DNA from: Bacteroidales bacterium
GTDB taxonomy: Bacteria; Bacteroidota; Bacteroidia; Bacteroidales; FEN-979
Assembly: GCA_028706295.1 (NCBI GenBank)
Contig: JAQWBQ010000001.1
Coordinates: 62,001 to 126,000, forward strand
Direction: 5' to 3'
Length of the DNA stretch: 64,000 nt
Positions within the stretch are counted from its first letter, which is position 1. Every line of letters begins with the position of its first letter. Below are positions 1 to 64,000 of the stretch, one piece after another. The notes under the pieces were generated by a model. It saw only the letters and a list, made by a program, of their open reading frames with translations, had not been told where the DNA came from and searched no databases. Position numbers and translations under genes: made by a program.

Positions 1-887
1 ACTTGGAAAATCTAAATAAACAAAAAGAATTTGCAATAAGAGTACAAGTTATCGAAGACTCAGTACGTGCAATCGGGAAACGACAAGTTTTAGTGAGACC
101 CATACTTAATCATGAATTATCCTCACTAAAAGAAAACATAGAAATGGCAGCAGAAGCCCTCGAGGCAAGAAATATTAATTTAGGAGTTGCAAAGCAGCAA
201 TATATTATGACATCCCTGAATAACATTGCTATTTTAATGAAAGAGTCACTTGAAAAAATGGAAGAGAAAATGTCGCAGAGCATGAATTCAAAAAGCGGAT
301 CAAAAACCTGTAAAAATCCGGGGATGAAAAGTGGAAAACGAAATGCAAATGATATAAGGGAAATGCAAAACAATTTAGGAAAGCAATTAGAAAAACTTAG
401 ATCTGAAATCGAAAAGTCGAAGAAGGCAGATAAAATGGGGAACAGTGATAGCTTCAATAAAGAGATGGCCAAACTAGCGGCCCGTCAGGAAGCTATTAGA
501 ATGGAGTTACAGAAACTAAAGGATAATACCGAAGAATTATCAAAAACAGAAAAGGATGCAATGACAGAAGCTGCAAAAGAAATGGAACAATTAGAAAAAG
601 ACCTGGTAAACAAAAATTTGAGTAGAATGGTTATGGAGAGGCAAAAACAGATTTTATCACGATTACTTGAATCCGAAAAAGCAGAGCTTCAAAGAGAAAA
701 AGAAGAAAAAAGAGAATCGGAGACGGCAAAAAGTAATGAATTAAGTAACCCTAATCAGAAAATTAAGTATAAGAACAAAACAAGAACCGGGAGCGAAATG
801 TTAAAAATGGAGTTACCGGCACTTAAATACTTTTATAAAAATAAAGTAGATAGTTACATTGTTAAACTTGAAAAGAATTATGAATAA
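1..887 (+). CDS. C-terminal part of a DUF4175-like coiled-coil protein (partial)
   Basis: The reading frame is open at the left edge, so the true start lies outside the window and only about 295 C-terminal residues are seen. They are highly charged and rich in Lys, Glu, Gln and Met, with long heptad-like stretches typical of coiled coil. The segment RQKQILSRLLESEKAE followed by a Glu/Arg/Lys-rich tail resembles the end of large Bacteroidota membrane proteins annotated DUF4175, which often precede a small ATPase-fold gene and ybeY, as here. No transmembrane segment is present in the visible part. The stop overlaps the next gene by 8 bases, which indicates one operon. The family assignment is from memory of this sequence pattern and gene order. 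The cellular role is unknown. Confidence 0.65.
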   Translation, partial: LENLNKQKEFAIRVQVIEDSVRAIGKRQVLVRPILNHELSSLKENIEMAAEALEARNINLGVAKQQYIMTSLNNIAILMKESLEKMEEKMSQSMNSKSGSKTCKNPGMKSGKRNANDIREMQNNLGKQLEKLRSEIEKSKKADKMGNSDSFNKEMAKLAARQEAIRMELQKLKDNTEELSKTEKDAMTEAAKEMEQLEKDLVNKNLSRMVMERQKQILSRLLESEKAELQREKEEKRESETAKSNELSNPNQKIKYKNKTRTGSEMLKMELPALKYFYKNKVDSYIVKLEKNYE

Positions 888-1365
888 AGATTACAGAGAA
901 ATCCTTATTAATGGAAAAGGAGAATCAGTGAAACTGGAACGATTTATTGAAGAGATCTGTGATTTCTATAATATTAACAATGAATATTTTGGCAATATTC
1001 TTTTGGCGACAACTGAAGCTGTAGAAATCCTGTTCTCCATTAATAATGAAGAAAAAAAAGCAATCTCAATTCAATTTGACCGAAATGCAAAAGGATTGGT
1101 TTTCAAGATAAGGTTAAAAATAGATGGAGAAGAATCGGAAAGAGAGGAAGATATTTTCGACCGAGAAGTTCGAAAACACAAGCTTGCAAAAGACATTTTT
1201 ATTATAAAGTCACTAACTGATGAAATTACTATTTCTGTTAATGCAAAGAGCATCATATTAGTTTTCTATGTATCAAGTATGAATTACGAAAAATCTCTGT
1301 TCAGAATAAATAAGCTTAAAGAATACTGGCATAGTGAGGTTGATGTCAAGCAAAAAAAATTATGA
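880..1365 (+). CDS. Small GHKL/anti-sigma-type ATP-binding protein
   Basis: A 161-residue cytoplasmic protein. An in-frame TTG exists at 859, but the ATG at 880 is preferred because it overlaps the upstream stop only slightly, as is usual in tight operons. The segment LLATTEAVEILFSINN matches the N-box region of RsbW/SpoIIAB-type ATPases (helix with a conserved Glu and Asn near the ATP site). The glycine-rich G-box is poorly kept. It sits between a DUF4175-like gene and ybeY, overlapping ybeY by four bases (ATGA), so the three are probably cotranslated. It could be a serine kinase, an anti-sigma factor or a degenerate ATPase. No partner anti-anti-sigma gene is visible. Confidence 0.6.
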   Translation: MNKDYREILINGKGESVKLERFIEEICDFYNINNEYFGNILLATTEAVEILFSINNEEKKAISIQFDRNAKGLVFKIRLKIDGEESEREEDIFDREVRKHKLAKDIFIIKSLTDEITISVNAKSIILVFYVSSMNYEKSLFRINKLKEYWHSEVDVKQKKL

Positions 1366-1781
1366 GTGCTTTCAATTTTTTTAAAGAGGATATTGAGTTT
1401 TTACTAAAGGAAAAGACAAGGTTAAGGGGTTGGTATTTAAAAATATTATCAGAGGAAGGAAGAATAGCAGAGAACCTGAATTTTATATTTTGTAGTGACG
1501 CTTATTTACTGAAGATAAACAAGAAATACCTGAATAAGAATGATTACACGGACGTAATTGCTTTTCAATATAACCTAAAGTCGGAGCCGATAACAGGCGA
1601 TATATATATTAGCATACCTAGAATAAGAGAAAACGCTGCAATCTTTAAAACCTCACCTTCAGCTGAACTTAAAAGAGTTATGGCTCATGGGATTTTGCAT
1701 TTATTGGGATATAAGGATAAAACAAAAAAGGAGAAAAAAATCATTCGCGAGAAAGAGAACTATTATTTAAATAAATTCTGA
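1362..1781 (+). CDS. ybeY: Endoribonuclease YbeY, 16S rRNA maturation
   Basis: A 139-residue metal-dependent endoribonuclease of the UPF0054 family, which acts in 16S rRNA 3' end maturation and ribosome quality control. The signature is MAHGILHLLGYKD near residues 107-119: the two His of HGxLHL are kept, while the third His of the classical motif is replaced by Asp, as I recall for Bacteroidota homologues. The N-terminal half carries the expected NKKYLNKNDYTDVIAF segment ending in the conserved Thr-Asp-Val. The start overlaps the upstream stop by four bases. It is shorter than the E. coli protein (about 155 residues) but complete. Confidence 0.92.
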   Translation: MSAFNFFKEDIEFLLKEKTRLRGWYLKILSEEGRIAENLNFIFCSDAYLLKINKKYLNKNDYTDVIAFQYNLKSEPITGDIYISIPRIRENAAIFKTSPSAELKRVMAHGILHLLGYKDKTKKEKKIIREKENYYLNKF

Positions 1782-1797
1782 ACTTTTATTAGAACCT

Positions 1798-1813
1798 TGT
1801 TTCACGTGAAACG
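1798..1813. promoter_or_regulatory. parS-like ParB binding site upstream of mnmG
   Basis: TGTTTCACGTGAAACG matches the widely conserved chromosomal parS consensus TGTTNCACGTGAAACA at all but the last base. The inner 14 bases (1799-1812) are a perfect palindrome. The site ends five bases before the mnmG start codon. A second site lies just after mnmG. parS sites usually cluster near the replication origin; no parA or parB gene is in the window. Confidence 0.85.
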
Positions 1814-1818
1814 GCAAA

Positions 1819-3687
1819 ATGGATCGTTATGAGATTATAGTAATAGGCGCTGGTCATGCTGGATGTGAAGCAGCAATGGCTGCAGCAAACCTTGGCTCGA
1901 CGGTATTACTGATAACGATGAATATGTCGAACATGGCTCAAATGTCATGTAATCCGTCTATTGGAGGAGTTGCAAAAGGTCAGATTATAAGAGAAATCGA
2001 TGCCTTGGGGGGATATTCAGGAATTGTTAGTGACCGGTCAATGATTCAGTTCAGGATGTTGAACAAATCGAAAGGACCGGCTATGTGGAGTCCACGGTCA
2101 CAGAATGACCGATATCTGTTTTCAAGTGAATGGCGGAAATTTCTGGAGAATAACAAAAGAATATTTTTTTGGCAGGACTTTGTTGAGGAAATACTGATAG
2201 TTCAAGGTAGGGTAATTGGTGTTAAGACCGGTTTGGGAATGTCATTCCAATGTAAATCGGTTATTCTTTCAACGGGAACCTTTTTAAATGGTATTATACA
2301 TATAGGTGAAAAAAGCTTCAGTGGGGGAAGATTAGGCGAACGGGCTGCGAGATTTTTAACAGAGCAATTAGTCAAGATTGGCTTTGAATCAAAAAGAATG
2401 AAAACCGGAACACCGGTAAGAGTAGATGGTCGCACATTGGATTTTTCAAAAATGGAAAAGCAACCGGGAGATGAAAATCCCGGAAAATTTTCTTTTACGG
2501 ACACCAGTACCTTGAAAACTCAAAAAGACTGTTTTCTTACTTACACGAGTAAAAAAGTACACGAAGTTCTAAGATCAGGATTTAAAAAATCTCCATTATT
2601 TTCTGGAAGAATAAAAGGGAAGGGACCGCGTTATTGCCCATCAATTGAAGATAAAATTGAAAGATTTGCTTCTAAGGATAGTCATCAGTTATTTATTGAA
2701 CCGGAAGGATGGGAAACTGTTGAATATTATGTAAATGGATTTTCATCCTCGCTGCCAGAAGACGTACAATTTAAAGCATTAAGACTGATTCCCGGGTTTA
2801 AAGATGCTAAATTTTTCAGGCCTGGTTATGCCATTGAATACGATTATTTCCCTCCGGATCAGTTGTCCTCAACTTTAGAAACCAAGCTAATTAAGAATTT
2901 ATTTTTTGCAGGACAGATTAACGGGACAACAGGGTACGAAGAGGCCGCTGCACAAGGCCTTGTTGCGGGAATTAATGCCCATCAAAGTATTAATGAAAAA
3001 GAACCATTTAGCCTTCAAAGATCAGATGCTTATATTGGCGTTCTAATAGATGACCTGATAACAAAGGGAACTGAAGAGCCCTATAGAATGTTTACATCAA
3101 GAGCGGAATTTCGAATTCTTTTAAGACAAGATAATGCAGACGAACGACTTACTCCGGTAGGTTATACCCTTGGCCTGATTTCAAATGATAGATTTTTAAA
3201 AACTCAGAATAAGTACAATCAGGTAAATATGCTGATCAATTTTTTACAGAAATCAAGTGTCTCACCTGAGATCGTCAATCAATATCTGATATCCGTGGGG
3301 TCGAAGGAAATTTTACAGAAACAAAGGATCTCCTCTATTCTGCTCAGGCCAAATATTACCTTAACGGGACTCATAGCGAACCTAGACTTACTCTCGAATT
3401 ATATTAAAATCAATAAAGAAATTGATAGAGAAATTATTGAAGAAGCGGAATTAAAAATTAAATATCAGTCGTATATTCTTAAAGAACAAGAACTGGCCTT
3501 GAAAATGATAGCATTAGAAAATCAGAAAATCCCAGAGAACTTTGATTATCATCGTCTGAATTCTATTTCTTCAGAAGCCAGGGAAAAGTTATCAAAACTG
3601 AAACCGGCAACGGTAGGTCAGGCGGGAAGAATTAGTGGCGTTTCTCCAAGTGACATTTCAGTACTCATTGTTTATCTTAATTATTAA
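1819..3687 (+). CDS. mnmG: tRNA U34 carboxymethylaminomethyl modification enzyme MnmG (GidA)
   Basis: A 622-residue FAD enzyme that with MnmE installs the cmnm5 group on wobble uridine 34 of certain tRNAs. The N-terminal Rossmann motif GAGHAGCEAAMAAA (residues 10-23) binds FAD. Also present are the family signatures CNPSIGG, GTPVR and PGYAIEYDYF, the segment TGYEEAAAQG near residue 375, and a C-terminal helical domain with VGQAGRISGVSP. Length matches the family. The gene is bracketed by two parS-like sites, one ending five bases before its ATG and one beginning directly after its stop. mnmG is often found near the origin in bacteria. No mnmE (trmE) or rsmG is adjacent. Confidence 0.97.
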   Translation: MDRYEIIVIGAGHAGCEAAMAAANLGSTVLLITMNMSNMAQMSCNPSIGGVAKGQIIREIDALGGYSGIVSDRSMIQFRMLNKSKGPAMWSPRSQNDRYLFSSEWRKFLENNKRIFFWQDFVEEILIVQGRVIGVKTGLGMSFQCKSVILSTGTFLNGIIHIGEKSFSGGRLGERAARFLTEQLVKIGFESKRMKTGTPVRVDGRTLDFSKMEKQPGDENPGKFSFTDTSTLKTQKDCFLTYTSKKVHEVLRSGFKKSPLFSGRIKGKGPRYCPSIEDKIERFASKDSHQLFIEPEGWETVEYYVNGFSSSLPEDVQFKALRLIPGFKDAKFFRPGYAIEYDYFPPDQLSSTLETKLIKNLFFAGQINGTTGYEEAAAQGLVAGINAHQSINEKEPFSLQRSDAYIGVLIDDLITKGTEEPYRMFTSRAEFRILLRQDNADERLTPVGYTLGLISNDRFLKTQNKYNQVNMLINFLQKSSVSPEIVNQYLISVGSKEILQKQRISSILLRPNITLTGLIANLDLLSNYIKINKEIDREIIEEAELKIKYQSYILKEQELALKMIALENQKIPENFDYHRLNSISSEAREKLSKLKPATVGQAGRISGVSPSDISVLIVYLNY

Positions 3688-3703
3688 TGTTCCACGTGAA
3701 ACG
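3688..3703. promoter_or_regulatory. parS-like ParB binding site downstream of mnmG
   Basis: TGTTCCACGTGAAACG begins at the base after the mnmG stop codon and ends seven bases before the next ATG. It matches the parS consensus with C at the variable position and differs at the last base, exactly as the site at 1798 does. The two sites are 1,890 bases apart, in the same orientation, and both continue with the base G. Confidence 0.85.
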
Positions 3704-3710
3704 GTAATCG

Positions 3711-4601
3711 ATGTCAGAAATTCTTGAACAGTGTCCAATTTGTTCCTCACGGAATTTTAATCCCTATATGGAAATAACAGATTGGTTTTTCTCGGGAGAA
3801 AAGTTTTCATTGGTAAAATGCGTGAAATGTGGATTAATATTTGTAAACCCACGACCCTTGGTTGAAAAAATAGGAATTTATTACGCCTCTGATGAATATT
3901 TATCCCATGGGTTGCGCAAAAAAAGATTCATTGACAGTATCTATGGGCTAATAAGAAAACAGTCAATCAGAATTAAATTCAATTTGGTCAGGTCATTTAT
4001 ATCTGGATCCAATATACTCGATATTGGTTGTGGAACTGGTGAATTTTTAACGTATTGTAAAGAGCATGGATTCAAAGCTTGGGGTGTAGAACCCAATGAA
4101 CGCGGTAGAAATTTTGCCTTACAAAATAATTTAAATGTTGCTGATTCTTTGCATAATCTGGATATTTTACAGGGAAGTATCGACTGTATTACCATGTGGC
4201 ACGTACTTGAACACATTCACGACCTCAATGAAACCATGGGGGAAATCCATGATTTATTGTCTGATGATGGAATTCTTGTTATTGCCGTGCCCAATTGCAA
4301 TTCTCTTGACGCCCGATATTTTAAAGAATACTGGGCGGCTTATGATGTCCCGCGACATCTTTACCATTTTTCCCAAGAGACCTTCTCACAACTTGCCATA
4401 AAATTTGGGTACGATATCATTAAGGTGATTCCTCAGAAATTTGATGCCTATTATGTCTCGATGTTAAGCATCAAATATAAGTATAATAAAATGCGCTCCT
4501 GGCTATTTCCGATCTATGGCTTCTGGTTTAATCTAAGGTCTCATTACAATGAAAATAGATATTCCAGCCTGATTTTTGTACTGAATAAGAAAAAAAGCTA
4601 A
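3711..4601 (+). CDS. Class I SAM-dependent methyltransferase with N-terminal zinc ribbon
   Basis: A 296-residue protein. Two CxxC pairs in the first 40 residues (CPIC and CVKC) form a zinc-ribbon-like module. Motif I, ILDIGCGTGEFL (about residues 100-111), is the SAM-binding loop. CITMWHVLEHIHDLNE is the typical motif IV/post-motif of the Methyltransf_23 group. The C-terminal third is basic and aromatic. Proteins with this arrangement often act in sugar, lipid or cell-surface polymer biosynthesis, but the substrate cannot be read from the sequence. The gene follows mnmG with only a parS-like site between and is followed by a large histidine kinase. No neighbouring pathway points to a substrate. 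Confidence 0.8.
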   Translation: MSEILEQCPICSSRNFNPYMEITDWFFSGEKFSLVKCVKCGLIFVNPRPLVEKIGIYYASDEYLSHGLRKKRFIDSIYGLIRKQSIRIKFNLVRSFISGSNILDIGCGTGEFLTYCKEHGFKAWGVEPNERGRNFALQNNLNVADSLHNLDILQGSIDCITMWHVLEHIHDLNETMGEIHDLLSDDGILVIAVPNCNSLDARYFKEYWAAYDVPRHLYHFSQETFSQLAIKFGYDIIKVIPQKFDAYYVSMLSIKYKYNKMRSWLFPIYGFWFNLRSHYNENRYSSLIFVLNKKKS

Positions 4602-4723
4602 TTTTAGCCCAATAGAGAGGTTTTCTATTTAAGTTATAGTTTACTATTATAATATTGAGATCATGCCTTAAATGGCCCCCAATAAGGCCGTGCATTGTAT
4701 TGCAAATCAAACACATACCAAGA

Positions 4724-7700
4724 ATGGAATATCAAAGGAAAAATTCTTATTCAAAATGGTTCCTTCTTGGTACAATTCTAATGGGAGGTCTGATTCTATC
4801 GTATCAGTGGTCCATCTCATCACGATTAAATCAAAATAAGATTACAGCTTCCATTCAAAAAACAATTCATAAAAAAGAAAAAGCGTTAATAAAAGAATTT
4901 GAAATACTATCACAGCAGGCCGACACCCTTACCCAACTATCTAACCGTTGTTTATTTAATAAGCCTATCTCAGAATTTCCAAGTAACGATATTTGCCACT
5001 ACATTTTTAAAAATGATAGTTTAATTTATTGGAATGAAAATCTAATATCTCTTCCGGATCGATTTACAAAGAAACCATACAACACACCATATATTGAAAA
5101 ACTGGCAAATGGATGGTACCTTTTAATTCACAAAAAAGTAGGCTCTTACCACCATGTAGGCGCAATAGCGGTAAAATGGGAGTACAGTATTGAAAATAAT
5201 TATCTGAAAAATGATTTTGCTCCTGAGTTCATTAAAAGCCCAGGTCTTCAGATTGACCTAAACCCCGGTAAATATTCCATATATTCAGCTTCGGGAACTT
5301 TTTTGTTTAACCTGATTTTCTCCGAGTCTCTTGAGTTAAGTGTGGCCCAGTCCTGGATTTTATTTGTGCTTGTAGCCATTACTTTTATCATGATTTCACT
5401 GTTCTTGTACTATTTCTATCATGAAATACCCTGGATAAAACAAAGAAGGATTTTATTTATTTTGATTTTTGGGATTGGTCTTGTAGCCGTTCGATTTTTT
5501 CAGCAATTTTTTGGCTTTCCTCGTTTCTTATACCAGGCAAAATTATTTTCTCCCGCCTGGTATTCATCGTCGGTTATTTTACCATCGCTGGGTGATTTTT
5601 TAATCAATATAATCATCCTGTTCATTTTCAGTATTGTGTTTAACATAAATTATCCGACAGGCCCGTATCGTAACAACCGATATGGAAAATACAAAATTGT
5701 TGAAATAGTCACCAGTGTGCTTTTTTGTAATTTTCTCTTTTACGGATTGTATTTAATGATTAAGGATGTAATCCTGAATTCCTCATTTTCATTACAGCTC
5801 CAGGACGTATCCGGAATGGTTTCAATAAGTGGGTTGGGTATCCTTATCATTCTTCTTTTATTCTGTTCCTATTGGCTTATCTCTTCCCGGATAGTTGAAA
5901 ACGCTATAAACTTTATATGTTCTCCGATTGGGGAACCCACGTCTTGTGACGACAAATATCAAACTACCCGAGTAATAGATAAATCAACCCGGGTTTTTTG
6001 GAATTCTAAAGAGTCTCATAAAGTCCTGATAGTTCTTATTGGGATTATTATCCTGTGTTTACCTGGACTCCTGTTTTTTAGGCTTCTACCTATTCATGAA
6101 AGGATAATTTTGACAAGTTTATTCATCGTTTTTATATCTATTTTTTGGGGTTTAAAAATTGCCGGGAAACAAATTTTTTCCTTTCCGGGCATCATTTTAT
6201 TCCTGACCTTTTTTTCCATTACTGCGACCTGGATGATGAATAATGCGAATGATTATAGATTAAAAGCCACAAACGAATTGTTCGTAACAAAGTTGTCAAA
6301 CAGAAGAAATCCTGTTACAGAGATTATGTTTGAGAAAGCGCAAACAAACATTTTATCAGATTCAACTTTCTGGCAGAAATATTTCACTCAAAATACTGAC
6401 ACAGAAATTCAATCAGGATCAATACAAGACTTGTTAAAAGAGAGGTACTTTACCGGTTATTGGGATAAATACAATATTCAGATTACGGTTTGCGATAGTA
6501 TTAAAAAGCTAACTATTCAGCCGCAGGGTGATCTTTTCAATTGTCTGGATTTCTTTAATGGGGTTACTAAGGATTTTGGAAGACCAACTGGTTTACAAAA
6601 CCTTTTTTTTCTGGATTATGGGTATGGGAAAGAAAATTATTTAGGAGTTTTTTCTCCAGGGAACATAAAAACCCCGGAATTCCGGAACCTCTGGACCTTT
6701 ATTGAAATAAATCTTAACTCAGTCAGCGCAGATCCGGGATTTCCAGGACTTCTCATCGATAAATCCATAAATAATATCCGATCGCAAGGAACATTTTCTT
6801 ATGCAATATATAAAGAGAATAGACTTCTGCATTCATTTGGCCAATACCCCTACCCTACTCAAATACAGACGGAATATGGCGGTTCTGATTCTATTCGCGG
6901 GATCTCAGAAATCGATTATATTCATGAAATATTTCCCCTTGACACAAATACCATATTGTTAATCAGTAAGCTGAAACCATCTTTATGGAATTGGATGACC
7001 CCGTTTCCCTATTTATTCTTTTTGTTTTCAATTTTTATTATTTGTTATACACTGGTAATAAAAATATCAAACCGCCAAAGTATCCTTCAAAGTTCGCTTC
7101 AAAACAAAATGTACGTTGTGTTGATAGGGATTCTTATTCTGACCATGATTATTACCGGGTGTATTCAGGTTTTCAATATACTGTCATTTAACTTAAAAAA
7201 AGAGAATGAAAGTTTAAAAGAACGAGCTTCTTCTATCCGGATTGAAATTCAGCACAAATTCGGGAATACCATGCATCCCGGTGATATTAATGTCGTTACA
7301 ATGGATGATTTCCTCATAAAGTTATCAAATGTATTCTTTACTGAAATTAACTTTTACGGATCGGATGGTTTATTACTTTCAACAAGCAGGCCACAATTAT
7401 TCACTTCGGGTATCATATCAGACAGAATGAATCCCGAAGCGATGGTTCAATTGTTAAAGAAACAACAAATGACCTTTGTTCATAAAGAGCAAATAGGTGA
7501 AATGGATTTTCTCTCGGCATACATCCCACTTTATGGCATCCAAAATAATCTGTTGGGGTACATTAACTTACCGTACTTTTCCAAAGGGGATGAATCAAAA
7601 CGGGAAATTGCCTCTTTTCTTGTAACCTTTATCAATATTTATATAGTTTTATTGATCTTTGGTGTGTTTTTTACTATTTTGATTTCCAAACACATAACTG

Positions 7701-8575
7701 CTCCGCTGGATTTTTTAGCAGTCAAACTTTCAGGAATCAGGGTCGGGAAATCCAACGAGAAAATCATATGGAAAACAAAAGATGAAATTGGTCAACTGGT
7801 GATCGAATATAACAGAATGGTTGATGAATTGGAGCATAGTGCCCGACTTCTTGCTCAATCTGAACGAGAAAGTGCATGGAGGGAAATGGCGCGTCAAGTG
7901 GCACATGAAATAAAAAATCCTCTGACGCCGATGAAATTAAGTGCTCAATATTTTGAGAAAGCATGGAAAGAGAATGCTCCCGACTTAGATATGAAATTGT
8001 CCCGATTTATTAATACCCTGATAACCCAAATAGACATTTTATCAGAGATTTCTTCAGATTTTTCAAATTTTGCACAGTTACCGCGGATGAAATTTGAGCT
8101 GGTGCGTGTTAATGATGTGGTAAATTTTGTCGTTTCGCTTTATCGTGATTCTTCACCAATTCAATTTCAAATCTATTCAGAGGGAGGGGATCACAATGTC
8201 ATTGCTGATCGATCACAATTGAACAGGGTATTTACAAATCTGATCAATAATTCAATACAGGCAATTGAAGGGAAACAGAATGGTAAAATTGATATTAAAG
8301 TCTGGAATGAATCAGCCTGGGTTTATATTTCCGTGACGGATAACGGAAGCGGGATTTCGCCCGACCAGGAAAGGGACATCTTCAAGCCGGGATTTACCAC
8401 CAAGCAAAGGGGGATGGGGCTTGGATTGGTCATTGTGAAAATGATAATTGAAAATTTTCGCGGTGAAATTACTTTTACCAGGCCGGCAACAGAAGGGGCC
8501 TGTTTTCTGATCAAAATACCTGCAAATCAAAATCAATTATATGAAAATGAGACGGATTGTAGTCCGAGCGCTTAA
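4724..8575 (+). CDS. Giant multi-spanning NtrY-like sensor histidine kinase
   Basis: A 1,283-residue protein starting at the ATG for MEYQ; an upstream in-frame TTG at 4655 is less likely because the next residues look like leader sequence. Layout: one N-terminal membrane helix, a periplasmic region of about 170 residues, a block of roughly eight helices (about residues 210-500), a second extracytoplasmic region, two more helices, a third extracytoplasmic region, a last helix, HAMP (about 970-1030), then the kinase core. The phospho-accepting His is residue 1061 in HEIKNPLTPMKLS, the form seen in NtrY-type kinases. The ATPase N-box is NLINNSIQA and the G-boxes are DNGSGI and GMGLGL. No response regulator is adjacent, so its partner is unknown. 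The gene overlaps the following lipoprotein gene by 35 bases. Confidence 0.85.
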   Translation: MEYQRKNSYSKWFLLGTILMGGLILSYQWSISSRLNQNKITASIQKTIHKKEKALIKEFEILSQQADTLTQLSNRCLFNKPISEFPSNDICHYIFKNDSLIYWNENLISLPDRFTKKPYNTPYIEKLANGWYLLIHKKVGSYHHVGAIAVKWEYSIENNYLKNDFAPEFIKSPGLQIDLNPGKYSIYSASGTFLFNLIFSESLELSVAQSWILFVLVAITFIMISLFLYYFYHEIPWIKQRRILFILIFGIGLVAVRFFQQFFGFPRFLYQAKLFSPAWYSSSVILPSLGDFLINIIILFIFSIVFNINYPTGPYRNNRYGKYKIVEIVTSVLFCNFLFYGLYLMIKDVILNSSFSLQLQDVSGMVSISGLGILIILLLFCSYWLISSRIVENAINFICSPIGEPTSCDDKYQTTRVIDKSTRVFWNSKESHKVLIVLIGIIILCLPGLLFFRLLPIHERIILTSLFIVFISIFWGLKIAGKQIFSFPGIILFLTFFSITATWMMNNANDYRLKATNELFVTKLSNRRNPVTEIMFEKAQTNILSDSTFWQKYFTQNTDTEIQSGSIQDLLKERYFTGYWDKYNIQITVCDSIKKLTIQPQGDLFNCLDFFNGVTKDFGRPTGLQNLFFLDYGYGKENYLGVFSPGNIKTPEFRNLWTFIEINLNSVSADPGFPGLLIDKSINNIRSQGTFSYAIYKENRLLHSFGQYPYPTQIQTEYGGSDSIRGISEIDYIHEIFPLDTNTILLISKLKPSLWNWMTPFPYLFFLFSIFIICYTLVIKISNRQSILQSSLQNKMYVVLIGILILTMIITGCIQVFNILSFNLKKENESLKERASSIRIEIQHKFGNTMHPGDINVVTMDDFLIKLSNVFFTEINFYGSDGLLLSTSRPQLFTSGIISDRMNPEAMVQLLKKQQMTFVHKEQIGEMDFLSAYIPLYGIQNNLLGYINLPYFSKGDESKREIASFLVTFINIYIVLLIFGVFFTILISKHITAPLDFLAVKLSGIRVGKSNEKIIWKTKDEIGQLVIEYNRMVDELEHSARLLAQSERESAWREMARQVAHEIKNPLTPMKLSAQYFEKAWKENAPDLDMKLSRFINTLITQIDILSEISSDFSNFAQLPRMKFELVRVNDVVNFVVSLYRDSSPIQFQIYSEGGDHNVIADRSQLNRVFTNLINNSIQAIEGKQNGKIDIKVWNESAWVYISVTDNGSGISPDQERDIFKPGFTTKQRGMGLGLVIVKMIIENFRGEITFTRPATEGACFLIKIPANQNQLYENETDCSPSA

Positions 8576-9026
8576 CTGCTGTTTTATTTTCCTGATTATC
8601 ATTTCAGGATGTGGGAACCCCGAACGAACAGACTGGTATCATCCGTTTTCAAACAGAACCTGGGAACGGTTTGAAATATTACAATTTGAAATTCCAATTA
8701 GCCAATTAGAAAAAAATTATGATATTATATTGTTTGCATATTTATCAAATGCATTTGAATTTAAGGACCTTGCATTTAACATGGTAATGAAGACCCCATC
8801 GGGAGAAGAAAGAATCAACGAGTACCAATTGCCCTTTCGAACGGAAAACGGCGATTTAATTAAAGCCTGTACCAATGATTCTTGTTTTACTCAAGTCATT
8901 CTTAAACAACAACTTAGAATTAATAAAGCGGGAAATCTTCTTTTGGAAATAGAGAACCTTACACCCCGTTTACTGACCGAAGGCGTTTGTGGTGTCGGAA
9001 TCAGGGTTACTCCATCGGACGATTAA
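8541..9026 (+). CDS. gldH: GldH-like lipoprotein
   Basis: A 161-residue exported lipoprotein: a hydrophobic N-terminal stretch ends in a lipobox (IISGC) with the lipidated Cys near residue 24. The remainder has the spacing of the GldH family: an early Trp/Phe segment, an Asn-Tyr-Asp-Ile strand, a Pro-x-Gly-Glu turn, and a final EIENL...GVGIRV strand. GldH is needed in Flavobacterium for gliding and is linked to T9SS function; non-gliding Bacteroidota also carry homologues. Two ATG codons are possible (8541 or 8547). It overlaps the kinase gene at its start and the convergent flavokinase gene at its end. Family placement is by pattern only. Confidence 0.55.
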   Translation: MKMRRIVVRALNCCFIFLIIISGCGNPERTDWYHPFSNRTWERFEILQFEIPISQLEKNYDIILFAYLSNAFEFKDLAFNMVMKTPSGEERINEYQLPFRTENGDLIKACTNDSCFTQVILKQQLRINKAGNLLLEIENLTPRLLTEGVCGVGIRVTPSDD

Positions 9027-9467
9027 TTCTTTAGCGATTTTTCGGTCTTGATTTAATTGATCTATCAGGAGATTTACTTTGGGGAATTTGATTTCATCTC
9101 TGATCCGATCGACAAATGATACTTTTACGATTTTTTCGTAAATGTCTTGTTGGAAGTCGAAAATATGAACTTCGATTGTCAGAACAGTACCATTGAAAGT
9201 AGGTCGGTAACCAATATTTGCCATTGCGGGATATTCATGCTCTTCTATCTGAGTCAATACGGCATAAACCCCAGTCGCCGGGAGTACATAACAGTTATTA
9301 TCAATTTCAAGATTGGCTGTAGGAAATCCAATTTTTCTTCCCAAATGGTTTCCATGGATAACTTTACCCGAAATGGTATAGAACGATCCCAGCAACAGTT
9401 TTGCTTTTCTTACATTGCCGGAAGTGAGTAATTTTAAAAGTGAAGGTTTAACGGTTTTCTTTCTCAT
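8970..9467 (-). CDS. Stand-alone riboflavin kinase domain (RibF C-terminal half)
   Basis: A 165-residue protein that matches only the flavokinase half of the bifunctional RibF, which converts riboflavin to FMN with ATP. The signature GKVIHGNHLGRKIGFPTANL (about residues 33-52) and the segments ANIGYRPTFNG and IEVHIFDFQQDIY are intact, including the catalytic Glu of the last one. The usual N-terminal FAD synthetase domain (about 180 residues with HxGH) is absent: the protein begins in what is normally the interdomain linker. There is no matching reading frame upstream, where another gene starts 23 bases away. It is the last gene of the electron-transfer cluster and overlaps the convergent gldH-like gene by 57 bases. 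It may be a true monofunctional kinase or a decayed ribF copy. Confidence 0.85.
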   Translation of the reverse strand: MRKKTVKPSLLKLLTSGNVRKAKLLLGSFYTISGKVIHGNHLGRKIGFPTANLEIDNNCYVLPATGVYAVLTQIEEHEYPAMANIGYRPTFNGTVLTIEVHIFDFQQDIYEKIVKVSFVDRIRDEIKFPKVNLLIDQLNQDRKIAKELIVRWSNPDSDTTNAFGQ

Positions 9468-9490
9468 GCTGGTACAAAACTACGGAGAAA

Positions 9491-10399
9491 TTAAACCGTC
9501 GGACTGATCGCCTCTCGCTTTTTATTGTGGCGTTTGATCATGACCAGTTCATAAATGGCATAAATGTAATGTGCCCAAACCCCGACAAGTAAAATGACCA
9601 GGGTAATAATCATCCAGAGAGGAGCAATTGGAGTCCACAATTCACGTGAAGGTCCTTCAGCATAAATATAATGTTTAGGGATCCCCCAATTTATTGAATT
9701 CATTACCTGAACTGTTCCAAACCGATCATGCTCCTCTATTTTAGAAATAACGGTGAGATTTCCTAATGAATCACCAATTAGTTCTTTTGGGAACTCCATT
9801 GTACCCACTCCCAAATCATCAAGTGTTATTTCTCCAATTTTAAGCAAACTGAAAAGTCTTGGAATATAAATGTTAACAGTAACCTGGGGAACAGGAATTT
9901 CTTTTCCTGTGGTACTCTTTTCTGTTGCCGATATCCTTAAAACACGAAGTGAATCCTCCATGATGAACGATTGTTTGAGGCTGGCAGGTTTTGCGTTAAA
10001 TTCAGCGGTTGCTGCCGGATAGATCCCCGTAGCACGAAATTCAACCGTATAGTGAATGATATCCTCTTGGTCTCCTGTAAGGTTTGATAATGAAATGGTT
10101 ATTTTGGAATTCCCTTCAGAATCAGTTTTGGCCTGACCGGCAAGACGTTTATTTAAACCGTCGGAAGTATAAAAGAAGAGCGATGCATTTTCCAGATATT
10201 TGATGGTCATATCGCGTTTAACACTGAGTGTCGCCGACAATGTTACAGAATCATTAGCGTTACAAACGTAATTTAGGGAGAGTCTTGTTTCCGGAACAGT
10301 CAGTGAATCTGTTGTTTTTTCCGAAAATGAATCGGGCACAAAAGCTAGAGAAAATAAAAGTACCACAGAAATCCTGTACGGTGAAATATGTTTTTTCAT
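9491..10399 (-). CDS. Unknown exported protein with Ig-like repeats and C-terminal membrane anchor
   Basis: A 302-residue protein with no family I can name. It has a signal peptide (MKKHISPYRISVVLLFSLAF), then about 220 residues rich in beta strand that look like two immunoglobulin-like or fibronectin-like units, then a single membrane helix (WMIITLVILLVGVWAHYIY) and a short basic cytoplasmic tail. No heme or iron-sulfur motif is present. A start at the ATG of 10399 is preferred over a TTG nine bases upstream. It lies 25 bases downstream of the nrfD-type gene and 23 bases upstream of the flavokinase gene, so it is probably cotranscribed. It may be an assembly or docking subunit of the membrane redox complex; this is inference from position only. 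Confidence 0.7.
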   Translation of the reverse strand: MKKHISPYRISVVLLFSLAFVPDSFSEKTTDSLTVPETRLSLNYVCNANDSVTLSATLSVKRDMTIKYLENASLFFYTSDGLNKRLAGQAKTDSEGNSKITISLSNLTGDQEDIIHYTVEFRATGIYPAATAEFNAKPASLKQSFIMEDSLRVLRISATEKSTTGKEIPVPQVTVNIYIPRLFSLLKIGEITLDDLGVGTMEFPKELIGDSLGNLTVISKIEEHDRFGTVQVMNSINWGIPKHYIYAEGPSRELWTPIAPLWMIITLVILLVGVWAHYIYAIYELVMIKRHNKKREAISPTV

Positions 10400-10424
10400 A
10401 TGGATCAAATATCAAATATTTTAT

Positions 10425-11744
10425 TTATGCTGAAATCCCCTCTTTTTTATCCTCTAAATCATGATGAAATCCCGATATGGGAACAATCGGGATTAACTTT
10501 GAAGCAAGGGTAAAGAGTAGACTAAACACGGCAACTCCGGCAGCTGTAAGACTCCATTCAATCCATGTGGCACCGTAATTCAACCACTCCGGCCTGGAAT
10601 CCTGTATCGGTAAATAAGGCGACTCTAAAGTTGGTACAACAATCAGATACCTGTTTAGCCAGAGTGCAATGATAACAACAACCGAGGTGATCGTAATATT
10701 GGTTATAGTCCGCAATTTTGGTATCCCAACCACGATGAGAGGCAACAGTACTCCAATATAGTTAGAAATAATGAAATACCAATAGTACTCATTAAACAAT
10801 AAACGAATAAGTAACTCATCATTTTTTTCTGAACCGTACCATTTTGTAAGATAGTCGGAAAAAGTAAAGTACCCGTAAAATGCGGCTAAAACCAACATAA
10901 TCACTCCAACGGAAACAAAATGCTTTTTTGTAATATAATTCTCAAGATGGTAAATTTTGCGAAAGAGCCACATGGATAAAATTAGTACGGCGCTTCCCGA
11001 GTATACGGCGGCAATTACGAAATAGGGACCGAAAATAGTACTATGCCAACCTGGTTGTAGGGTGACACTAAAAATCCAGGCCAGAACCGAATATACAATA
11101 ATGGCAATTGCAATGATCATAGCAGCCATAACATCTGTGGCGCGGTTCAATCGGAGTTGTTGTTCGGGGGTTCCCGTATAGCCCAGTGCGAGAATCTTAT
11201 AGAGCTTTTTTCTCCATTTTGAAAGTTTGATGATATCATCGTCCCGAAGGGTCGCCAGGTCCCTTAATACAGCCAGGTACAGAAAAATCAAGCAGCCAAA
11301 TATATCCGTGGAGATCGCGATTACATCCCAGGTAATCGGTGATTGGATCCTTCCGAAAATTGCAAGATAAGGAAGTTTGTCAAGTCGGCCAATACATAAC
11401 AGAATAAAGCAAGGGCCAATCAACAAAGAAATGATAGTAATAAATTCTGCCATCCTGATAATGGGTTTACGCCAGGAAGACCGAAATAAATGTAAGGTGC
11501 CCGAAATTAATGCTCCGGCGTAACTTATACCCATAAAGAAAATAAAATTTACAATATATATGCCCCAAACGACATTATCTCGCATTCCTGTGACCTCGTG
11601 GCCCCGTAGGACCTGAAAGAAAAATGCAACAATGCCCAGACAGATCACGGCAAGAAGAAACGAAATCCAGGCATAGCCCCAAGGACCAGTTCGGTTAAGC
11701 TGGGGGGCAAATTCTTTCAATAATATATTTTTATCGCTTTCCAT
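10425..11744 (-). CDS. NrfD/PsrC-type quinol-interacting membrane subunit
   Basis: A 439-residue polytopic membrane protein with about ten helices, of the NrfD/PsrC/ActC superfamily. These subunits exchange electrons between the quinone pool and a partner iron-sulfur subunit. The N-terminal part (GYAWISFLLAVICLG, then the VWGIYIVNFIFFMGISYAG helix) and the segment LFRSSWRKPIIRMAEF between helices resemble the ActC/HmcC branch. The start codon is three bases downstream of the ferredoxin subunit stop, the tight coupling typical for FeS-NrfD pairs. No molybdopterin catalytic subunit is nearby, so this module more likely links quinol to cytochromes, as in the Hmc, Qrc or alternative complex III families, than to a Mo enzyme. 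Confidence 0.88.
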   Translation of the reverse strand: MESDKNILLKEFAPQLNRTGPWGYAWISFLLAVICLGIVAFFFQVLRGHEVTGMRDNVVWGIYIVNFIFFMGISYAGALISGTLHLFRSSWRKPIIRMAEFITIISLLIGPCFILLCIGRLDKLPYLAIFGRIQSPITWDVIAISTDIFGCLIFLYLAVLRDLATLRDDDIIKLSKWRKKLYKILALGYTGTPEQQLRLNRATDVMAAMIIAIAIIVYSVLAWIFSVTLQPGWHSTIFGPYFVIAAVYSGSAVLILSMWLFRKIYHLENYITKKHFVSVGVIMLVLAAFYGYFTFSDYLTKWYGSEKNDELLIRLLFNEYYWYFIISNYIGVLLPLIVVGIPKLRTITNITITSVVVIIALWLNRYLIVVPTLESPYLPIQDSRPEWLNYGATWIEWSLTAAGVAVFSLLFTLASKLIPIVPISGFHHDLEDKKEGISA

Positions 11745-11746
11745 AA

Positions 11747-12703
11747 TCAGGGTTTGTGTTTTTTGACATAGGGGGTCTCATTATATCTGTTTTTAATCTC
11801 CTCATTCAGATCACCAAATCCAAGGCTTACATCATATTGACGGTCGACGGGGGGCAGGTAATATACACAAGGCCGGGTACCCAAATTTTCAAGGTAACGA
11901 TAACCGGCCCGGTCTTTTATCAGTTGGCTGAACTGAAACGTATCGGTTCCATTGGTAACGGTGTCTTCATCGATGTCGCCGAAATAGATAACTCCCATCG
12001 GGCAGGCTGAAACGCAGTAAGGGACTTTCCCTACCCTGATAAGATCGGGGCAGAAATCACATTTTGAGACCGTTCCTTCTTTTCCAGGACTGCCGGCCTC
12101 AGGAGAGTAGGGTTCTTTGTCTTCGTCAAATTCAGGGTAATGTTTCCATGCAAAAACACGTGTAGAATACGGGCAACCGGTCATACAAAATTTACATCCT
12201 ATGCAGCGTTCATTGTCAACCAGGACGATACCGTCACTTCTTTTATAGGTGGCGCCAACGGGACAAACACTGACGCAAAGCGGGTTATCGCAATGAAAAC
12301 ATGGTTTGGGGAACCAGTAGGGGGATGTTTTATCAGAATCCTGTAGTAAATAAATTTTCATAAATTCCTGTCCTTTCGGCAAGTGATGCCCTTTCTGGCA
12401 AGCCTCAACACATTTTCTGGCATTTTTACATTTAGCCAGGTCAATCACCATTACAAATTTTCTTCCGGGAATTCCGTAATGGGATTCCTCTCTGGAAACG
12501 CGAGGAAGTTTTAACTGTGCTTTATCGACCTCCCTAATTTGGCCGTCCGTGGTCATTACTTTTACTTTTTCTACCGATTCCGAAGTTCGGGCATCGAGAA
12601 GCGATGAAATCAAACCGGTTCCAGCGGCTATTCCGGCACCGGCGACCAATCCCTGTTTCAGAAATTCCCGACGAGTCGATTTATTTTTTGATTGTTCCTT
12701 CAC
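11747..12703 (-). CDS. Tat-exported 4Fe-4S ferredoxin subunit (PsrB/HmcB-like)
   Basis: A 318-residue iron-sulfur protein beginning at a GTG codon. The N-terminus has a twin-arginine signal (STRREFLKQG followed by an Ala/Gly-rich hydrophobic stretch), so the folded protein is sent to the periplasmic side. Four Cys groups suit four 4Fe-4S clusters: CKNARKCVEAC, CFHCDNPLCVSVCP, CIGCKFCMTGCP, and CDFC with CVSACP. It is the electron-relay partner of the NrfD-type subunit whose gene follows after two bases, and it follows the cytochrome b gene by eleven. Similar subunits occur in polysulfide reductase, the Nrf, Hmc and Qrc complexes. The electron partner here is probably the heptaheme cytochrome. 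Confidence 0.9.
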   Translation of the reverse strand: MKEQSKNKSTRREFLKQGLVAGAGIAAGTGLISSLLDARTSESVEKVKVMTTDGQIREVDKAQLKLPRVSREESHYGIPGRKFVMVIDLAKCKNARKCVEACQKGHHLPKGQEFMKIYLLQDSDKTSPYWFPKPCFHCDNPLCVSVCPVGATYKRSDGIVLVDNERCIGCKFCMTGCPYSTRVFAWKHYPEFDEDKEPYSPEAGSPGKEGTVSKCDFCPDLIRVGKVPYCVSACPMGVIYFGDIDEDTVTNGTDTFQFSQLIKDRAGYRYLENLGTRPCVYYLPPVDRQYDVSLGFGDLNEEIKNRYNETPYVKKHKP

Positions 12704-12714
12704 GATTTGGTTAT

Positions 12715-13341
12715 TTAATGTGATTCATGAAATCCATTGATCATACTTTTAAAATTACTGGCCGGGGTTTTGCCAATGGTGCAGAAATAGATATGTATGC
12801 ACATAAACAAGGTGATGAAAAAACCCACAGTCACATGCAGAAAATCAGTCAATTCCAGCCCACTAGCCCCTAAAAGACTTTTCAATGTCATTTCGGGATA
12901 CAACAAACCAAACCCGGAAAGAACAATCAACGGAACAAGTAAGTACATCGTGGCAACGTATGTGAATTGCTGTAATGGATTAAACTTCTGATCCGGGGTT
13001 ATTGGGAATGGAGGATTCTCCTTTTTAAAAATACCAATTGTATAATAGCGAATCTGAATGATCAATCTTTTAAAAAACCCCCTTACAGGCATGATATAAT
13101 GATGTCCATTTGTTGTGAACAGATTACCGATAAAAAAAGCAATATAGTTTATCGCTAAAAGAACCCCTGCAATATTATGTACAGAGATAGCCGTTTTGAA
13201 TTTCACCACCACACTTGGATTTGAGAACTGAATGCTAAGTCCGGTAATTATAAGTATCAGGCACAGAACAGCATTAATCATATGCCATATCCTGATCCAT
13301 AAAGGATATAAATAAAGTCGTTCAGATGAATGGTTATTCAT
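12715..13341 (-). CDS. Di-heme cytochrome b membrane subunit
   Basis: A 208-residue membrane protein with four helices, of the cytochrome b561/hydrogenase-cytochrome b type. Candidate heme ligands are His in RIWHMINA (helix 1), in ISVHNIAG (helix 2), in FLHVTVGFF and in CIHIYFCTIG (helix 4). The end, TPASNFKSMINGFHE, is the ending usual for cytochrome b subunits of Ni-Fe hydrogenases and thiosulfate reductases. It sits seven bases downstream of the heptaheme cytochrome gene. Together they look like a quinol-to-cytochrome c transfer unit. Having both a cytochrome b and an NrfD subunit in one cluster recalls the Hmc complex of sulfate reducers (family comparison, not proof). Confidence 0.85.
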   Translation of the reverse strand: MNNHSSERLYLYPLWIRIWHMINAVLCLILIITGLSIQFSNPSVVVKFKTAISVHNIAGVLLAINYIAFFIGNLFTTNGHHYIMPVRGFFKRLIIQIRYYTIGIFKKENPPFPITPDQKFNPLQQFTYVATMYLLVPLIVLSGFGLLYPEMTLKSLLGASGLELTDFLHVTVGFFITLFMCIHIYFCTIGKTPASNFKSMINGFHESH

Positions 13342-13348
13342 TGTCTAA

Positions 13349-14368
13349 TTATTTGTTTTTAATTCGTAAAAATACATGGATACAAATGGCAATTACAGTC
13401 AATCCCATGATAAGAAAACTTAATAAATTCAAGCTGTTATTACGATCCGGCCCAATTGAGGCTGTTTCACTGAAAAACAGTCCTTTTATAATACCTACCT
13501 TCTCGATATTCTGTTTGATTTGATGTTTGTAAAGGGACGCATACAGAATCGAATTTTTTGAGTGACAGGATTCACACTTTTTAACGGCTTGATTTTTTGG
13601 AGTAATAAAGTGTGCAACGATCAAAGTGTCTTCGTTTCGGGTATGACATTCAATGCAGCGGACATTGGTAAAGTGGGAAGATTGATTTGGAAGCCAATCA
13701 TGTTTTTGAAGAAGGTTCGGATTGGGTTTATTGGATAATAACTGATAATTGTTATTATCTCCATGACAATTCAGGCAAATCAGATTGTCATAGGTAATTG
13801 TTTCTTTTAAATTTTCAGTAGTCCGTGCATTTATTTTATAGGTATGCGGATCGTGACACATCCAACAAGTAAATTCTTCGCTGTGTTTTTGTGAATGGAC
13901 ACTGGCCATAAAAGCAGTGTCGATAGTTTCAAATTGGAATTTGGCATATTTTTCATCGCCACCATGACAATCGACACAAGTGGCAATTGCTTCCATTCGT
14001 AAATCACCGGAATGGGGAAATGAAATGTAATCTTCGGAATGACAATCCGTACATTTGAATTCACGATGGTTGGAGGCATAAAAATCATCTCTATTCACAA
14101 TCGCTTCAGCATACATTCGTTTGACTATGATTTTTCCATTTTCTTTATTGGTATATGAGTACTTGGACTGGCCATGACATTTCAGGCACATCTCATTTTC
14201 TGCCGAATTTTTAAAGTTTGAAAATCCCTTCCTCGATATATTTTGTTTGGGTGGGTTCGAAATGGACTGAATCAATGGGGAGTCATTAAGTACAGTATAT
14301 GCCAAAATAAAGAGTAATAAGAGAACCAGCACGATCCAGGCAGGTCTGACATTTGCTTCGTAAGTCAT
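13349..14368 (-). CDS. Heptaheme membrane-anchored c-type cytochrome
   Basis: A 339-residue protein with seven CxxCH heme-binding motifs (CLKCH, CTDCH, CVDCH, CWMCH, CLNCH, CIECH, CESCH) between an N-terminal helix (PAWIVLVLLLLFILAY) and a C-terminal helix (LLSFLIMGLTVIAICIHVF), so the heme domain is periplasmic and held at both ends. The ATG at 14368 is preferred; a GTG at 14431 would add 21 residues and lies inside a hairpin. Hemes are spaced irregularly, as in multiheme c3/c7-type proteins. It follows the monoheme cytochrome gene and precedes the cytochrome b gene. It probably collects electrons from the membrane subunits. No catalytic motif such as CxxCK is seen. Confidence 0.88.
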   Translation of the reverse strand: MTYEANVRPAWIVLVLLLLFILAYTVLNDSPLIQSISNPPKQNISRKGFSNFKNSAENEMCLKCHGQSKYSYTNKENGKIIVKRMYAEAIVNRDDFYASNHREFKCTDCHSEDYISFPHSGDLRMEAIATCVDCHGGDEKYAKFQFETIDTAFMASVHSQKHSEEFTCWMCHDPHTYKINARTTENLKETITYDNLICLNCHGDNNNYQLLSNKPNPNLLQKHDWLPNQSSHFTNVRCIECHTRNEDTLIVAHFITPKNQAVKKCESCHSKNSILYASLYKHQIKQNIEKVGIIKGLFFSETASIGPDRNNSLNLLSFLIMGLTVIAICIHVFLRIKNK

Positions 14369-14404
14369 AAAGTGAATAGTTTGAATAATTAAATCAGGAA
14401 TGAC

Positions 14405-14441
14405 AAAGGGTGTCGGGGCTATTTGACCCACAACACCCTTT
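14405..14441 (-). terminator. Intra-cluster hairpin between monoheme and heptaheme cytochrome genes
   Basis: AAAGGGTGT (14405-14413) pairs perfectly with ACACCCTTT (14433-14441) across a 19-base loop that can pair further (GGG with CCC). It lies downstream of the monoheme cytochrome stop on the minus strand. No long T tract follows, so it may act as a processing or attenuation hairpin, not a full terminator. Confidence 0.55.
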
Positions 14442-14468
14442 ATTGAAAATCAGTCATATAGCATGACA

Positions 14469-14885
14469 TCATTTTTTCATAGTACGCATGTAAGCAACCA
14501 ACGCCCAACGATCATTAGCATCAGGGATTTTCTTTTCATATGCCGGCATTTCCTCACGACCCTTATTGGTACGATAAAACAGTTCACCATCAGTAGCTGA
14601 CTGGAATGAAGCGGTGGAAAAATCACCTGGAAAGGTCTTCAAAGAAGCAGCTTTTGGTCCATCGCCCAATCCTTTGCTGCCATGGCATGATTTGCAGTGT
14701 TTGGCCCAGAGTTCTTTCCCGACTGCCAGATCAGCTTTCCCAGGAGCCTTAATGTTTTTATCCTTGTCCGGGACTGGCCATGGTTTTGGTTTTAACTGTT
14801 GTGCTGTTGCCAAATTACCGGCCAGTAAAAACACCGAGATAATAACCGGAATTAATACGGTAGTGATTTTTTTTGTTGTTTTCAT
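14469..14885 (-). CDS. Periplasmic monoheme cytochrome c
   Basis: A 138-residue class I cytochrome c. A signal peptide (about residues 1-28, ending near ATAQQ) is followed by one heme motif, CKSCHGSKGLGDGPKA, and a downstream Met in EEMPAYEKKIPD that can serve as the second axial ligand. The C-terminal helix DRWALVAYMRTMKK is typical of the fold. The ATG at 14885 is chosen over a TTG six bases upstream. In this cluster it would be the soluble shuttle between the inner-membrane complex and the outer-membrane components, comparable to ActE in alternative complex III. That role is inferred from order only. Confidence 0.88.
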   Translation of the reverse strand: MKTTKKITTVLIPVIISVFLLAGNLATAQQLKPKPWPVPDKDKNIKAPGKADLAVGKELWAKHCKSCHGSKGLGDGPKAASLKTFPGDFSTASFQSATDGELFYRTNKGREEMPAYEKKIPDANDRWALVAYMRTMKK

Positions 14886-14913
14886 ATGCAATTGTTTTTA
14901 GAGAATGATAAAA

Positions 14914-15855
14914 TTAAAAATTCCACAATCGTGTAAGGTTAAATCCGATCAGGATAAAACCATTAAAGAAATTATTTTCATTATTCATAACCATTTCTGA
15001 AGGAATGATCCCTTGAGCGGCAGATAAGTACAAATGAAATGCATGTGTGCTTGTTGAAACCTCCCATCCCAAAGAGATATTTGGGTAGGGGGCTTTGTTT
15101 TTCGGAATTTCCAGCCAATGATTTGGGTACTTAACAACGAATGCCGGATCATAATTAACAATGACGGGCTGTTGATAGGATAACACAATGGAAGACTGCG
15201 GGCTCAGCTTAAAACGTGCAAGCAAGGCAAAAGCAAGCGCGTCGTTCATTGCCGTGGAGTCAACAGTACGATCAACTTTATTAAAATGGGTATAGCTTAG
15301 TCCGAGCTGGGCTGAGAAATAGTTACAAAATCGTCTGGCAAAAAGGAATTCATGATAGAATGAAAACCGGTCGACGAATTTATAACCGGCACCATAAAAA
15401 TCCTTTCCCAAGGCGTTCAAAGCATAATCACCATAAACAGAAATAGTGAGTGGGAATCCTCCTTGTCGTTGGCGCAGAAAAGTATATTTGATCTGCAGAT
15501 CCTGTAAACGGTTATTTTTTGTAGTTCCAAGACCAACAAGGAGGTTATTTGTAATACTGAAGTTCAATCCGAGTCGAATATTTGAAGCCCCCCAAATACC
15601 GAAGAGATCACTCCAATTACTTTGAATGGTACCAAACCTGTGTTGAAGAACGAATTCCAGTGTCTTGGCAGGCTGAACCACAACAGTCTGAAGGTCCATA
15701 CATATACCGCTTTCGAATGGTGCTTTTGCGAGTGGTTTCTTTGTTAATTCAGGTTCTACCGGAATAGAATCCTGTGCCTGATTGACCCCAACGGTGGTTA
15801 ATGTGAAAACCAGTATTAGCAGAATCAGTTTGATAGGATGATAAATTTTGTGCAT
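14914..15855 (-). CDS. DUF5777-family outer-membrane beta-barrel protein
   Basis: A 313-residue exported protein with a signal peptide ending near VNQAQ. The mature part is a series of amphipathic strands: LEFVLQHRFG, NIRLGLNFSITNNLLVGLG, LTISVYGDYAL, FFNGFILIGFNLTRLWNF. It ends in Phe, the usual signal for outer-membrane insertion. This fits the Bacteroidota family DUF5777, which I recall mostly beside c-type cytochrome genes. It lies between genes for a lipoprotein with a CX4CH motif and a periplasmic monoheme cytochrome. The arrangement resembles porin-cytochrome conduits, where a barrel holds hemes across the outer membrane, but no sequence relation to MtrB or PioB is visible. Confidence 0.8.
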   Translation of the reverse strand: MHKIYHPIKLILLILVFTLTTVGVNQAQDSIPVEPELTKKPLAKAPFESGICMDLQTVVVQPAKTLEFVLQHRFGTIQSNWSDLFGIWGASNIRLGLNFSITNNLLVGLGTTKNNRLQDLQIKYTFLRQRQGGFPLTISVYGDYALNALGKDFYGAGYKFVDRFSFYHEFLFARRFCNYFSAQLGLSYTHFNKVDRTVDSTAMNDALAFALLARFKLSPQSSIVLSYQQPVIVNYDPAFVVKYPNHWLEIPKNKAPYPNISLGWEVSTSTHAFHLYLSAAQGIIPSEMVMNNENNFFNGFILIGFNLTRLWNF

Positions 15856-15859
15856 ATTT

Positions 15860-15878
15860 ATTAATATTAAATATTAAT
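15860..15878. promoter_or_regulatory. AT-rich dyad upstream of the DUF5777 gene
   Basis: ATTAATATT (15860-15868), one base, then AATATTAAT (15870-15878) form a perfect interrupted palindrome five bases before the DUF5777 start codon. It could be an operator or a weak hairpin near the ribosome landing site. Such AT-only dyads also arise by chance. Confidence 0.35.
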
Positions 15879-15892
15879 GATTCTTCAGTGGA

Positions 15893-16279
15893 TTAATTAT
15901 TCTTGGCTCCTTCTTCAATCCAATACTTTATGGTTGAATTGTCAGTAGGATTGCCATAGGAAGCCATTACGCCACCTGAGAGCAGGCATGTATACAAAAT
16001 ACTTTCTTCTGGTCGGAATGGAACGACCATTTTGTTCTCCATTAAGCTTTGATAGGATTTACCAGATCTGAGGTCCGGGGCGACATTGCCATTATGGCAT
16101 CCAGCACGGGCGCAAGTAAGATTGTCAAATATTGGTTGGATTTTTAGTGAGAAAGAGGTGGAATCGCCTGGTGGGGGAGGAGGTGGCACATCGGGGGTTA
16201 TAATGGCGTATTCACAAGAGACAAGGATAAACAAACCAATGAGCACAAACGCAAGATTAAATAATGTTTTCTTTTGCAT
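15893..16279 (-). CDS. Small lipoprotein with a PSCyt1-like cytochrome domain
   Basis: A 128-residue lipoprotein. The lipobox VLIGLFILVSC gives a lipidated Cys near residue 22, followed by a proline-rich spacer with six consecutive Pro. The domain that follows reads IQPIFDNLTCARAGCHNG, then APDLRSGKSYQSL, then IKYWIEEGAKN, the layout of planctomycete-type cytochrome c domains. The heme motif is CX4CH instead of CxxCH. A later Met (GGVMASYG) could be the distal ligand. The start is set at the ATG of 16279 because the upstream codons extend past the signal. It follows the hexaheme lipoprotein gene after a terminator-like hairpin and may relay electrons at the outer membrane. Confidence 0.78.
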   Translation of the reverse strand: MQKKTLFNLAFVLIGLFILVSCEYAIITPDVPPPPPPGDSTSFSLKIQPIFDNLTCARAGCHNGNVAPDLRSGKSYQSLMENKMVVPFRPEESILYTCLLSGGVMASYGNPTDNSTIKYWIEEGAKNN

Positions 16280-16352
16280 ACGGAGAAGATTTGTATTGAT
16301 TGAAATAAAAATAATGTGCATAAGCATTTGAAGTTCAAATTGACATTAAGAT

Positions 16353-16387
16353 AAAAGGCTTCAAGAGAAGGACCCCTGAAGCCTTTT
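16353..16387 (-). terminator. Strong hairpin after the hexaheme lipoprotein gene
   Basis: AAAAGGCTTCA (16353-16363) pairs perfectly with TGAAGCCTTTT (16377-16387) around a 13-base loop. It lies between the stop of the hexaheme lipoprotein (16404) and the start of the next gene (16279). On the minus strand the stem ends in a short T run, as for an intrinsic terminator. It would make the first gene the most expressed one of the cluster. Confidence 0.75.
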
Positions 16388-16403
16388 TATCCATTATAAT
16401 ACC

Positions 16404-17492
16404 CTAATATCCAAGGCTCGCCATATAATCAATGCCAGACTGAAGCATGTCGTAGGTATACAGGTAGTTGTGAATTCCATTGCTTTTATCGTAGTAAGCA
16501 AGCTTATAATTCCAGAATACAGCTAATTGTTTTTGTTTGTACCATTTACCAGTTTTCAGATTATTTGTATTGGTATCAAGCATTCCTGCTACGGCCAATT
16601 TGACCTTCAAGGTTTGGATCATACCGGCAATTTCCGTTTCCTTGCCATTGACGTCAAATGTATTGTTTCCGAGGGAGGAGTGGCATCCCGCTGATTTGCA
16701 ACTGACATTGTTTTTAATTCCTTCTTCTTCATTCGACATCCAGAGGGAATGGCCGCCGACCAGGGCTCCCTGGGCTTGTGCCTGATGACAAGTGGCACAT
16801 GACAATGCATCCTTATGATTTGTCGACCTGAATGCGGATGTTCCAATCTCAAATGCACCCTTAGCGGCGAAAACGACACCTGCCGCTCCATAATGCGGGC
16901 CCCACCGACTGCTGGTAGGTTTCAATGAATCGGTGGTGCTGGAAGGGTTTGTCAGCCAGGGGGAAGTGGTTCGCGGTTGGTGACAACGTGCACAGAGATT
17001 AGATCCTCCACCATCAGCAGCAAGGTCGATCGTAACCGTTTTATCATAACGCGGATTGAATCCTGAAGTGACGATAAGTTCCCAGTCATTGTTTGTGTAA
17101 GTCTTATGGATTTTATGACAAGTGCGGCAATTGATTTGGGCTGCATCATAAACAGGGGCGGCAGTGGTATCGGAACCAGTTGAGGCGCACTCCACAAATC
17201 CCTGACTGGTATGACATGGAGCGCATGAGGTACGGGTGCCTTCAAATGTCGTTTCGCCCAATGAGTGGCGGGAAGCGTCATACTGGAAGATTTTCGTAAC
17301 CAGGCTGTCACTCCAGTTATGGCATTGGGTGCAAGTAGCATTAGCATCTTTACCATTGGTGCCATTAGTACCATCTTTTCCGGCCGGACCGGCTGGTCCC
17401 TGAGGACCTTCCTTCGTGCAGGCCGTGAAAATGATCATTACGACAGAGCACACCAATCCTGCAGTAAAAATCAATTGTTTAATTCTTTTCAT
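16404..17492 (-). CDS. Hexaheme lipoprotein cytochrome with collagen-like linker
   Basis: A 362-residue exported lipoprotein. The signal peptide ends in a lipobox with Cys25. Residues 29-49 are seven Gly-X-Y triplets (GPQ-GPA-GPA and so on), a collagen-like spacer. Then come five CxxCH motifs (CTQCH, CAPCH, CRTCH, CARCH, CATCH) and one CX4CH motif (CKSAGCH). The C-terminal part contains NYKLAYYDKSNGIHNYLY, similar to the heme-ligand region near the end of NrfA-like cytochromes. Acidic or polar residues right after Cys25 are compatible with surface export in Bacteroidota. It is the first gene of the cluster, behind FNR-type boxes. It may be the surface terminal of an electron conduit, or a reductase of unknown substrate. 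Confidence 0.85.
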   Translation of the reverse strand: MKRIKQLIFTAGLVCSVVMIIFTACTKEGPQGPAGPAGKDGTNGTNGKDANATCTQCHNWSDSLVTKIFQYDASRHSLGETTFEGTRTSCAPCHTSQGFVECASTGSDTTAAPVYDAAQINCRTCHKIHKTYTNNDWELIVTSGFNPRYDKTVTIDLAADGGGSNLCARCHQPRTTSPWLTNPSSTTDSLKPTSSRWGPHYGAAGVVFAAKGAFEIGTSAFRSTNHKDALSCATCHQAQAQGALVGGHSLWMSNEEEGIKNNVSCKSAGCHSSLGNNTFDVNGKETEIAGMIQTLKVKLAVAGMLDTNTNNLKTGKWYKQKQLAVFWNYKLAYYDKSNGIHNYLYTYDMLQSGIDYMASLGY

Positions 17493-17557
17493 AATGTTAC
17501 AGTTTTAGTTAATAAACAATTATTCGCTATTCATGTATTGTGCAAATAACATAGAAG

Positions 17558-17565
17558 CAAATGTA
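17558..17565 (-). promoter_or_regulatory. Bacteroidota -7 box for the cytochrome cluster
   Basis: The minus strand reads TACATTTG, a full match to the Bacteroidota -7 consensus TAnnTTTG, about 66 bases upstream of the hexaheme lipoprotein start. No TTTG -33 element is seen at the usual distance. FNR-type boxes lie immediately upstream, consistent with activator-dependent initiation. Confidence 0.6.
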
Positions 17566-17598
17566 TCTAAGAATGCAGGTAATACTATTTGTTACAGC

Positions 17599-17656
17599 GT
17601 GAGATTTACCAAAGAACAACATGATATTTATCAAGGAACACATTGATATATATCAA
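17599..17656. promoter_or_regulatory. Array of FNR-type boxes with 22-base spacing
   Basis: The site at 17643-17656 is TTGATATATATCAA, a perfect match to the FNR/DNR consensus TTGAT-N4-ATCAA. At 17621-17634 lies ATGATATTTATCAA, one mismatch. At 17599-17612 lies GTGAGATTTACCAA, three to four mismatches. All three start exactly 22 bases apart, two helical turns. A further half-site begins at 17661. The array is upstream of the -7 box of the cytochrome cluster and downstream of the Crp/Fnr gene. Confidence 0.75.
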
Positions 17657-17742
17657 TCATTTGATATTGGTAAAATGGAAGGATATTGAACTAATTAATT
17701 AAAAATTCGGATTGCTGGGATCACAAAAATATAGAGAAGAGA

Positions 17743-18438
17743 TCACCCTTTTTCACTAATATGGCGTAGTTGTTTGATATTCAGTATTTCAAGATGATTT
17801 CCATGAAGCGTTAACACACCCTCTTCCTTAAATTCTTTTAAAATCCGTATAGCACTTTCTTTTGACATTCCAGAGAGGTCAGCGAGATCTTGCCTGGTAA
17901 TTGACAATTCAAAAGGATTTTGGCAATAGATTTTTTCGGACAGATAAAAAAGCACATCAGCAATGCGACCGGGCATTTGCTTTTGAGTCAGACTGATCAC
18001 TTGTTCAAAATTGAAAATTGCCTGCAATGACACTCTTTTGATAAACTCATCAGCAAAGTCAGGGTTTTCCCGGATCAGTCTTTTAAATACATTTACATCG
18101 ATCAAACAGGCCGTGCAATCCTCAACGGCTGCCGCAGAATAATGATGCCGGTTGTCAACATATATTCCGGGTCCAAATATATAATCAACGGGTTTCACTA
18201 ATCCCAGGATTAGATTTTTACCATAACCTTCGATGTAAATCTTTACTAATCCTGATGTAATACAGACAAAATACGGAGAGGGGGTACCTTGTTTAAATAT
18301 GATTTCACCTGCCTTGTATACAACCTGAAACTTACTATTACTGATAATGTCAAGTTCGGGATGGCTAAGATGTTTAAATATGGATGATTTGCAATTACAA
18401 TCAACACAGTTTGAAGCAAATGTGTTTTTATTTACCAT
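17743..18438 (-). CDS. Crp/Fnr-family transcription regulator
   Basis: A 231-residue protein with an N-terminal cyclic-nucleotide-binding-type beta roll (about 30-140), a dimer helix, and a C-terminal winged helix (about 165-225) with ITRQDLADLSGMSKESAIRILKEF. The recognition helix keeps Glu and Arg at positions used by FNR and CRP to read TGA half-sites. Near the N-terminus three Cys (residues 11, 14, 16) form CVDCNC, which may bind an Fe-S cluster, though the spacing differs from E. coli FNR; other Cys occur in the beta roll. The gene lies directly upstream of the cytochrome cluster, and perfect FNR boxes lie in its own promoter and in that of the cluster. The signal could be oxygen, NO or redox state. 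Confidence 0.9.
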   Translation of the reverse strand: MVNKNTFASNCVDCNCKSSIFKHLSHPELDIISNSKFQVVYKAGEIIFKQGTPSPYFVCITSGLVKIYIEGYGKNLILGLVKPVDYIFGPGIYVDNRHHYSAAAVEDCTACLIDVNVFKRLIRENPDFADEFIKRVSLQAIFNFEQVISLTQKQMPGRIADVLFYLSEKIYCQNPFELSITRQDLADLSGMSKESAIRILKEFKEEGVLTLHGNHLEILNIKQLRHISEKG

Positions 18439-18470
18439 TCCTTTCTAATAGTTCCCAATTACTGGTTTTA

Positions 18471-18505
18471 CAAATATAGAATAAAATTGATAAAAATCAA
18501 CCAAA
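18471..18505 (-). promoter_or_regulatory. Promoter of the Crp/Fnr gene with embedded FNR box
   Basis: On the minus strand TATATTTG (18471-18478) fits the -7 consensus and TTTG (18502-18505) the -33 element, with 23 bases between. Inside that spacer, at 18487-18500, lies a perfect FNR box, TTGAT-AAAA-ATCAA when read on the plus strand. Binding there should block polymerase, suggesting negative autoregulation. Confidence 0.7.
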
Positions 18506-18584
18506 CAGGGAACATAAATCAATTTTTAAATGAATAGAGGAAGGTGGTTATTCTATTAAATGGAACCTCAGGGAGCGGGAAAAA

Positions 18585-19577
18585 TCAATCTGCCAATCCA
18601 TTCAGTATCAGATATTCAGCAATCTGGACTGCATTGGTGGCTGCTCCTTTTCGAAGGTTATCGGCAACGATGAAGAGGTTCAATGCCTTGTGAATCGATT
18701 CATCTCTCCTGATGCGGCCAACAAAAACGTCGTCTTTTCCCTGGGCAAATAAGGGCATTGGATATATATTTTTTTGTACATCATCCATTACAGAAATACC
18801 CGGAGTATTTTCAAGGTCCTTAATTATTTCAGAAAGATGAAAATCGTTATCAAATTCAATATTAACCGCCTCAGAATGGCCTCCGATTACAGGCACCCGA
18901 ACAATGGTAGCAGTAATTCTGATGGATTGATCATTCAGAATTTTACGGGTTTCATTGACCAATTTGATTTCCTCGGTTGTATAACCATTTTCTTTAAAAG
19001 ACCCGCCATGTGGGATTAGATTCAAATCAATTGGATAAGGATAGGCCATCTCGCCCTTGATACCGCTGCGTTCGTTTTCAAGTTGCCGGACAGCCTTTGC
19101 ACCTGTTCCCGACACGGACTGGTAAGTAGAAACAACAATCCGTCTGATTCTGTATTTTTTATGCAATGGTGCCAGGACTAAGACCATCTGGATGGTGGAG
19201 CAATTGGGATTGGCAATGATTTTATCCTTTGAGGTCAGCACGTGTGCATTGATTTCCGGAACGATTAGTGGAATATTATTTTCCATACGCCAGGCAGATG
19301 AATTATCGATAACGGTAATCCCGGCACGTGCATATCGTGGGGCCCATTCAAGCGAAACGGCTGATCCGGCTGAAAAAATTGCGATTTCTGGCCTTGCAGC
19401 AATTGCCTCTTCATGGGTTCCCACCCTTAGAATTGATTGGTTGAATGCGATGTTATGCCCAACCGACTTGGGAGAGGCAACAGGGATCAACTGGTCGGGG
19501 ATGAAATGATGTTCCTCCAGAACTTTCAGGATTTCTCTTCCGACAAGCCCGGTAGCGCCAATAACCGCAAGTTTCAT
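18585..19577 (-). CDS. asd: Aspartate-semialdehyde dehydrogenase
   Basis: A 330-residue NADP-dependent enzyme that reduces beta-aspartyl phosphate to aspartate semialdehyde, the branch point to lysine, diaminopimelate, threonine and methionine. The N-terminal Rossmann motif is AVIGATGLVGREIL. The catalytic Cys is in IANPNCSTIQMVL, and the proton-transfer His in VPVIGGHSEAVNIEF. The frame extends 36 codons further upstream, but MKLAVIGATG at 19577 is the start, since enzymes of this family begin with this strand and a -7 box lies at 19618-19625. The gene stands alone between the Crp/Fnr gene and a divergent secreted-protein gene. Confidence 0.95.
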   Translation of the reverse strand: MKLAVIGATGLVGREILKVLEEHHFIPDQLIPVASPKSVGHNIAFNQSILRVGTHEEAIAARPEIAIFSAGSAVSLEWAPRYARAGITVIDNSSAWRMENNIPLIVPEINAHVLTSKDKIIANPNCSTIQMVLVLAPLHKKYRIRRIVVSTYQSVSGTGAKAVRQLENERSGIKGEMAYPYPIDLNLIPHGGSFKENGYTTEEIKLVNETRKILNDQSIRITATIVRVPVIGGHSEAVNIEFDNDFHLSEIIKDLENTPGISVMDDVQKNIYPMPLFAQGKDDVFVGRIRRDESIHKALNLFIVADNLRKGAATNAVQIAEYLILNGLAD

Positions 19578-19617
19578 AACACCAGGATAAGAACTCATAA
19601 TTTGGGGGATAATAGAC

Positions 19618-19625
19618 CAAAGATA
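19618..19625 (-). promoter_or_regulatory. -7 box upstream of asd
   Basis: The minus strand reads TATCTTTG, matching TAnnTTTG. A start of transcription a few bases downstream would leave a leader of roughly 35 bases before the ATG at 19577. A TTTG lies 14 bases further upstream, closer than usual. The position supports the shorter asd start. Confidence 0.5.
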
Positions 19626-19722
19626 GAATAAAACGGAGACAAAGGAGAATATTGTACCGGATATAAAAAAAAGAGCCGGGAGCATTACTTTTTAGTTCTT
19701 CTGACGATAAACCCTTAAAACC

Positions 19723-22308
19723 ATGAAAACAATATTCCTGATATTTTGTTTTTTACCAATTTTGGTGAATGCTCAAATCAACGATGGATTTTCAGATGGA
19801 AATTTTTCGGAAAATCCTTCCTGGACAGGGAATACCGACGATTTCGAAATTAATCAACAGTTACAATTACAACTTAAGTCTTCAGGAAGTGATACCTCTG
19901 TTTTATTTACCAGAAATAACCGTATACAAGAAACGGAATTAAATTGGTGGATGAAACTATCGTTTAATACTTCTGCCAATAATTATGCGAGAATCTATTT
20001 TGTTGCTGATACCCATGAAGTTAATAAAATCAGCCGGGCTCTTTATCTTCAGGTAGGGGGGGGTGATGATTCTGTTTCGGTTTATAGCCAGATCAACAAT
20101 TCCTGTAAAAAAATTCTTTCCGTCCCCGTGTACAAAACAGACAACAGTGTTAATTATTTAAGAATAAAAATTATATCTCTGGATCAGGGAATCTGGAATG
20201 TGTATATTGACACCACCGGTGGATCCAGTTTTTTTACCGCTGGAACTTTTACTGATAGTACTTTTCATGACACACATTGGTTTGGTTTCTTTTGCAAGTA
20301 CACTTCAAGCAATGCAGCTAAGTTCTATTTTGATGATGTATATGCAGGTCCGGTCCAGCGCGATACCATTTGCCCCAAAATCATATCGACCGAAATGCTC
20401 AACAATAAAGAGCTGGAAATCAATTATTCTGAGATACCCGAAAAAAATGCGGCTGAAAACCCCAAGCACTATGTAATCGCATCATGCGGTGAAAACCCCG
20501 TGAAAGTCATCCAAATTCAGGATAGGCCTTCCACTGTATTGCTGACCTTTAACAGGATATTGCCTGAGCGGACCTGTGATTCTTTGAGGGTTAACGATCT
20601 GAAAGATATTTCAGGCAATGAAATCCATGATACTATTATAAGATTTTGTTGTTTTCATCCATTGGTTCATGAAATTTTAATAAACGAAATACTGGCAGAT
20701 CCCGATCCCGTTGTAGGACTTCCCGAGGGTGAATTTATTGAATTGTACAATACGACTTTGTTTCCTGTATCCATGAAGGACTGGTCTCTTTCTTTTGGGA
20801 ACAACAAAAAGATTTTTTCTTCAGTTCAAATAGAACCCCTGGGTTATCTAATTATTGCAAAAGATTCAGCCTACCTTAGTTATGGAAGATGTTCCTGGTT
20901 GTTCACATCTTCTTCTTCCGTTTCAAATGAAGGTACACAGCTGGTACTGAGAGACCCGGAACAAAGGATTATTCATACAATTAAATTCGATCCGGACTGG
21001 TATCAGGAGTCGTTGAAGTCGGAAGGCGGGTGGTCGCTAGAAATGAAAGATCCGGGAAATCCCTGTGGGTGTTCTGATAACTGGTCCTTCTCCAAACATC
21101 CCCTTGGCGGTACCCCCGGGAGTCAAAATTCCGTTTTCCAAAACCAACCAGATGAAATCATACCCTATTTGACCGAAGCTTTTATAAGAGACACAAACCT
21201 TATGGAAGTGAGATTTTCGGAATCAATGGACAGTATTTCATTACTCAAAAATAAAATACTCATTACCGAACCAGAAGAATTTATTCCAGAGGATCTCCAT
21301 TTAGTGTCCCCTTCTTATCAATCAGTCATCTTAAGATTTCAAAAAAACTTTGATACCGGCATTGTATATCAAATCAAAACGGATCCCGGTTTAATGGATT
21401 GCGCAGGAAACAGTATCGATGAATCAAAAGCAATTCGATGTGCCCTGCCGAATCGGGTTGAAAAAAACGACCTTGTTATCAATGAATTTCTTCCGGATCC
21501 TTTTTCCGGAGGTGACCGGTTTGTTGAGTTGTACAACAGATCGGAAAAAGTCATCAACCTGGAATCACTGATCATATCTGATGAAGATACTATCAGGAAT
21601 ATCCTAAACGGAGGGCATCCTGTCGAGCAACAGGGAAGTCTGTTATTCCCGGGCGAATATCGGGTGCTGACCTCCAGCAGCAGAAATATTCAACAGAATT
21701 ACTGGTGTCCGAATCCTGAAAATTTCACTCAAATGGCATCATTCCCCATTTTTAGAGATGATTCAGGAACTCTTGTTCTGGCAAGGAAGTGGGATCAACT
21801 GGTAATTGACCGGGTGAAGTATAATTCGGATATGCATTTTCCGTTGTTAATCTCACATGAGGGAGTTTCACTTGAACGGTATCATCCTGACCGGCCATCG
21901 GGGGAATTCGCAAACTGGCACTCCTCAGCTGAAACAAATGGTTATGCAACACCGGGATACTTAAATTCTCATCGATATCAAACGGAAAATTCGGCCATTG
22001 AAATAGAGGTTCTTCCAACGGTATTCTCTCCGGATAATGATGGATTTAATGATCTTTTATCACTCACCCTAAGAAATATCCGACCTGACCAACCCGTCAC
22101 GATCACCATTTTTGATCAACGGGGCAGACAGATAAAACATTTGGCCAATAATATTCTGCCTGCCGAGTCCGCTGTTTTCATATGGGATGGGACAACGGAC
22201 GATCGTCAAAAGGCAGCGATTGGTATTTATCTGGTGCACCTGGAATTCACCGCCGAAGATGGAACCCCGAAATCCTTAAAAAAAGCCGTTATCCTTGCGG
22301 GAATTTAA
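19723..22308 (+). CDS. Secreted lamin-tail protein with T9SS type B sorting domain
   Basis: An 861-residue protein with a signal peptide (MKTIFLIFCFLPILVNAQ). Residues about 20-210 form a concanavalin-like beta domain. Two lamin-tail-type domains follow (around 325-430, with INEILADPDPV and EFIELYNT, and around 585-690, with INEFLPDPF and RFVELYNR), each preceded by Ig-like strands. The C-terminal 90 residues (VFSPDNDGFND, VTITIFDQRGR, WDGTTDDRQKAAIGIYLV) are the gliding-motility-associated (CHU_C) sorting domain that directs export through T9SS. The protein is expected on the cell surface or outside. Its ligand is unknown. The 3' end overlaps the convergent comF-like gene by four bases. Confidence 0.88.
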   Translation: MKTIFLIFCFLPILVNAQINDGFSDGNFSENPSWTGNTDDFEINQQLQLQLKSSGSDTSVLFTRNNRIQETELNWWMKLSFNTSANNYARIYFVADTHEVNKISRALYLQVGGGDDSVSVYSQINNSCKKILSVPVYKTDNSVNYLRIKIISLDQGIWNVYIDTTGGSSFFTAGTFTDSTFHDTHWFGFFCKYTSSNAAKFYFDDVYAGPVQRDTICPKIISTEMLNNKELEINYSEIPEKNAAENPKHYVIASCGENPVKVIQIQDRPSTVLLTFNRILPERTCDSLRVNDLKDISGNEIHDTIIRFCCFHPLVHEILINEILADPDPVVGLPEGEFIELYNTTLFPVSMKDWSLSFGNNKKIFSSVQIEPLGYLIIAKDSAYLSYGRCSWLFTSSSSVSNEGTQLVLRDPEQRIIHTIKFDPDWYQESLKSEGGWSLEMKDPGNPCGCSDNWSFSKHPLGGTPGSQNSVFQNQPDEIIPYLTEAFIRDTNLMEVRFSESMDSISLLKNKILITEPEEFIPEDLHLVSPSYQSVILRFQKNFDTGIVYQIKTDPGLMDCAGNSIDESKAIRCALPNRVEKNDLVINEFLPDPFSGGDRFVELYNRSEKVINLESLIISDEDTIRNILNGGHPVEQQGSLLFPGEYRVLTSSSRNIQQNYWCPNPENFTQMASFPIFRDDSGTLVLARKWDQLVIDRVKYNSDMHFPLLISHEGVSLERYHPDRPSGEFANWHSSAETNGYATPGYLNSHRYQTENSAIEIEVLPTVFSPDNDGFNDLLSLTLRNIRPDQPVTITIFDQRGRQIKHLANNILPAESAVFIWDGTTDDRQKAAIGIYLVHLEFTAEDGTPKSLKKAVILAGI

Positions 22309-22991
22309 ATAATGGCGGCTGCAATACAAACGACACCGACCCGGACGCCCGGGATTTGGTTTAAGGTATGAATACATGATTCGAGTGTGGCACCGGTTGT
22401 CACAACATCGTCGACCAGAAGTAGATATTTATTCTCAAACGGGCGGGAATTTTTCAATATAAAGATTTCATTTACATTCAAGTACCGGTTAAATCTTGAT
22501 TTTCGGGTTTGGGTTCCCGTATTGGAAGACCTCAATAACAAAGAATGGTTGACTGGAATCCGCATTGAATCCGATAATCCCATGCCGAACACCTCACTTT
22601 GATTGTATCCCCTTTGCATATATTTTTTCTTATGTAGCGGAACCGGGATGATATAATCAGCATATTTATAATGGATGTCATCCTTAAGAATTTCGCCGTA
22701 GAGTTTTCCCAGAAAAGTACCGATTTCCTTTTTACCCTTGTATTTCAGCTGATGGATTAAATGCTGGACTTTACTTCCTTTATTGAAAATCAGGAAGGCG
22801 GTAGCCTGATCAATTCTTTCCCTGCCCCAGAACAAGCGGGAAACAGGATTATCATTATCCAGGTGAAAACCGGATTTTGGTAAATGATACAGGCAGAGAC
22901 CACAGAGGACCTTCTCGTGGCGCCATAGATTATTGCCACATCCCGCACAGATCCGAGGGAAAACCAGTCCGATAAAATCATAAATCCACAA
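22305..22991 (-). CDS. comF: ComF-family phosphoribosyltransferase-like protein
   Basis: A 228-residue protein with an N-terminal zinc-finger-like region (CAGCGNNL then CGLC, residues 15-33) and a C-terminal type I phosphoribosyltransferase fold whose PRPP motif is LLLVDDVVTTGAT (about 190-202). The conserved HKKKYMQRGYNQSEV segment is also present. In naturally competent bacteria ComFC helps DNA uptake; in many others the role is unclear. The frame begins at a TTG and no ATG is close, so the exact start is uncertain. It diverges from the ABC ATPase gene at 23077. Confidence 0.88.
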   Translation of the reverse strand: MWIYDFIGLVFPRICAGCGNNLWRHEKVLCGLCLYHLPKSGFHLDNDNPVSRLFWGRERIDQATAFLIFNKGSKVQHLIHQLKYKGKKEIGTFLGKLYGEILKDDIHYKYADYIIPVPLHKKKYMQRGYNQSEVFGMGLSDSMRIPVNHSLLLRSSNTGTQTRKSRFNRYLNVNEIFILKNSRPFENKYLLLVDDVVTTGATLESCIHTLNQIPGVRVGVVCIAAAII

Positions 22992-23053
22992 GCGATGTTT
23001 ACGGGTTAATCAGAGATTTGATTAAAAGTTAATTTCAATTCGGAAAAAACCTG

Positions 23054-23061
23054 TAGGTTTG
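23054..23061 (+). promoter_or_regulatory. -7 box upstream of the ABC ATPase gene
   Basis: TAGGTTTG fits TAnnTTTG. It covers an in-frame TTG at 23059, which therefore cannot easily be the start codon. It supports the GTG at 23077, giving a leader of about ten bases. Confidence 0.5.
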
Positions 23062-23076
23062 ATAAAATTTTTTGTA

Positions 23077-24774
23077 GTGTTCGCTTCGCCGGTTTTACGT
23101 GTTCAGGATCTCTGTATTTCTTTTTGTCATGGGAATAAGCCAGCCTCTAATGTTGTTGATCACTTTTCATTCACCATCAGGCCCCGGGAGACTGTTGCCA
23201 TGGTGGGAGAGTCAGGATCCGGTAAAACCGTTTCGGCACTTGCTATCCTGAAATTAATTTCCCAACCACCGGCGTCGATCAACTCGGGAAAAATTCTATT
23301 CAGACAAGCAGATGAGACATTCATTGACTTGTTGGGACTTGGTCCTGAAAAGTTACAAAACATCAGAGGAAAATCGATTTCCATGATTTTTCAGGAACCA
23401 ATGTCATCCCTGAATCCCGTTTTTACGTGTGGTGATCAGGTTGCAGAGAGCCTGAGAATTCACTTGAATTTTACTGCGAAAGATGCCTATTATAAAGTTT
23501 TAGACTTGTTTGAGGAAGTAAGGTTACCAAGACCGGCTGAAATTTTTAGTGCATATCCGCACGAACTTTCCGGGGGCCAGAAACAACGGGTGATGATCGC
23601 TATGGCAATATCCTGTAATCCGACCCTTCTTATTGCTGATGAGCCGACAACTGCCCTGGATGTGACAGTTCAGAAGACCATTTTAGAACTTTTAAGGCAA
23701 TTGCAGGAGCGACGGGGTATGAGCATCCTGTTTATAACTCATGATCTCGGATTGGTTTCCGGTTTTGCCGACCGTATCATCGTGGTACATAAAGGCCGGA
23801 TCGTTGAAATGGGAACGGTGACGGATATTTTCCGGCATCCCGAAGCCACTTACACACAAGGATTGTTAGCTTGTAGGCCTCCTTTGAATAGTCGATTGAC
23901 CAGGCTTCCTACTGTAAATGATTTTATTAACGGAAAGTTTGTCACCGGGCAATCGGTCATCATGCCTGATCAACGTGAAAAACATCATCAGCAAATATAT
24001 TCCAAGAAGCCAGTACTGAAGATAGAGCATCTCGGGAAAAAATTCGGGAAACACCAGGTGCTTCATGACGCATGTCTTGAAGTATACCAGGGAGAAACCC
24101 TGGGTATTGTCGGGGAATCGGGCAGCGGAAAAACAACGCTTGCGCGTGTTGTACTTGATCTGATTCCTTCCAGTGCGGGACGGGTATTCTTTGATAATAC
24201 AGATATCACAAAGATTACACTGAAAATCAGGAAAAAATTCCGGAAAGAATTCCAGATCATCTTTCAGGATCCATATGCTTCGTTAAATCCAAGATTAACC
24301 GTAGGTGAAGCCATACTGGAGCCGATGAAGGTGCATGGTCTTCATGGGAATCAGGCTGTAAGGAGAGATAAAGTTGTGGAATTGTTGGAAATGGTCGGCC
24401 TTACACGGGATATTTATAACCGCTATCCACACGAATTCTCAGGGGGTCAGCGTCAGCGGATATGCATTGCCAGGGCTCTTGCTGTGGAGCCCCGTCTGAT
24501 TATTTGCGATGAGTCTGTCTCTGCATTGGATGTTTCAGTACAAGCTCAGGTATTAAATCTCCTGAATGATCTGAAGAGAGATTTTGGGTTGACCTATATT
24601 TTTATATCACATGATCTTGCCGTTGTTAAATATATGTCAGATCGCATTATTGTCATGCAGAACGGATCGATCGTGGAAATGGGGGAGGCCGATGTCGTGT
24701 TTGGGAATCCGAAATCAGCCTATACACGGGATTTACTTAATGCAATTCCAGGGAAGATCCCTGCAATGTTGTAA
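23077..24774 (+). CDS. Fused oligopeptide/dipeptide ABC transporter ATPase (DppD-DppF type)
   Basis: A protein of about 565 residues with two complete ABC ATPase domains in tandem. The first has Walker A GESGSGKT, signature LSGGQKQR and Walker B LLIADEPT. The second has Walker A GESGSGKT, signature FSGGQRQR and Walker B LIICDES. The pair corresponds to the separate DppD and DppF ATPases, as in YejF or GsiA, which power uptake of peptides. No ATG is available near the N-terminus; GTG at 23077 is chosen because a -7 box overlaps the earlier TTG at 23059. No permease or binding-protein genes are adjacent, so the transmembrane partners must lie elsewhere. Confidence 0.9.
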   Translation: MFASPVLRVQDLCISFCHGNKPASNVVDHFSFTIRPRETVAMVGESGSGKTVSALAILKLISQPPASINSGKILFRQADETFIDLLGLGPEKLQNIRGKSISMIFQEPMSSLNPVFTCGDQVAESLRIHLNFTAKDAYYKVLDLFEEVRLPRPAEIFSAYPHELSGGQKQRVMIAMAISCNPTLLIADEPTTALDVTVQKTILELLRQLQERRGMSILFITHDLGLVSGFADRIIVVHKGRIVEMGTVTDIFRHPEATYTQGLLACRPPLNSRLTRLPTVNDFINGKFVTGQSVIMPDQREKHHQQIYSKKPVLKIEHLGKKFGKHQVLHDACLEVYQGETLGIVGESGSGKTTLARVVLDLIPSSAGRVFFDNTDITKITLKIRKKFRKEFQIIFQDPYASLNPRLTVGEAILEPMKVHGLHGNQAVRRDKVVELLEMVGLTRDIYNRYPHEFSGGQRQRICIARALAVEPRLIICDESVSALDVSVQAQVLNLLNDLKRDFGLTYIFISHDLAVVKYMSDRIIVMQNGSIVEMGEADVVFGNPKSAYTRDLLNAIPGKIPAML

Positions 24775-24846
24775 GGCCTTGTTTATAGATAGTTCCGAGG
24801 TCACGGCCCTCAACCACTTATTCAGTATAAAATTAATTTCGGTGTC

Positions 24847-27003
24847 ATGGGAAAGAAAAAAAGAACAATCGAAAACGAGCAAAGTAACCTTGTGAAATCA
24901 GTTAAGGATCTTTTTCGGCAGAATCCGAAAAGCAGTTTCAATTATAAACAGGTTGCAGGAAGGCTTGGAATTGTTGACCGGTCCGGGAAAGATCTTTTAA
25001 GAAATATAATAGGACAACTGTTCATGAGTGAAGAACTGATCATGGGGAAACGGGGAAAATACCAGATAAACATTCAATCACCGGAATTTACAAGGGAACT
25101 TAAAACAAAGGTTGTTGGAACGGTTGATATGAAACAAACCGGTAAAGCGTATGTTATTCCCGAGGATCATTCTGAAGATATTTTTATTTCTGCGACCAAC
25201 ACTTACCATGCCCTGCACGGTGATAAGGTAGAAGTGTTTCTATTTCCTAAAAGAAAAGGTCATAAGCCTGAAGGTCAGATAATTGAAATTATCAGGAGGA
25301 GCAAGCGACAATTCGTTGGTACCCTTGAAATTTCAAAAAATTTTGCTTTTCTCCGGCCCGACAGTACCAGTATGCCTATTGATCTGTTTATTCCTTTATC
25401 CAAAATCAATGGAGCTAAAAATCGTCAGAAGGTTGTTGCCGTCATAACGGATTGGCCTGAACAATCTGCAAATCCATTTGGCGAGGTAAAAGCAATTCTT
25501 GGGAAACCCGGAGAGGATCAGGTAGAGATGCAATCTATCCTTGCAGAGATTGATTTTCCACTTGCTTTTTCAAAAAAAGCTGAGCAAGAAGCCGCAGCTT
25601 TTCAATCTGATATCAGTTCTGAGGAGGTTCAGCGCCGAAGGGATTTCAGGAATATTTTTACAATTACCATTGATCCTGAGGATGCAAAGGATTTCGATGA
25701 TGCAATTTCTTTAAGGGCAATGGAAACCGGGCACTGGGAGGTCGGGGTACATATTGCTGATGTTTCGTGGTATGTAAAGCCTGGTTCAGTGATTGATCAG
25801 GAGGCAAGAGAGCGGGGAACCTCCGTTTACATGGTCGGGCGGACCATTCCAATGCTTCCGGAACGGTTATCCAATGGGTTATGTTCCCTGAAGGAGGGGG
25901 AAGACCGGTTGTGTTTTTCGGCCGTTTTTGAAATGGATGAGGAGGGGCGGATATATCAGGAGTGGATTGGAAAAACGGTTATTAACTCAAACCGCCGGTT
26001 CAGCTATGAAGAAGTTCAGCGGATTATTGAGGGAGAGGGGCATGAATACCGGGAAGAGATCATGATTTTGAACAAAATAGCCGGTAAATTGAGGGCAGAG
26101 AGATTCCGGAAAGGGTCATTTAATTTTGAGACACAGGAAGTCCGTTTCCGGCTTGATAAAACAGGCAGGCCCCTGGAGATTTTCCTGCGTGAAATGAAGG
26201 ACTCCAATAAACTGATTGAAGATTTTATGCTTTTAGCTAATAGAAAAGTGGCTGAATGGGTCGGAAGCAAAAAGGATGACCGGAATAGTAAGACATTTGT
26301 ATATAGGGTCCATGATACACCCAATCCTGAAAAACTTGAAAACTTCACACAATTTTTAGGAAGATTAGGCTATAAGATTAAGGTTAGTTCAAAAAAGACG
26401 CTGGCTGCTTCATTCAACCGGCTTTTTAATGATATCAAAGGTACCGGAACGGAAACGATGATCGAAACAATTGCCATACGTACCATGGCAAAGGCTTATT
26501 ATTCAACAAACAATATCGGTCACTATGGGCTGGCTTTTCAAAATTACACACATTTTACATCCCCCATACGGCGTTATCCCGATTTAATGGTTCACCGGAT
26601 ACTCTATAAGTATCTTCAACATGAACCTTCGGTGAACAAGGATGAATATGAGGTCCTCTGTGAGCATGCTTCAGAAATGGAGCGCCGAGCCGTTGAAGCC
26701 GAGCGGATGTCGGTAAAGTATAAACAAGCCGAATTCATGTTCGACAAAATCGGACAGGAATATGATGCTTTAGTTTCCGGTGTAAGTAAATGGGGTATTT
26801 TTGCCGAAATAACAGGAACCAAATGTGAAGGAATGATTCGTTTACGGGATCTTGTTGATGATTTTTATTTCCTGGATGAAGAGAACTATCAGATCATAGG
26901 TCAACGATATGGAAACCGTTTTAAACTGGGCGATAAATTGAGAATCCGTGTAAAGAGGATTGATTTATCAAGAAAGCAGATGGATTATGATTTAGTGTCC
27001 TGA
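24847..27003 (+). CDS. rnr: Ribonuclease R
   Basis: A 718-residue 3'-5' exoribonuclease of the RNB family, which degrades structured RNA. A winged-helix region (about 15-75) precedes two cold-shock-type domains, then the RNB catalytic domain with the Asp cluster DPEDAKDFDDAISL (about 277-290) and HIADVSWYVKPGS, and the C-terminal S1 domain (about 635-715, GVSKWGIFAEITGTKCEG). Length and order match the family. It is followed after 14 bases by the acyltransferase gene, so the two may be cotranscribed. Confidence 0.95.
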   Translation: MGKKKRTIENEQSNLVKSVKDLFRQNPKSSFNYKQVAGRLGIVDRSGKDLLRNIIGQLFMSEELIMGKRGKYQINIQSPEFTRELKTKVVGTVDMKQTGKAYVIPEDHSEDIFISATNTYHALHGDKVEVFLFPKRKGHKPEGQIIEIIRRSKRQFVGTLEISKNFAFLRPDSTSMPIDLFIPLSKINGAKNRQKVVAVITDWPEQSANPFGEVKAILGKPGEDQVEMQSILAEIDFPLAFSKKAEQEAAAFQSDISSEEVQRRRDFRNIFTITIDPEDAKDFDDAISLRAMETGHWEVGVHIADVSWYVKPGSVIDQEARERGTSVYMVGRTIPMLPERLSNGLCSLKEGEDRLCFSAVFEMDEEGRIYQEWIGKTVINSNRRFSYEEVQRIIEGEGHEYREEIMILNKIAGKLRAERFRKGSFNFETQEVRFRLDKTGRPLEIFLREMKDSNKLIEDFMLLANRKVAEWVGSKKDDRNSKTFVYRVHDTPNPEKLENFTQFLGRLGYKIKVSSKKTLAASFNRLFNDIKGTGTETMIETIAIRTMAKAYYSTNNIGHYGLAFQNYTHFTSPIRRYPDLMVHRILYKYLQHEPSVNKDEYEVLCEHASEMERRAVEAERMSVKYKQAEFMFDKIGQEYDALVSGVSKWGIFAEITGTKCEGMIRLRDLVDDFYFLDEENYQIIGQRYGNRFKLGDKLRIRVKRIDLSRKQMDYDLVS

Positions 27004-27017
27004 TCAAATGTTTTGAG

Positions 27018-28805
27018 ATGGAGCTTATCTCTAAAAAAGAGATATTAAAGAAAATGCCTGTTCTGAAAAAAACAGGAGGCGATCTTTTACTTCAGGCCGC
27101 TTTTCGTTTGCTGGATTTTGATAAAGTAAACGCAATCTATTCAAAGAATTATCATCTTCCAAGACGGGAATTTCTTGATGAAGTAATACGTGAAACGGGG
27201 GTCCAAATAAGAATTTCAGCCTCAGATGTTGAAAAAATTCCCCCAAACCATGGATTTATAACTGTATCTAACCATCCCTACGGTGGTATTGATGGCATTT
27301 TGCTGGCAAAAATTGTCTCGGAAGTCAATCCCGGATACAAGTTGCTGGTAAATTTTCTCCTGAACAGGATTGAACCCATCCAATCCTATTTTTTAGGGGT
27401 AAATCCATTTGAGACCCGCAAAGATGTTCAATCGAGTTTTGGAGGGCTCAAAGAAGCCCTTATGCACCTTCAGCAAGGGAACCCCCTGGGCATTTTCCCG
27501 TCAGGAGAAGTAAGCAGTTTTGGGGGGAAAGGAGTTCGGATTATGGATCCGGATTGGCAGTTTACTATTATAAAATTCATAAAACGGGCCCGGGTTCCCA
27601 TTGTTCCCATTTATTTCAGTGGGCATAATTCGTTAATATTTAATTTTTTAGGTATTATTCACCCGATGTTACGCACGCTCCGGTTGCCGGCGGAGCTTTT
27701 TAATAAAAAAGATCATATAATAGAAATCCGTATCGGCTCTCCGGTATTGGTCCGTGAGCAGGATGAGTTCCGCGAGATCATTGAATTCGGGAAGATGTTG
27801 CGGATGAAAACTTACAGTCTTGGAGCTTCTGCCAGGGGAACATGTCCTTTTCGGACACCCCCCCCGGTAAAACCGACTACTTTAATTCCATCGGTTGAGA
27901 AAAATCTTATTCAAAAGGAAATAAATGAAATCCCTCCTGAATATTTTCTTTTCAAACTACAAGGAAACAGGATTTTCTGCGTCCCTTCAAAGATCATACC
28001 CAATATTATGGTAGAAATCAGCCGACTGCGTGAACTGACTTACCGTGATATCGGAGAAGGTACAAATAATAAGTCAGACCAGGATACTTACGATGCATAT
28101 TTTGAACAGCTCTTCATTTGGGATGATGAATCCCAGAAGATTGTCGGAGGATACAGGATCGGGAGGGGAGATGAAATAATGGATCGGTTTGGGATAGAAG
28201 GACATTACATCAACAGTTTATTCAAAATAAAAAAGGAATTTGGTCCGGTACTCAGGATTTCGCTTGAACTGGGTCGTTCATTCATCGTTAAAGAGTATCA
28301 AAAAAAAGTATTGTCACTATTTCTTTTATGGAAAGGGATCTTGTATGTTTTACTCCGAGAACCCAGGTATCGTTATCTAATCGGGCCGGTCAGTATTCCC
28401 AACGAATTTTCAGACATTTCAAAAGGTCTTGTGGTCAGGTTTCTGAAAGCAAACAACTACAATTCAGAATATGGGGCTTACATCAAACCCCGAAATTCAT
28501 TCAAAGACAGGATTCCGGGAACTATTGACCTTCCGGTGTTCCTGAGATATACGCACAAGGACGTAAACCGGCTTGACCGGTTCATTCACGATATTGATCC
28601 TAAGTTTAAATTACCCATTCTGCTTAAAAAATATTTAAGCGTGAATTCAGAGGTTCTGGGATTTAACATCGACCCCTTGTTCAATAATTGTCTGGATGCA
28701 TTGATCATGCTGGATCTCTTTGAGGTTCCTGTCGATAAAATCGAAGCGCTTTCAAAGGAGATACACGATCAGACGATTATGAGCCGATTCAGGAAGGAAT
28801 CATGA
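27018..28805 (+). CDS. Bifunctional aminolipid acyltransferase (OlsF/GlsF-like fusion)
   Basis: A 595-residue protein with two acyltransferase halves. The N-terminal half (about 60-270) is PlsC-like, with SNHPYGGIDG as the catalytic HPxxGxD-type motif and FPSGEVSSF as the substrate motif; it should O-acylate a lyso-aminolipid. The C-terminal half (about 310-500) is GNAT-like, of the OlsB/GlsB type, with RLRELTYRDIGEG and ELGRSFI; it should N-acylate an amino acid with a 3-hydroxy fatty acid. Such fusions make ornithine or glycine lipids in Flavobacterium and relatives. The amino acid used cannot be read from the sequence. The stop is one base from the convergent response-regulator stop. Confidence 0.8.
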   Translation: MELISKKEILKKMPVLKKTGGDLLLQAAFRLLDFDKVNAIYSKNYHLPRREFLDEVIRETGVQIRISASDVEKIPPNHGFITVSNHPYGGIDGILLAKIVSEVNPGYKLLVNFLLNRIEPIQSYFLGVNPFETRKDVQSSFGGLKEALMHLQQGNPLGIFPSGEVSSFGGKGVRIMDPDWQFTIIKFIKRARVPIVPIYFSGHNSLIFNFLGIIHPMLRTLRLPAELFNKKDHIIEIRIGSPVLVREQDEFREIIEFGKMLRMKTYSLGASARGTCPFRTPPPVKPTTLIPSVEKNLIQKEINEIPPEYFLFKLQGNRIFCVPSKIIPNIMVEISRLRELTYRDIGEGTNNKSDQDTYDAYFEQLFIWDDESQKIVGGYRIGRGDEIMDRFGIEGHYINSLFKIKKEFGPVLRISLELGRSFIVKEYQKKVLSLFLLWKGILYVLLREPRYRYLIGPVSIPNEFSDISKGLVVRFLKANNYNSEYGAYIKPRNSFKDRIPGTIDLPVFLRYTHKDVNRLDRFIHDIDPKFKLPILLKKYLSVNSEVLGFNIDPLFNNCLDALIMLDLFEVPVDKIEALSKEIHDQTIMSRFRKES

Positions 28806-28806
28806 T

Positions 28807-29535
28807 TCATGCAAGTTTTTTCCGCTCTATCAAATCAAAGAAATTTTTATGATAGGTTTCACTGACGGGAATGTACTTATCGCTGATTTTTATTCTGTTA
28901 CGCTCAATGGATTCAATTTTATCCAGCGCCACAAAGAAAGATTTATGAACGCGACAAAATTGAGGTTCATGTAGTACCTCCTCCAGCTTTTTGGCATTCA
29001 TCAGGGTCATGATCCTTCTGTTTTTTGTAACAATACGCCAATAATCTCCCATTCCCTCAACATAAAGAACATCCTGATTCTCAATTTTTTCCATACGTGT
29101 TTCTGTTTTCACAAAAAAGAATTGTGCTTCCGGCTGGGATGTTTTAAGGGTCTCATTTTTATTCTGTGAGGAATCGAGCTGCATTTTTTCACAAACTTTA
29201 TTCACTCCCTTAATGAATCGTTCAAAGGAGATCGGTTTCAGCATGTAATCGATCACATCTAATTCAAACCCCTGAATCGCATAATGCTCATACGCCGTGG
29301 TGAAAATCACCAATGGTCTGTGTTTTAAAGCATTGAGCAATTGAATTCCGGTTAATTCCTCCATTTGTATATCGAGGAAAATCAGATCGACTTTATTAGA
29401 TCTTATAAATTCGATGGATTCAATGGCATTATCAAAAGTTTTGAGCAGGTTCAAAAAAACGACCTTAGAGCAATAATCTTTGATAATATCTAATGCCAGG
29501 GGCTCATCATCAATGGCAATACAATTAATTTTCAT
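28807..29535 (-). CDS. LytTR-family response regulator
   Basis: A 242-residue regulator with a receiver domain (residues about 3-120; acidic pair DDEP near the N-terminus, phospho-Asp in DLIFLDIQM, Lys in MLKPIS) and a C-terminal LytTR DNA-binding domain (about 140-240; FFVKTETRMEKI, FCRVHKSFFVALDKIESI). It is of the AlgR/AgrA/LytR type. The probable kinase partner is the LytS-like gene at 31559-32584, but an amidohydrolase gene lies between them. A separate -7 box at 29593-29600 suggests independent transcription. Confidence 0.93.
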   Translation of the reverse strand: MKINCIAIDDEPLALDIIKDYCSKVVFLNLLKTFDNAIESIEFIRSNKVDLIFLDIQMEELTGIQLLNALKHRPLVIFTTAYEHYAIQGFELDVIDYMLKPISFERFIKGVNKVCEKMQLDSSQNKNETLKTSQPEAQFFFVKTETRMEKIENQDVLYVEGMGDYWRIVTKNRRIMTLMNAKKLEEVLHEPQFCRVHKSFFVALDKIESIERNRIKISDKYIPVSETYHKNFFDLIERKKLA

Positions 29536-29592
29536 GGGTGCGTTTTTAAGGGTTATTATGAGATGGTTAGTGTGACTGAACAGTTTTTATTT

Positions 29593-29600
29593 CAAAGATA
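29593..29600 (-). promoter_or_regulatory. -7 box upstream of the LytTR regulator gene
   Basis: The minus strand reads TATCTTTG, matching TAnnTTTG, about 58 bases upstream of the regulator ATG. It lies downstream of the hairpin at the end of the amidohydrolase gene, so the regulator appears to have its own promoter. Confidence 0.5.
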
Positions 29601-29739
29601 AGTGTTATTGTTAAACGCGGGGGCCCGGGGGAGTCTCATAACTCGAATTTTTTGTTAATACTTTATGCTGCATGCATGTAACGCTGGATTGGTGTGACAT
29701 CCCCGATAGAAGAATGATTACGTTTTTCATTTTATCAAG

Positions 29740-29775
29740 GGCAACTTCCCCCTGTATGCGGTGGGGAGTTTTGCC
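29740..29775 (-). terminator. Hairpin at the end of the amidohydrolase gene
   Basis: GGCAACTTCCCC (29740-29751) pairs imperfectly with GGGGAGTTTTGCC (29763-29775), with one bulge and one mismatch. It touches the stop codon on the minus strand. There is no good T tract, so termination efficiency is uncertain. Confidence 0.45.
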
Positions 29776-31541
29776 TACCGCCGCAATGCTTTGATGGCAG
29801 GATCATAGTTGGGATCGAAACTCAATGCCTTTTTAAAGTATCCGGCCGCTGTCTTTTTATCGTCTTTTGCCCAATATGCCTCACCCAGGAAATAATATGG
29901 ATTTGAAGCATAAGGATATTCACCGGCATTGAAACTGAGGATCTTTATTGCATCGTCCAATTTGTTTTTTATCAGTAAGTCATAACCGACCGAGGTAAGC
30001 GAATATTCATTCAGGAAATATTCGTTCAGATCATTGTTAGCGGAAAGTCTTTTATATTCGCCGATAACAGAATCGGCGCTGTTCGTTTTGGCCATCACTT
30101 CCTGCAGAACCGAGTATGCCAGTTTTCTTTTTACCTCTAGCAGCTGTATGAGCTTCTCTTCCGGAAGCCATACCCCGGAAGCCATAACTCCCGCGGGCCG
30201 GCGGATACTGGAAATATCCTCCAGGGGATTTCTGTCAAGAAGGATAAGATCGGCCCTCTTGTCGGTTTCGATCGTGCCGAAATCGTCCTCCCCCGTCATT
30301 TTCTTTATCACCTGCGATGCATCATGCGTGGCAGAGCGAATGGCCTCATAAGGAGAGAATCCCGCTTTCACCAGGAGTTGCAGCTCATCGTGCAGTGAAA
30401 ATCCGGGCACAATGCCCAGGATGGTCGCGGCATCCGTACCGGCGACCAGGGGAATGTCGTTTTTCTTTAATTCCCCGAAAGCATAAACTACGAGATCGTA
30501 AAAAACATCCGCACATTTCTCGTGACCGATGAAATAGGAGTTCTTGTCTTTCCCCTTCCGCAGATCGTCCCAGAATTTCCCGGGGAGGTACTTGTTCTGT
30601 GGCTTCGATTTCAGCTTCAGTGTATCGTTGTATTTCAATGCAAGTATTTCATCGGCGACCAGCGTGGTGATAACGGTGATGTTTTTCCCTTTGAGCTTGC
30701 CGATCTCACGGTCCAGCATCCGGTGCAGGCTGTCGATGTATGACGGGGAATTTTGCCTGGAAACCGGCTCAAGGAGCTTAAAAGCGTTGGTGATCACCTC
30801 TTCGTCCAGCTTCTCCCTCGGCATCTTGTCTTTATTGCCCTGGATCAGATTTGAAGCCAGGACGACGGGAAACAGCTCGACATGGGTGAGCTCGTCCATG
30901 CCGGCCGAAATTACGTCGTCCACGTTAACGGTGTACGGAATGTGTCCCGCGATGTAGATGCCCGAATCCCTGCCTCTCCGCACGGTCTCATAGAAGTCCT
31001 TTTTGGTTATGTAATCATCTATTTTGATGCAGTCGTACCTGTTCCTTTTACAGGCCGGGATTATCTCAGCAATATTGTGCTCCGTCCCCCAGATGGTCCA
31101 TGCATTATAGGTTACGGGACCCAGCCGTTTTTTGGAACGGAAATCCTCGCACCACTTTTTTATCGACATGGCCCCCGTTCCCTGGGTCAGGTCACGGATG
31201 GTCGTCACCCCGTTGGCAAGAAACATGTTCGCTTCGGGCGTTTCCCATGTTTTGGAGACCAGGTGGACGTGCATATCGGCGAGACCCGGCATGAGGTATT
31301 TCCCGGTCCCGTCAACGATGACCGCCTCTTTCGGGATCTCCAAATGCTCCGCAGAACCAACCCGGAAGATCCGGTCCCCCCTCACAAGAACCGTCTGGTT
31401 CTCCATCACTTTGTCCGACGTCATCGGAATGAGCCGGACATTTTTAAAAGCAACGATCCCGCTTCCGGCATCCTGCCCGGAAACCATGGCCACCGTGCAC
31501 CAGGCGGCCAGGAATATAAAGGGTATTCTATATTTTTTCAC
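29775..31541 (-). CDS. Secreted amidohydrolase with C-terminal TPR repeats
   Basis: About 588 residues, starting at a GTG that gives a clean signal peptide (KKYRIPFIFLAAWC); an earlier TTG lies nine codons upstream. The metal-dependent amidohydrolase domain (about 30-450) shows the HxH motif in GLADMHVHL, further ligand candidates in GHIPY and LTHVELF, and the catalytic Asp in VAGTDAAT. This is the imidazolonepropionase/prolidase-like branch acting on C-N bonds; the substrate is unknown. Residues about 495-588 contain TPR-type helices. The coding sequence is clearly richer in GC than both neighbours. It lies 17 bases after a LytS-like kinase gene and before the matching regulator. Confidence 0.87.
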   Translation of the reverse strand: MKKYRIPFIFLAAWCTVAMVSGQDAGSGIVAFKNVRLIPMTSDKVMENQTVLVRGDRIFRVGSAEHLEIPKEAVIVDGTGKYLMPGLADMHVHLVSKTWETPEANMFLANGVTTIRDLTQGTGAMSIKKWCEDFRSKKRLGPVTYNAWTIWGTEHNIAEIIPACKRNRYDCIKIDDYITKKDFYETVRRGRDSGIYIAGHIPYTVNVDDVISAGMDELTHVELFPVVLASNLIQGNKDKMPREKLDEEVITNAFKLLEPVSRQNSPSYIDSLHRMLDREIGKLKGKNITVITTLVADEILALKYNDTLKLKSKPQNKYLPGKFWDDLRKGKDKNSYFIGHEKCADVFYDLVVYAFGELKKNDIPLVAGTDAATILGIVPGFSLHDELQLLVKAGFSPYEAIRSATHDASQVIKKMTGEDDFGTIETDKRADLILLDRNPLEDISSIRRPAGVMASGVWLPEEKLIQLLEVKRKLAYSVLQEVMAKTNSADSVIGEYKRLSANNDLNEYFLNEYSLTSVGYDLLIKNKLDDAIKILSFNAGEYPYASNPYYFLGEAYWAKDDKKTAAGYFKKALSFDPNYDPAIKALRR

Positions 31542-31558
31542 GACGATTACTAATAATT

Positions 31559-32584
31559 TCAGGACCAAAGTGTAAGTTTGACCTCATATTTAGCCTCATC
31601 ACGATTTATTTCCAACTGGTGTTTCCCGGGATATTGCAGATTCAGGCGACGACAAATATTTTCTAATCCAATTCCCCCAACCTGATCTTTGTTAATGGTC
31701 ACATTTTTCCGGATAGAATTGGTGACTTCAAATAAAATCATGTTTTCCCCGGCCGTCAAACTAATTCTGATTCCGGGAGCCGGTACGGATTTATCGCCAT
31801 GTTTAAAAGCGTTTTCGATAAAAGGGATCAAAAGCATTGGAGCGATTGATTTTCCCTCCAGGTTACCGGAAATATTTATTTCAACGAAGTCCTTATATTT
31901 AATTCTCAAGGTTTCGAGCTCAATATAACTTTTAAGGTAATCGAGTTCCTTATCCAGCGGGATATGATCGTTTTGTGCATCACTCAGCACATATCTCATT
32001 ACGGCCGACATTTTCATGACTGCTGACGGGGCGTCATCTGATTTCATGTAAACCAGCGAATAGATATTGTTCAGGGTGTTGAAGAGAAAATGTGGATTTA
32101 CCTGTGAGCGTAATAAGGCCAGTTCACCCGATTGCTTTTCCAAAACCAAAGCTGATTTTATTTTTTGGGATTCAAACCACCCGATTGCCAGTTTGATTAA
32201 GAGCGCATAAATTCCGTAAATGATAACCAGACGAATTGAATTGATCCACCAGGGCTTGGTGACACTAAGGTCCTTCCCGGAACTGATATGTTCGAATCCT
32301 ATGTACTTCCAAAACAGATATTCCAATCCGATGCGGGCAGGAATCAGGAGTGAGATAACCAGAATCAGATAAAGTACCGGTAGTGCCTTGTGTTTTGATC
32401 CGGTAAACAAGCCATAGGTAAAATAAAGGCTGTAAAAGGTAATAAAACTGGTCAAAGGGTATATGGTCACTTCCTCAAATGCAACATCGGACTTTTCCGG
32501 CATGAGTAAAATGGCGAAGAAGATCTGGTTTAAAATGTAGAGCCAGAAAGCGAAATGAATCAGAACTTTATATTTTTTTTTCAT
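31559..32584 (-). CDS. LytS-like sensor histidine kinase
   Basis: A 341-residue membrane kinase of the His_kinase (LytS/YehU) family. Four helices occupy about residues 1-140. The phosphorylated His lies in LRSQVNPHFLFNTLNNIYSL (about 170-190), the hallmark of this family, and the ATPase part has PFIENAFKHG and GGIGLENICRRL. The ATG at 32584 is preferred over an in-frame start nine codons upstream. In this family kinase and LytTR regulator usually overlap, as at 37315-39080; here an amidohydrolase gene separates them. Confidence 0.92.
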   Translation of the reverse strand: MKKKYKVLIHFAFWLYILNQIFFAILLMPEKSDVAFEEVTIYPLTSFITFYSLYFTYGLFTGSKHKALPVLYLILVISLLIPARIGLEYLFWKYIGFEHISSGKDLSVTKPWWINSIRLVIIYGIYALLIKLAIGWFESQKIKSALVLEKQSGELALLRSQVNPHFLFNTLNNIYSLVYMKSDDAPSAVMKMSAVMRYVLSDAQNDHIPLDKELDYLKSYIELETLRIKYKDFVEINISGNLEGKSIAPMLLIPFIENAFKHGDKSVPAPGIRISLTAGENMILFEVTNSIRKNVTINKDQVGGIGLENICRRLNLQYPGKHQLEINRDEAKYEVKLTLWS

Positions 32585-32653
32585 GTAATGTGCGCAGAAG
32601 TGACCACACAAAATAACAATAGTTAAGGTCTAAATCCAAACAATTCAGAGACA

Positions 32654-32703
32654 AATCGATCAATATGGCCAATTGTCCGGTCATTGGTTTGATTCGATCG
32701 ATT
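32654..32703. promoter_or_regulatory. Nested palindrome between divergent genes
   Basis: Outer arms AATCGATC (32654-32661) and GATCGATT (32696-32703) enclose inner arms CCAAT (32669-32673) and ATTGG (32683-32687); the two dyads share the same centre to within one base. The element lies between the divergent LytS-like kinase and the carboxypeptidase-regulatory-domain gene. It could be an operator for both or an RNA hairpin. No matching regulator is known. Confidence 0.5.
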
Positions 32704-32739
32704 AAATCTTTAAATATTTCATTGATTTATAAGCAACTG

Positions 32740-32762
32740 TAAGTTTGAAATTTGTAAATTTG
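32740..32762 (+). promoter_or_regulatory. Two tandem -7 boxes upstream of gene 32785
   Basis: TAAGTTTG (32740-32747) and TAAATTTG (32755-32762) both match TAnnTTTG, 15 bases apart. They could give two closely spaced transcription starts about 15-35 bases before the ATG at 32785. A clear -33 element is not seen. Confidence 0.5.
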
Positions 32763-32784
32763 AGTTACAAATCGCTGAATTGCC

Positions 32785-34083
32785 ATGCTAACTTTCCGAT
32801 ATCAGAAAATCACGATCAGTTTTCTGCTATTGATCATATATTGTTGTTTTGGGGATCACCTTGTACTAGCACAGGTAAGGTATCATTTTTATTATGGAAA
32901 GGTTTCTGATGCAGCCACCCGTCAGCCAATTGCCAATGCAAATCTTAAGGTCGAGCGATCGCAGGTTGGGACAGTATCGGGGAAAGACGGGACGTTTTCC
33001 TTTTTTATCGACAGTATTCCGGCAACATTGCATGTGAGTTTCATCGGGTACAAGACCAAGATCATTGTACTCGATCAGACCTCTTTTTCTTTGAATCTTT
33101 ACCTTGATCCCGGGGCAACTACTTTAGCCGAGGTTGAGATAAAAGCAAAAGCTTTTGAACCATTTTATAAAGATCCAAAGTATGCGGTTCTGGACTATCT
33201 TCCGGACAGTAATTTGATTTTTATTCTGGTTTATAGACAAAAACTGTCAGATTGTGAGTTGATATGCAAGGATCAAAGGGGAGATACTGTTGCGCGGACG
33301 GGTCCTTTGTCTTTTTCAGCAAAAAAATTAAACCGTGATTGTCTTGGATATCTGCATTTATTGGGCATCGATTCAGGATTTCAGATATTCAGGACCGGAC
33401 GCCAGATTCGTTTGATTCATCCGGTCAAACTAAAAAAGTTCAATGATATCCTGAAGAATTGTGTTGCTGCCTCACCATCGGTCCTGTACTTTAAAAAGGA
33501 ATCCCATAAAGGACTGATGGTAGAATATATAGGTGTTAACCGAAAGACCTTGCAAAGGCAGAAATTATCGGTTGTGATGGATGAAAAAAAGTTGAAAATG
33601 CTTCGGCGCAATCAGGAGGATCAGGGGTACTATAACTCTTACAAACCACCTGACACGAGGGATGATTTTGTTTCGTGGAATTACGCCAACAAGATCCTTT
33701 ACAGGCCGATAAAAACCGCATTGTACAGGATCAAGGGGTACACTTGTATTTTCAACATTCCTGAGCGGAGCATGGAATTCTATGATGACGAAGGGACTTT
33801 TTCTTACAAACTTGCGATATTGACAGAGGCTGTCCAAAGCGGTCGCTGGACTCAGGAGATCCTGACGGATGAGATCACGCACCTGGTCTATACATCCTAT
33901 ATTAATAACGGAATTATAACAATTTATAAGATCGACTTAAATACCGGGAATTTAGATAAGGGAATCTCCTTAGACCATTCTTTTCCACAAAAAATAATTA
34001 TTCACGGCGGTTTGGTATATTATTTATATGATATTAAAGGCGAAGCAGATAACAAGATGTTGTTCCGCAGATACATTCAATAA
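32785..34083 (+). CDS. Exported protein with carboxypeptidase-regulatory-like domain
   Basis: A 432-residue protein with a signal peptide ending near LVLAQ. Residues about 35-125 form a CarboxypepD_reg-like beta domain: GKVSDAATRQPIANANL, then GTVSGKDGTFSF, then HVSFIGYKTK, ending in a TLAEVEIKA strand. This is the N-terminal module of many TonB-dependent receptors, but no plug or barrel follows. The remaining 300 residues are beta-rich with Tyr and basic residues and match nothing I recognise. The role is unknown; a periplasmic or outer-membrane sensor-like function is possible. The small membrane-protein gene follows after 31 bases. Confidence 0.7.
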   Translation: MLTFRYQKITISFLLLIIYCCFGDHLVLAQVRYHFYYGKVSDAATRQPIANANLKVERSQVGTVSGKDGTFSFFIDSIPATLHVSFIGYKTKIIVLDQTSFSLNLYLDPGATTLAEVEIKAKAFEPFYKDPKYAVLDYLPDSNLIFILVYRQKLSDCELICKDQRGDTVARTGPLSFSAKKLNRDCLGYLHLLGIDSGFQIFRTGRQIRLIHPVKLKKFNDILKNCVAASPSVLYFKKESHKGLMVEYIGVNRKTLQRQKLSVVMDEKKLKMLRRNQEDQGYYNSYKPPDTRDDFVSWNYANKILYRPIKTALYRIKGYTCIFNIPERSMEFYDDEGTFSYKLAILTEAVQSGRWTQEILTDEITHLVYTSYINNGIITIYKIDLNTGNLDKGISLDHSFPQKIIIHGGLVYYLYDIKGEADNKMLFRRYIQ

Positions 34084-34114
34084 ATTCTATATATTTGAAC
34101 AAAAAAAGTCAAAA

Positions 34115-34807
34115 ATGGAAAATAAATCAAATCATATCGATAGTTTCCTGCAATTTCCTGAACCCCGCGTTTCCGCTGTGTTCAGCCACAGTTGGAACGT
34201 TTTAAAGCATAATTTTGTTGATCTGCTTCTGGTTTTCCTGGTTCAGGCCTTACTTGCCATTCCGGTCGGTTTGACCAATATTATTTTTAACCCGAATGAA
34301 ATCGAAATCCTGCCGGGATCCCTGTTTAATTTGATTTACAGCATTTTGGTTCTGATTCCGGTAGGAGTAGGATATGCCTGGGTAAATTTGAAAGCGGTTC
34401 GGGGGGAACCATTCCGGATCCAGGATATGTTTTTTGCCTACCAACGGATTACAGATATCCTTTTGGCGTATCTACTGGTGGGATTGATTGTCGGAATTGG
34501 ATTTATATTACTAATCGTTCCGGGAATCATATTTGCATGCAGGCTGGCTTTTGTTCCCTATCTGATCATGGATGAAAAGCTGGAAGCCCTTGAAGCGATA
34601 CGTAAAAGCTGGAGTATGACAAAAGGTAAGGCCGGGACTATTTTTCTGATGGGAATCGCAAGTTTCTTTATCATTATCGGTGGCGTTATCTGTCTTTTAG
34701 TCGGAGTGATACCAGCCACAATGTGGATCAGCCTTGCATTTGCATCGGTTTATTGGGCTGTTTCAGGTTTGGTTAAAAAGAATTCTCCGGAGGATGCCAC
34801 ACAATAA
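34115..34807 (+). CDS. Multi-spanning membrane protein (DUF975-like)
   Basis: A 230-residue integral membrane protein with about five or six helices. The start is at the ATG for MENKSNH; an upstream in-frame ATG at 34028 lies inside the preceding gene. A conserved-looking segment is DEKLEALEAIRKSWSMTKGK followed by a helix, the arrangement found in DUF975 and in the membrane part of glycerophosphodiester phosphodiesterase-like proteins, in which this amphipathic segment recurs. No catalytic residues are visible. Function unknown. A strong bidirectional terminator follows. Confidence 0.65.
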   Translation: MENKSNHIDSFLQFPEPRVSAVFSHSWNVLKHNFVDLLLVFLVQALLAIPVGLTNIIFNPNEIEILPGSLFNLIYSILVLIPVGVGYAWVNLKAVRGEPFRIQDMFFAYQRITDILLAYLLVGLIVGIGFILLIVPGIIFACRLAFVPYLIMDEKLEALEAIRKSWSMTKGKAGTIFLMGIASFFIIIGGVICLLVGVIPATMWISLAFASVYWAVSGLVKKNSPEDATQ

Positions 34808-34810
34808 AAA

Positions 34811-34835
34811 AGGGGGAATTCCGATACTTCCCCCT
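34811..34835. terminator. Bidirectional intrinsic terminator
   Basis: AGGGGGAA (34811-34818) pairs perfectly with TTCCCCCT (34828-34835) around a nine-base loop, with an A run before and T-rich sequence after. It lies between the convergent membrane-protein gene and the S46 peptidase gene and can serve both strands. Confidence 0.8.
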
Positions 34836-34857
34836 CCTTATTATTTTCGTAATTTTC

Positions 34858-37053
34858 TTATTTGATTAAAGTCAGTTCATTTACCAGATTTGTGGCTCCT
34901 GCGAATTTATCCATAATGAAAAGCACATAACGGATATCGACATTAATGGTGCGTTGCATATCCGGTTCGAACATAATATCTCCACTCATCGCCTCCCAGT
35001 TGCCATCGAAAGCAAGTCCGATCAATTGTCCATCGCCATTGATTACCGGGCTTCCTGAATTGCCGCCGGTAATATCGTTGGTTGTCAGAAAGCATACGAT
35101 CATTTCTCCATTTTCGCCGTAGGGGCCATAATCTTTTGCATTGTAAAGATCTTTCAGTTTCTGGTCGACGATGAACTCATCGTTATTGGGATCTTCTTTT
35201 TGCATAACTCCTTTCAGGGTTGTCACATAATCATAATGTACCGCATCGGCCGGGAAGTAATCCAGGACACTTCCATAACTCATTCGCATGGTAGAATTGG
35301 CATCGGGATAACGTACCAGATTGGGATTCATTTCCCTTAGTCCTGCAATAAACATCCTGTTTGAAACACTTACATTTCCCTGGGCAGCGCTAAATGAAGC
35401 GGCGTATTTCCCGGTAGCCTCGTTCATCGACTGAGCCAATTGCCATCCCAGGTCTTTCTTGAAGACTTTAAGGGCGGGTTTATCTGCAAAGGCATTGGTA
35501 CGTTCCAGCGAGGTGAAAACAGAAGTATTGTAAACCGCTTTTGCAAAGGCGTTAAAGTCATTGTTGTAATCTTTTTCAATTACTGAAAAGATCGACGGAA
35601 GATCTTCTTTGGAAACATCAGTTTGGTACATGCGAAGCAATTCGGCAAGTGTTTTTTGAGCAATGGCTTCATCATATTCTTTAAACTGACGTTTCATGGC
35701 CGATTTAACCTCTTCCTGTGCTGATTTCAGAGTTTCTTTGTTTTTCTTTTCCAGTGCGGATTGAATATTCCCGAATTGATTTGCGGTTTGTACGACATCT
35801 AACCCATTACCGGCCAGATTTGCATAAAAGAACGGTATTGCAACTTTTTTCATTGCGGCATAATTGGTACTCAGATTGTCGAGAATTTTTCCGTATTTTT
35901 TTTGTAACGACGGGTCTTTGCTATACCAGGCAGTGAAATCGTTTTCGATCATTTTCTTTTTATCCTCTACTTTGTTCCGGATCAGCATTTTTGATTGACC
36001 AATGAAATTTTTCCATGTATTGGCAATACCGGCATAATCGGCGGCATAAGCAATTTTTACGGCCTTATCGACATCCATTCTTTCTTTCATTACTTCCAGT
36101 TCTTTTCCGAAGATCTTGATAATTGTCGGATAAAAAACCGCCAGATTATAGTCGATACCATAGGAAGTCAGGTATCTTGAAGTTCTGCCCGGATATCCCC
36201 AGATCATGGCAAAATCATTTTTTTTGATCCCTTTAAGGCTGATCGGAAGGTGGTACGTAGCCTGTAGCGGTACGTTCTTTTCTGAATATTTCGAGGGATT
36301 ACCATCGGGGTCTGAATAAACGCGGAGTACTGTAAAATCGCCTGTATGACGGGGCCACATCCAGTTATCGGTATCTCCACCAAATTTTCCGATAGAAGAG
36401 GGGGGAGCCCCGGCAAGGCGTACATCCCGATAAGTTTTAAAAACAAAGAGATAGTATTCATTTCCACCATAGAATGATTTTACAGAAGCTTCGTATTTTC
36501 CACCCTCCTCTGCTCTTTTTTTGATCCTTGCAGATACTTCCTTCACCTTTGAATTTCTGTCGGTTTCTTTCATGGTATCTGTTAGCAGCGGGATGATAGA
36601 ATCGGTAACATTTTCAATCCGTTGCAGAAAAGATGCACACATTCCTTCGTTGGGCAGTTCTTCCTTAAAAGATTTTGCCCAAAAACCATTGGTCAGATAG
36701 TCATGTTCGGTGGAGCTTAATTCCTGAACAGCCCCGAAACCACAATGATGGTTTGTAAAAAGCAGTCCCTGAGATGAGACCAACTCAGCCGTGCAAAAAA
36801 AGCCACCCGAAGCACCTCCGCTTGAAAGTCCGACAATTGCATCCTTCAAACTGCTGTGGTTAATATTATATAATTCTTCAGCCGTCAGGTGAAGCCCCAT
36901 TTTTTGCATATCGACATAATTCAGCCGTTCGAGTAAAAGTGGCAGCCACATTCCTTCATCAGGAGGATTATCAGCCTGAACTTTAAGGCCGGAGGCCATT
37001 AAAAGGATCATCGCCAGCAGGGCGATTTCAATTTTTTTCAAAAAGGTTTTCAT
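34858..37053 (-). CDS. S46-family dipeptidyl peptidase (DPP7-type)
   Basis: A 731-residue secreted serine peptidase that removes dipeptides from the N-terminus of oligopeptides; in asaccharolytic Bacteroidota these enzymes feed on protein. A signal peptide ends near VQADN. The catalytic elements are TNHHCG (about 100-105), GKFGGDTDNWMWPRHTGDF (Asp region), and GGNSGSPV with Ser666. Eighteen residues after that Ser lies Gly684 in AFDGNW. In Porphyromonas DPP11 the residue at +18 is Arg, which selects Asp/Glu at P1, while DPP7 has Gly there and takes hydrophobic P1 residues. The enzyme is therefore predicted to be DPP7-like. It is transcribed away from the divergent LytS-like kinase. Confidence 0.93.
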   Translation of the reverse strand: MKTFLKKIEIALLAMILLMASGLKVQADNPPDEGMWLPLLLERLNYVDMQKMGLHLTAEELYNINHSSLKDAIVGLSSGGASGGFFCTAELVSSQGLLFTNHHCGFGAVQELSSTEHDYLTNGFWAKSFKEELPNEGMCASFLQRIENVTDSIIPLLTDTMKETDRNSKVKEVSARIKKRAEEGGKYEASVKSFYGGNEYYLFVFKTYRDVRLAGAPPSSIGKFGGDTDNWMWPRHTGDFTVLRVYSDPDGNPSKYSEKNVPLQATYHLPISLKGIKKNDFAMIWGYPGRTSRYLTSYGIDYNLAVFYPTIIKIFGKELEVMKERMDVDKAVKIAYAADYAGIANTWKNFIGQSKMLIRNKVEDKKKMIENDFTAWYSKDPSLQKKYGKILDNLSTNYAAMKKVAIPFFYANLAGNGLDVVQTANQFGNIQSALEKKNKETLKSAQEEVKSAMKRQFKEYDEAIAQKTLAELLRMYQTDVSKEDLPSIFSVIEKDYNNDFNAFAKAVYNTSVFTSLERTNAFADKPALKVFKKDLGWQLAQSMNEATGKYAASFSAAQGNVSVSNRMFIAGLREMNPNLVRYPDANSTMRMSYGSVLDYFPADAVHYDYVTTLKGVMQKEDPNNDEFIVDQKLKDLYNAKDYGPYGENGEMIVCFLTTNDITGGNSGSPVINGDGQLIGLAFDGNWEAMSGDIMFEPDMQRTINVDIRYVLFIMDKFAGATNLVNELTLIK

Positions 37054-37314
37054 AAAATGTCACGTGTTTTCACCGGTTAATAAATTGGAATTGATGCAGA
37101 TTTAACGAATTGCAATATTAGTGACATTTTCTCAACCAAGATGCTCAAATTATACTGAACCATCCAATTACTCGATAACTATTGCGTTTTTTGGCATGAA
37201 TCCTCTTTTTCTCAGGGTGAAAAAACGATCATTTCAACGTGAATATTCAGATGGTCATCAAATAATATTGATAATTCAACAACGAATTACCACATTTGCT
37301 GAAAAAATCAGAAC

Positions 37315-38367
37315 ATGGGAATTCGTAGTTTTTACCGGAATTGTAAACGACATTTTGTTTTCCCTCATTTACTCTTTTGGATTACCAGCATTATCCTTTT
37401 CACGGTGGTCCTTGTATTTACCCGGGGCGACTTCAATTTTTACAATATCAGTCTGAGGATAGCAGTCAATATCCTGATGACCATCGGTTTTCTGGCTGTA
37501 TCGGTTTATATCAATTATTTGTGGCTAATTCCGACTTTTTTTTACAAACGAAGATTCGGATTATTTCTGATTTTGGAAATTGTCAACATCTTGCTTTTTA
37601 TCGCGTTAAATTATTATTTTACCTATTTATTTGAAGGTGGCGATCACCCAAACTTCCTTTCCGAGATCGTTGCGGAATTCATTTTAGTGCTTATCTTTTT
37701 AGTTGTTTCGACCCTTATAAAGTTTACCCGCGACTCAATTACCCTTCAGGATGTTGAATTACGTATCAAAGAGGTTGAAAAACAAAAAGTTGAGGCCGAG
37801 TTAAGAGCATTAAAAGCCCAGGTTAATCCCCATTTCTTTTTCAATACGCTGAACAGTCTTTATTCTCTCAGTCTTGATAAATCGGATAAGGCACCTGAAC
37901 TAATCCTGAAATTATCTGATTTAATGAGATTTATCATTTATGAATCGAGTGAAGACTTGGTCAGCATGGAAAAGCAACTTGAATTCATGAAGAATTACGT
38001 CTTTCTTGAAAATCTGCGAAATGATGAAAATCTCAAAGTTGTTTTTAATGTAAAAGGTTCAAATACAAGAATTAAGGTCGCTCCGTTGCTCTATATTGTC
38101 TTTATTGAGAATGCCTTCAAACATGGGTCAAAGGCTGCCAAGGACCGACCCTTCATCGAAATAGATTTTAATCTTGAACGGGAGGATTGGATTGGGTTTA
38201 TCATCAGAAACAGTAAAGAGACTCATACCGAATTTCCCGAATCAAGTGGTGTAGGTCTTACCAATGTAAGAAAGCGCCTGGAGCTTCTTTATCCCCAAAA
38301 ACACAAACTAACCATCAGAGATACTGAAAATCAATATTTAGTTGAATTAACCATCGAACTATCATGA
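37315..38367 (+). CDS. LytS-like sensor histidine kinase
   Basis: A 350-residue His_kinase-family protein. Four membrane helices cover about residues 15-135, followed by a short coiled-coil linker (KEVEKQKVEAELRALKAQ), then the phospho-His motif in QVNPHFFFNTLNSLYSL and the ATPase boxes IVFIENAFKHG and SGVGLTNVRKRLELLY. Its stop overlaps the following LytTR regulator start by four bases (ATGA), so the two form one system. It is divergent from the S46 peptidase gene, with 261 bases between in which no gene or RNA is evident. Confidence 0.93.
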   Translation: MGIRSFYRNCKRHFVFPHLLFWITSIILFTVVLVFTRGDFNFYNISLRIAVNILMTIGFLAVSVYINYLWLIPTFFYKRRFGLFLILEIVNILLFIALNYYFTYLFEGGDHPNFLSEIVAEFILVLIFLVVSTLIKFTRDSITLQDVELRIKEVEKQKVEAELRALKAQVNPHFFFNTLNSLYSLSLDKSDKAPELILKLSDLMRFIIYESSEDLVSMEKQLEFMKNYVFLENLRNDENLKVVFNVKGSNTRIKVAPLLYIVFIENAFKHGSKAAKDRPFIEIDFNLEREDWIGFIIRNSKETHTEFPESSGVGLTNVRKRLELLYPQKHKLTIRDTENQYLVELTIELS

Positions 38368-39080
38368 ATATACGGTGTCTGATCATTGATGATGAACCGC
38401 TTGCACAGCGTGTCATTGAACGGTATGCTGAGAACCTTTCTTATCTTCAGATTGTAAAGAAATGCAACTCGGCTATTGAAGCTATAGAGGTGCTTCATCA
38501 TGAGGGTGTTGACCTTATATTTCTTGATATCAACATGCCTAAGCTGACTGGTATTGATTTTTTAAGAACCCTTAAGAATCCTCCCCTCGTCATTATCACG
38601 ACAGCATATGCTGAATATGCAATTCAGGGCTATGAATTGGATGTTGTGGATTATCTCATGAAGCCATTTGCTTTTGAAAGGTTTTATAAAGCGGTCCAAA
38701 AAGCAGAAGAAATTCTTAAAGCGCGCGACATTCAGCATTTTGAAAACAGGGAGGTGGAAAAAACGGATGAGGACTTTATTTTTGTAAAATCAAGTAAAAA
38801 GACTTTCAAAATAAACCTGTCAGATATTCTTTATATTGAAGCCCTCGGTGATTATGTGAAAATCCATACTACGGATAAAATGATCGTAAGTTACCAGTCG
38901 TTAAAAAACATTGAAACCTTACTTCCTCCGAAACAATTTCCCAGGATTCATAAATCATTTATCATTGCTTTATCGCGTATTGATCTTATTGAAGGCAACC
39001 AGGTAAAGATCAGGGACAGGATGCTACCCGTGGGAACAAATTTCAAGAATGAATTTGAGCGGCTTATCCGGTCTATTTAG
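38364..39080 (+). CDS. LytTR-family response regulator
   Basis: A 238-residue regulator paired with the kinase just upstream. The receiver domain has DDEP near residue 9, phospho-Asp in DLIFLDINMP and Lys in LMKPF. The LytTR DNA-binding domain (about 135-238) has FIFVKSSKKTFKINLSDI, the LYIEALGDYVKIHT strand pair and RIHKSFIIALSRIDLIEGN. It is similar to the regulator at 28807-29535 through the whole length, including AIQGYELDVVDY against AIQGFELDVIDY, so the two systems are paralogues. The stop is three bases from the convergent LysE-family gene. Confidence 0.94.
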   Translation: MNIRCLIIDDEPLAQRVIERYAENLSYLQIVKKCNSAIEAIEVLHHEGVDLIFLDINMPKLTGIDFLRTLKNPPLVIITTAYAEYAIQGYELDVVDYLMKPFAFERFYKAVQKAEEILKARDIQHFENREVEKTDEDFIFVKSSKKTFKINLSDILYIEALGDYVKIHTTDKMIVSYQSLKNIETLLPPKQFPRIHKSFIIALSRIDLIEGNQVKIRDRMLPVGTNFKNEFERLIRSI

Positions 39081-39083
39081 GTT

Positions 39084-39758
39084 TTATTTAAGTACCGGAA
39101 GGGAAATCCCCCTGAAAAATTCGAGTAGTGATCCCGTAATAATAAAAGCGCCTATTATCACGAAAAGAATCCCGACAATCCGGTTTATCCATAATTTCAC
39201 CTGGGGATTGCCGGCAATTTTTAGTTTATTGGCGAGCACCACTTTTAAAATATCCGTAGCCAGAATAACGGATAATGTTCCCGTGAAGAACAGGGCCACC
39301 TGTTTCTGATCACCACCGTAGGTGGCATTAATTGCAAGTACTGAAGTGATCCAGAATACCCATAAAAACGGGTTGGCCAGATTCAATACAAAGCCTTTGA
39401 AAAAATAGGGGAGTCTGCCCTTTTTTTTAACTTTTATTTCGTTAATAACTTCAATTTGTTCGGTTACGGGCATCTTTTTAAAAATCGTATAAAAACCGAA
39501 GACGATCATGACGATCCCTCCGAATATACCCAGAATCAAATGATAATGGGAATCGGTTACAATTGCTGTGGCGCCAAAAAAACATCCAACTACTACTGCG
39601 AGATCGCTGATAAAAATTCCTGCTGCGAGGAAAATCCCCGTTTTTATCCCATGTTTAATACTGGTTTGCAGTAATGAAAATAGCGCCGGCCCCAAGGTTA
39701 TTGCCACGGTCAATCCCAGGATTATTCCCTCAAACAACGGGTGTAATATGGAATTCAC
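39084..39758 (-). CDS. LysE/RhtB-family amino-acid exporter
   Basis: A 224-residue membrane protein with six predicted helices, starting at GTG. The N-terminal GIILGLTVAITLGPALFSLLQT, with its Gly-Pro pair, is characteristic of LysE/RhtB transporters, which export amino acids or related small molecules. A cytoplasmic loop rich in Lys and Glu separates helices 3 and 4, and PYFFKGFVLNLANPFLWVFW is the second conserved region. The substrate is unknown. A possible -7 box lies at 39863-39870, leaving a leader near 100 bases. Confidence 0.88.
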   Translation of the reverse strand: MNSILHPLFEGIILGLTVAITLGPALFSLLQTSIKHGIKTGIFLAAGIFISDLAVVVGCFFGATAIVTDSHYHLILGIFGGIVMIVFGFYTIFKKMPVTEQIEVINEIKVKKKGRLPYFFKGFVLNLANPFLWVFWITSVLAINATYGGDQKQVALFFTGTLSVILATDILKVVLANKLKIAGNPQVKLWINRIVGILFVIIGAFIITGSLLEFFRGISLPVLK

Positions 39759-39862
39759 GGATTCGTAATTAAAACATTCTTACCTGAGCCAGCCGGCTTT
39801 AAGATCGACTGTTTTCAGAAATTGCATTGATAAGCTTATTTTTGTCACCCCGATAAAACATA

Positions 39863-39870
39863 CAAAGGTA
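39863..39870 (-). promoter_or_regulatory. -7 box upstream of the LysE-family gene
   Basis: The minus strand reads TACCTTTG, matching TAnnTTTG, roughly 105 bases before the GTG start at 39758. No -33 element is evident. Confidence 0.4.
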
Positions 39871-39981
39871 ATACTTCTGATGAAACCTACCTGAAACGCC
39901 ATGAGGTGATGGAATAAGTAAAGTTACAGAAATCCAGGCATGATTCAGAATATTGGCGTAATTTCGAAGGTGCAATCTTCC

Positions 39982-41052
39982 ATGAAAAAAATACTAAAAA
40001 TTACATTACGCATTACCGGATTGGTCGTCCTGGTGCTGCTATTTTCTTTTTTAAGTTTATTGGCTTTTCTGCATTTCACCGAGTTTAAACCGGTAACCCT
40101 GAGTGCAGATCTTCCCTGCGGTGGCATTGGCATGCCTGAGCCGGGAAAGGTGATCACTTTCTTTTCCTGGAATATCGGTTACGCCGGTATGGGAAAGGAA
40201 ATGGATTTTTTTTATGACGGGGGCCACAGGACCCGTCAAAGTAAATTGCAGACACTGGCTTGTTTAGCTGGAATCAGACAAGTGATCGGGAGTTATGACA
40301 CCATCCCATTTATTTTTTTACAGGAGGTAGACCGTTGTTCTAAAAGATCCTGGGACCTGGATGAATTTGAAGAAATCTCAACAATTTTTTCCGGACACAC
40401 GAAATGGTTCTCCAAAAACTATGAGTGCAGGTTTGTTCCTGTGCCGTTAGCAAATCCAATGGGACGGGTACTATCAGGGATTACAACTTTCAGTAAATTT
40501 CAGCCCGTTTCATGGGAGACCAGGTACTATTATTCGGATTTTCCCTGGCCCATGCGACTGGTCATGCTGAAGCGCTGTTTTAACCTTTTCCGGTTTCCTT
40601 TACACAATAAAAAGGACCTGATCGTTGTGAATCTTCATAATTCCGCTTATGATTCAACCGGGATCCTTCGTGAAAAGGAATTAATGATTCTTGATTCCAC
40701 GCTAAACACGGAGTATAGAAAGGGTAATTTTATTATTGCCGGAGGCGACTGGAATATCAATCCAAAGGGTTTTAAAACAGAGCGGATAAGGACAAAAGAT
40801 GTGGTAATGAAAAGTGATCCACCCTTCCCGGAACACATTTTAACAGGGTGGCAGTTCGTTTTTGATCCCGGTATTCCGTCAGAAAGGTATACTGATGAAG
40901 GGTACCTTAAAGGCCGGACACGAACGACGATCCTTGATTTTTTTGTTGTTTCACCCAATATCAGGGTGCTTGGGATTGAAACGGCAGATCTTGGTTTCAA
41001 ATGGTCGGATCACAACCCTGTAATTATGAAAGTCATTTTGGGTAATCCATGA
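39982..41052 (+). CDS. Endonuclease/exonuclease/phosphatase-family protein
   Basis: A 356-residue protein; an in-frame ATG at 39940 would add 14 residues ahead of a natural basic N-terminus (MKKILK). A membrane helix (VLVLLFSFLSLLAFLHF) anchors it with the catalytic domain probably outside the cytoplasm. EEP-fold motifs: FSWNIGYAG, FLQEVDRCS (metal Glu), AGGDWNINP (Asp and Asn) and WSDHNPVIM (catalytic Asp-His). These occur in nucleases, sphingomyelinases and phosphatases; the substrate cannot be told. The stop overlaps the next gene by four bases. Confidence 0.86.
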   Translation: MKKILKITLRITGLVVLVLLFSFLSLLAFLHFTEFKPVTLSADLPCGGIGMPEPGKVITFFSWNIGYAGMGKEMDFFYDGGHRTRQSKLQTLACLAGIRQVIGSYDTIPFIFLQEVDRCSKRSWDLDEFEEISTIFSGHTKWFSKNYECRFVPVPLANPMGRVLSGITTFSKFQPVSWETRYYYSDFPWPMRLVMLKRCFNLFRFPLHNKKDLIVVNLHNSAYDSTGILREKELMILDSTLNTEYRKGNFIIAGGDWNINPKGFKTERIRTKDVVMKSDPPFPEHILTGWQFVFDPGIPSERYTDEGYLKGRTRTTILDFFVVSPNIRVLGIETADLGFKWSDHNPVIMKVILGNP

Positions 41053-41951
41053 AAAATATAAAAAACAAATACCCCATGAAAACTGCAGTAACATCGGAAA
41101 TGACGTTATTGGATCATTTAAAGGTCGTTTTTCAGAATGCTTCAAAAACGACAGTAAAACAATGGATCACCCATGGGAACATCAAGGTGAATGGAAGTAT
41201 GGTTACTAATCCTTCAGAACTGGTTCATCCCGGTGCAATCGTTGAATATAACCGGCAGGAGGTTCGAATAGGCAGGGTAAAACCCCCATATCCCGTGTTA
41301 TATGAAGACGATCTGATACTCGTTGCCGAAAAACCCGCAGGACTTTTGACTGTCGGAAATAAAGATACGGGAGGAACTTCTTTTTACAAGATCATGCAGT
41401 TGTGGAATAAAGAAAATTCAAGAGGGAAGGAGCATTTATTTATTGTACACAGACTTGACAGGGAGGTTTCGGGAATCCTGGTGTTTGCCAAAAGTGAGCT
41501 GATACAGCAAAAAATTAAAAGTGACTGGTCGCGCGCTAAAAAGAGATACTATGCATTGACTGAGGGCTATCCCGGGAAGGAAGAGGGATCCGTGAAGGGG
41601 TGGCTGATGGAAGGACCGCAGCAGCGGATGTTTTCCGTTCAGGAACAAGATGGGGCAAAATATGCGGTGACACATTACAAAGTTATGGATCGCACTCCCG
41701 ATTACACCCTCTTAGAGGTCGAACTTGGAACCGGGCGAAAGAATCAAATCCGGGTTCATCTCGCCGACTTGGGTTGTCCGGTCGTCGGTGACAGGCGTTA
41801 TGGAGCCGATGACCGGTTTCACCGAAGAATCCGGTTACATGCTTTTTATTTATCATTATTTCATCCGGTCAATGGCCAGTTGTTGGAGTTTAAAAGTAAA
41901 ATGCCCCGGGGATTTCTGATATTGAAACCGGAAGATGAAAATTATGGTTAA
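41049..41951 (+). CDS. RluA-family pseudouridine synthase
   Basis: A 300-residue enzyme that isomerises uridine to pseudouridine in RNA. An S4 RNA-binding domain lies at about residues 15-75 (TVKQWITHGNIKVNG). The catalytic domain has EKPAGLLTVGNK, the active-site Asp in VHRLDREVSGILVFAKS, GRKNQIRVHLADLGCPVVGD and the final HAFYLSLFHPV. It belongs to the RluA/RluC/RluD group; the target base cannot be assigned from sequence. The start overlaps the preceding gene by four bases. Confidence 0.92.
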   Translation: MKNIKNKYPMKTAVTSEMTLLDHLKVVFQNASKTTVKQWITHGNIKVNGSMVTNPSELVHPGAIVEYNRQEVRIGRVKPPYPVLYEDDLILVAEKPAGLLTVGNKDTGGTSFYKIMQLWNKENSRGKEHLFIVHRLDREVSGILVFAKSELIQQKIKSDWSRAKKRYYALTEGYPGKEEGSVKGWLMEGPQQRMFSVQEQDGAKYAVTHYKVMDRTPDYTLLEVELGTGRKNQIRVHLADLGCPVVGDRRYGADDRFHRRIRLHAFYLSLFHPVNGQLLEFKSKMPRGFLILKPEDENYG

Positions 41952-41955
41952 TGGT

Positions 41956-42780
41956 TCAAAGGAGGGGCACTGAAATTTTGTGATTATCTCTTTGCCGGAG
42001 CGCTTCGAAAACCACAATGGCAGCCGATACTGATACATTCATCGAATCAATCTTCCCCCTCATCGGGATTTTAATGAGGGAATCAGCCTGTTTAAGCCAG
42101 GGATCACTGAGACCCTGGGCTTCAGATCCCATAATTATGGCAGTGGGTTTAGAGAAATCAGTTTCATAATAACAACGGGTGGCTGTCAAAGCGGTAGCCA
42201 TTATGCTTATATTGTTGGTATGCAGCCAGTTGATAACTTCGGTTGAAGGTGCCGTGACCACCGGCAGGGTAAAAATACAACCAATACTTGATCTAACGAC
42301 GTTTGGATTGAACATGTCGGTGGACGGGTCACAGATGATGACGGCGTCGAGACCGGCTGCATCGGCTGTTCTCAGCATAGCCCCAAGATTCCCGGGCTTT
42401 TCGACGGTCTCGAGGACCAGGAGCAAGGGATTTATCCCAAGTGACAGGTCTTTTAATTCCGGACGTCGGAGAATTGCCAGAGCAATCATTCCGCCGTTGT
42501 CTTTACGATAAGCAACACGGTTAAATACATCTTTTGTAAGTTCGATAGCATTTGCATCGGAACCAGCGGCTTCTATCAATGCATCAGCATGTTGTTGATG
42601 GGTTATTCCCGGGGTGAAACACAAATCGGTAATGGTATATCCGCCGGCGATTGCCAGACCGATCTCACGGACTCCTTCAATAATAAACCTGTTTTGTTCC
42701 TGGCGGGTTTTTGGCTTCAATTCAAGAAGCAAAAGGTTTTTAATAAAAGGGTTCTGAATGCTGGTTATTTTTTTTATCAT
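41956..42780 (-). CDS. SpoU/TrmH-family RNA 2'-O-methyltransferase
   Basis: A 274-residue RNA methyltransferase of the SPOUT class. The N-terminal substrate-binding domain (about 1-100; IKNLLLLELKPKTR, FIIEGVREIGLAI) precedes the trefoil-knot catalytic domain with motif 1 VLETVEKPGNLGAMLRTAD, motif 2 AIIMGSEAQGLSD and motif 3 IPMRGKIDSMNVSVSAAI. These residues place it in the TrmH/RlmB-type group that methylates ribose in tRNA or rRNA. It is convergent with the pseudouridine synthase gene, four bases apart, and divergent from the Rrf2 regulator. Confidence 0.92.
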   Translation of the reverse strand: MIKKITSIQNPFIKNLLLLELKPKTRQEQNRFIIEGVREIGLAIAGGYTITDLCFTPGITHQQHADALIEAAGSDANAIELTKDVFNRVAYRKDNGGMIALAILRRPELKDLSLGINPLLLVLETVEKPGNLGAMLRTADAAGLDAVIICDPSTDMFNPNVVRSSIGCIFTLPVVTAPSTEVINWLHTNNISIMATALTATRCYYETDFSKPTAIIMGSEAQGLSDPWLKQADSLIKIPMRGKIDSMNVSVSAAIVVFEALRQRDNHKISVPLL

Positions 42781-42845
42781 AGCTGCAAGATATTATTTTT
42801 CAACAAATTTTATGATTTCCCATGAAAGAAAAATTTTTTCCCTGT

Positions 42846-42879
42846 TTTGTCGGAGGAAAGAATTTTATTTATACATTTG
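42846..42879 (+). promoter_or_regulatory. Promoter of the nitric oxide cluster
   Basis: TTTG at 42846-42849 and TACATTTG at 42872-42879, separated by 22 bases, form a full Bacteroidota promoter (TTTG, about 20 bases, TAnnTTTG). The Rrf2 start codon follows 23 bases later. Confidence 0.7.
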
Positions 42880-42902
42880 CGTATTCAATTACCTAAATAA
42901 AA

Positions 42903-43301
42903 ATGTCTAAAATTTTTGCATTATCTGAAGCTGCTTCAATTGCGATTCACAGCATGGTTCTGATCGCAAAATCGGAAAACGGGATCAATGCAGTGAAAAT
43001 TGCCGAGACCACCGGATTCTCAAAAAATCACATTGCCAAGGTATTGCAAAGGTTGGTCAAAAATAGTATGTTAAAATCCGTGCGGGGGCCATCGGGTGGT
43101 TTTTCATTAAAAAAGGATCCTGCCCTGATATCCCTTCTTGATATTTACGAGTCGATCGAAGGAAGTCTGGAGATGGGAGATTGTCCCTTATCCTATGATG
43201 TTTGTGGTTTTGATAAATGTGTGATGGGGAATGTTGTAAATAAACTGACCGCTGAATTTAAAAAGTTCTTACAGGAACAGACCCTGCGGTCCTATATATA
43301 A
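42903..43301 (+). CDS. Rrf2-family Fe-S transcription regulator (NsrR-like)
   Basis: A 132-residue winged-helix regulator. The HTH region (about 25-70) reads VKIAETTGFSKNHIAKVLQRL and is followed by the conserved wing VRGPSGGFSLKK. Three Cys (94, 101, 106 in DCPLSYDVCGFDKC) are placed like the Fe-S ligands of NsrR and IscR, with slightly different spacing. It heads a cluster containing quinol NO reductase and a hemerythrin-PAS protein, so an NO-sensing repressor is the most likely role. An inverted repeat at 43319-43334 just after the gene may be its operator. Confidence 0.88.
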   Translation: MSKIFALSEAASIAIHSMVLIAKSENGINAVKIAETTGFSKNHIAKVLQRLVKNSMLKSVRGPSGGFSLKKDPALISLLDIYESIEGSLEMGDCPLSYDVCGFDKCVMGNVVNKLTAEFKKFLQEQTLRSYI

Positions 43302-43318
43302 TTTTTTTTATTTCAAAT

Positions 43319-43334
43319 AAGTAATTAGATACTT
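43319..43334. promoter_or_regulatory. Candidate Rrf2 operator (AAGTA-N6-TACTT)
   Basis: AAGTA (43319-43323) and TACTT (43330-43334) form a dyad between the Rrf2 gene and the ferredoxin gene. Rrf2 proteins bind interrupted palindromes of this general size. A GC-rich short hairpin (43364-43377) follows. No second copy was found in the cluster. Confidence 0.35.
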
Positions 43335-43422
43335 AAATACAATATAAATAATTTTTATATCAGCCCGCCGGGGCGGGTTCATGGGAATGGTAAATTAAGA
43401 TGAAAATTAACAAACTGTTAAG

Positions 43423-44322
43423 ATGAAAAGACAAATTATTCAGATTGATGAGGAAAAATGTAATGGGTGCGGTCAATGTGTGCCCAATTGTCATGAAGGC
43501 GCACTCCGTATTATTGACGGGAAGGCACGACTGATCAGCGATCTGTTTTGTGACGGTCTGGGGGCGTGTATTGGCCATTGTCCTGAAGGCGCCATTGAGA
43601 TCATTGAGCGTGAAGCAGAGCCCTATGACGAGCAGAAGGTCATGGAACAGATCGTACCAAAAGGCCGGAATACCATTTTGGCGCATCTCGAGCACCTCCG
43701 TGATCACAATGAGGAGGAGCTGCTAAAGGAGGCTATACGGTATTTAAAAGAAAAAAATATTGAAATGGGTCCGGCAGCGGAAAAACAGGGTGGGAATGCG
43801 ACACATCCAAATCTTGTGACTGCACTCAGGGAGGAGCGGTTGCATACCGGACACGGTTGTCCGGGTGCTCAGACCATGGATTTCAGAATTGATCAACACA
43901 AAGTTGAAAGCGCCTCCGCAGGTGCCGGCATCGAAGTTCCCTCAGAATTACGGCAGTGGCCGGTTCAAATGCACTTATTAAATCCGCGGGCCGGATATTT
44001 TAATCAGGCCGATGTAGTGTTGGCGGCAGATTGTGTTGCCTTTACCATGGGAAATTTCCACAGCCGGTTTTTAAAGGGGAAGACCCTTGCGATTGCTTGT
44101 CCGAAGCTGGACAGCAACAAGGAGTCGTACCTCCAGAAGCTGACGGCCATGATACAGGAATCAAAGATCAATTCGCTGACCGTGATCATGATGGAGGTTC
44201 CCTGCTGCGGCGGGTTGTTGCAGATGGCACAGGCAGCGCGGAGTGAAGCAGGTCGGAACATCCCGATAAAAAAGGCGATTGTCAGTGTCAAGGGTGAGGT
44301 GCTCGAGGAGGAATGGCAATAA
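43423..44322 (+). CDS. Two-cluster ferredoxin-like protein of the NO-response cluster
   Basis: A 299-residue cytoplasmic iron-sulfur protein. The N-terminal 60 residues are a bacterial ferredoxin fold: first cluster CNGCGQCVPNC (Cys 13, 16, 19, 23), second region CDGLGACIGHCPEGA with Cys 43, 49, 53. The C-terminal domain has further Cys in GHGCPGAQ, DCVAF, IACPKLD and VPCCGG, and may bind another cluster. Proteins of this shape are commonly annotated as 4Fe-4S ferredoxins and occur beside Rrf2 regulators, hybrid cluster protein or NO reductase. It may supply electrons for NO or hydroxylamine reduction. Exact activity unknown. Confidence 0.82.
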   Translation: MKRQIIQIDEEKCNGCGQCVPNCHEGALRIIDGKARLISDLFCDGLGACIGHCPEGAIEIIEREAEPYDEQKVMEQIVPKGRNTILAHLEHLRDHNEEELLKEAIRYLKEKNIEMGPAAEKQGGNATHPNLVTALREERLHTGHGCPGAQTMDFRIDQHKVESASAGAGIEVPSELRQWPVQMHLLNPRAGYFNQADVVLAADCVAFTMGNFHSRFLKGKTLAIACPKLDSNKESYLQKLTAMIQESKINSLTVIMMEVPCCGGLLQMAQAARSEAGRNIPIKKAIVSVKGEVLEEEWQ

Positions 44323-44412
44323 AAATGAGTATATAGAAGAAACAATATCCTGGAATTTCTTTCATCAAATTACGCACCGAGTTATTATTCAACACCAAGT
44401 AAATCGAAAAAC

Positions 44413-46671
44413 ATGAAGACAAAAAAACTATGGTTTGGATTTATCACCGTCATGGTGGTCTCATTTTCAGTGCTTCTTTTCTATGGCCGGGAAATATACC
44501 GGCAGGCGCCACCCATTCCCGAATCAGTCGTCACTACCGATGGTTCGGTTTTATTCACGGGTCAAAATATAAAAGATGGACAGAACATCTGGCAGTCTAT
44601 CGGGGGGCAGGAAGTCGGATCCGTATGGGGACATGGTTCATACGTCGCTCCAGACTGGTCGGCCGATTGGCTTCACAGGGAATCGGAGTATATTCTGAAT
44701 TACCTTTCTGATACAACGTTTCACAAACCCTACAATCAAATATTACCCGAACAACAGGCGATGCTCCGGGTCAGGTTGCAGCAGGAAATGCGTATAAATA
44801 CCTATAATCCGTCAAGCGGGCGAATTGTTGTTTCTTCACTCAGGGCAAAGGCCATTGAAGCCGTGGGAAAACATTACTCCGGTCTTTTCATGAACGATCG
44901 GGCGTATGATACCTTACGCGATCATTATGCCATACCACCGAACTCTGTCAAGGATCAGAGCAGGATGGATAAAATGAATGCCTTTTTTTTCTGGACAGCC
45001 TGGTCCTGTGTAACGAACCGTCCCGGGAGTGATATTTCATACACCCACAACTGGCCGTCGGATGAGTTGGTTGATAATAAGCCTACGAGTTCACTGATTT
45101 TATGGACCGGGTTCAGCGTAATTATGTTACTTGCGGGAATCGGTCTGATGGTTTGGTATTATGCTTCGCGGAAGGAAGAGGGTTTGGCCGGTCATGAAAT
45201 ACCGGCTTCAGATCCTTTGCTGGGTGGAATTCAGACCCCTTCGATGAAAGCCACACTGAAGTATTTCTGGATCGTCACGGCCCTGATTCTTGTTCAAATC
45301 CTGATGGGGGCGATCACGGCTCATTATGGAGTGGAGGGCCAGGCACTTTACGGTTTACCTTTATCGGAATGGTTGCCTTATTCTATTTCGCGTACCTGGC
45401 ATGTTCAACTGGCAATTTTCTGGATTGCCACTTCATGGCTTGCAACTGGTTTGTATCTGGCGCCTGCCGTTGCAGGTAAGGAGCCCAGGTATCAGGCGTT
45501 GGGTGTGAATTTTCTTTTTATCGCTTTATTGATCATTGTTGTCGGTTCATTGGCAGGACAGTGGTACGGTGTCATGCAGAAGCTTGGGTTGGTTCAGAAT
45601 TTCTGGATCGGGCACCAGGGGTATGAATATGTTGATCTGGGAAGGTTCTGGCAAATTTTTCTGTTTGTTGGATTGGTCATCTGGCTTGTTCTCATGGGAA
45701 GAGGTTTAGCGCCCGCATTTAAACAACGCTCCGAAAACCGGTCTCTTTTAACCATGTTCATCATTTCTTCCATCGCCATTGCTGCTTTTTACGGAGCCGG
45801 ACTGATGTGGGGCCGTCAGACGCATCTTGCTGTTGCTGAATACTGGCGTTGGTGGGTCGTCCACCTTTGGGTGGAGGGCTTCTTCGAGGTTTTTGCCACT
45901 GTTGCCATTGCCTTTCTGTTTGTCCGTCTCGGTTTGATAAGGGTTGCAACAGCCACATCGAGTGTCTTATTTTCCACGATAATCTTTCTTTCTGGCGGGA
46001 TACTGGGTACTTTTCACCATCTTTATTTTACAGGCACGCCGACAGCGATACTCGCCATTGGAGCCACCTTCTCGGCCTTTGAAGTAGTTCCCCTGGTATT
46101 GATGGGGTATGAAGGCTATGGAAATTTCAAGATATCAAAAAGCCGGGCGTGGATTGAGGGATATCGGTGGCCGATTTGGTTCTTCCTCGCCGTGGCTTTC
46201 TGGAACCTCGTAGGAGCCGGTATTTTTGGATTCTTGATTAATCCGCCGATCGCGTTGTATTACATGCAGGGATTGAACACGACCCCGGTTCACGGACATA
46301 CCGCTTTGTTCGGAGTTTACGGGATGCTGGGAATTGGATTGATGTTGTTTGTGCTGAAAAGTATGGATCCCGGGAAAGTGTGGAATTCAAAATGGATTCG
46401 TTTTGCCTTCTGGTCCATAAATATCGGATTGGCGTTGATGGTACTGCTAAGTGTATTGCCAGTGGGGCTTGCACAGACCTGGGTAAGTGTAAAGAACGGC
46501 ATGTGGTATGCCCGTTCGGCTGAATTTCTTCAGGATCCCCTGATCATAACTTTCAAGTGGTTACGGGTAATCGGCGACACAGTCTTTACATTGGGGGCGC
46601 TTGCTTTGGCATGGTTCATTTTTGGATTAAAGGGAGGATGGTCCCTTAAAAAGGATCATATAAAACTGTAA
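44413..46671 (+). CDS. norB: Quinol-dependent nitric oxide reductase (qNOR)
   Basis: A 752-residue inner-membrane enzyme that reduces two NO to N2O using menaquinol or ubiquinol directly. The N-terminal part (about 30-225) is the extra cytochrome c-like but heme-free domain found in single-subunit qNOR: GQNIKDGQNIWQSIGGQEVGS-type sequence and VWGHGSYVAPDW. About fourteen helices follow. His-containing helices include RTWHVQLAIFWIATSW, WRWWVVHLWVEGFFEVF (heme b3 and FeB region with catalytic Glu) and GTFHHLYFTG; PVHGHTALFGVYG is the conserved helix X end. Length matches family. It protects against NO and can support respiration. Confidence 0.96.
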   Translation: MKTKKLWFGFITVMVVSFSVLLFYGREIYRQAPPIPESVVTTDGSVLFTGQNIKDGQNIWQSIGGQEVGSVWGHGSYVAPDWSADWLHRESEYILNYLSDTTFHKPYNQILPEQQAMLRVRLQQEMRINTYNPSSGRIVVSSLRAKAIEAVGKHYSGLFMNDRAYDTLRDHYAIPPNSVKDQSRMDKMNAFFFWTAWSCVTNRPGSDISYTHNWPSDELVDNKPTSSLILWTGFSVIMLLAGIGLMVWYYASRKEEGLAGHEIPASDPLLGGIQTPSMKATLKYFWIVTALILVQILMGAITAHYGVEGQALYGLPLSEWLPYSISRTWHVQLAIFWIATSWLATGLYLAPAVAGKEPRYQALGVNFLFIALLIIVVGSLAGQWYGVMQKLGLVQNFWIGHQGYEYVDLGRFWQIFLFVGLVIWLVLMGRGLAPAFKQRSENRSLLTMFIISSIAIAAFYGAGLMWGRQTHLAVAEYWRWWVVHLWVEGFFEVFATVAIAFLFVRLGLIRVATATSSVLFSTIIFLSGGILGTFHHLYFTGTPTAILAIGATFSAFEVVPLVLMGYEGYGNFKISKSRAWIEGYRWPIWFFLAVAFWNLVGAGIFGFLINPPIALYYMQGLNTTPVHGHTALFGVYGMLGIGLMLFVLKSMDPGKVWNSKWIRFAFWSINIGLALMVLLSVLPVGLAQTWVSVKNGMWYARSAEFLQDPLIITFKWLRVIGDTVFTLGALALAWFIFGLKGGWSLKKDHIKL

Positions 46672-46737
46672 TTCAATCAAAAATAAATTTCAAAAAAAAA
46701 GTTAAAATAGTAAGGGTTCAATTTAAAAAAACAAATT

Positions 46738-47067
46738 ATGGAAAAGAGCATTTTCGAACACTCAAACGTGTTCAGATTCCCGGGAAAGGTAGATTATTCA
46801 GCCGAGGGTATTATCAGTAAAAGAGTCATCGACCGCACAGCAGGAACGGTCACTTTATTCTCCTTTGACAAGGGTCAGCGGTTAAGTACCCATTCAGCGC
46901 CTTTCGACGCCCTGGTTCAGGTCGTAGAAGGGAACGCTGAAATTGTCATTAACGAGATTCCTTTCACCCTGGGGGCGGGTGATGCCATTATTATGCCGGC
47001 CGGGATTCCGCACGCGGTGAATGCTGTTGAGAAGTTTAAGATGGTTTTAACAATGATTAAAGGATAA
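46738..47067 (+). CDS. Small cupin-domain protein
   Basis: A 109-residue single-domain cupin. The first motif is STHSAPFDALVQVVEGNAEI (metal His near the start), and the second is LGAGDAIIMPAGIPHAVNAVEKF with the conserved Pro-x-Gly-x-x-His. Two glycine-rich turns suit the beta barrel. Similar small cupins are often found near Rrf2/NorB genes in anaerobes; their activity is unknown. It lies four bases before the DUF438 gene, 66 after norB. Confidence 0.85.
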   Translation: MEKSIFEHSNVFRFPGKVDYSAEGIISKRVIDRTAGTVTLFSFDKGQRLSTHSAPFDALVQVVEGNAEIVINEIPFTLGAGDAIIMPAGIPHAVNAVEKFKMVLTMIKG

Positions 47068-47071
47068 AAAA

Positions 47072-48598
47072 ATGAGTGAACTGATCAATAATTCAAGGAG
47101 CAGGAAGGAGTTGTTAAAGCACATGATCCTGCAGCTGCACGAAGGGGTGGCCCCGGAAGCAGTAAGGGCACGAATGGTAGAACTTATGGCAAAAATTCCT
47201 TATGGTGAGGTGGTGGAGGTAGAACAGGAGTTGATCAACGAAGGATTGCCCGAAACGGAAGTTCTTCGTTTGTGTGATGTTCACACAGAAGCACTTGAGG
47301 GTCATATAGATCTGGCCGGAATGAAAATCGTAGCGCCGGGTCATCCGGTTGACACGTTCAAACAGGAGAACAAAGAACTTGTAAAGGTAGCAGATCAGCT
47401 CAACGTATTATTCAGCCGGGTGGCAGATGAAATGCAGAGTTCCGGCAAAGAAAAGTATCTCAACACAATTAAAACGCTGTTTAACAGCCTGATGGATGTC
47501 GATAAACATTACAGGCGGAAGGAGAACCTACTCTTTCCGTTTCTCGAGAAATACGGAATTACCGGGCCACCCAAAGTCATGTGGGGAAAACACGATGAGA
47601 CCCGCGATCTGTTGAAAAATGCGATCAATGCACTGAACATGCCGGGTGAATTCACGACCGAGATGATGGAAATGAAAATCGATCTTCACCTCAAACCGGC
47701 AGCTAAAGCTATAACCGACATGATCATGAAGGAGGAGGAAATCCTGTTTCCAATGACACTTGATAAGCTTAGTGAAGCCGATTGGTACGAAGTTTATCGT
47801 CAAACCCTGGAGATCGGTTATTGTTTGTATGACCCGAAGTTCACCTGGAGGCCGCAGGGAGTTGAAGCAGAAACGGAGGTTTCGGCTGAAGAGGGGACGG
47901 TGAATCTTCCCAGTGGAAGGTTCACAACAGAAGAGTTGCTGGCCATGCTGAACACGCTTCCTGTTGATATTACTTTTGTCGACCGTAACAATAAGGTAAA
48001 ATACTTCTCTCAGGGGAAAGAACGGATTTTCGACCGGAACAGAGCGATTTTAGGCCGTGATGTTCGCATGTGTCATCCGCCTTCCAGTGTTCATATCGTG
48101 GATCAGATCGTGGGTGATTTTAAGAGTGGTAAGGCCGACAGCGCTCCATTCTGGATTCAGATGGGTGGAAAGTTCATCCATATTGAATATTTTGCACTGC
48201 GAAACGAAAAGGGTGAGTATCTTGGGACTGTTGAAATGTCGCAGGATTTGACGGAAAAAAGGGCGCTTTCAGGCGATCAGCGGTTGTTGAGTTACCGGAA
48301 GAGCGAAAGATCAGAATCTGCGAAAAAGAACGAACAGGCTAATGCCGGAGGTAAAGTAGCCGAGCCGGATCATCCGGTTTCAAAAGTAGTTTTGGATGCC
48401 AGACCATTACTTGCCCAGGGCATACATCCCCTTGCACAGGTTCAGGAGGAGTGTGCCGCGTTGCTTCCGGGGGAGGTTTATGAGGTGATTACTCCGTTTC
48501 CGCCTGCACCCATGATTGAGAAAATGGCTGCAGCCGGCTATCAGACCCGTTCAGAAACCGGTACTGATGGATTGTTTCACACCTATTTCAGTAAATGA
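47072..48598 (+). CDS. DUF438-hemerythrin-PAS-DUF2249 multidomain protein
   Basis: A 508-residue cytoplasmic protein with four modules. Residues 1-85: DUF438 (KELLKHMILQLHEGVAPEAV). About 90-255: hemerythrin-like helical bundle with spaced His and Glu (DVDKHYRRKENLLFPFLEKYG, MWGKHDETRDL, MKEEEILFP), the di-iron O2/NO-binding type. About 285-400: PAS domain with CHPPSSVHIVDQI and FWIQMGGKFIHIEYFALR. About 430-508: DUF2249 (VLDARPLLAQGIHPLAQV, HTYFSK). It likely senses or buffers NO or oxygen, or helps repair iron centres; the exact task is unproven. It ends the NO cluster; a strong terminator follows after ten bases. Confidence 0.87.
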   Translation: MSELINNSRSRKELLKHMILQLHEGVAPEAVRARMVELMAKIPYGEVVEVEQELINEGLPETEVLRLCDVHTEALEGHIDLAGMKIVAPGHPVDTFKQENKELVKVADQLNVLFSRVADEMQSSGKEKYLNTIKTLFNSLMDVDKHYRRKENLLFPFLEKYGITGPPKVMWGKHDETRDLLKNAINALNMPGEFTTEMMEMKIDLHLKPAAKAITDMIMKEEEILFPMTLDKLSEADWYEVYRQTLEIGYCLYDPKFTWRPQGVEAETEVSAEEGTVNLPSGRFTTEELLAMLNTLPVDITFVDRNNKVKYFSQGKERIFDRNRAILGRDVRMCHPPSSVHIVDQIVGDFKSGKADSAPFWIQMGGKFIHIEYFALRNEKGEYLGTVEMSQDLTEKRALSGDQRLLSYRKSERSESAKKNEQANAGGKVAEPDHPVSKVVLDARPLLAQGIHPLAQVQEECAALLPGEVYEVITPFPPAPMIEKMAAAGYQTRSETGTDGLFHTYFSK

Positions 48599-48608
48599 CG
48601 AACCGGGA

Positions 48609-48646
48609 AAAGGCTGAAGCATCGGTTTTTCGATGCTTCAGCCTTT
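48609..48646 (+). terminator. Strong intrinsic terminator of the NO cluster
   Basis: AAAGGCTGAAGCATCG (48609-48624) pairs perfectly over 16 bases with CGATGCTTCAGCCTTT (48631-48646) around a GTTTTT loop, followed by CCTTTTAT. This is the longest perfect stem seen in the window. It separates the NO cluster from the PepSY gene. Confidence 0.9.
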
Positions 48647-48667
48647 CCTTTTATCATCGTTGCAGGC

Positions 48668-50293
48668 ATGCGCAATTTTTTCCGGAAATACCACAAGTGG
48701 TTCAGTCTGGTTGCTACGCTTTTCATTTTATTTTTCGCGGCATCAGGAATCATTTTGAATCACAGGAATCTGTTATCGGGAATAGATATAGACCGGAATT
48801 TCCTGCCATCGGCTTACCGATATAACAACTGGAATCTTGCGGCAATTAAAGGCTCTGAGCAAATTTCAGATGATTCTATTCTGGTTTACGGAAATCTGGG
48901 GGTTTGGCTGACTAATTCTTCGTACCAACAGTTCAGAGTGTTCAACACTGGTTTTCCGAAGGGTGTGGATAACCGGAAAATCAATACTGTCCATTTCAAT
49001 AAAAGGTCAGGATTATACGCCGGAACACTGTTCGGAATGTTCCGGTACGATTTCAAAAAGGGAAGGTGGGACCGTATAGAGGTGCCTTCGGGTGACGAGC
49101 GTATCGTGAAAATTATCACCATTGGGGATACCTTAATGGTCATGTCAAGGTCACTCCTGATGATGACAATACTGGGGAATAACCCTGAACAAGCCGAAAA
49201 TCATCATGTATCAGATCGTTCCTCTGATAATGGTATTGCGAGGAAAAAAACGGTCATAAATTCGACAAATGTTCAAATTCCGAAATTCAGTATTATTTCG
49301 ATCCCGCCACCTGAAGGATGGGACGGGAAGGTGGGGCTTTTCAGAACTTTCTGGGTTGTTCACAGCGGCGAGATCTATGGATTTGCAGGAAAAATCCTTG
49401 TCGATTTTGTCGGCCTGAGTATTATTCTGCTGTGTATAACAGGATTGATCTATTTTCTGATCCCACATCGAATCAGGCGTTTGAAAGATGAATTGCATCG
49501 TTCCAGGTTAAAAAGATTCAACAGGGGGACGCTCAGATGGCATAATATTGTAGGATCGTGGCTTTTTCCGGTGCTGATCCTCACGACCTTCACCGGGATG
49601 TTCCTTAGGCCGCCTCTGCTTATAACCATTGCCGGTTCCCGGTTACAGCCGATTCCCTTTTCCGAACTCGACAGCCCCAATCCATGGTTCGATAAACTCC
49701 GTGATTTTGAATTTGATCGGGAGTCGGGGCGGTTCATTTTGGCGACTCAGGAAGGGATATTCGAAGCGGATCTTCAGTTTAAAAAGAAACTGAAATTATT
49801 ACCCTATCAGCCTCCCGTTAGTGTAATGGGCATCAATGTCCTGAAGAAAATACCCGGGACCGGGTATCTGATTGGTTCATTCAGCGGAATCTTTATCTGG
49901 AACACTGAAACCGGAACAATTACCGATTACATTACAAAATTGCCCTTTTACCGAACAGGAGTGGAAGGACCTCCTTTTGGCCAGGTAAGTGTGGCAGGTT
50001 TTTGCCGTGTTAATGATTCAACAGAGGTTGTTTTTGATTATGCTGTTGGGATTATGGCTGTGAAGGGGAAGAATCCATTCCCCGCAATGCCCGAAGCAAT
50101 AATTTCTCAGAGCCCCATTTCATTGTGGAATCTTGCATTAGAGATCCATACAGGCCGTATCTTTCAACCGGTTTTGGGAGGTTTTTACATATTGATTGTA
50201 CCACTCATTGGACTGATGACGCTCGTTATTCTGGTTTCCGGTTTTTTCAGTTGGTGGCTTGCACGAAGGAAACACCCCCGTTCACAAACCTAA
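48668..50293 (+). CDS. PepSY-associated membrane protein
   Basis: A 541-residue inner-membrane protein with about four helices. The N-terminus FRKYHKWFSLVATLFILFFAASGIILNH is the hallmark PepSY-associated first helix. A large extracytoplasmic part (about 35-235) follows, with sequence resembling beta-propeller blades (Gly-Met-Phe-Arg-Tyr turns). Then VDFVGLSIILLCITGLIYFLI and RGTLRWHNIVGSWLFPVLILTTF, a second extracytoplasmic part and a final helix. His in the RWHN and KYHKW segments could hold heme, as in PepSY-type reductases. It could serve in iron or electron transfer; no partner is adjacent. It lies 22 bases after a terminator and overlaps the convergent HD gene by 12 bases. Confidence 0.75.
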   Translation: MRNFFRKYHKWFSLVATLFILFFAASGIILNHRNLLSGIDIDRNFLPSAYRYNNWNLAAIKGSEQISDDSILVYGNLGVWLTNSSYQQFRVFNTGFPKGVDNRKINTVHFNKRSGLYAGTLFGMFRYDFKKGRWDRIEVPSGDERIVKIITIGDTLMVMSRSLLMMTILGNNPEQAENHHVSDRSSDNGIARKKTVINSTNVQIPKFSIISIPPPEGWDGKVGLFRTFWVVHSGEIYGFAGKILVDFVGLSIILLCITGLIYFLIPHRIRRLKDELHRSRLKRFNRGTLRWHNIVGSWLFPVLILTTFTGMFLRPPLLITIAGSRLQPIPFSELDSPNPWFDKLRDFEFDRESGRFILATQEGIFEADLQFKKKLKLLPYQPPVSVMGINVLKKIPGTGYLIGSFSGIFIWNTETGTITDYITKLPFYRTGVEGPPFGQVSVAGFCRVNDSTEVVFDYAVGIMAVKGKNPFPAMPEAIISQSPISLWNLALEIHTGRIFQPVLGGFYILIVPLIGLMTLVILVSGFFSWWLARRKHPRSQT

Positions 50294-50842
50294 TTCGCCA
50301 GCTATCGGTAACATGGAATTGATGGCCAGGGCCGCAAATTCATCGATCGGGATTCCGACTTTCTCGCATTCCAAAATATTTTCCCGTTTCACGGAGGCAG
50401 CAAATATTTTTTCTTTCATTCGTTTGACCACGGACTTTGGTTTCACACTGGAGAGCTTCCTGTCGGGATAGACATACGTAGTGGCAAAGATCAGTCCGGT
50501 TATGGTTTCCCCGGCGGCGAGTGCGTGCTGGAATTCGGTGTTTCGTTCCTTTCCGGCGGAACATTCGTTGTGCATGCTGATGGCATCGAGGATTTCGGGA
50601 TCAACATTATAATCTTTGAGCAGGCGTGCTGTTTGTGTTCCATGAACCAGCGGGTCGGCGTGGGTAACTTCCACATCTAGATCGTGTAAAAGGCCGGCCA
50701 TTGCCCATTTCTCTTCATCTTGTCCCAATTTTCGGGCAATACCTTTCAACACGGCTTCAGATGCCAGGCAATGAAAGATCATTTTTTCATTTTTCACATA
50801 GTAGTGTAAAAGTTCCAACGCTTTTTCTCTTGTAAGTGTCAT
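50282..50842 (-). CDS. HD-domain metal-dependent phosphohydrolase-like protein
   Basis: A 186-residue cytoplasmic protein of the HD/HDIG type. The helix AGLLHDLDVEV has the HD metal pair, with His in IFHCLASEAV upstream and further His in LVHGTQTARLL and AISMHNECS downstream. These bind one or two metal ions for phosphoester hydrolysis. It resembles the small HDIG proteins that may act on nucleotides, but the substrate is unknown. It overlaps the end of the convergent PepSY gene. Confidence 0.85.
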   Translation of the reverse strand: MTLTREKALELLHYYVKNEKMIFHCLASEAVLKGIARKLGQDEEKWAMAGLLHDLDVEVTHADPLVHGTQTARLLKDYNVDPEILDAISMHNECSAGKERNTEFQHALAAGETITGLIFATTYVYPDRKLSSVKPKSVVKRMKEKIFAASVKRENILECEKVGIPIDEFAALAINSMLPIAGELGL

Positions 50843-50960
50843 AATTCTTTTAATAGGGAATTCGATTTACAAATCAGTTGAAAATATCATGGGATTCATA
50901 TGGTTTGAAGGGAGCTTATCCCGTTATGAAACCAGTCAGGCTCGTTCCAGGTATGGTGAT

Positions 50961-52352
50961 TCAAGGAGCCAACAGGTTGCTGTATTTGTCGATCAGGTAG
51001 ACCAGTGAAGCGATTCCGGCGCTTCCGAGCTGAAGTTCCCGGGGACTGATCTTGTCAAATGTATCGGAACCGGCGTGCTGGTAATCAAAATACCGTTGTG
51101 AATCGGTGACCAGGGCGATCAAAGGGAATCCATATTTTTTCAATGGGCCGATATCGACTCCGCTGCCCCCTTTCGCGAATGACCAGAATCCATATGGCTC
51201 TAAAAGTGGCTGCCAGCGCCGGATCAGATCAACCTGTTTATCCGTTGCATCGATAGAAAATCCCTGCGGTGTGAAGCCACCCCGGTCTGATTCAATTGCG
51301 GCGATATGGAGTTCATTTTTAATACCAACAGCGCTGGCGTAAGCTGCGGCTCCCCGTTGCGCATATTCTTCATCCATAAAAACCACCAGGCGAAGGGTGT
51401 TGGCCGGTTTAATCTGCAACTGTTTAAATAGTCTCAGCACTTCCATGGTCTGAACCACTCCGGCGCCATCGTCATGGGCCCCCTGTCCCAGATCCCAGGC
51501 ATCAATATGACCACCGAACGCAATAATCTTTTCGGGGTGAACCGTTCCTTTTATTTCTGCAATTACATTAAAACAGCCGGTTTCGGGAAGTTCCATGCAG
51601 GTTGTCCGTATAAACAATCGCAAACGACGGTCCACTTTAAGCCAGGCGGACAGGGAATCGGCTCCATTGGTGCTGACAGCAACGGCAGGGATGCGCATAA
51701 CCGAGTCGGCATAATGCTGGATACCGGTGTGGGGATAATCGTCGTGGGAAAGCGTTGCAGAGCGTACGATAACTCCGATAGCACCGTATTTCGCTGCATA
51801 GAGCGCTCCGCGTGCACGCAATGCCACCACTTCTGCATAGGCATTGAAAGTATAGAACCAGGCGGGATTGGCACAACGGTTAAAAAACACAATTTTGCCC
51901 GAAACCCCTTCGCGCCCAAGGTCGTCGAGCTGTTCAAAGCCGGCCACTTCGACCACCTCTGCTTCTATGCCTTTTGACCCGGTACCTATGGAGCTTCCCA
52001 GTGCACAGATGTTGAGAACCTGTTTTCCAACAACACTTGATTTCACACGGGCAACTTCCTTCTCACCACGTTCCCATCGTTTAACGGTTAAGGGTTGCAT
52101 GTATACGGTGTCGGGATCCATTTCTTTTAACATCCGGTTTACCCATGCAACCGCCTTTTCGGCCTGTAAAGTACCGCACAACCTTCCCTGAAAATTGTTA
52201 CAGAGAAATCCGAGATTGTGGTAAGCTACCGGATGGGTCAGTGCTTCACTGAAAAAATTACAGATTACCAGACTATCAGGATTTCCGGCAATGACTTCGG
52301 TTCCCGTAAATCCGACAAAAAAAGCAAAAACGAAAACGAGTCTTTTCATCAT
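50961..52352 (-). CDS. Secreted M28-family zinc aminopeptidase/carboxypeptidase
   Basis: A 463-residue exported peptidase; signal peptide ends near VIAGN. It starts at ATG 52352 or the adjacent ATG 52349. A PA-type insert (about 110-240) is followed by the catalytic M28 fold. Zinc ligands and catalytic residues are visible in order: FGGHIDAWDLG (His), GAHDDGAG (bridging Asp), VFMDEEYAQRG (general base Glu and ligand Glu), IESDRGGF (Asp), and YQHAGSDTFD (His). The layout resembles carboxypeptidase Q/PGCP-type enzymes. A -7 box precedes it. It would act in the periplasm or outside, with the S46 peptidase, in protein digestion. Confidence 0.9.
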   Translation of the reverse strand: MMKRLVFVFAFFVGFTGTEVIAGNPDSLVICNFFSEALTHPVAYHNLGFLCNNFQGRLCGTLQAEKAVAWVNRMLKEMDPDTVYMQPLTVKRWERGEKEVARVKSSVVGKQVLNICALGSSIGTGSKGIEAEVVEVAGFEQLDDLGREGVSGKIVFFNRCANPAWFYTFNAYAEVVALRARGALYAAKYGAIGVIVRSATLSHDDYPHTGIQHYADSVMRIPAVAVSTNGADSLSAWLKVDRRLRLFIRTTCMELPETGCFNVIAEIKGTVHPEKIIAFGGHIDAWDLGQGAHDDGAGVVQTMEVLRLFKQLQIKPANTLRLVVFMDEEYAQRGAAAYASAVGIKNELHIAAIESDRGGFTPQGFSIDATDKQVDLIRRWQPLLEPYGFWSFAKGGSGVDIGPLKKYGFPLIALVTDSQRYFDYQHAGSDTFDKISPRELQLGSAGIASLVYLIDKYSNLLAP

Positions 52353-52365
52353 CCCGGTTTTTCTG

Positions 52366-52373
52366 CAAAATTA
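52366..52373 (-). promoter_or_regulatory. -7 box upstream of the M28 peptidase gene
   Basis: The minus strand reads TAATTTTG, matching TAnnTTTG, 14 bases before the start codon. It lies in the 44-base gap after the DUF5916 stop, so the peptidase has its own promoter. Confidence 0.5.
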
Positions 52374-52396
52374 CAAAAAGGAGGGGTTCCAGATGG

Positions 52397-54895
52397 TCAA
52401 CCTTTCTTTCGGATAAATAGTTTTTTAATATTGAGATAATCAATATAATAAAGCACTTTTACCGAAAAACTGTTGGTTTGGGGGGAGTTTAAGGTTCCGG
52501 TAAGGTCATCCCAGTAATTCAGCAAAGACAGTTCGTTCAGCGTATTGATATTATTTTTCCAGACTACGCTGAGCTCGCTTCCCGGAGCGAAGTACCAAAC
52601 AAACTGAAGATCAACGGAGAAAGCGTTATAGCTGAGGTCTGCATTATATGGATAATCTGCCCGGCTGAGTTCGCCATCATGGCCGAGACGGTAATATTCA
52701 AAATACTTAGCCGTTGACCAATAATGTCGGGCTCTCAGGGTGACCGAGGTTTTAGTGTTAAAGATGTATTTGATATTCAGGATATTGTTAAAGGTGGATA
52801 CATCCCTGCGTCCGAACCAGATGGTTGGTTCAGCGACGGAATCATACAAAGTATTAACCCATCCCCGGTCGTTGTAATTCATATCATAATTGAACGACAC
52901 CGAAACCGTGAACTGGTCGGAAAACCGGAACCGGGGAATCAGGCTGATCCAGTAATTGAAATTTCTGTTGTCGGGAGCATGAATACAACCCAGGCCACTG
53001 TATATACGAAACATTTTTCTCTGGTCGGTGCCAATATTGACCTCCGTGTTATAGCTCCATGGTTTTTTATATATCCAGCCCCATACCCTGGGTTCATAAT
53101 AGTCGTTGCTCCCCAAGGGTTGGACGGAGAAGTCGATGAATGAATTCCACATGTTTTTATAGACCGTCTGGTTGTAGACTTCGAATTCAAGTCCGGTAAA
53201 GCTGTATGGTTTTACGAGGGTTTTATAGGTGGTCGAGAAATAAGACTGAGAATTCCGAATGATCCAGACCGGATCGGAAATGGTATAATTCAGGGTCAGC
53301 CTGTTTATTGCTTCATTGTTGTACAACAAGAAACCCATGTCATTGGGGTCGTAAGTGCTTCCGATCTCATCGCGAAAAATACTGTATTGAAATCTCCCGC
53401 TGGGTTTTGAAATTTCGAGGGAATACCGGTGGCCGAATACGGGAGAAATTCCCTCATGGAACTGTTGGCTTACGATACCCCGCCCGAAAAATGCCATGGT
53501 ATTTTTTTTATTGCAAAGTTTTGTCTCAACGCCGGTAACGTTGGCCGTATAACGATCGGCCGGAGTATAATAGTTGGTATTGATCAGGGTAACATAGGAG
53601 TTATTTTTAAGATTCTGGTCCAGAACCAGAACGTTATAGTTGGTGAAGGGTTGCGACATAATCCTGCGTTGGTTACCGGTAAGCGTGTCCTCGAGGATTC
53701 CCCAGGTGTTGGTGGTCATTCCGTTGAAAAAGCCGATTCCAAGTCCCCGGACATCGCGTCCTGATATTTTTGTAGCATTGATAATACGGGTCTCTTCGGG
53801 GTTTTTCGATACTATTTCATTGATATTCAAGCTGTCGTATGGCGCATTGAAATTTTTCGGAACGCTTCCTACACGGCGGGAATAAAAAATTTCGCATTTA
53901 TCGAACAATTCGGTCGCTTCTGTAAAGAACTGGCGTTTTTCATCGTACCGGATTTCAAAAGGGGTGAGGTTGAGCACCTGATCATCCGATTGAACCTGTC
54001 CGAAATCGGGGATCAGCATCATGTCGAGGGTATAGCTTTCGTTGATACCATATCGCAGGTCCAATCCGCCCCGGATGAAGTATTGCCAGTTTTTTGCATC
54101 CGGATTTTTCTCAAGGTAGCCTGAAAGATAGGGCGAGAAAGAGAGCCGAACCGGCGGCTGAATACTGTCGATGCCGGCCAGATCACCATAATATCTGAAA
54201 ATATTCTGATCGTTGATATCCACGAAAGTCCAGGTAGAATATTCCCCGCGACGTTGCAGGTTCCGCCACATGTTGATCCCCCAGATTTGTTTCGGGGTCC
54301 TTGGGAAACGCAAGGCGGAGTAAGGGATCCTTACTTCTGCGATCCATCCCTCGTTGTTGACGGATGTGGCGCTTTCCCATACTGCATCCCAGGTAATATC
54401 ATTTCCGATCGCCGAATACTTACAGTCGTTTTGCACATTAGCCGGCGAAAGTTTGAACTCATACATGTTCAGATCATCATCGTACGGAAGGATGTCGAAA
54501 GAGATGATATCATTATTCAGCGACTCGACCTGATCCCTGCGTCCCAGTTCTTTACAAATGCTGTCGGGACGCGCATCGAACATCATTGCGCCGATGTACA
54601 ACGCCACATCATCATAGGCGAACCGCACCTCCGTGGGATAAGAGGGAAAAGCGCCGTTTGAGGGTGAATATTGAACAAAATCCTTTGCCGCGGGGAGTGT
54701 TCGCCAGAAATGCTCATTCAATAATCCATCTATCTTAGGCGGGGTGTCAATCCTAACGGCCGGAATAATCTTTTTTGATCTGAATGCCGAATCAAACGCA
54801 TGATTCTGCGGAGTACCGGCTAATACTTCATTCCCCAGGCAAAAAAGAAAGATTCCCGTCAGTAAAAAACTCAGTGTAATGATTTTATCAGACAC
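52397..54895 (-). CDS. DUF5916 outer-membrane protein with CBM9-like domain
   Basis: About 832 residues. No ATG is available; GTG at 54895 (or TTG at 54904) precedes a signal peptide ending near EVLAG. Residues about 40-230 form a family-9 carbohydrate-binding-like domain (AVRIDTPPKIDGLLNEHFWR, TEVRFAYDDVALYIGAMMFD). The rest, about 600 residues, is the DUF5916 region: repeated aromatic amphipathic strands (SLSYGWIYKKPWSYNTE-type) that suggest a beta barrel. The family is widespread in Bacteroidota. The ligand is unknown. A -7 box overlaps the TTG codon, so the shorter start is preferred, which would leave almost no leader. Confidence 0.85.
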   Translation of the reverse strand: MSDKIITLSFLLTGIFLFCLGNEVLAGTPQNHAFDSAFRSKKIIPAVRIDTPPKIDGLLNEHFWRTLPAAKDFVQYSPSNGAFPSYPTEVRFAYDDVALYIGAMMFDARPDSICKELGRRDQVESLNNDIISFDILPYDDDLNMYEFKLSPANVQNDCKYSAIGNDITWDAVWESATSVNNEGWIAEVRIPYSALRFPRTPKQIWGINMWRNLQRRGEYSTWTFVDINDQNIFRYYGDLAGIDSIQPPVRLSFSPYLSGYLEKNPDAKNWQYFIRGGLDLRYGINESYTLDMMLIPDFGQVQSDDQVLNLTPFEIRYDEKRQFFTEATELFDKCEIFYSRRVGSVPKNFNAPYDSLNINEIVSKNPEETRIINATKISGRDVRGLGIGFFNGMTTNTWGILEDTLTGNQRRIMSQPFTNYNVLVLDQNLKNNSYVTLINTNYYTPADRYTANVTGVETKLCNKKNTMAFFGRGIVSQQFHEGISPVFGHRYSLEISKPSGRFQYSIFRDEIGSTYDPNDMGFLLYNNEAINRLTLNYTISDPVWIIRNSQSYFSTTYKTLVKPYSFTGLEFEVYNQTVYKNMWNSFIDFSVQPLGSNDYYEPRVWGWIYKKPWSYNTEVNIGTDQRKMFRIYSGLGCIHAPDNRNFNYWISLIPRFRFSDQFTVSVSFNYDMNYNDRGWVNTLYDSVAEPTIWFGRRDVSTFNNILNIKYIFNTKTSVTLRARHYWSTAKYFEYYRLGHDGELSRADYPYNADLSYNAFSVDLQFVWYFAPGSELSVVWKNNINTLNELSLLNYWDDLTGTLNSPQTNSFSVKVLYYIDYLNIKKLFIRKKG

Positions 54896-54901
54896 GGCGA
54901 A

Positions 54902-54909
54902 CAAAAGTA
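54902..54909 (-). promoter_or_regulatory. -7 box at the start of the DUF5916 gene
   Basis: The minus strand reads TACTTTTG, matching TAnnTTTG. It covers the upstream TTG start candidate at 54904. Transcription would begin near 54896, so translation from the GTG at 54895 would be nearly leaderless. Confidence 0.45.
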
Positions 54910-55155
54910 GAAAAGGAGTGAAAGTATCAGTTCTGCGACCCCGTGAAAAACAAATTCGATGACTTCATGGTAAAACTCGTTATCTGTCGTAAAATTACTG
55001 CTTTCAAATTGATCCGGAGGTGCAATTCATGAGCATCAGTTCATGTGTGTTCCGAAGATATAAACCAAATTAACGAAAGAGTATCGGGATGACAGATAAA
55101 CAGAAAATGGACCTGGTGAAACTTTTCAGGAAGACCAATCAATAGGTCACGAAAT

Positions 55156-55187
55156 ACTAACCGGACAGGCAGAGGTGGTCGGTTAGT
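55156..55187 (-). terminator. Hairpin after xseB
   Basis: ACTAACCGGAC (55156-55166) pairs with GTCGGTTAGT (55178-55187) with one bulged base. It overlaps the xseB stop codon and is followed on the minus strand by an AT-rich stretch. The remaining gap 54905-55155 holds no convincing gene; an 18-codon frame at 55089-55145 is the only notable feature. Confidence 0.55.
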
Positions 55188-55389
55188 TGTTATCCTCCTC
55201 CAGCTCTTTCAGAATCTGATTGACATCGGATTCGGTAGATGACAGTTTTTCTTTGCAGATCCTGATGAGCATTGCGGCTCTTTTTACTTTTTCAGCAACC
55301 TGGTCAACGGAAATTTCACCGGCTTCCATTTCATTCACAATGGTCTGTAGTTCATGAAAGGCTTCGGTATAAGAGATTTTAGGGCTCAT
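55183..55389 (-). CDS. xseB: Exodeoxyribonuclease VII small subunit
   Basis: A 68-residue helical protein, the small subunit of exonuclease VII, which binds XseA to degrade single-stranded DNA. The family signature is SYTEAFHELQTIVNEMEAGEISVDQVAEKVKRA condensed over residues 5-37, followed by a second helix with ICKEKL. The start overlaps the xseA stop by four bases, the usual arrangement. Confidence 0.93.
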   Translation of the reverse strand: MSPKISYTEAFHELQTIVNEMEAGEISVDQVAEKVKRAAMLIRICKEKLSSTESDVNQILKELEEDNN

Positions 55390-56789
55390 TCGTTGTGTTC
55401 TTTTTGGCTGTGGATGACCGTGCTGTTGATCTCACCATCAAAGATAATGGTTTTAATCACGTCACCCGGATTAATTTCGGTGTAGGAGCGGATGGATTTC
55501 TTTCCAGAAAAAGTAATCGAATATCCACGTGAAAGTACATTTTTGGGATCAAGCATGGTAACCTGATGTCGGAGATGCTCCAATTCTATGAATCCTTTGG
55601 AAAAGTTCCGGGTCACAGCAACTTTGACCTTTTGGTTCATAACCCGGATGTTGTCACGATGGAATCCGGTCAGATCGGGACATTGTTTCAATAGTCTACC
55701 ATGTATACCGTGGATTTTTTCATTGCCGTTCCTTACATAGAATCCTGAATATCCCGAAATGGCCTGAATCCGGTCGGACAACCGGTTCTTAGAAACTTCA
55801 AGATGACCGGCGGTGCTTAACTTAAATCGTGAAGTCCATTGCGAATAATTTCTTTTCTCCAGGAGCATTATTTTCACTGCACTTCCCCGGATAATCCGGA
55901 ATGCATCTTTCAGGGAATCAGAAACATTCTGAAATTGGAGGATCAGAAAATCTGCCAATGCAGTTGGTGTGATGCTGTTCCTGAAGGCAACCATTTCGAC
56001 CACGGTTTCATTGGTTGCATGCCCGATGCCGGTCAGGACCGGGAGGGGAAAGCATGCAACCTTGCGGGCCAGGTCCACATTGTTGTATGCCGAAAGTCCG
56101 GCATCGCCCCCTCCTCCGCGGATCAGGGCGACCAGGTCGAAATGGTGTTTAACGCGAGCAATGCGGTCCAGCTGATAACCGATAGAGGCGCCGGCTTTGT
56201 CCCCTTGCAGGAGTGCCGGGAACAACATGACGGACAACCGGTAATGAAAAGGGTTTTCGTTGATAATCTTCAGAAAATCGGCATAGCCCTTACTGGTTTC
56301 CACCGAGATGACAGCGATACGCTGTGGAAGTAACGGAAGGCTTTGTTTTTTGTTTCGGTCGAAGATCCCTTCCCGGATCAACTGGTTGACGGAGGCTCTT
56401 TTTTCTCGTTCCAGTTCGCCGAGGGTAAAGGAGGGATCTATATCGGTGATGCGGAGGCTCAATCCATATACCGGGTCAAAACTGGGGCGGGCCAGGCACA
56501 AAATGGTGATCCCGTCCTTCAGGGGCTCCTGGAGCGTATCGAGAAATGCTTTATTGATACGGAAATAATCTTCTTTCCATAAAGTTCCCCGCATCTGTGC
56601 AACCATTTTTCCATCGATCTTTTCGACCAGTTCGGGATAGCAATGTCCGGAATAGGGATAATGATTCAGTTTGTTCATTTCCGCTTTTATCCAGTATGCA
56701 GAGGAAAATTGCACACTGATCGTCTGGCGCAGGGTTTCGGCGATTTCGAGGAGTGAATAGATCTTTTTATGATCGATAATTTCCGGCAT
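55386..56789 (-). CDS. xseA: Exodeoxyribonuclease VII large subunit
   Basis: A 467-residue catalytic subunit. The start at the ATG for MPEIIDHKK is preferred to one 18 codons upstream. An N-terminal OB fold (about 10-110; VSVQFSSAYWIKAEMNK region with CYPELVEK) binds DNA. The catalytic domain contains PQRIAVISVETSKGYADF, LIRGGGGDAGLSAYNN, and PVLTGIGHATNETVVEMVA, the conserved XseA core, then a long helical region and the C-terminal SRGYSITF strand. The segment corresponds to the E. coli enzyme in order and length. It is cotranscribed with xseB. Confidence 0.95.
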   Translation of the reverse strand: MPEIIDHKKIYSLLEIAETLRQTISVQFSSAYWIKAEMNKLNHYPYSGHCYPELVEKIDGKMVAQMRGTLWKEDYFRINKAFLDTLQEPLKDGITILCLARPSFDPVYGLSLRITDIDPSFTLGELEREKRASVNQLIREGIFDRNKKQSLPLLPQRIAVISVETSKGYADFLKIINENPFHYRLSVMLFPALLQGDKAGASIGYQLDRIARVKHHFDLVALIRGGGGDAGLSAYNNVDLARKVACFPLPVLTGIGHATNETVVEMVAFRNSITPTALADFLILQFQNVSDSLKDAFRIIRGSAVKIMLLEKRNYSQWTSRFKLSTAGHLEVSKNRLSDRIQAISGYSGFYVRNGNEKIHGIHGRLLKQCPDLTGFHRDNIRVMNQKVKVAVTRNFSKGFIELEHLRHQVTMLDPKNVLSRGYSITFSGKKSIRSYTEINPGDVIKTIIFDGEINSTVIHSQKEHNE

Positions 56790-56862
56790 CTGACTGTAGA
56801 TCAACAAGCGATTTGGGTATGATGATGTAAATGTACAAAACACAATAAAAACAGGCCGGATT

Positions 56863-56892
56863 TTTGTCTTATTCAGGAAAATGGTATTTTTG
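56863..56892 (+). promoter_or_regulatory. Promoter of nrfHA
   Basis: TTTG (56863-56866) and TATTTTTG (56885-56892) with 18 bases between fit the Bacteroidota promoter. The nrfH ATG is 25 bases downstream. No FNR box of the type seen at 17643 is present here. Confidence 0.65.
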
Positions 56893-56917
56893 AGAAACTA
56901 TTCCCAACCTACGGTGC

Positions 56918-57499
56918 ATGAAGAAGATTTTCCTTTGGCTGGTCCCCCCTGAACAATGGAAGCCCACCGTCGCGGTCTTGCTGGGCATTTTTTTTGGCCT
57001 GGGGGCCTATGCCTTGTATATTTCAAGGGCTGTTTCCTATCTTTCCGATAATCCCGAAACCTGTATTAATTGCCATGTAATGAATCCCCAGTTCAATGAC
57101 TGGGCGCACAGTTCTCATCGCAATGTAGCGGTTTGCAACGATTGTCATGTTCCACACGACAATGTTTTCAACAAATATTGGTTCAAGGCGCAAGATGGAT
57201 TGCGGCATGCCACCATTTTTACATTACGAAACGAACCCAACGCTATTTACATCCGGGAGGCCGGGAAGAACGCGGTACAGGCAAACTGCATCAGGTGCCA
57301 TGAACGGGCTACCGGAATGCAGTTTTTGGGGTCCGTTCAGCCAGATTTTTCCAATCATCTTCAGCAACGGCGCTGTGCCGACTGCCATCGTGAAACGCCT
57401 CACAAAAGGGTAAACAGCATTGCCTCAACTCCCGGTGCGCTGGTAAAGACGAAGACGGAAAACCGGACAGCACGGGAGGATGAGAAGGACGATGAATGA
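56918..57499 (+). CDS. nrfH: Cytochrome c nitrite reductase membrane subunit NrfH
   Basis: A 193-residue tetraheme cytochrome of the NapC/NirT family that takes electrons from menaquinol and passes them to NrfA. An N-terminal helix (VAVLLGIFFGLGAYALYISR) anchors it. The four heme motifs are CINCH (followed by VMN, where the Met is the unusual ligand of heme 1), CNDCH, CIRCH and CADCH. Length is near that of known NrfH. It is followed by nrfA; both follow a Bacteroidota-type promoter. Confidence 0.96.
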   Translation: MKKIFLWLVPPEQWKPTVAVLLGIFFGLGAYALYISRAVSYLSDNPETCINCHVMNPQFNDWAHSSHRNVAVCNDCHVPHDNVFNKYWFKAQDGLRHATIFTLRNEPNAIYIREAGKNAVQANCIRCHERATGMQFLGSVQPDFSNHLQQRRCADCHRETPHKRVNSIASTPGALVKTKTENRTAREDEKDDE

Positions 57500-57625
57500 T
57501 TGCCTGCAATAATTGAATGATTCCGAAAGGGTTAAAATGATAAAGGCAGGTAGAAAATGGGTTTTCAGAATCCGATCACATGGAATTGTCAATGCACCTT
57601 AAAGAATAATCAAAATTCAATACAG

Positions 57626-59140
57626 ATGGATACAATAAAAAAACGTGCACCCTGGGTTAACTGGGCTTTGTTTTTCGGAACCATGATAATTGTTTTTCTT
57701 CTGGGATTACTGGCTTCTTCCATTACCCAGCGGAAAGCCGAATCGGAATATGTTTATAAGCCGAAAGTGAACCTGAGTGAATATGAACCCCGGAATGACC
57801 TTTGGGGGGAGAATTTTCCCAGGGAATATCAAAGCTATCTCACGACAGCCGACACTTCGTTTCACAGCGAATTTAACGGGAATGCTGTGAGCGACGCGCT
57901 TGGCAAAGATCCGAGGATGGTAATCCTTTGGGCCGGATATGCTTTTTCGAAGGATTACAAAGCGCCCCGCGGACATTATTATGCGATTACTGACATTCGT
58001 AACACACTGAGGACAGGGACTCCCAAAGGTCCCGATGACGGTCCCCAGCCCAATACCTGCTGGACTTGTAAAAGTCCCGATGTTCCCCGGTTAATGGAAA
58101 AAATGGGTGCGGCGGGATTTTATAAAGGGAAATGGGCGGCAAAAGGAGCTGAGGTGGTCAATTTTATCGGTTGTGCCGATTGTCACGATCCTAAGACCAT
58201 GGATCTCAGGATCACCCGGCCGGCGCTGGTTGAGGCTTTCAATTCGATGGGGAAGGATATCTCAAAAGCAACACACCAGGAGATGCGGTCATTGGTTTGC
58301 GCACAGTGTCATGTAGAGTATTATTTTGATAAAAAGCGGGCCGATGCCCCGGATGTTGCCTATCTGACCTTTCCCTGGAGCCTTGGGCTCACGGCCGACA
58401 GCGCTCTGAAGTACTATAATTCCCATGGCTTTACCGATTTTACTCACCAGCTCAGCAAGGCTCCCATCCTGAAGGCCCAACATCCGGATTATGAAGTTTA
58501 TTTAACGGGGATCCATGCCCAGCGCGGCGTTGCATGTGCCGACTGCCATATGCCGTATGTCAAGGAGGGCGGACAAAAGTTTACCAGCCATAAAATTGCC
58601 AGTCCGTTGCTCAATATTTCGAACACATGCCAGGTTTGTCACCGCGAATCGGAAGAGACGCTGAAAAATAATGTATACGAACGTCAGCGAAAAGTAAAGG
58701 AAATCCGGGATCAATCGGAGATTGAATTGGTAAAGGCGCACGTGGAAGCAAAAATTGCATGGGAATCGGGAGCTACACAGGAGGAAATGAATCCGGCTCT
58801 TCAGCACATCCGTAACGCACAGTGGTATTGGGATTATTCTGCAGCAGGCCATGGAAATGCATTTCATTCGCCGGTTGAAGTCTCAAGAATCATCGGCCTG
58901 TCAATCAGTGAATCGAAAGAGGCGCGGATTCTGCTTGCAAGGGTCCTGGCCGGTCACGGCATGAACCGGGAAGTTCCTTATCCCGATATTGCTACCAAGG
59001 CGCTTGCTCAGAAGTACATTGGTCTTGAAATGGAAATCCTGAACGCGGAAAAGGCAGGATGGATTAAGACTATCCCGGTGGAGTGGGACCGGAAGGCCAG
59101 GGAGCGACAGGATTCCTGGAAGATACAGAAAGCGGAGTAA
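57626..59140 (+). CDS. nrfA: Ammonia-forming cytochrome c nitrite reductase NrfA
   Basis: A 504-residue periplasmic pentaheme enzyme that reduces nitrite to ammonium with six electrons. The start is set at the ATG for MDTIKKRAP; upstream in-frame codons are leader. The catalytic heme has the diagnostic CxxCK motif (CWTCKSPD), with four further CxxCH motifs: CADCHDP, CAQCHVE, CADCHMP, CQVCHRE. An N-terminal hydrophobic stretch (WALFFGTMIIVFLLGLLA) may be an uncleaved anchor. Other conserved pieces are HYYAITDIRNTLRTG, GIHAQRGVACADCHMPY (with active-site Tyr and His nearby) and DYSAAGHGNAFHSP. Together with nrfH it gives respiratory ammonification. Confidence 0.97.
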   Translation: MDTIKKRAPWVNWALFFGTMIIVFLLGLLASSITQRKAESEYVYKPKVNLSEYEPRNDLWGENFPREYQSYLTTADTSFHSEFNGNAVSDALGKDPRMVILWAGYAFSKDYKAPRGHYYAITDIRNTLRTGTPKGPDDGPQPNTCWTCKSPDVPRLMEKMGAAGFYKGKWAAKGAEVVNFIGCADCHDPKTMDLRITRPALVEAFNSMGKDISKATHQEMRSLVCAQCHVEYYFDKKRADAPDVAYLTFPWSLGLTADSALKYYNSHGFTDFTHQLSKAPILKAQHPDYEVYLTGIHAQRGVACADCHMPYVKEGGQKFTSHKIASPLLNISNTCQVCHRESEETLKNNVYERQRKVKEIRDQSEIELVKAHVEAKIAWESGATQEEMNPALQHIRNAQWYWDYSAAGHGNAFHSPVEVSRIIGLSISESKEARILLARVLAGHGMNREVPYPDIATKALAQKYIGLEMEILNAEKAGWIKTIPVEWDRKARERQDSWKIQKAE

Positions 59141-59194
59141 CGGAAAGCCAAAAGTGAATGTTTTTTCAGGATTAAATCAAAAATTCCCGGAACT

Positions 59195-59515
59195 ATGAAT
59201 GATTATCAAATCACGAAGCTTGATGTGGCAACCAGGGTTCCTTTTAAGTTTGACGGAAGGATCCTGTTTTCTTCCGACCGGTTCGAAATGGTACATCTTT
59301 CTCTTGTATCGGGAGAAGCTATGGATCTGCATATTCAACCGTTTGATGTGGTTTTTTATCTTTTGGAAGGCTCCGGAATTCTGACTATCGGCCTTGAGGA
59401 ACATGAAATTCAGCCGGAAACTTCAATCATGGTTAAAGCCGGGGTTACACGGGCATGGAAGAACAACGGGAACATCGTGATCAAAATCCTGGTTTGCAAG
59501 TTGAAAGAGGAATAG
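59195..59515 (+). CDS. Small cupin-domain protein
   Basis: A 106-residue cupin: FEMVHLSLVSGEAMDLHIQPFDVVFYLLEGSGIL (first motif over about 30-63) and EIQPETSIMVKAGVTRAWKNNG (second motif), with weaker metal ligands than the cupin at 46738 because the second His is replaced. It lies 54 bases after nrfA and may be transcribed with it. Its function is unknown; it could bind a small ligand or metal in nitrogen-oxide metabolism. Confidence 0.78.
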   Translation: MNDYQITKLDVATRVPFKFDGRILFSSDRFEMVHLSLVSGEAMDLHIQPFDVVFYLLEGSGILTIGLEEHEIQPETSIMVKAGVTRAWKNNGNIVIKILVCKLKEE

Positions 59516-59581
59516 TGGTATTAAATTGGTTTGATATTCTGGTCGTAACCGGGAAATATTCAACATAAATAAAACACGAAC

Positions 59582-60487
59582 ATGGAACTATTGTCTCCCG
59601 GTAGTTGGAATGAATATGAACTAATCGATTCGGGCGGTCTTGAAAAACTGGAACGGTTTGGCGAATACATTCTGGCCCGGCCCGAACCACAGGCTGTATG
59701 GCGGAAAGCGCTCCCTGAAGCGGAATGGGAACACACGGCCCATGCCCGTTACAGGAGAACCAGGGGTACGCGTCAGGCAGGGCCGGATCACAGGGAGAAG
59801 GGGGAGTGGATCCGAAAAAAAGTGATGCCGGACCAATGGAACATAGGTTATCATTACAAGGAGTTGGATATGAATTTCCGGCTTGGACTCACCGCGTTCG
59901 GGCACATCGGGATTTTCCCGGAGCAGGCCGGGAACTGGAATTATATTTATGATTTGATGCAGCAGGCGCCGACCGGAACATCGTCCAGGGTTTTGAATCT
60001 CTTTGCTTACACAGGGGGTTCATCGCTGGCTGCCCGGGCTGGTGGAGCAGAGGTAGTGCATGTTGATTCGGTAAAGCCCGTGATGACCTGGGCGCGTGAG
60101 ATGATGGAGGCATCAGGCCTTAAAGATATCCGCTGGGTTGTGGAAGATGCCCTGAAGTTTGTCCGCCGCGAGGTAAAACGGGGGAACCGGTATCATGGGA
60201 TCATTCTTGACCCGCCTGCTTACGGCCGGGGACCAGAGGGAGAAAAATGGGTATTGGAGGAATCAATCGACGAAATGATTTATCTATGCCGACAACTGGC
60301 AGATCGCGACCGTTTCTTCCTGGTAATGAGCCTCTATTCGATGGGATTTTCTCCATTGATCTCCGAAAGCCTGATTCATACTCATTTTGAAAAACCTTCT
60401 GACTTGCAGTCGGGAGTGTTTTATGTTACCGACCGGAGCAGCAGAAAGCTTCCCATGGGAACCTTTTTGCGATTCCATACCCACTGA
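59582..60487 (+). CDS. SAM-dependent RNA methyltransferase (RlmI-like catalytic domain)
   Basis: A 301-residue class I methyltransferase of the Methyltrans_SAM group related to RlmI/RlmK. Motif I is VLNLFAYTGGSSLAARAGGA (about 137-156), motif II HVDSVKPVMTWARE, and motif IV ILDPPAYGRGPEGEKW. The DPPxxG form with this group suits base methylation of rRNA or similar RNA. The N-terminal PUA domain of RlmI is not present; instead a short N-terminal domain rich in Trp and Arg precedes the fold. It is convergent with hemW. Confidence 0.85.
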   Translation: MELLSPGSWNEYELIDSGGLEKLERFGEYILARPEPQAVWRKALPEAEWEHTAHARYRRTRGTRQAGPDHREKGEWIRKKVMPDQWNIGYHYKELDMNFRLGLTAFGHIGIFPEQAGNWNYIYDLMQQAPTGTSSRVLNLFAYTGGSSLAARAGGAEVVHVDSVKPVMTWAREMMEASGLKDIRWVVEDALKFVRREVKRGNRYHGIILDPPAYGRGPEGEKWVLEESIDEMIYLCRQLADRDRFFLVMSLYSMGFSPLISESLIHTHFEKPSDLQSGVFYVTDRSSRKLPMGTFLRFHTH

Positions 60488-60525
60488 TATCCCGGACAAA
60501 AGAAACCGTAAAATTCCTTACTGAT

Positions 60526-61728
60526 TCAGACCAGGAAGAGGTCGGAAGCGATGCGATCGGCAAAGAGTTTACCCCTTTCGGTCAGGAAATAAATCCCGGA
60601 AGTTTTCTGTACCAGTCCCTGTTGCATCGAGAGGGCTACCTGTTTCCTGAAAAAATCGTAAACCGGGGATCCAAAGTCTTTATTGATTTTATTTGAATCG
60701 CAGCCCCACATGGTGCGCAGGGAGGTCATGACATATTCGTTGTATTTCTGTTCCGGGGTGAGCGTTTCTTCTTCGAATTTCAGACGACCCTCCGTAACAC
60801 CCTGTAGGTACTCATTCAGGTTAGTTCCGTTCCACCGCCGGGCGATTCCGTTGTAACTGTGAGCTGAGGGTCCCAGTCCGAGATAATGTGTACCCTGCCA
60901 ATATCCGGTATTGTGCTTTGAATGCCAACCGGGGCGGGAAAAATTCGATATCTCATATTGTTCGAAACCATGATCCACGGCCATCCGGGTCAGCAAATGG
61001 TATTGGGATACCAGGAGTTCTTCATCTGTCGGGGCTGACCGTTGCCGCTCGATCATCCAGGAAAGGACAGTTCCCGGTTCTACGGTCAGGGCATAGGCCG
61101 AAATATGACTGACATCCAGCGCGAAAGTGGTTTCAAGGGTCCGGTGCCATCGCTCAGCAGATGAACCGGGGATGCCATAGATCAGGTCGATACTGATATT
61201 TTCGTATCCCGCCTCTTTCAACAATCTGACGGCCTGCATCGAACAATCGGCCGAATGGGTTCGTTGCAGGTACCTCAGGTCATCCATGTCAAAGGATTGA
61301 ACCCCGAGACTGATCCGGTTAAAACCGGTTTGTTTCAGTTCTCCTACAAATGCAACGGTAACGTCATCGGGATTAATCTCGAGGGTAATCTCGGCAGAAA
61401 TGGCCGGGGACCGGTAATCCTCCATGCCGTCGTGGGCGATGGAAGAACCGGGTATTATTCCATGACTGTTCCATCCGATCACCTTGTGGGTATTCGCGAT
61501 GGTTTCGAGAATCTGTTGAAGAGCAGCCGGTGGGTAAACGGAAGGGGTTCCGCCACCGAAGTACACAGTAGTGACCGGCTGGCCTTCAAGGTAGCCGGAA
61601 GTAAGTTCAACTTCCCGACTCAGGGCCTGAAGAAAAGTGAGTTTGTATTTTCGGGAAGCGAGCGAAAAGAAGTTACAATATGGACATTTGCTTTTGCAAA
61701 AGGGGATATGGACATAGATTCCGGCCAA
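60526..61728 (-). CDS. hemW: HemW-type radical SAM heme chaperone
   Basis: A 400-residue radical SAM protein of the HemW/coproporphyrinogen oxidase-like family. HIPFCKSKCPYCNF gives the CxxxCxxC cluster site. FGGGTPS follows, then ITLEINPDDV, GVQSFDMDDLRYLQRTHS, SIDLIYGIPG and the HemW-type C-terminal domain. It begins at a TTG, four bases after the upstream kinase stop. Between the FGGGTPS region and the ITLEINP strand there is an insertion of about 25 residues (IGWNSHGIIPGSS and following) compared with the usual family. HemW delivers heme to respiratory enzymes, which fits the cytochrome-rich window. Confidence 0.9.
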   Translation of the reverse strand: MAGIYVHIPFCKSKCPYCNFFSLASRKYKLTFLQALSREVELTSGYLEGQPVTTVYFGGGTPSVYPPAALQQILETIANTHKVIGWNSHGIIPGSSIAHDGMEDYRSPAISAEITLEINPDDVTVAFVGELKQTGFNRISLGVQSFDMDDLRYLQRTHSADCSMQAVRLLKEAGYENISIDLIYGIPGSSAERWHRTLETTFALDVSHISAYALTVEPGTVLSWMIERQRSAPTDEELLVSQYHLLTRMAVDHGFEQYEISNFSRPGWHSKHNTGYWQGTHYLGLGPSAHSYNGIARRWNGTNLNEYLQGVTEGRLKFEEETLTPEQKYNEYVMTSLRTMWGCDSNKINKDFGSPVYDFFRKQVALSMQQGLVQKTSGIYFLTERGKLFADRIASDLFLV

Positions 61729-61732
61729 AGTC

Positions 61733-63259
61733 CTATTTTTTCAAGATTATGCGGAAAGTGGTTCCTTTGTTGAGGGTAGAAGATTTCACGAAAATCCTGC
61801 CGTTGTGATAGTTTTCGATGATCCTGCGCGAGAGGGTAAGCCCAAGTCCCCAGCCTCTTTTTTTGCTGGTAAAACCGGGATGGAAGATGGTTTTAAACCG
61901 CGATTTGGGGATTCCTTTACCCGTGTCGGTTACGTCGAGGTGGATGTGGTCGACATCTTCGGTGATTACGATGTTCACCATTCCGTTGCCATCCATCGCA
62001 TCGACGGCATTCTTGCACAGGTTCTCGATCACCCATTCGAACAGGTGGAGGTTGAGGGGAACCCGGATTTCATGATGGGAACCGGGCTGAATGGTAAAGT
62101 TAACTTTGGCAGAGACGCGTGACCGGATATAGTTCACGGTTTCGTGAACAACAGCCACAATATTCAACGGTTCGAGTCGTGCCGTCGATCCGATCTTTGA
62201 AAAACGATCGGTAATGGTCTCAAGACGCTGGACATCTTTCTCAATTTCCCTGACGGTTTCTTCATCGAGTCCTTTCAGTTTCAGCAGTTCGAGCCAGGCA
62301 ACCATCGATGACAACGGGGTACCAAGCTGATGGGCCGTTTCCTTGGCCATCCCGACCCAGACCTGGTTCTGTTCCGATTTCCGTGCATAACTGAAGAGCA
62401 GGTAAGCGATCAGCAAAAAGATAGTGATGACGGCAAATTGCACGAAGGGATAGTATTTCAGCTGGGTCAGAAGAAATGAATCCTGGTAGTAGATGTAATG
62501 AATCCCGGTGTCGGCCAGGTCGACTTTAATGGGTGTGTTCTGAGCGGCCATTGATCTCAGCGTACGGGCCACCCACACCGGGTCCTTTATCTTTTGGTCG
62601 GGGATGTTCCCATAATCGAAGATCTCTTTTCCGGTGCTGTCGGTAATGATAACGGGAACGGATGCCGAATTGATCACCACTTCCGAAAAAAAGGATTTGA
62701 TCAGGTTGTCGAGTACCTTTTTCAGTTCTTCAAAGATGTTGGAATCCTTGTAATAAAAGAACATCTTTTGGTTCATGTAGTAGGTTACCACGATGGGCGG
62801 GTAGAGTGAGAACTCTTTCTTCAGGGGTCCTTCGAGAAAGGTAATTCCATCGGTGTTGATATTTCTTGAATTCATGATTCTGCCCGAAGCGTCGGTCACG
62901 ATCACCGGGATGGTATTGTTTTCGCCGATGATGCTCAGGAAGAAGTTGAGGTCTTCATTTGCGCTGGCCTGGATAATGCGCCGCTGGGCTTCGGCCACGA
63001 TTGAAACCCTTTTGTGCTCTTCATTTTTGATCTGATCGAACAGGTGGTTGGTATAATTCACCAGGTCGGCTTTCTGGTGGATGGCGTCGGCCCAGATCTC
63101 CACGTTTTTCCTTTCATCCTTTCGGATCTCATTCACAAGAATGTTGGTATAGTAAAGGGATGCCGCAACAATCAGCACTGCCGTGAGGAACAGGATTAAC
63201 TTCCAGCGTTTTTTCCTTAGGTAGATATCCACAAATTCCGTTTTCTTTATCAACGGCAT
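61733..63259 (-). CDS. Membrane sensor histidine kinase
   Basis: A 508-residue kinase. An N-terminal helix (LILFLTAVLIVAASLYYTNILV) and a second near residue 275 (FVQFAVITIFLLIAYLLFSYA) flank a periplasmic sensor domain of about 230 residues. The phospho-His lies in MAKETAHQLGTPLSSMVAWLELLK; the ATPase boxes are VIENLCKNAVDAM, DTGKGIP and GWGLGLTLSRRI. This HQLGTP form is common in Bacteroidota kinases. No response regulator is adjacent. hemW begins four bases after its stop. Confidence 0.92.
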   Translation of the reverse strand: MPLIKKTEFVDIYLRKKRWKLILFLTAVLIVAASLYYTNILVNEIRKDERKNVEIWADAIHQKADLVNYTNHLFDQIKNEEHKRVSIVAEAQRRIIQASANEDLNFFLSIIGENNTIPVIVTDASGRIMNSRNINTDGITFLEGPLKKEFSLYPPIVVTYYMNQKMFFYYKDSNIFEELKKVLDNLIKSFFSEVVINSASVPVIITDSTGKEIFDYGNIPDQKIKDPVWVARTLRSMAAQNTPIKVDLADTGIHYIYYQDSFLLTQLKYYPFVQFAVITIFLLIAYLLFSYARKSEQNQVWVGMAKETAHQLGTPLSSMVAWLELLKLKGLDEETVREIEKDVQRLETITDRFSKIGSTARLEPLNIVAVVHETVNYIRSRVSAKVNFTIQPGSHHEIRVPLNLHLFEWVIENLCKNAVDAMDGNGMVNIVITEDVDHIHLDVTDTGKGIPKSRFKTIFHPGFTSKKRGWGLGLTLSRRIIENYHNGRIFVKSSTLNKGTTFRIILKK

Positions 63260-63410
63260 GAGGCCGATAATATTTTTATCTGGTTATCAAAGGTATGTGT
63301 TTTTTTAATATCAGGTCTCACCGGGTTTTCAAAGAGAAAAGAGGGCATATGATCGAAAAAATAAAATCTGATCTTTAAAAAAACGTAATATTGATAAAAA
63401 ATATTTCTCT

Positions 63411-64000
63411 ATGAAGACACGTTTATTCCTGTTCCTCCTGATCGGAGGATTTATCAGCGTTTCCCTGATTTTGGGAGGCTGCAAACAAAAAAAACCCATG
63501 CAGGTACGACAGATCCCGCTTGAGGATTTCTTTAAAAATCCCGAAAAAGCGCGTTACCAGATCTCTCCCGACGGGAAGCATTTTTCGTTTATGGCGCCTT
63601 ACGAAAAGCGCATGAACCTTTTTGTGCAGGAAATCGGAAAGGACAGCGCCATCAGGCTTACGTCGGAGAAGGACCGCGACATTGCCGGATATTTCTGGAA
63701 AAATCCGAACAGGATCGTATTTCTCAAGGACACCGGGGGGGATGAAAATTTTAAATTGTACGGAGTCGATATCGACGGAAGCGATCTGAAATGTTTTACC
63801 GATTTCCCAAAAGTCCGCACCGAGATCATCGATGATCTGTACGAATTTCCCGATGAGCTGATCATCGGGCTGAATAAGCGCAACCCGGAGGTTTTTGATC
63901 CCTTCAGACTGAACATCGTGACCGGAGAAATGAAGCAACTGGCCGAAAATCCGGGAAATATCCAGGGCTGGATCCTTGATCACGACGGGAAGTTGCGGGC
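63411..64000 (+). CDS. S9-family (prolyl oligopeptidase-like) lipoprotein peptidase, 5' part
   Basis: An open frame from the ATG at 63411 to the window edge; about 196 residues are visible. The start MKTRLFLFLLIGGFISVSLI is followed by the lipobox LGGC, so the product is a lipoprotein. The next part has the WD/beta-propeller start of S9 peptidases: PLEDFFKNPEKARYQISPDGKHFSFMAP, then repeated strands with Asp-Gly turns. The serine hydrolase domain lies beyond the window. It is divergent from the histidine kinase gene. The AT-rich gap 63260-63410 holds no gene. Confidence 0.85.
   Translation, partial: MKTRLFLFLLIGGFISVSLILGGCKQKKPMQVRQIPLEDFFKNPEKARYQISPDGKHFSFMAPYEKRMNLFVQEIGKDSAIRLTSEKDRDIAGYFWKNPNRIVFLKDTGGDENFKLYGVDIDGSDLKCFTDFPKVRTEIIDDLYEFPDELIIGLNKRNPEVFDPFRLNIVTGEMKQLAENPGNIQGWILDHDGKLR

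Follow-up and report, generated by a model that had tools for sequence, protein, structure and literature searches.

The window analysed here, a 64,000-nt stretch of DNA from a Bacteroidales bacterium (GCA_028706295.1, contig JAQWBQ010000001.1, forward-strand positions 62,001-126,000), carries a gene cluster at 8970-17492. An earlier note on this DNA had described ten consecutive minus-strand genes there, and this was borne out: ten open reading frames were found, all on the minus strand and separated by short gaps. Together they contain 15 c-heme motifs, as counted in the window's own sequence and in the near-identical locus L032, with seven CXXCH motifs in a heptaheme cytochrome, one motif in a monoheme cytochrome c, one CX4CH in a small lipoprotein, and five CXXCH plus one CX4CH in a hexaheme lipoprotein. 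The parts named in the earlier note were all found, and two of the ten genes had been missing from its listing, those for a stand-alone flavokinase and for an Ig-like protein with a single helix. The cluster is adjoined by a Crp/Fnr-type regulator gene with cNMP_binding and HTH_Crp_2 domains (17743..18438, minus strand).

Related loci were fetched through the heptaheme gene, so that its presence in them is by construction. Fractions out of 55 refer to those of the 80 fetched loci that had at least 5 kb on both flanks; the other 25 fell short of this on one flank. The gene order of the cluster was kept in other genomes. Among the 55 loci, the b-cytochrome was present in 55, the single-heme lipoprotein in 54, the monoheme cytochrome in 50, and the hexaheme lipoprotein in 46; in 49 loci a Crp/Fnr-type regulator lay no more than 9.5 kb from the heptaheme gene. 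The DUF5777 barrel was present in 54, which confirmed the conserved co-occurrence with heme proteins that the earlier note had proposed to look for. The HMMs were made from the window and 20 loci of the asd context, and certain contigs are duplicates (L064 equals L032, for example). All 27 asd-context loci among the 55 occupy one chromosomal place. For both reasons independent context is provided by the 28 other loci alone; in these, ferredoxin was found in 13, NrfD in 13 and hexaheme in 19. The score thresholds behind these three counts were chosen after the score gaps had been seen, and without them weak paralogue matches raise the counts to 37, 36 and 47 of 55, respectively, against 35, 35 and 46 with them; all remaining counts were the same either way. 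Loci were also fetched by paralogue group, 20 from that of the window and 12 from the other. As the earlier note had stated for the window, no Mo enzyme was seen within the cluster spans of the 55 loci, and no other catalytic subunit recurred in them, Pfam having been run on at least one member of each cluster of the 17 unmatched ORFs rather than on every ORF. The molybdopterin subunit gave three matches in the genome, none of them inside the window.

The core quinol part consists of the heptaheme cytochrome (13349..14431, true start probably near 14368; multiheme c3/c7 type in Pfam) and a cytochrome b561-family subunit (12715..13341, Pfam). Hydropathy gave two membrane helices in the heptaheme protein, one at each terminus, in agreement with the double anchor proposed before, and four in the b subunit. 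The heptaheme protein has seven further invariant histidines beside its seven motifs, and the b subunit has four conserved ones. The two proteins co-vary (r 0.68), and a natural fusion of both occurs in the distant genome L145. The best NCBIfam match of the b subunit was PRK15006, thiosulfate reductase cytochrome B, which at 196.9 bits fell short of the cut-off (204). By architecture, the pair appears to resemble a split CbcL-type quinol oxidase. Like CbcL of Geobacter sulfurreducens, and MtoC/MtrH with it, it combines a periplasmic multiheme c part with a b561-type, diheme membrane part and six helices overall; unlike CbcL, the window has two genes and seven c-hemes instead of nine, the likeness being one of architecture and not of direct sequence comparison. 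A 934-aa, 19-motif protein in locus L130, considered as a replaced terminal cytochrome, was rejected as such; it has a b561 domain and is therefore a CbcL-like fusion. Certain relatives have ImcH-type traits, namely three N-terminal helices and seven hemes in L088 and L137 and a NapC/NirT domain in L088, L102 and L137. This ImcH-type entry, assigned by domain and architecture and not by ImcH sequence, has no counterpart in the window cluster. Next to the heptaheme gene lies that of a class I cytochrome c with His/Met ligation (14469..14891, Pfam), a predicted periplasmic carrier, in which C66, C69, H70 and M115 were kept in 72 of 72 rows.

Three further genes form a block that was whole in 35 of the 55 loci and wholly absent in 20, and the block was therefore rejected as the heart of the system. 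It comprises a ferredoxin subunit of DsrO/NrfC type with several 4Fe-4S sites (11747..12703, Pfam 4Fe-4S), a Tat-type N terminus by eye and 15 cysteines kept in 56 of 56 rows; an NrfD-type membrane subunit (10425..11744, Pfam NrfD), whose closest solved relatives are the NrfD/ActC chains of alternative complex III; and a protein that travels with these two (9491..10408), has one C-terminal helix by hydropathy and no Pfam family above cut-off, and is Ig-like in our own reading. All NCBIfam scores of the block fell below their cut-offs (DsrP 77.9 of 350, QrcD 37 of 570, DsrO 172.1 of 200, QrcC 118.5 of 400 bits). The alternative complex III set is ActABCDEF, of which the ten genes include only an NrfD resembling ActC, with the ferredoxin as a protein of its own. 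NrfD- and ferredoxin-type subunits are shared with alternative complex III, DsrMKJOP and Qrc, but here these two stand alone and are optional. The core quinol part resembles CbcL in architecture, rather than the Hmc, Qrc and alternative complex III families with which the earlier note had compared the inner part.

The barrel gene (14914..15855) matched DUF5777 alone in Pfam (E 3e-64), and its AlphaFold2 model has 12 strands. Its best VIA matches were FapF, KdgM, the COG4313 channel and NalP, each of which we take to have 12 strands; the VIA lists re-examine Foldseek's own matches, and absence from them carries no meaning. The calculated backbone diameter was 21-24 A, versus 47-48 A for 26 strands. 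The earlier note had likened the outer part to a porin-cytochrome conduit, and this was not upheld. Such conduits (MtrAB, PioAB, Geobacter Pcc) also have an outer-membrane barrel gene adjoining c-type cytochromes, whereas here 12 strands are predicted and the constant, co-varying partner of the barrel is a single-heme lipoprotein (partial Mantel r 0.71), the family comparison of the barrel covering MtrB/PioB. An MtrAB-type arrangement was rejected because the predicted barrel would lack the width to enclose a multiheme cytochrome and PF11854 (MtrB) had no match in the organism's own genome, which is 95.6% complete. On this model, the barrel would offer no evident path for electrons.

The partner lipoprotein (15893..16327, true start probably near 16279) carries CX4CH here and CXnCH with n from 1 to 4 in relatives, the CX1CH variant occurring among them. 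It has no Pfam family, and its match to the NCBIfam LIC11213 lipoprotein, 35.1 bits, is below the cut-off of 100. Its distal ligand is inconstant: of 72 aligned rows, 46 have Met and 21 have His. In a different cluster, one with YceI, 11 of 12 loci again combined DUF5777 with a CXnCH lipoprotein. The DUF5777 family was named in no paper of the literature searched.

The hexaheme protein (16404..17492) is a predicted outer-membrane lipoprotein with a lipobox and a collagen-like GXY linker. Its Cytochrome_C7 match was barely above the Pfam cut-off. In profile and fold searches the best matches were OcwA of Thermincola potens and OmhA of Carboxydothermus ferrireducens, with NrfA also found; the profile score against NrfA was close behind (9.3e-10), and in fold OcwA/OmhA and NrfA were tied with Z within 1, the Foldseek E-values being weak (best 0.018). 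Because of these near-ties, kinship does not decide between the reduction of minerals and that of nitrite. An NrfA-like five-heme core followed by a C-terminal helix bundle was found in the protein. It shares these C-terminal elements with OcwA and OmhA and differs from them in its heme number (six, against nine or eleven) and in being a predicted diderm lipoprotein on a collagen-like tether rather than a protein of the cell wall or S-layer. With NrfA it shares the fold, the order of hemes 2-5 and an invariant H200 aligned with an NrfA histidine that presumably lines the active site. Unlike NrfA, it has one extra N-terminal heme; the Lys-ligated CXXCK heme is absent, the aligned motif being CXXCH in 64 of 65 rows with a gap in one, and the NrfA Tyr segment is absent from the alignments, with HQxR in its place. 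Its identification as NrfA itself was rejected for lack of CXXCK, and the window has a true NrfA at another place. PMC7829351 already notes that OcwA has relatives among Gram-negative bacteria.

Penta-coordinate reactive hemes are a feature of the OcwA/OmhA terminal reductases. In the hexaheme protein, five invariant or nearly invariant non-motif histidines were found, together with H226 in 55 of 60 rows, which would allow bis-His coordination of all six hemes; an assignment of one heme without distal His was dropped on account of H226. The protein was missing near the cluster in nine of the 55 loci, and of these nine genomes two had none at all and one a fragment only. It co-varied weakly with the barrel (r 0.14, p 0.024), whereas no co-variation was seen with the single-heme lipoprotein (r 0.05, p 0.21). 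The claim that no known terminal reductase is present was too strong, given the kinship of this protein with OcwA, OmhA and NrfA. The earlier note had also named, as counting against its reading, a hexaheme protein that is a periplasmic reductase unrelated to the barrel. Since the protein belongs to the NrfA/OcwA superfamily, it may itself be the terminal reductase, and it may face either the periplasm or the outside.

Taken together, these results supported the overall reading of a chain from quinol to the outer membrane. We propose, at slightly under even odds, that the cluster encodes a menaquinol-driven chain to an OcwA-like six-heme outer-membrane reductase, the acceptor probably lying at the cell surface or outside it. 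Judging from the architecture, the heptaheme and b-cytochromes would together oxidise quinol in the manner of a split CbcL; where present, the NrfD/ferredoxin/Ig-like block could be a second, optional quinol entry, and an ImcH-type entry may serve in certain relatives, instead or as well. The monoheme cytochrome c would ferry electrons across the periplasm to the co-varying DUF5777 barrel and single-heme lipoprotein, which may receive them as one outer-membrane unit, and the tethered hexaheme lipoprotein would be the terminal reductase. Since a multiheme wire would not fit through the predicted barrel, electrons would have to cross by way of a single heme docked to the barrel or of a small shuttle. 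This could amount to a third mode of outer-membrane crossing, in which a narrow 12-strand DUF5777 barrel with a docked single-heme lipoprotein feeds an OcwA-like surface reductase in about a fifth of the order's genomes (the heptaheme marker was found in 65 of 295 sampled), an idea we regard as quite unlikely. That the barrel and the lipoprotein are a split counterpart of the barrel-with-one-heme design, as part of the same idea, is just as doubtful.

It is also possible, if on the unlikely side, that the hexaheme protein faces inward and reduces a soluble oxyanion or similar compound admitted by the barrel, no electron crossing the outer membrane. The barrel resembles the small-solute channels KdgM, NanC and COG4313, as well as FapF, and nitrite reductases match the hexaheme fold equally well. 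The export signal bears on this as well, as a Capnocytophaga outer-membrane lipoprotein without such a signal stayed inside. By a crude lipobox rule, with a few starts misread, K-(D/E) at +2 to +4 was present in 31 of 57 hexaheme proteins, versus 9 of 75 single-heme lipoproteins and 2 of 20 and 4 of 18 others; the hexaheme signal is incomplete, with one acid only where the known export optimum is two. However, the same genome already has canonical NrfHA within the window (56918-59140), the CXXCK heme and Tyr segment are missing as described, and a mere acceptor channel leaves the pairing of DUF5777 with CXnCH lipoproteins in the YceI cluster unexplained.

An improbable variant of extracellular transfer would have the periplasmic hemes reduce a flavin or other small carrier that passes the barrel both ways, with FMN supplied by the stand-alone riboflavin kinase domain (8970..9467, Pfam). 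Another open frame of the genome, one of 314 aa, gave a second flavokinase match, so the cluster gene is an extra copy; it was kept in 27 of 27 asd-context loci and stays where the NrfD block is lost. OcwA binds FMN strongly, according to PMC6703420. However, the gene was found in 0 of the 28 loci of other contexts and was therefore rejected as core; it may be a chromosomal neighbour like asd, and its product is expected in the cytoplasm. The reverse direction, in which electrons from reduced iron or a partner cell outside are passed to quinone, is very improbable. Homologues of CbcL/MtoC/MtrH occur in Fe(III) reducers and Fe(II) oxidisers alike, as PMC6295460 reports, but the hexaheme protein is kin to terminal reductases, and ImcH has so far been tied to quinol oxidation only. 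In one group of loci, the cluster has acyl-CoA dehydrogenase (in 15 of the 80 loci), ETF (in 8) and Fe-S proteins as neighbours, which points to electrons arriving from the oxidation of organic acids.

A Bacteroidota cluster with a barrel and cytochromes has been proposed for extracellular electron transfer before (Bacteroidetes_1, an anode biofilm MAG; PMC8258643). By the description in its section 2.4 it is set apart from the present one, having seven genes with six multiheme cytochromes. If the chain to the surface is true, minerals, humics or partner cells would serve as respiratory acceptors for a large group of uncultured Bacteroidota, the DUF5777 barrel family would gain a role, and the final step across the outer membrane would be new, the predicted barrel being too narrow for the usual way. 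If the function is periplasmic instead, DUF5777, its heme lipoprotein and the hexaheme family would still get a shared, testable function. All 80 loci are MAG records by their titles, none from a known electroactive host, and their isolate names, such as LacPavin, Loclat, Kiruna and fen_979, indicate lakes and fens, among others.

The ten minus-strand genes that the earlier note placed at positions 8970-17492 were all present in the window, as examined by open reading frames and Pfam/NCBIfam models, and together carry 15 c-heme motifs. In transcription order, they encode a hexaheme lipoprotein (16404-17492; five CXXCH and one CX4CH), a single-heme lipoprotein (15893-16327; CX4CH), the DUF5777 barrel (14914-15855), a monoheme cytochrome c, a heptaheme cytochrome with one membrane helix at either end, a b561-family cytochrome, a Tat-type ferredoxin subunit, an NrfD-type subunit, an Ig-like one-helix protein and a stand-alone riboflavin kinase (8970-9467). 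A Crp/Fnr-type regulator lies upstream (17743-18438). The source genome (3.99 Mb, 149 contigs, completeness 95.6%) has a second flavokinase match elsewhere, within a 314-aa open frame.

Of 43 genomes in the family, 41 carry DUF5777, and its matches appear to form two paralogue groups by score. We fetched 20 places of the window's group, and, contig ends excepted, the recurring order was asd, crp, hexaheme, single-heme lipoprotein, barrel, monoheme, heptaheme, b-cytochrome, ferredoxin, NrfD, Ig-like and flavokinase; the exceptions were locus L047, without the ferredoxin/NrfD/Ig block, and locus L043, where the heptaheme and b-cytochrome genes are missing between ferredoxin and monoheme. Scanning the heptaheme alignment against a named genome collection gave 158 relatives, and the best 80 of these were retained, all titled MAG and nearly all Bacteroidales, Bacteroidia, Bacteroidetes, Bacteroidota or a group within. 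Although titled Alphaproteobacteria, record L064 encodes a heptaheme protein that shares 98% identity with that of the window, and the title is probably wrong. The heptaheme protein was present at E <= 1e-40 in 65 of 295 genomes sampled from the order; in the phylum sample, 24 of 395 genomes matched at E <= 0.001, the own genome and one other below 1e-80, seven at about 1e-34 to 1e-37 and the remainder weakly.

Gene presence was then counted with per-gene HMMs in 55 loci having at least 5 kb on either side of the heptaheme gene. The results showed that the proposed co-occurrence of DUF5777, heme proteins and b-cytochrome held (b-cytochrome 55, barrel 54, single-heme lipoprotein 54, monoheme 50, Crp 49, hexaheme 46, flavokinase 27), while its NrfD part was not constant, with ferredoxin, NrfD and Ig-like genes all present in 35 loci and all absent from 20. 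ImcH-like proteins occurred in 13 loci and CcsBA cytochrome assembly proteins in 12. In the 28 loci outside the asd context, the counts were b-cytochrome 28, barrel 27, single-heme lipoprotein 27, monoheme 23, Crp 22, hexaheme 19, NrfD block 13 and flavokinase 0. Nine of the 55 loci had no good hexaheme gene nearby; genome-wide, six of these genomes have one (E < 1e-50), one has a fragment and two have none. The cluster is a real, widely conserved quinol-to-outer-membrane chain.

In the inner-membrane part, the seven motif histidines of the heptaheme protein, seven further ones and one in the C-terminal helix were invariant (81/81 rows), and the b-cytochrome kept four histidines in 76 or 77 of 77 rows and a fifth in 75. 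The two proteins are fused as a single 554-aa protein in a genome of another class, and combined they have six helices, the same number as CbcL according to PMC6295460 and PMC9129911. Quinol entry would thus be CbcL-like, with NrfD or ImcH-like entries optional. As for the suggested likeness to Hmc, Qrc and alternative complex III, NrfD comes closest among solved structures to the NrfD/ActC chains of the last of these (E 4.6e-54); ferredoxin and NrfD scored below the cut-offs of the DsrO, DsrP, QrcC and QrcD models. Locus L145 (1315-3816), from another class of the phylum, encodes a fused heptaheme-b561 followed by a multiheme protein whose MtrC/MtrF-like domain match is just below cut-off.

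We next looked for a catalytic subunit among the 17 unmatched ORFs of at least 150 aa within the cluster spans of the 55 loci, running Pfam on members of each cluster. The names obtained were S41 peptidase, NAD-binding protein, esterase, HAD hydrolase and DUF2339 protein, besides an extra NrfD, a T9SS-sorted one-CXXCH protein, a CbcL-like fusion and an ImcH-like protein. The last recurs: at about 500 aa, it has three helices at its N terminus, contains a NapC/NirT domain and carries seven heme motifs, as PMC6295460 describes for ImcH. Neither a Mo enzyme nor any other recurrent reductase was among the ORFs named in this way, in agreement with the claimed lack of a Mo enzyme, and related clusters did not consistently contain a dedicated catalytic subunit. 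One group of loci has acyl-CoA dehydrogenase, ETF subunits and Fe-S proteins as neighbours. In the source genome, the three Mo-enzyme matches all lie outside the window, MtrB had no match, NrfA occurs only as a canonical NrfHA pair (56918-59140), and PF14537 matched only the heptaheme gene and the NrfHA region, which is no full cytochrome inventory because PF14537 also misses the hexaheme gene.

The claim of no known terminal reductase stood for the span ORFs but not for the hexaheme lipoprotein, which itself belongs to the OcwA/OmhA/NrfA superfamily and is the predicted chain end. Its sixth motif was CX4CH in 40 of 65 rows and CX2CH in 25, with CX5CH spacing aligned at locus L040. The heme loop of the single-heme lipoprotein also varied among 72 orthologues including the window's (CX1CH 6, CX2CH 54, CX3CH 1, CX4CH 11); covalent attachment of heme to CX1CH (GCTCH) would be very unusual. 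The barrel, which lacks any heme motif, nevertheless has two invariant histidines, H72 and H271 (76/76 rows). Read as an Mtr-type conduit, the porin-cytochrome likeness proposed earlier does not hold, given the predicted barrel size. Surface respiration is our first choice among the readings, at about even odds; the serious rival is that the hexaheme protein, as a reductase, faces the periplasm and the barrel is a solute channel.

DUF5777 was named in no paper of the literature searched, and in the same literature, searches on Bacteroidota porin-cytochrome/NrfD, Prolixibacter corrosion/multiheme, ImcH/CbcL plus beta-barrel and Bacteroidales iron reduction gave no description of this cluster. 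For a Prolixibacteraceae MAG, PMC10504345 proposes "several possible pathways for EET", with NrfD, 4Fe-4S and multiheme proteins in a figure legend, and these may include relatives of the cluster; PMC8258643 describes, from a Bacteroidetes MAG of an anode, another cluster with a barrel and six cytochromes.

Among further observations, locus L086 (5182-5976) encodes an in-cluster protein with one CXXCH, predicted to be directed to the surface because of its type IX secretion sorting domain, and in loci L120, L121, L123, L127 and L132 additional distant homologues of ferredoxin and NrfD lie beside a tetraheme lipoprotein-like protein of 193 to 217 aa. A second DUF5777 cluster (L052-L063), with no quinol part among its recurring genes, comprises a barrel, a mono- or diheme CXnCH lipoprotein, YceI and a tRNA_anti-like protein. 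The window also contains a NorB-type nitric oxide reductase with a cytochrome c-like domain (44413-46671) and, near it, a hemerythrin/PAS protein (47072-48598).
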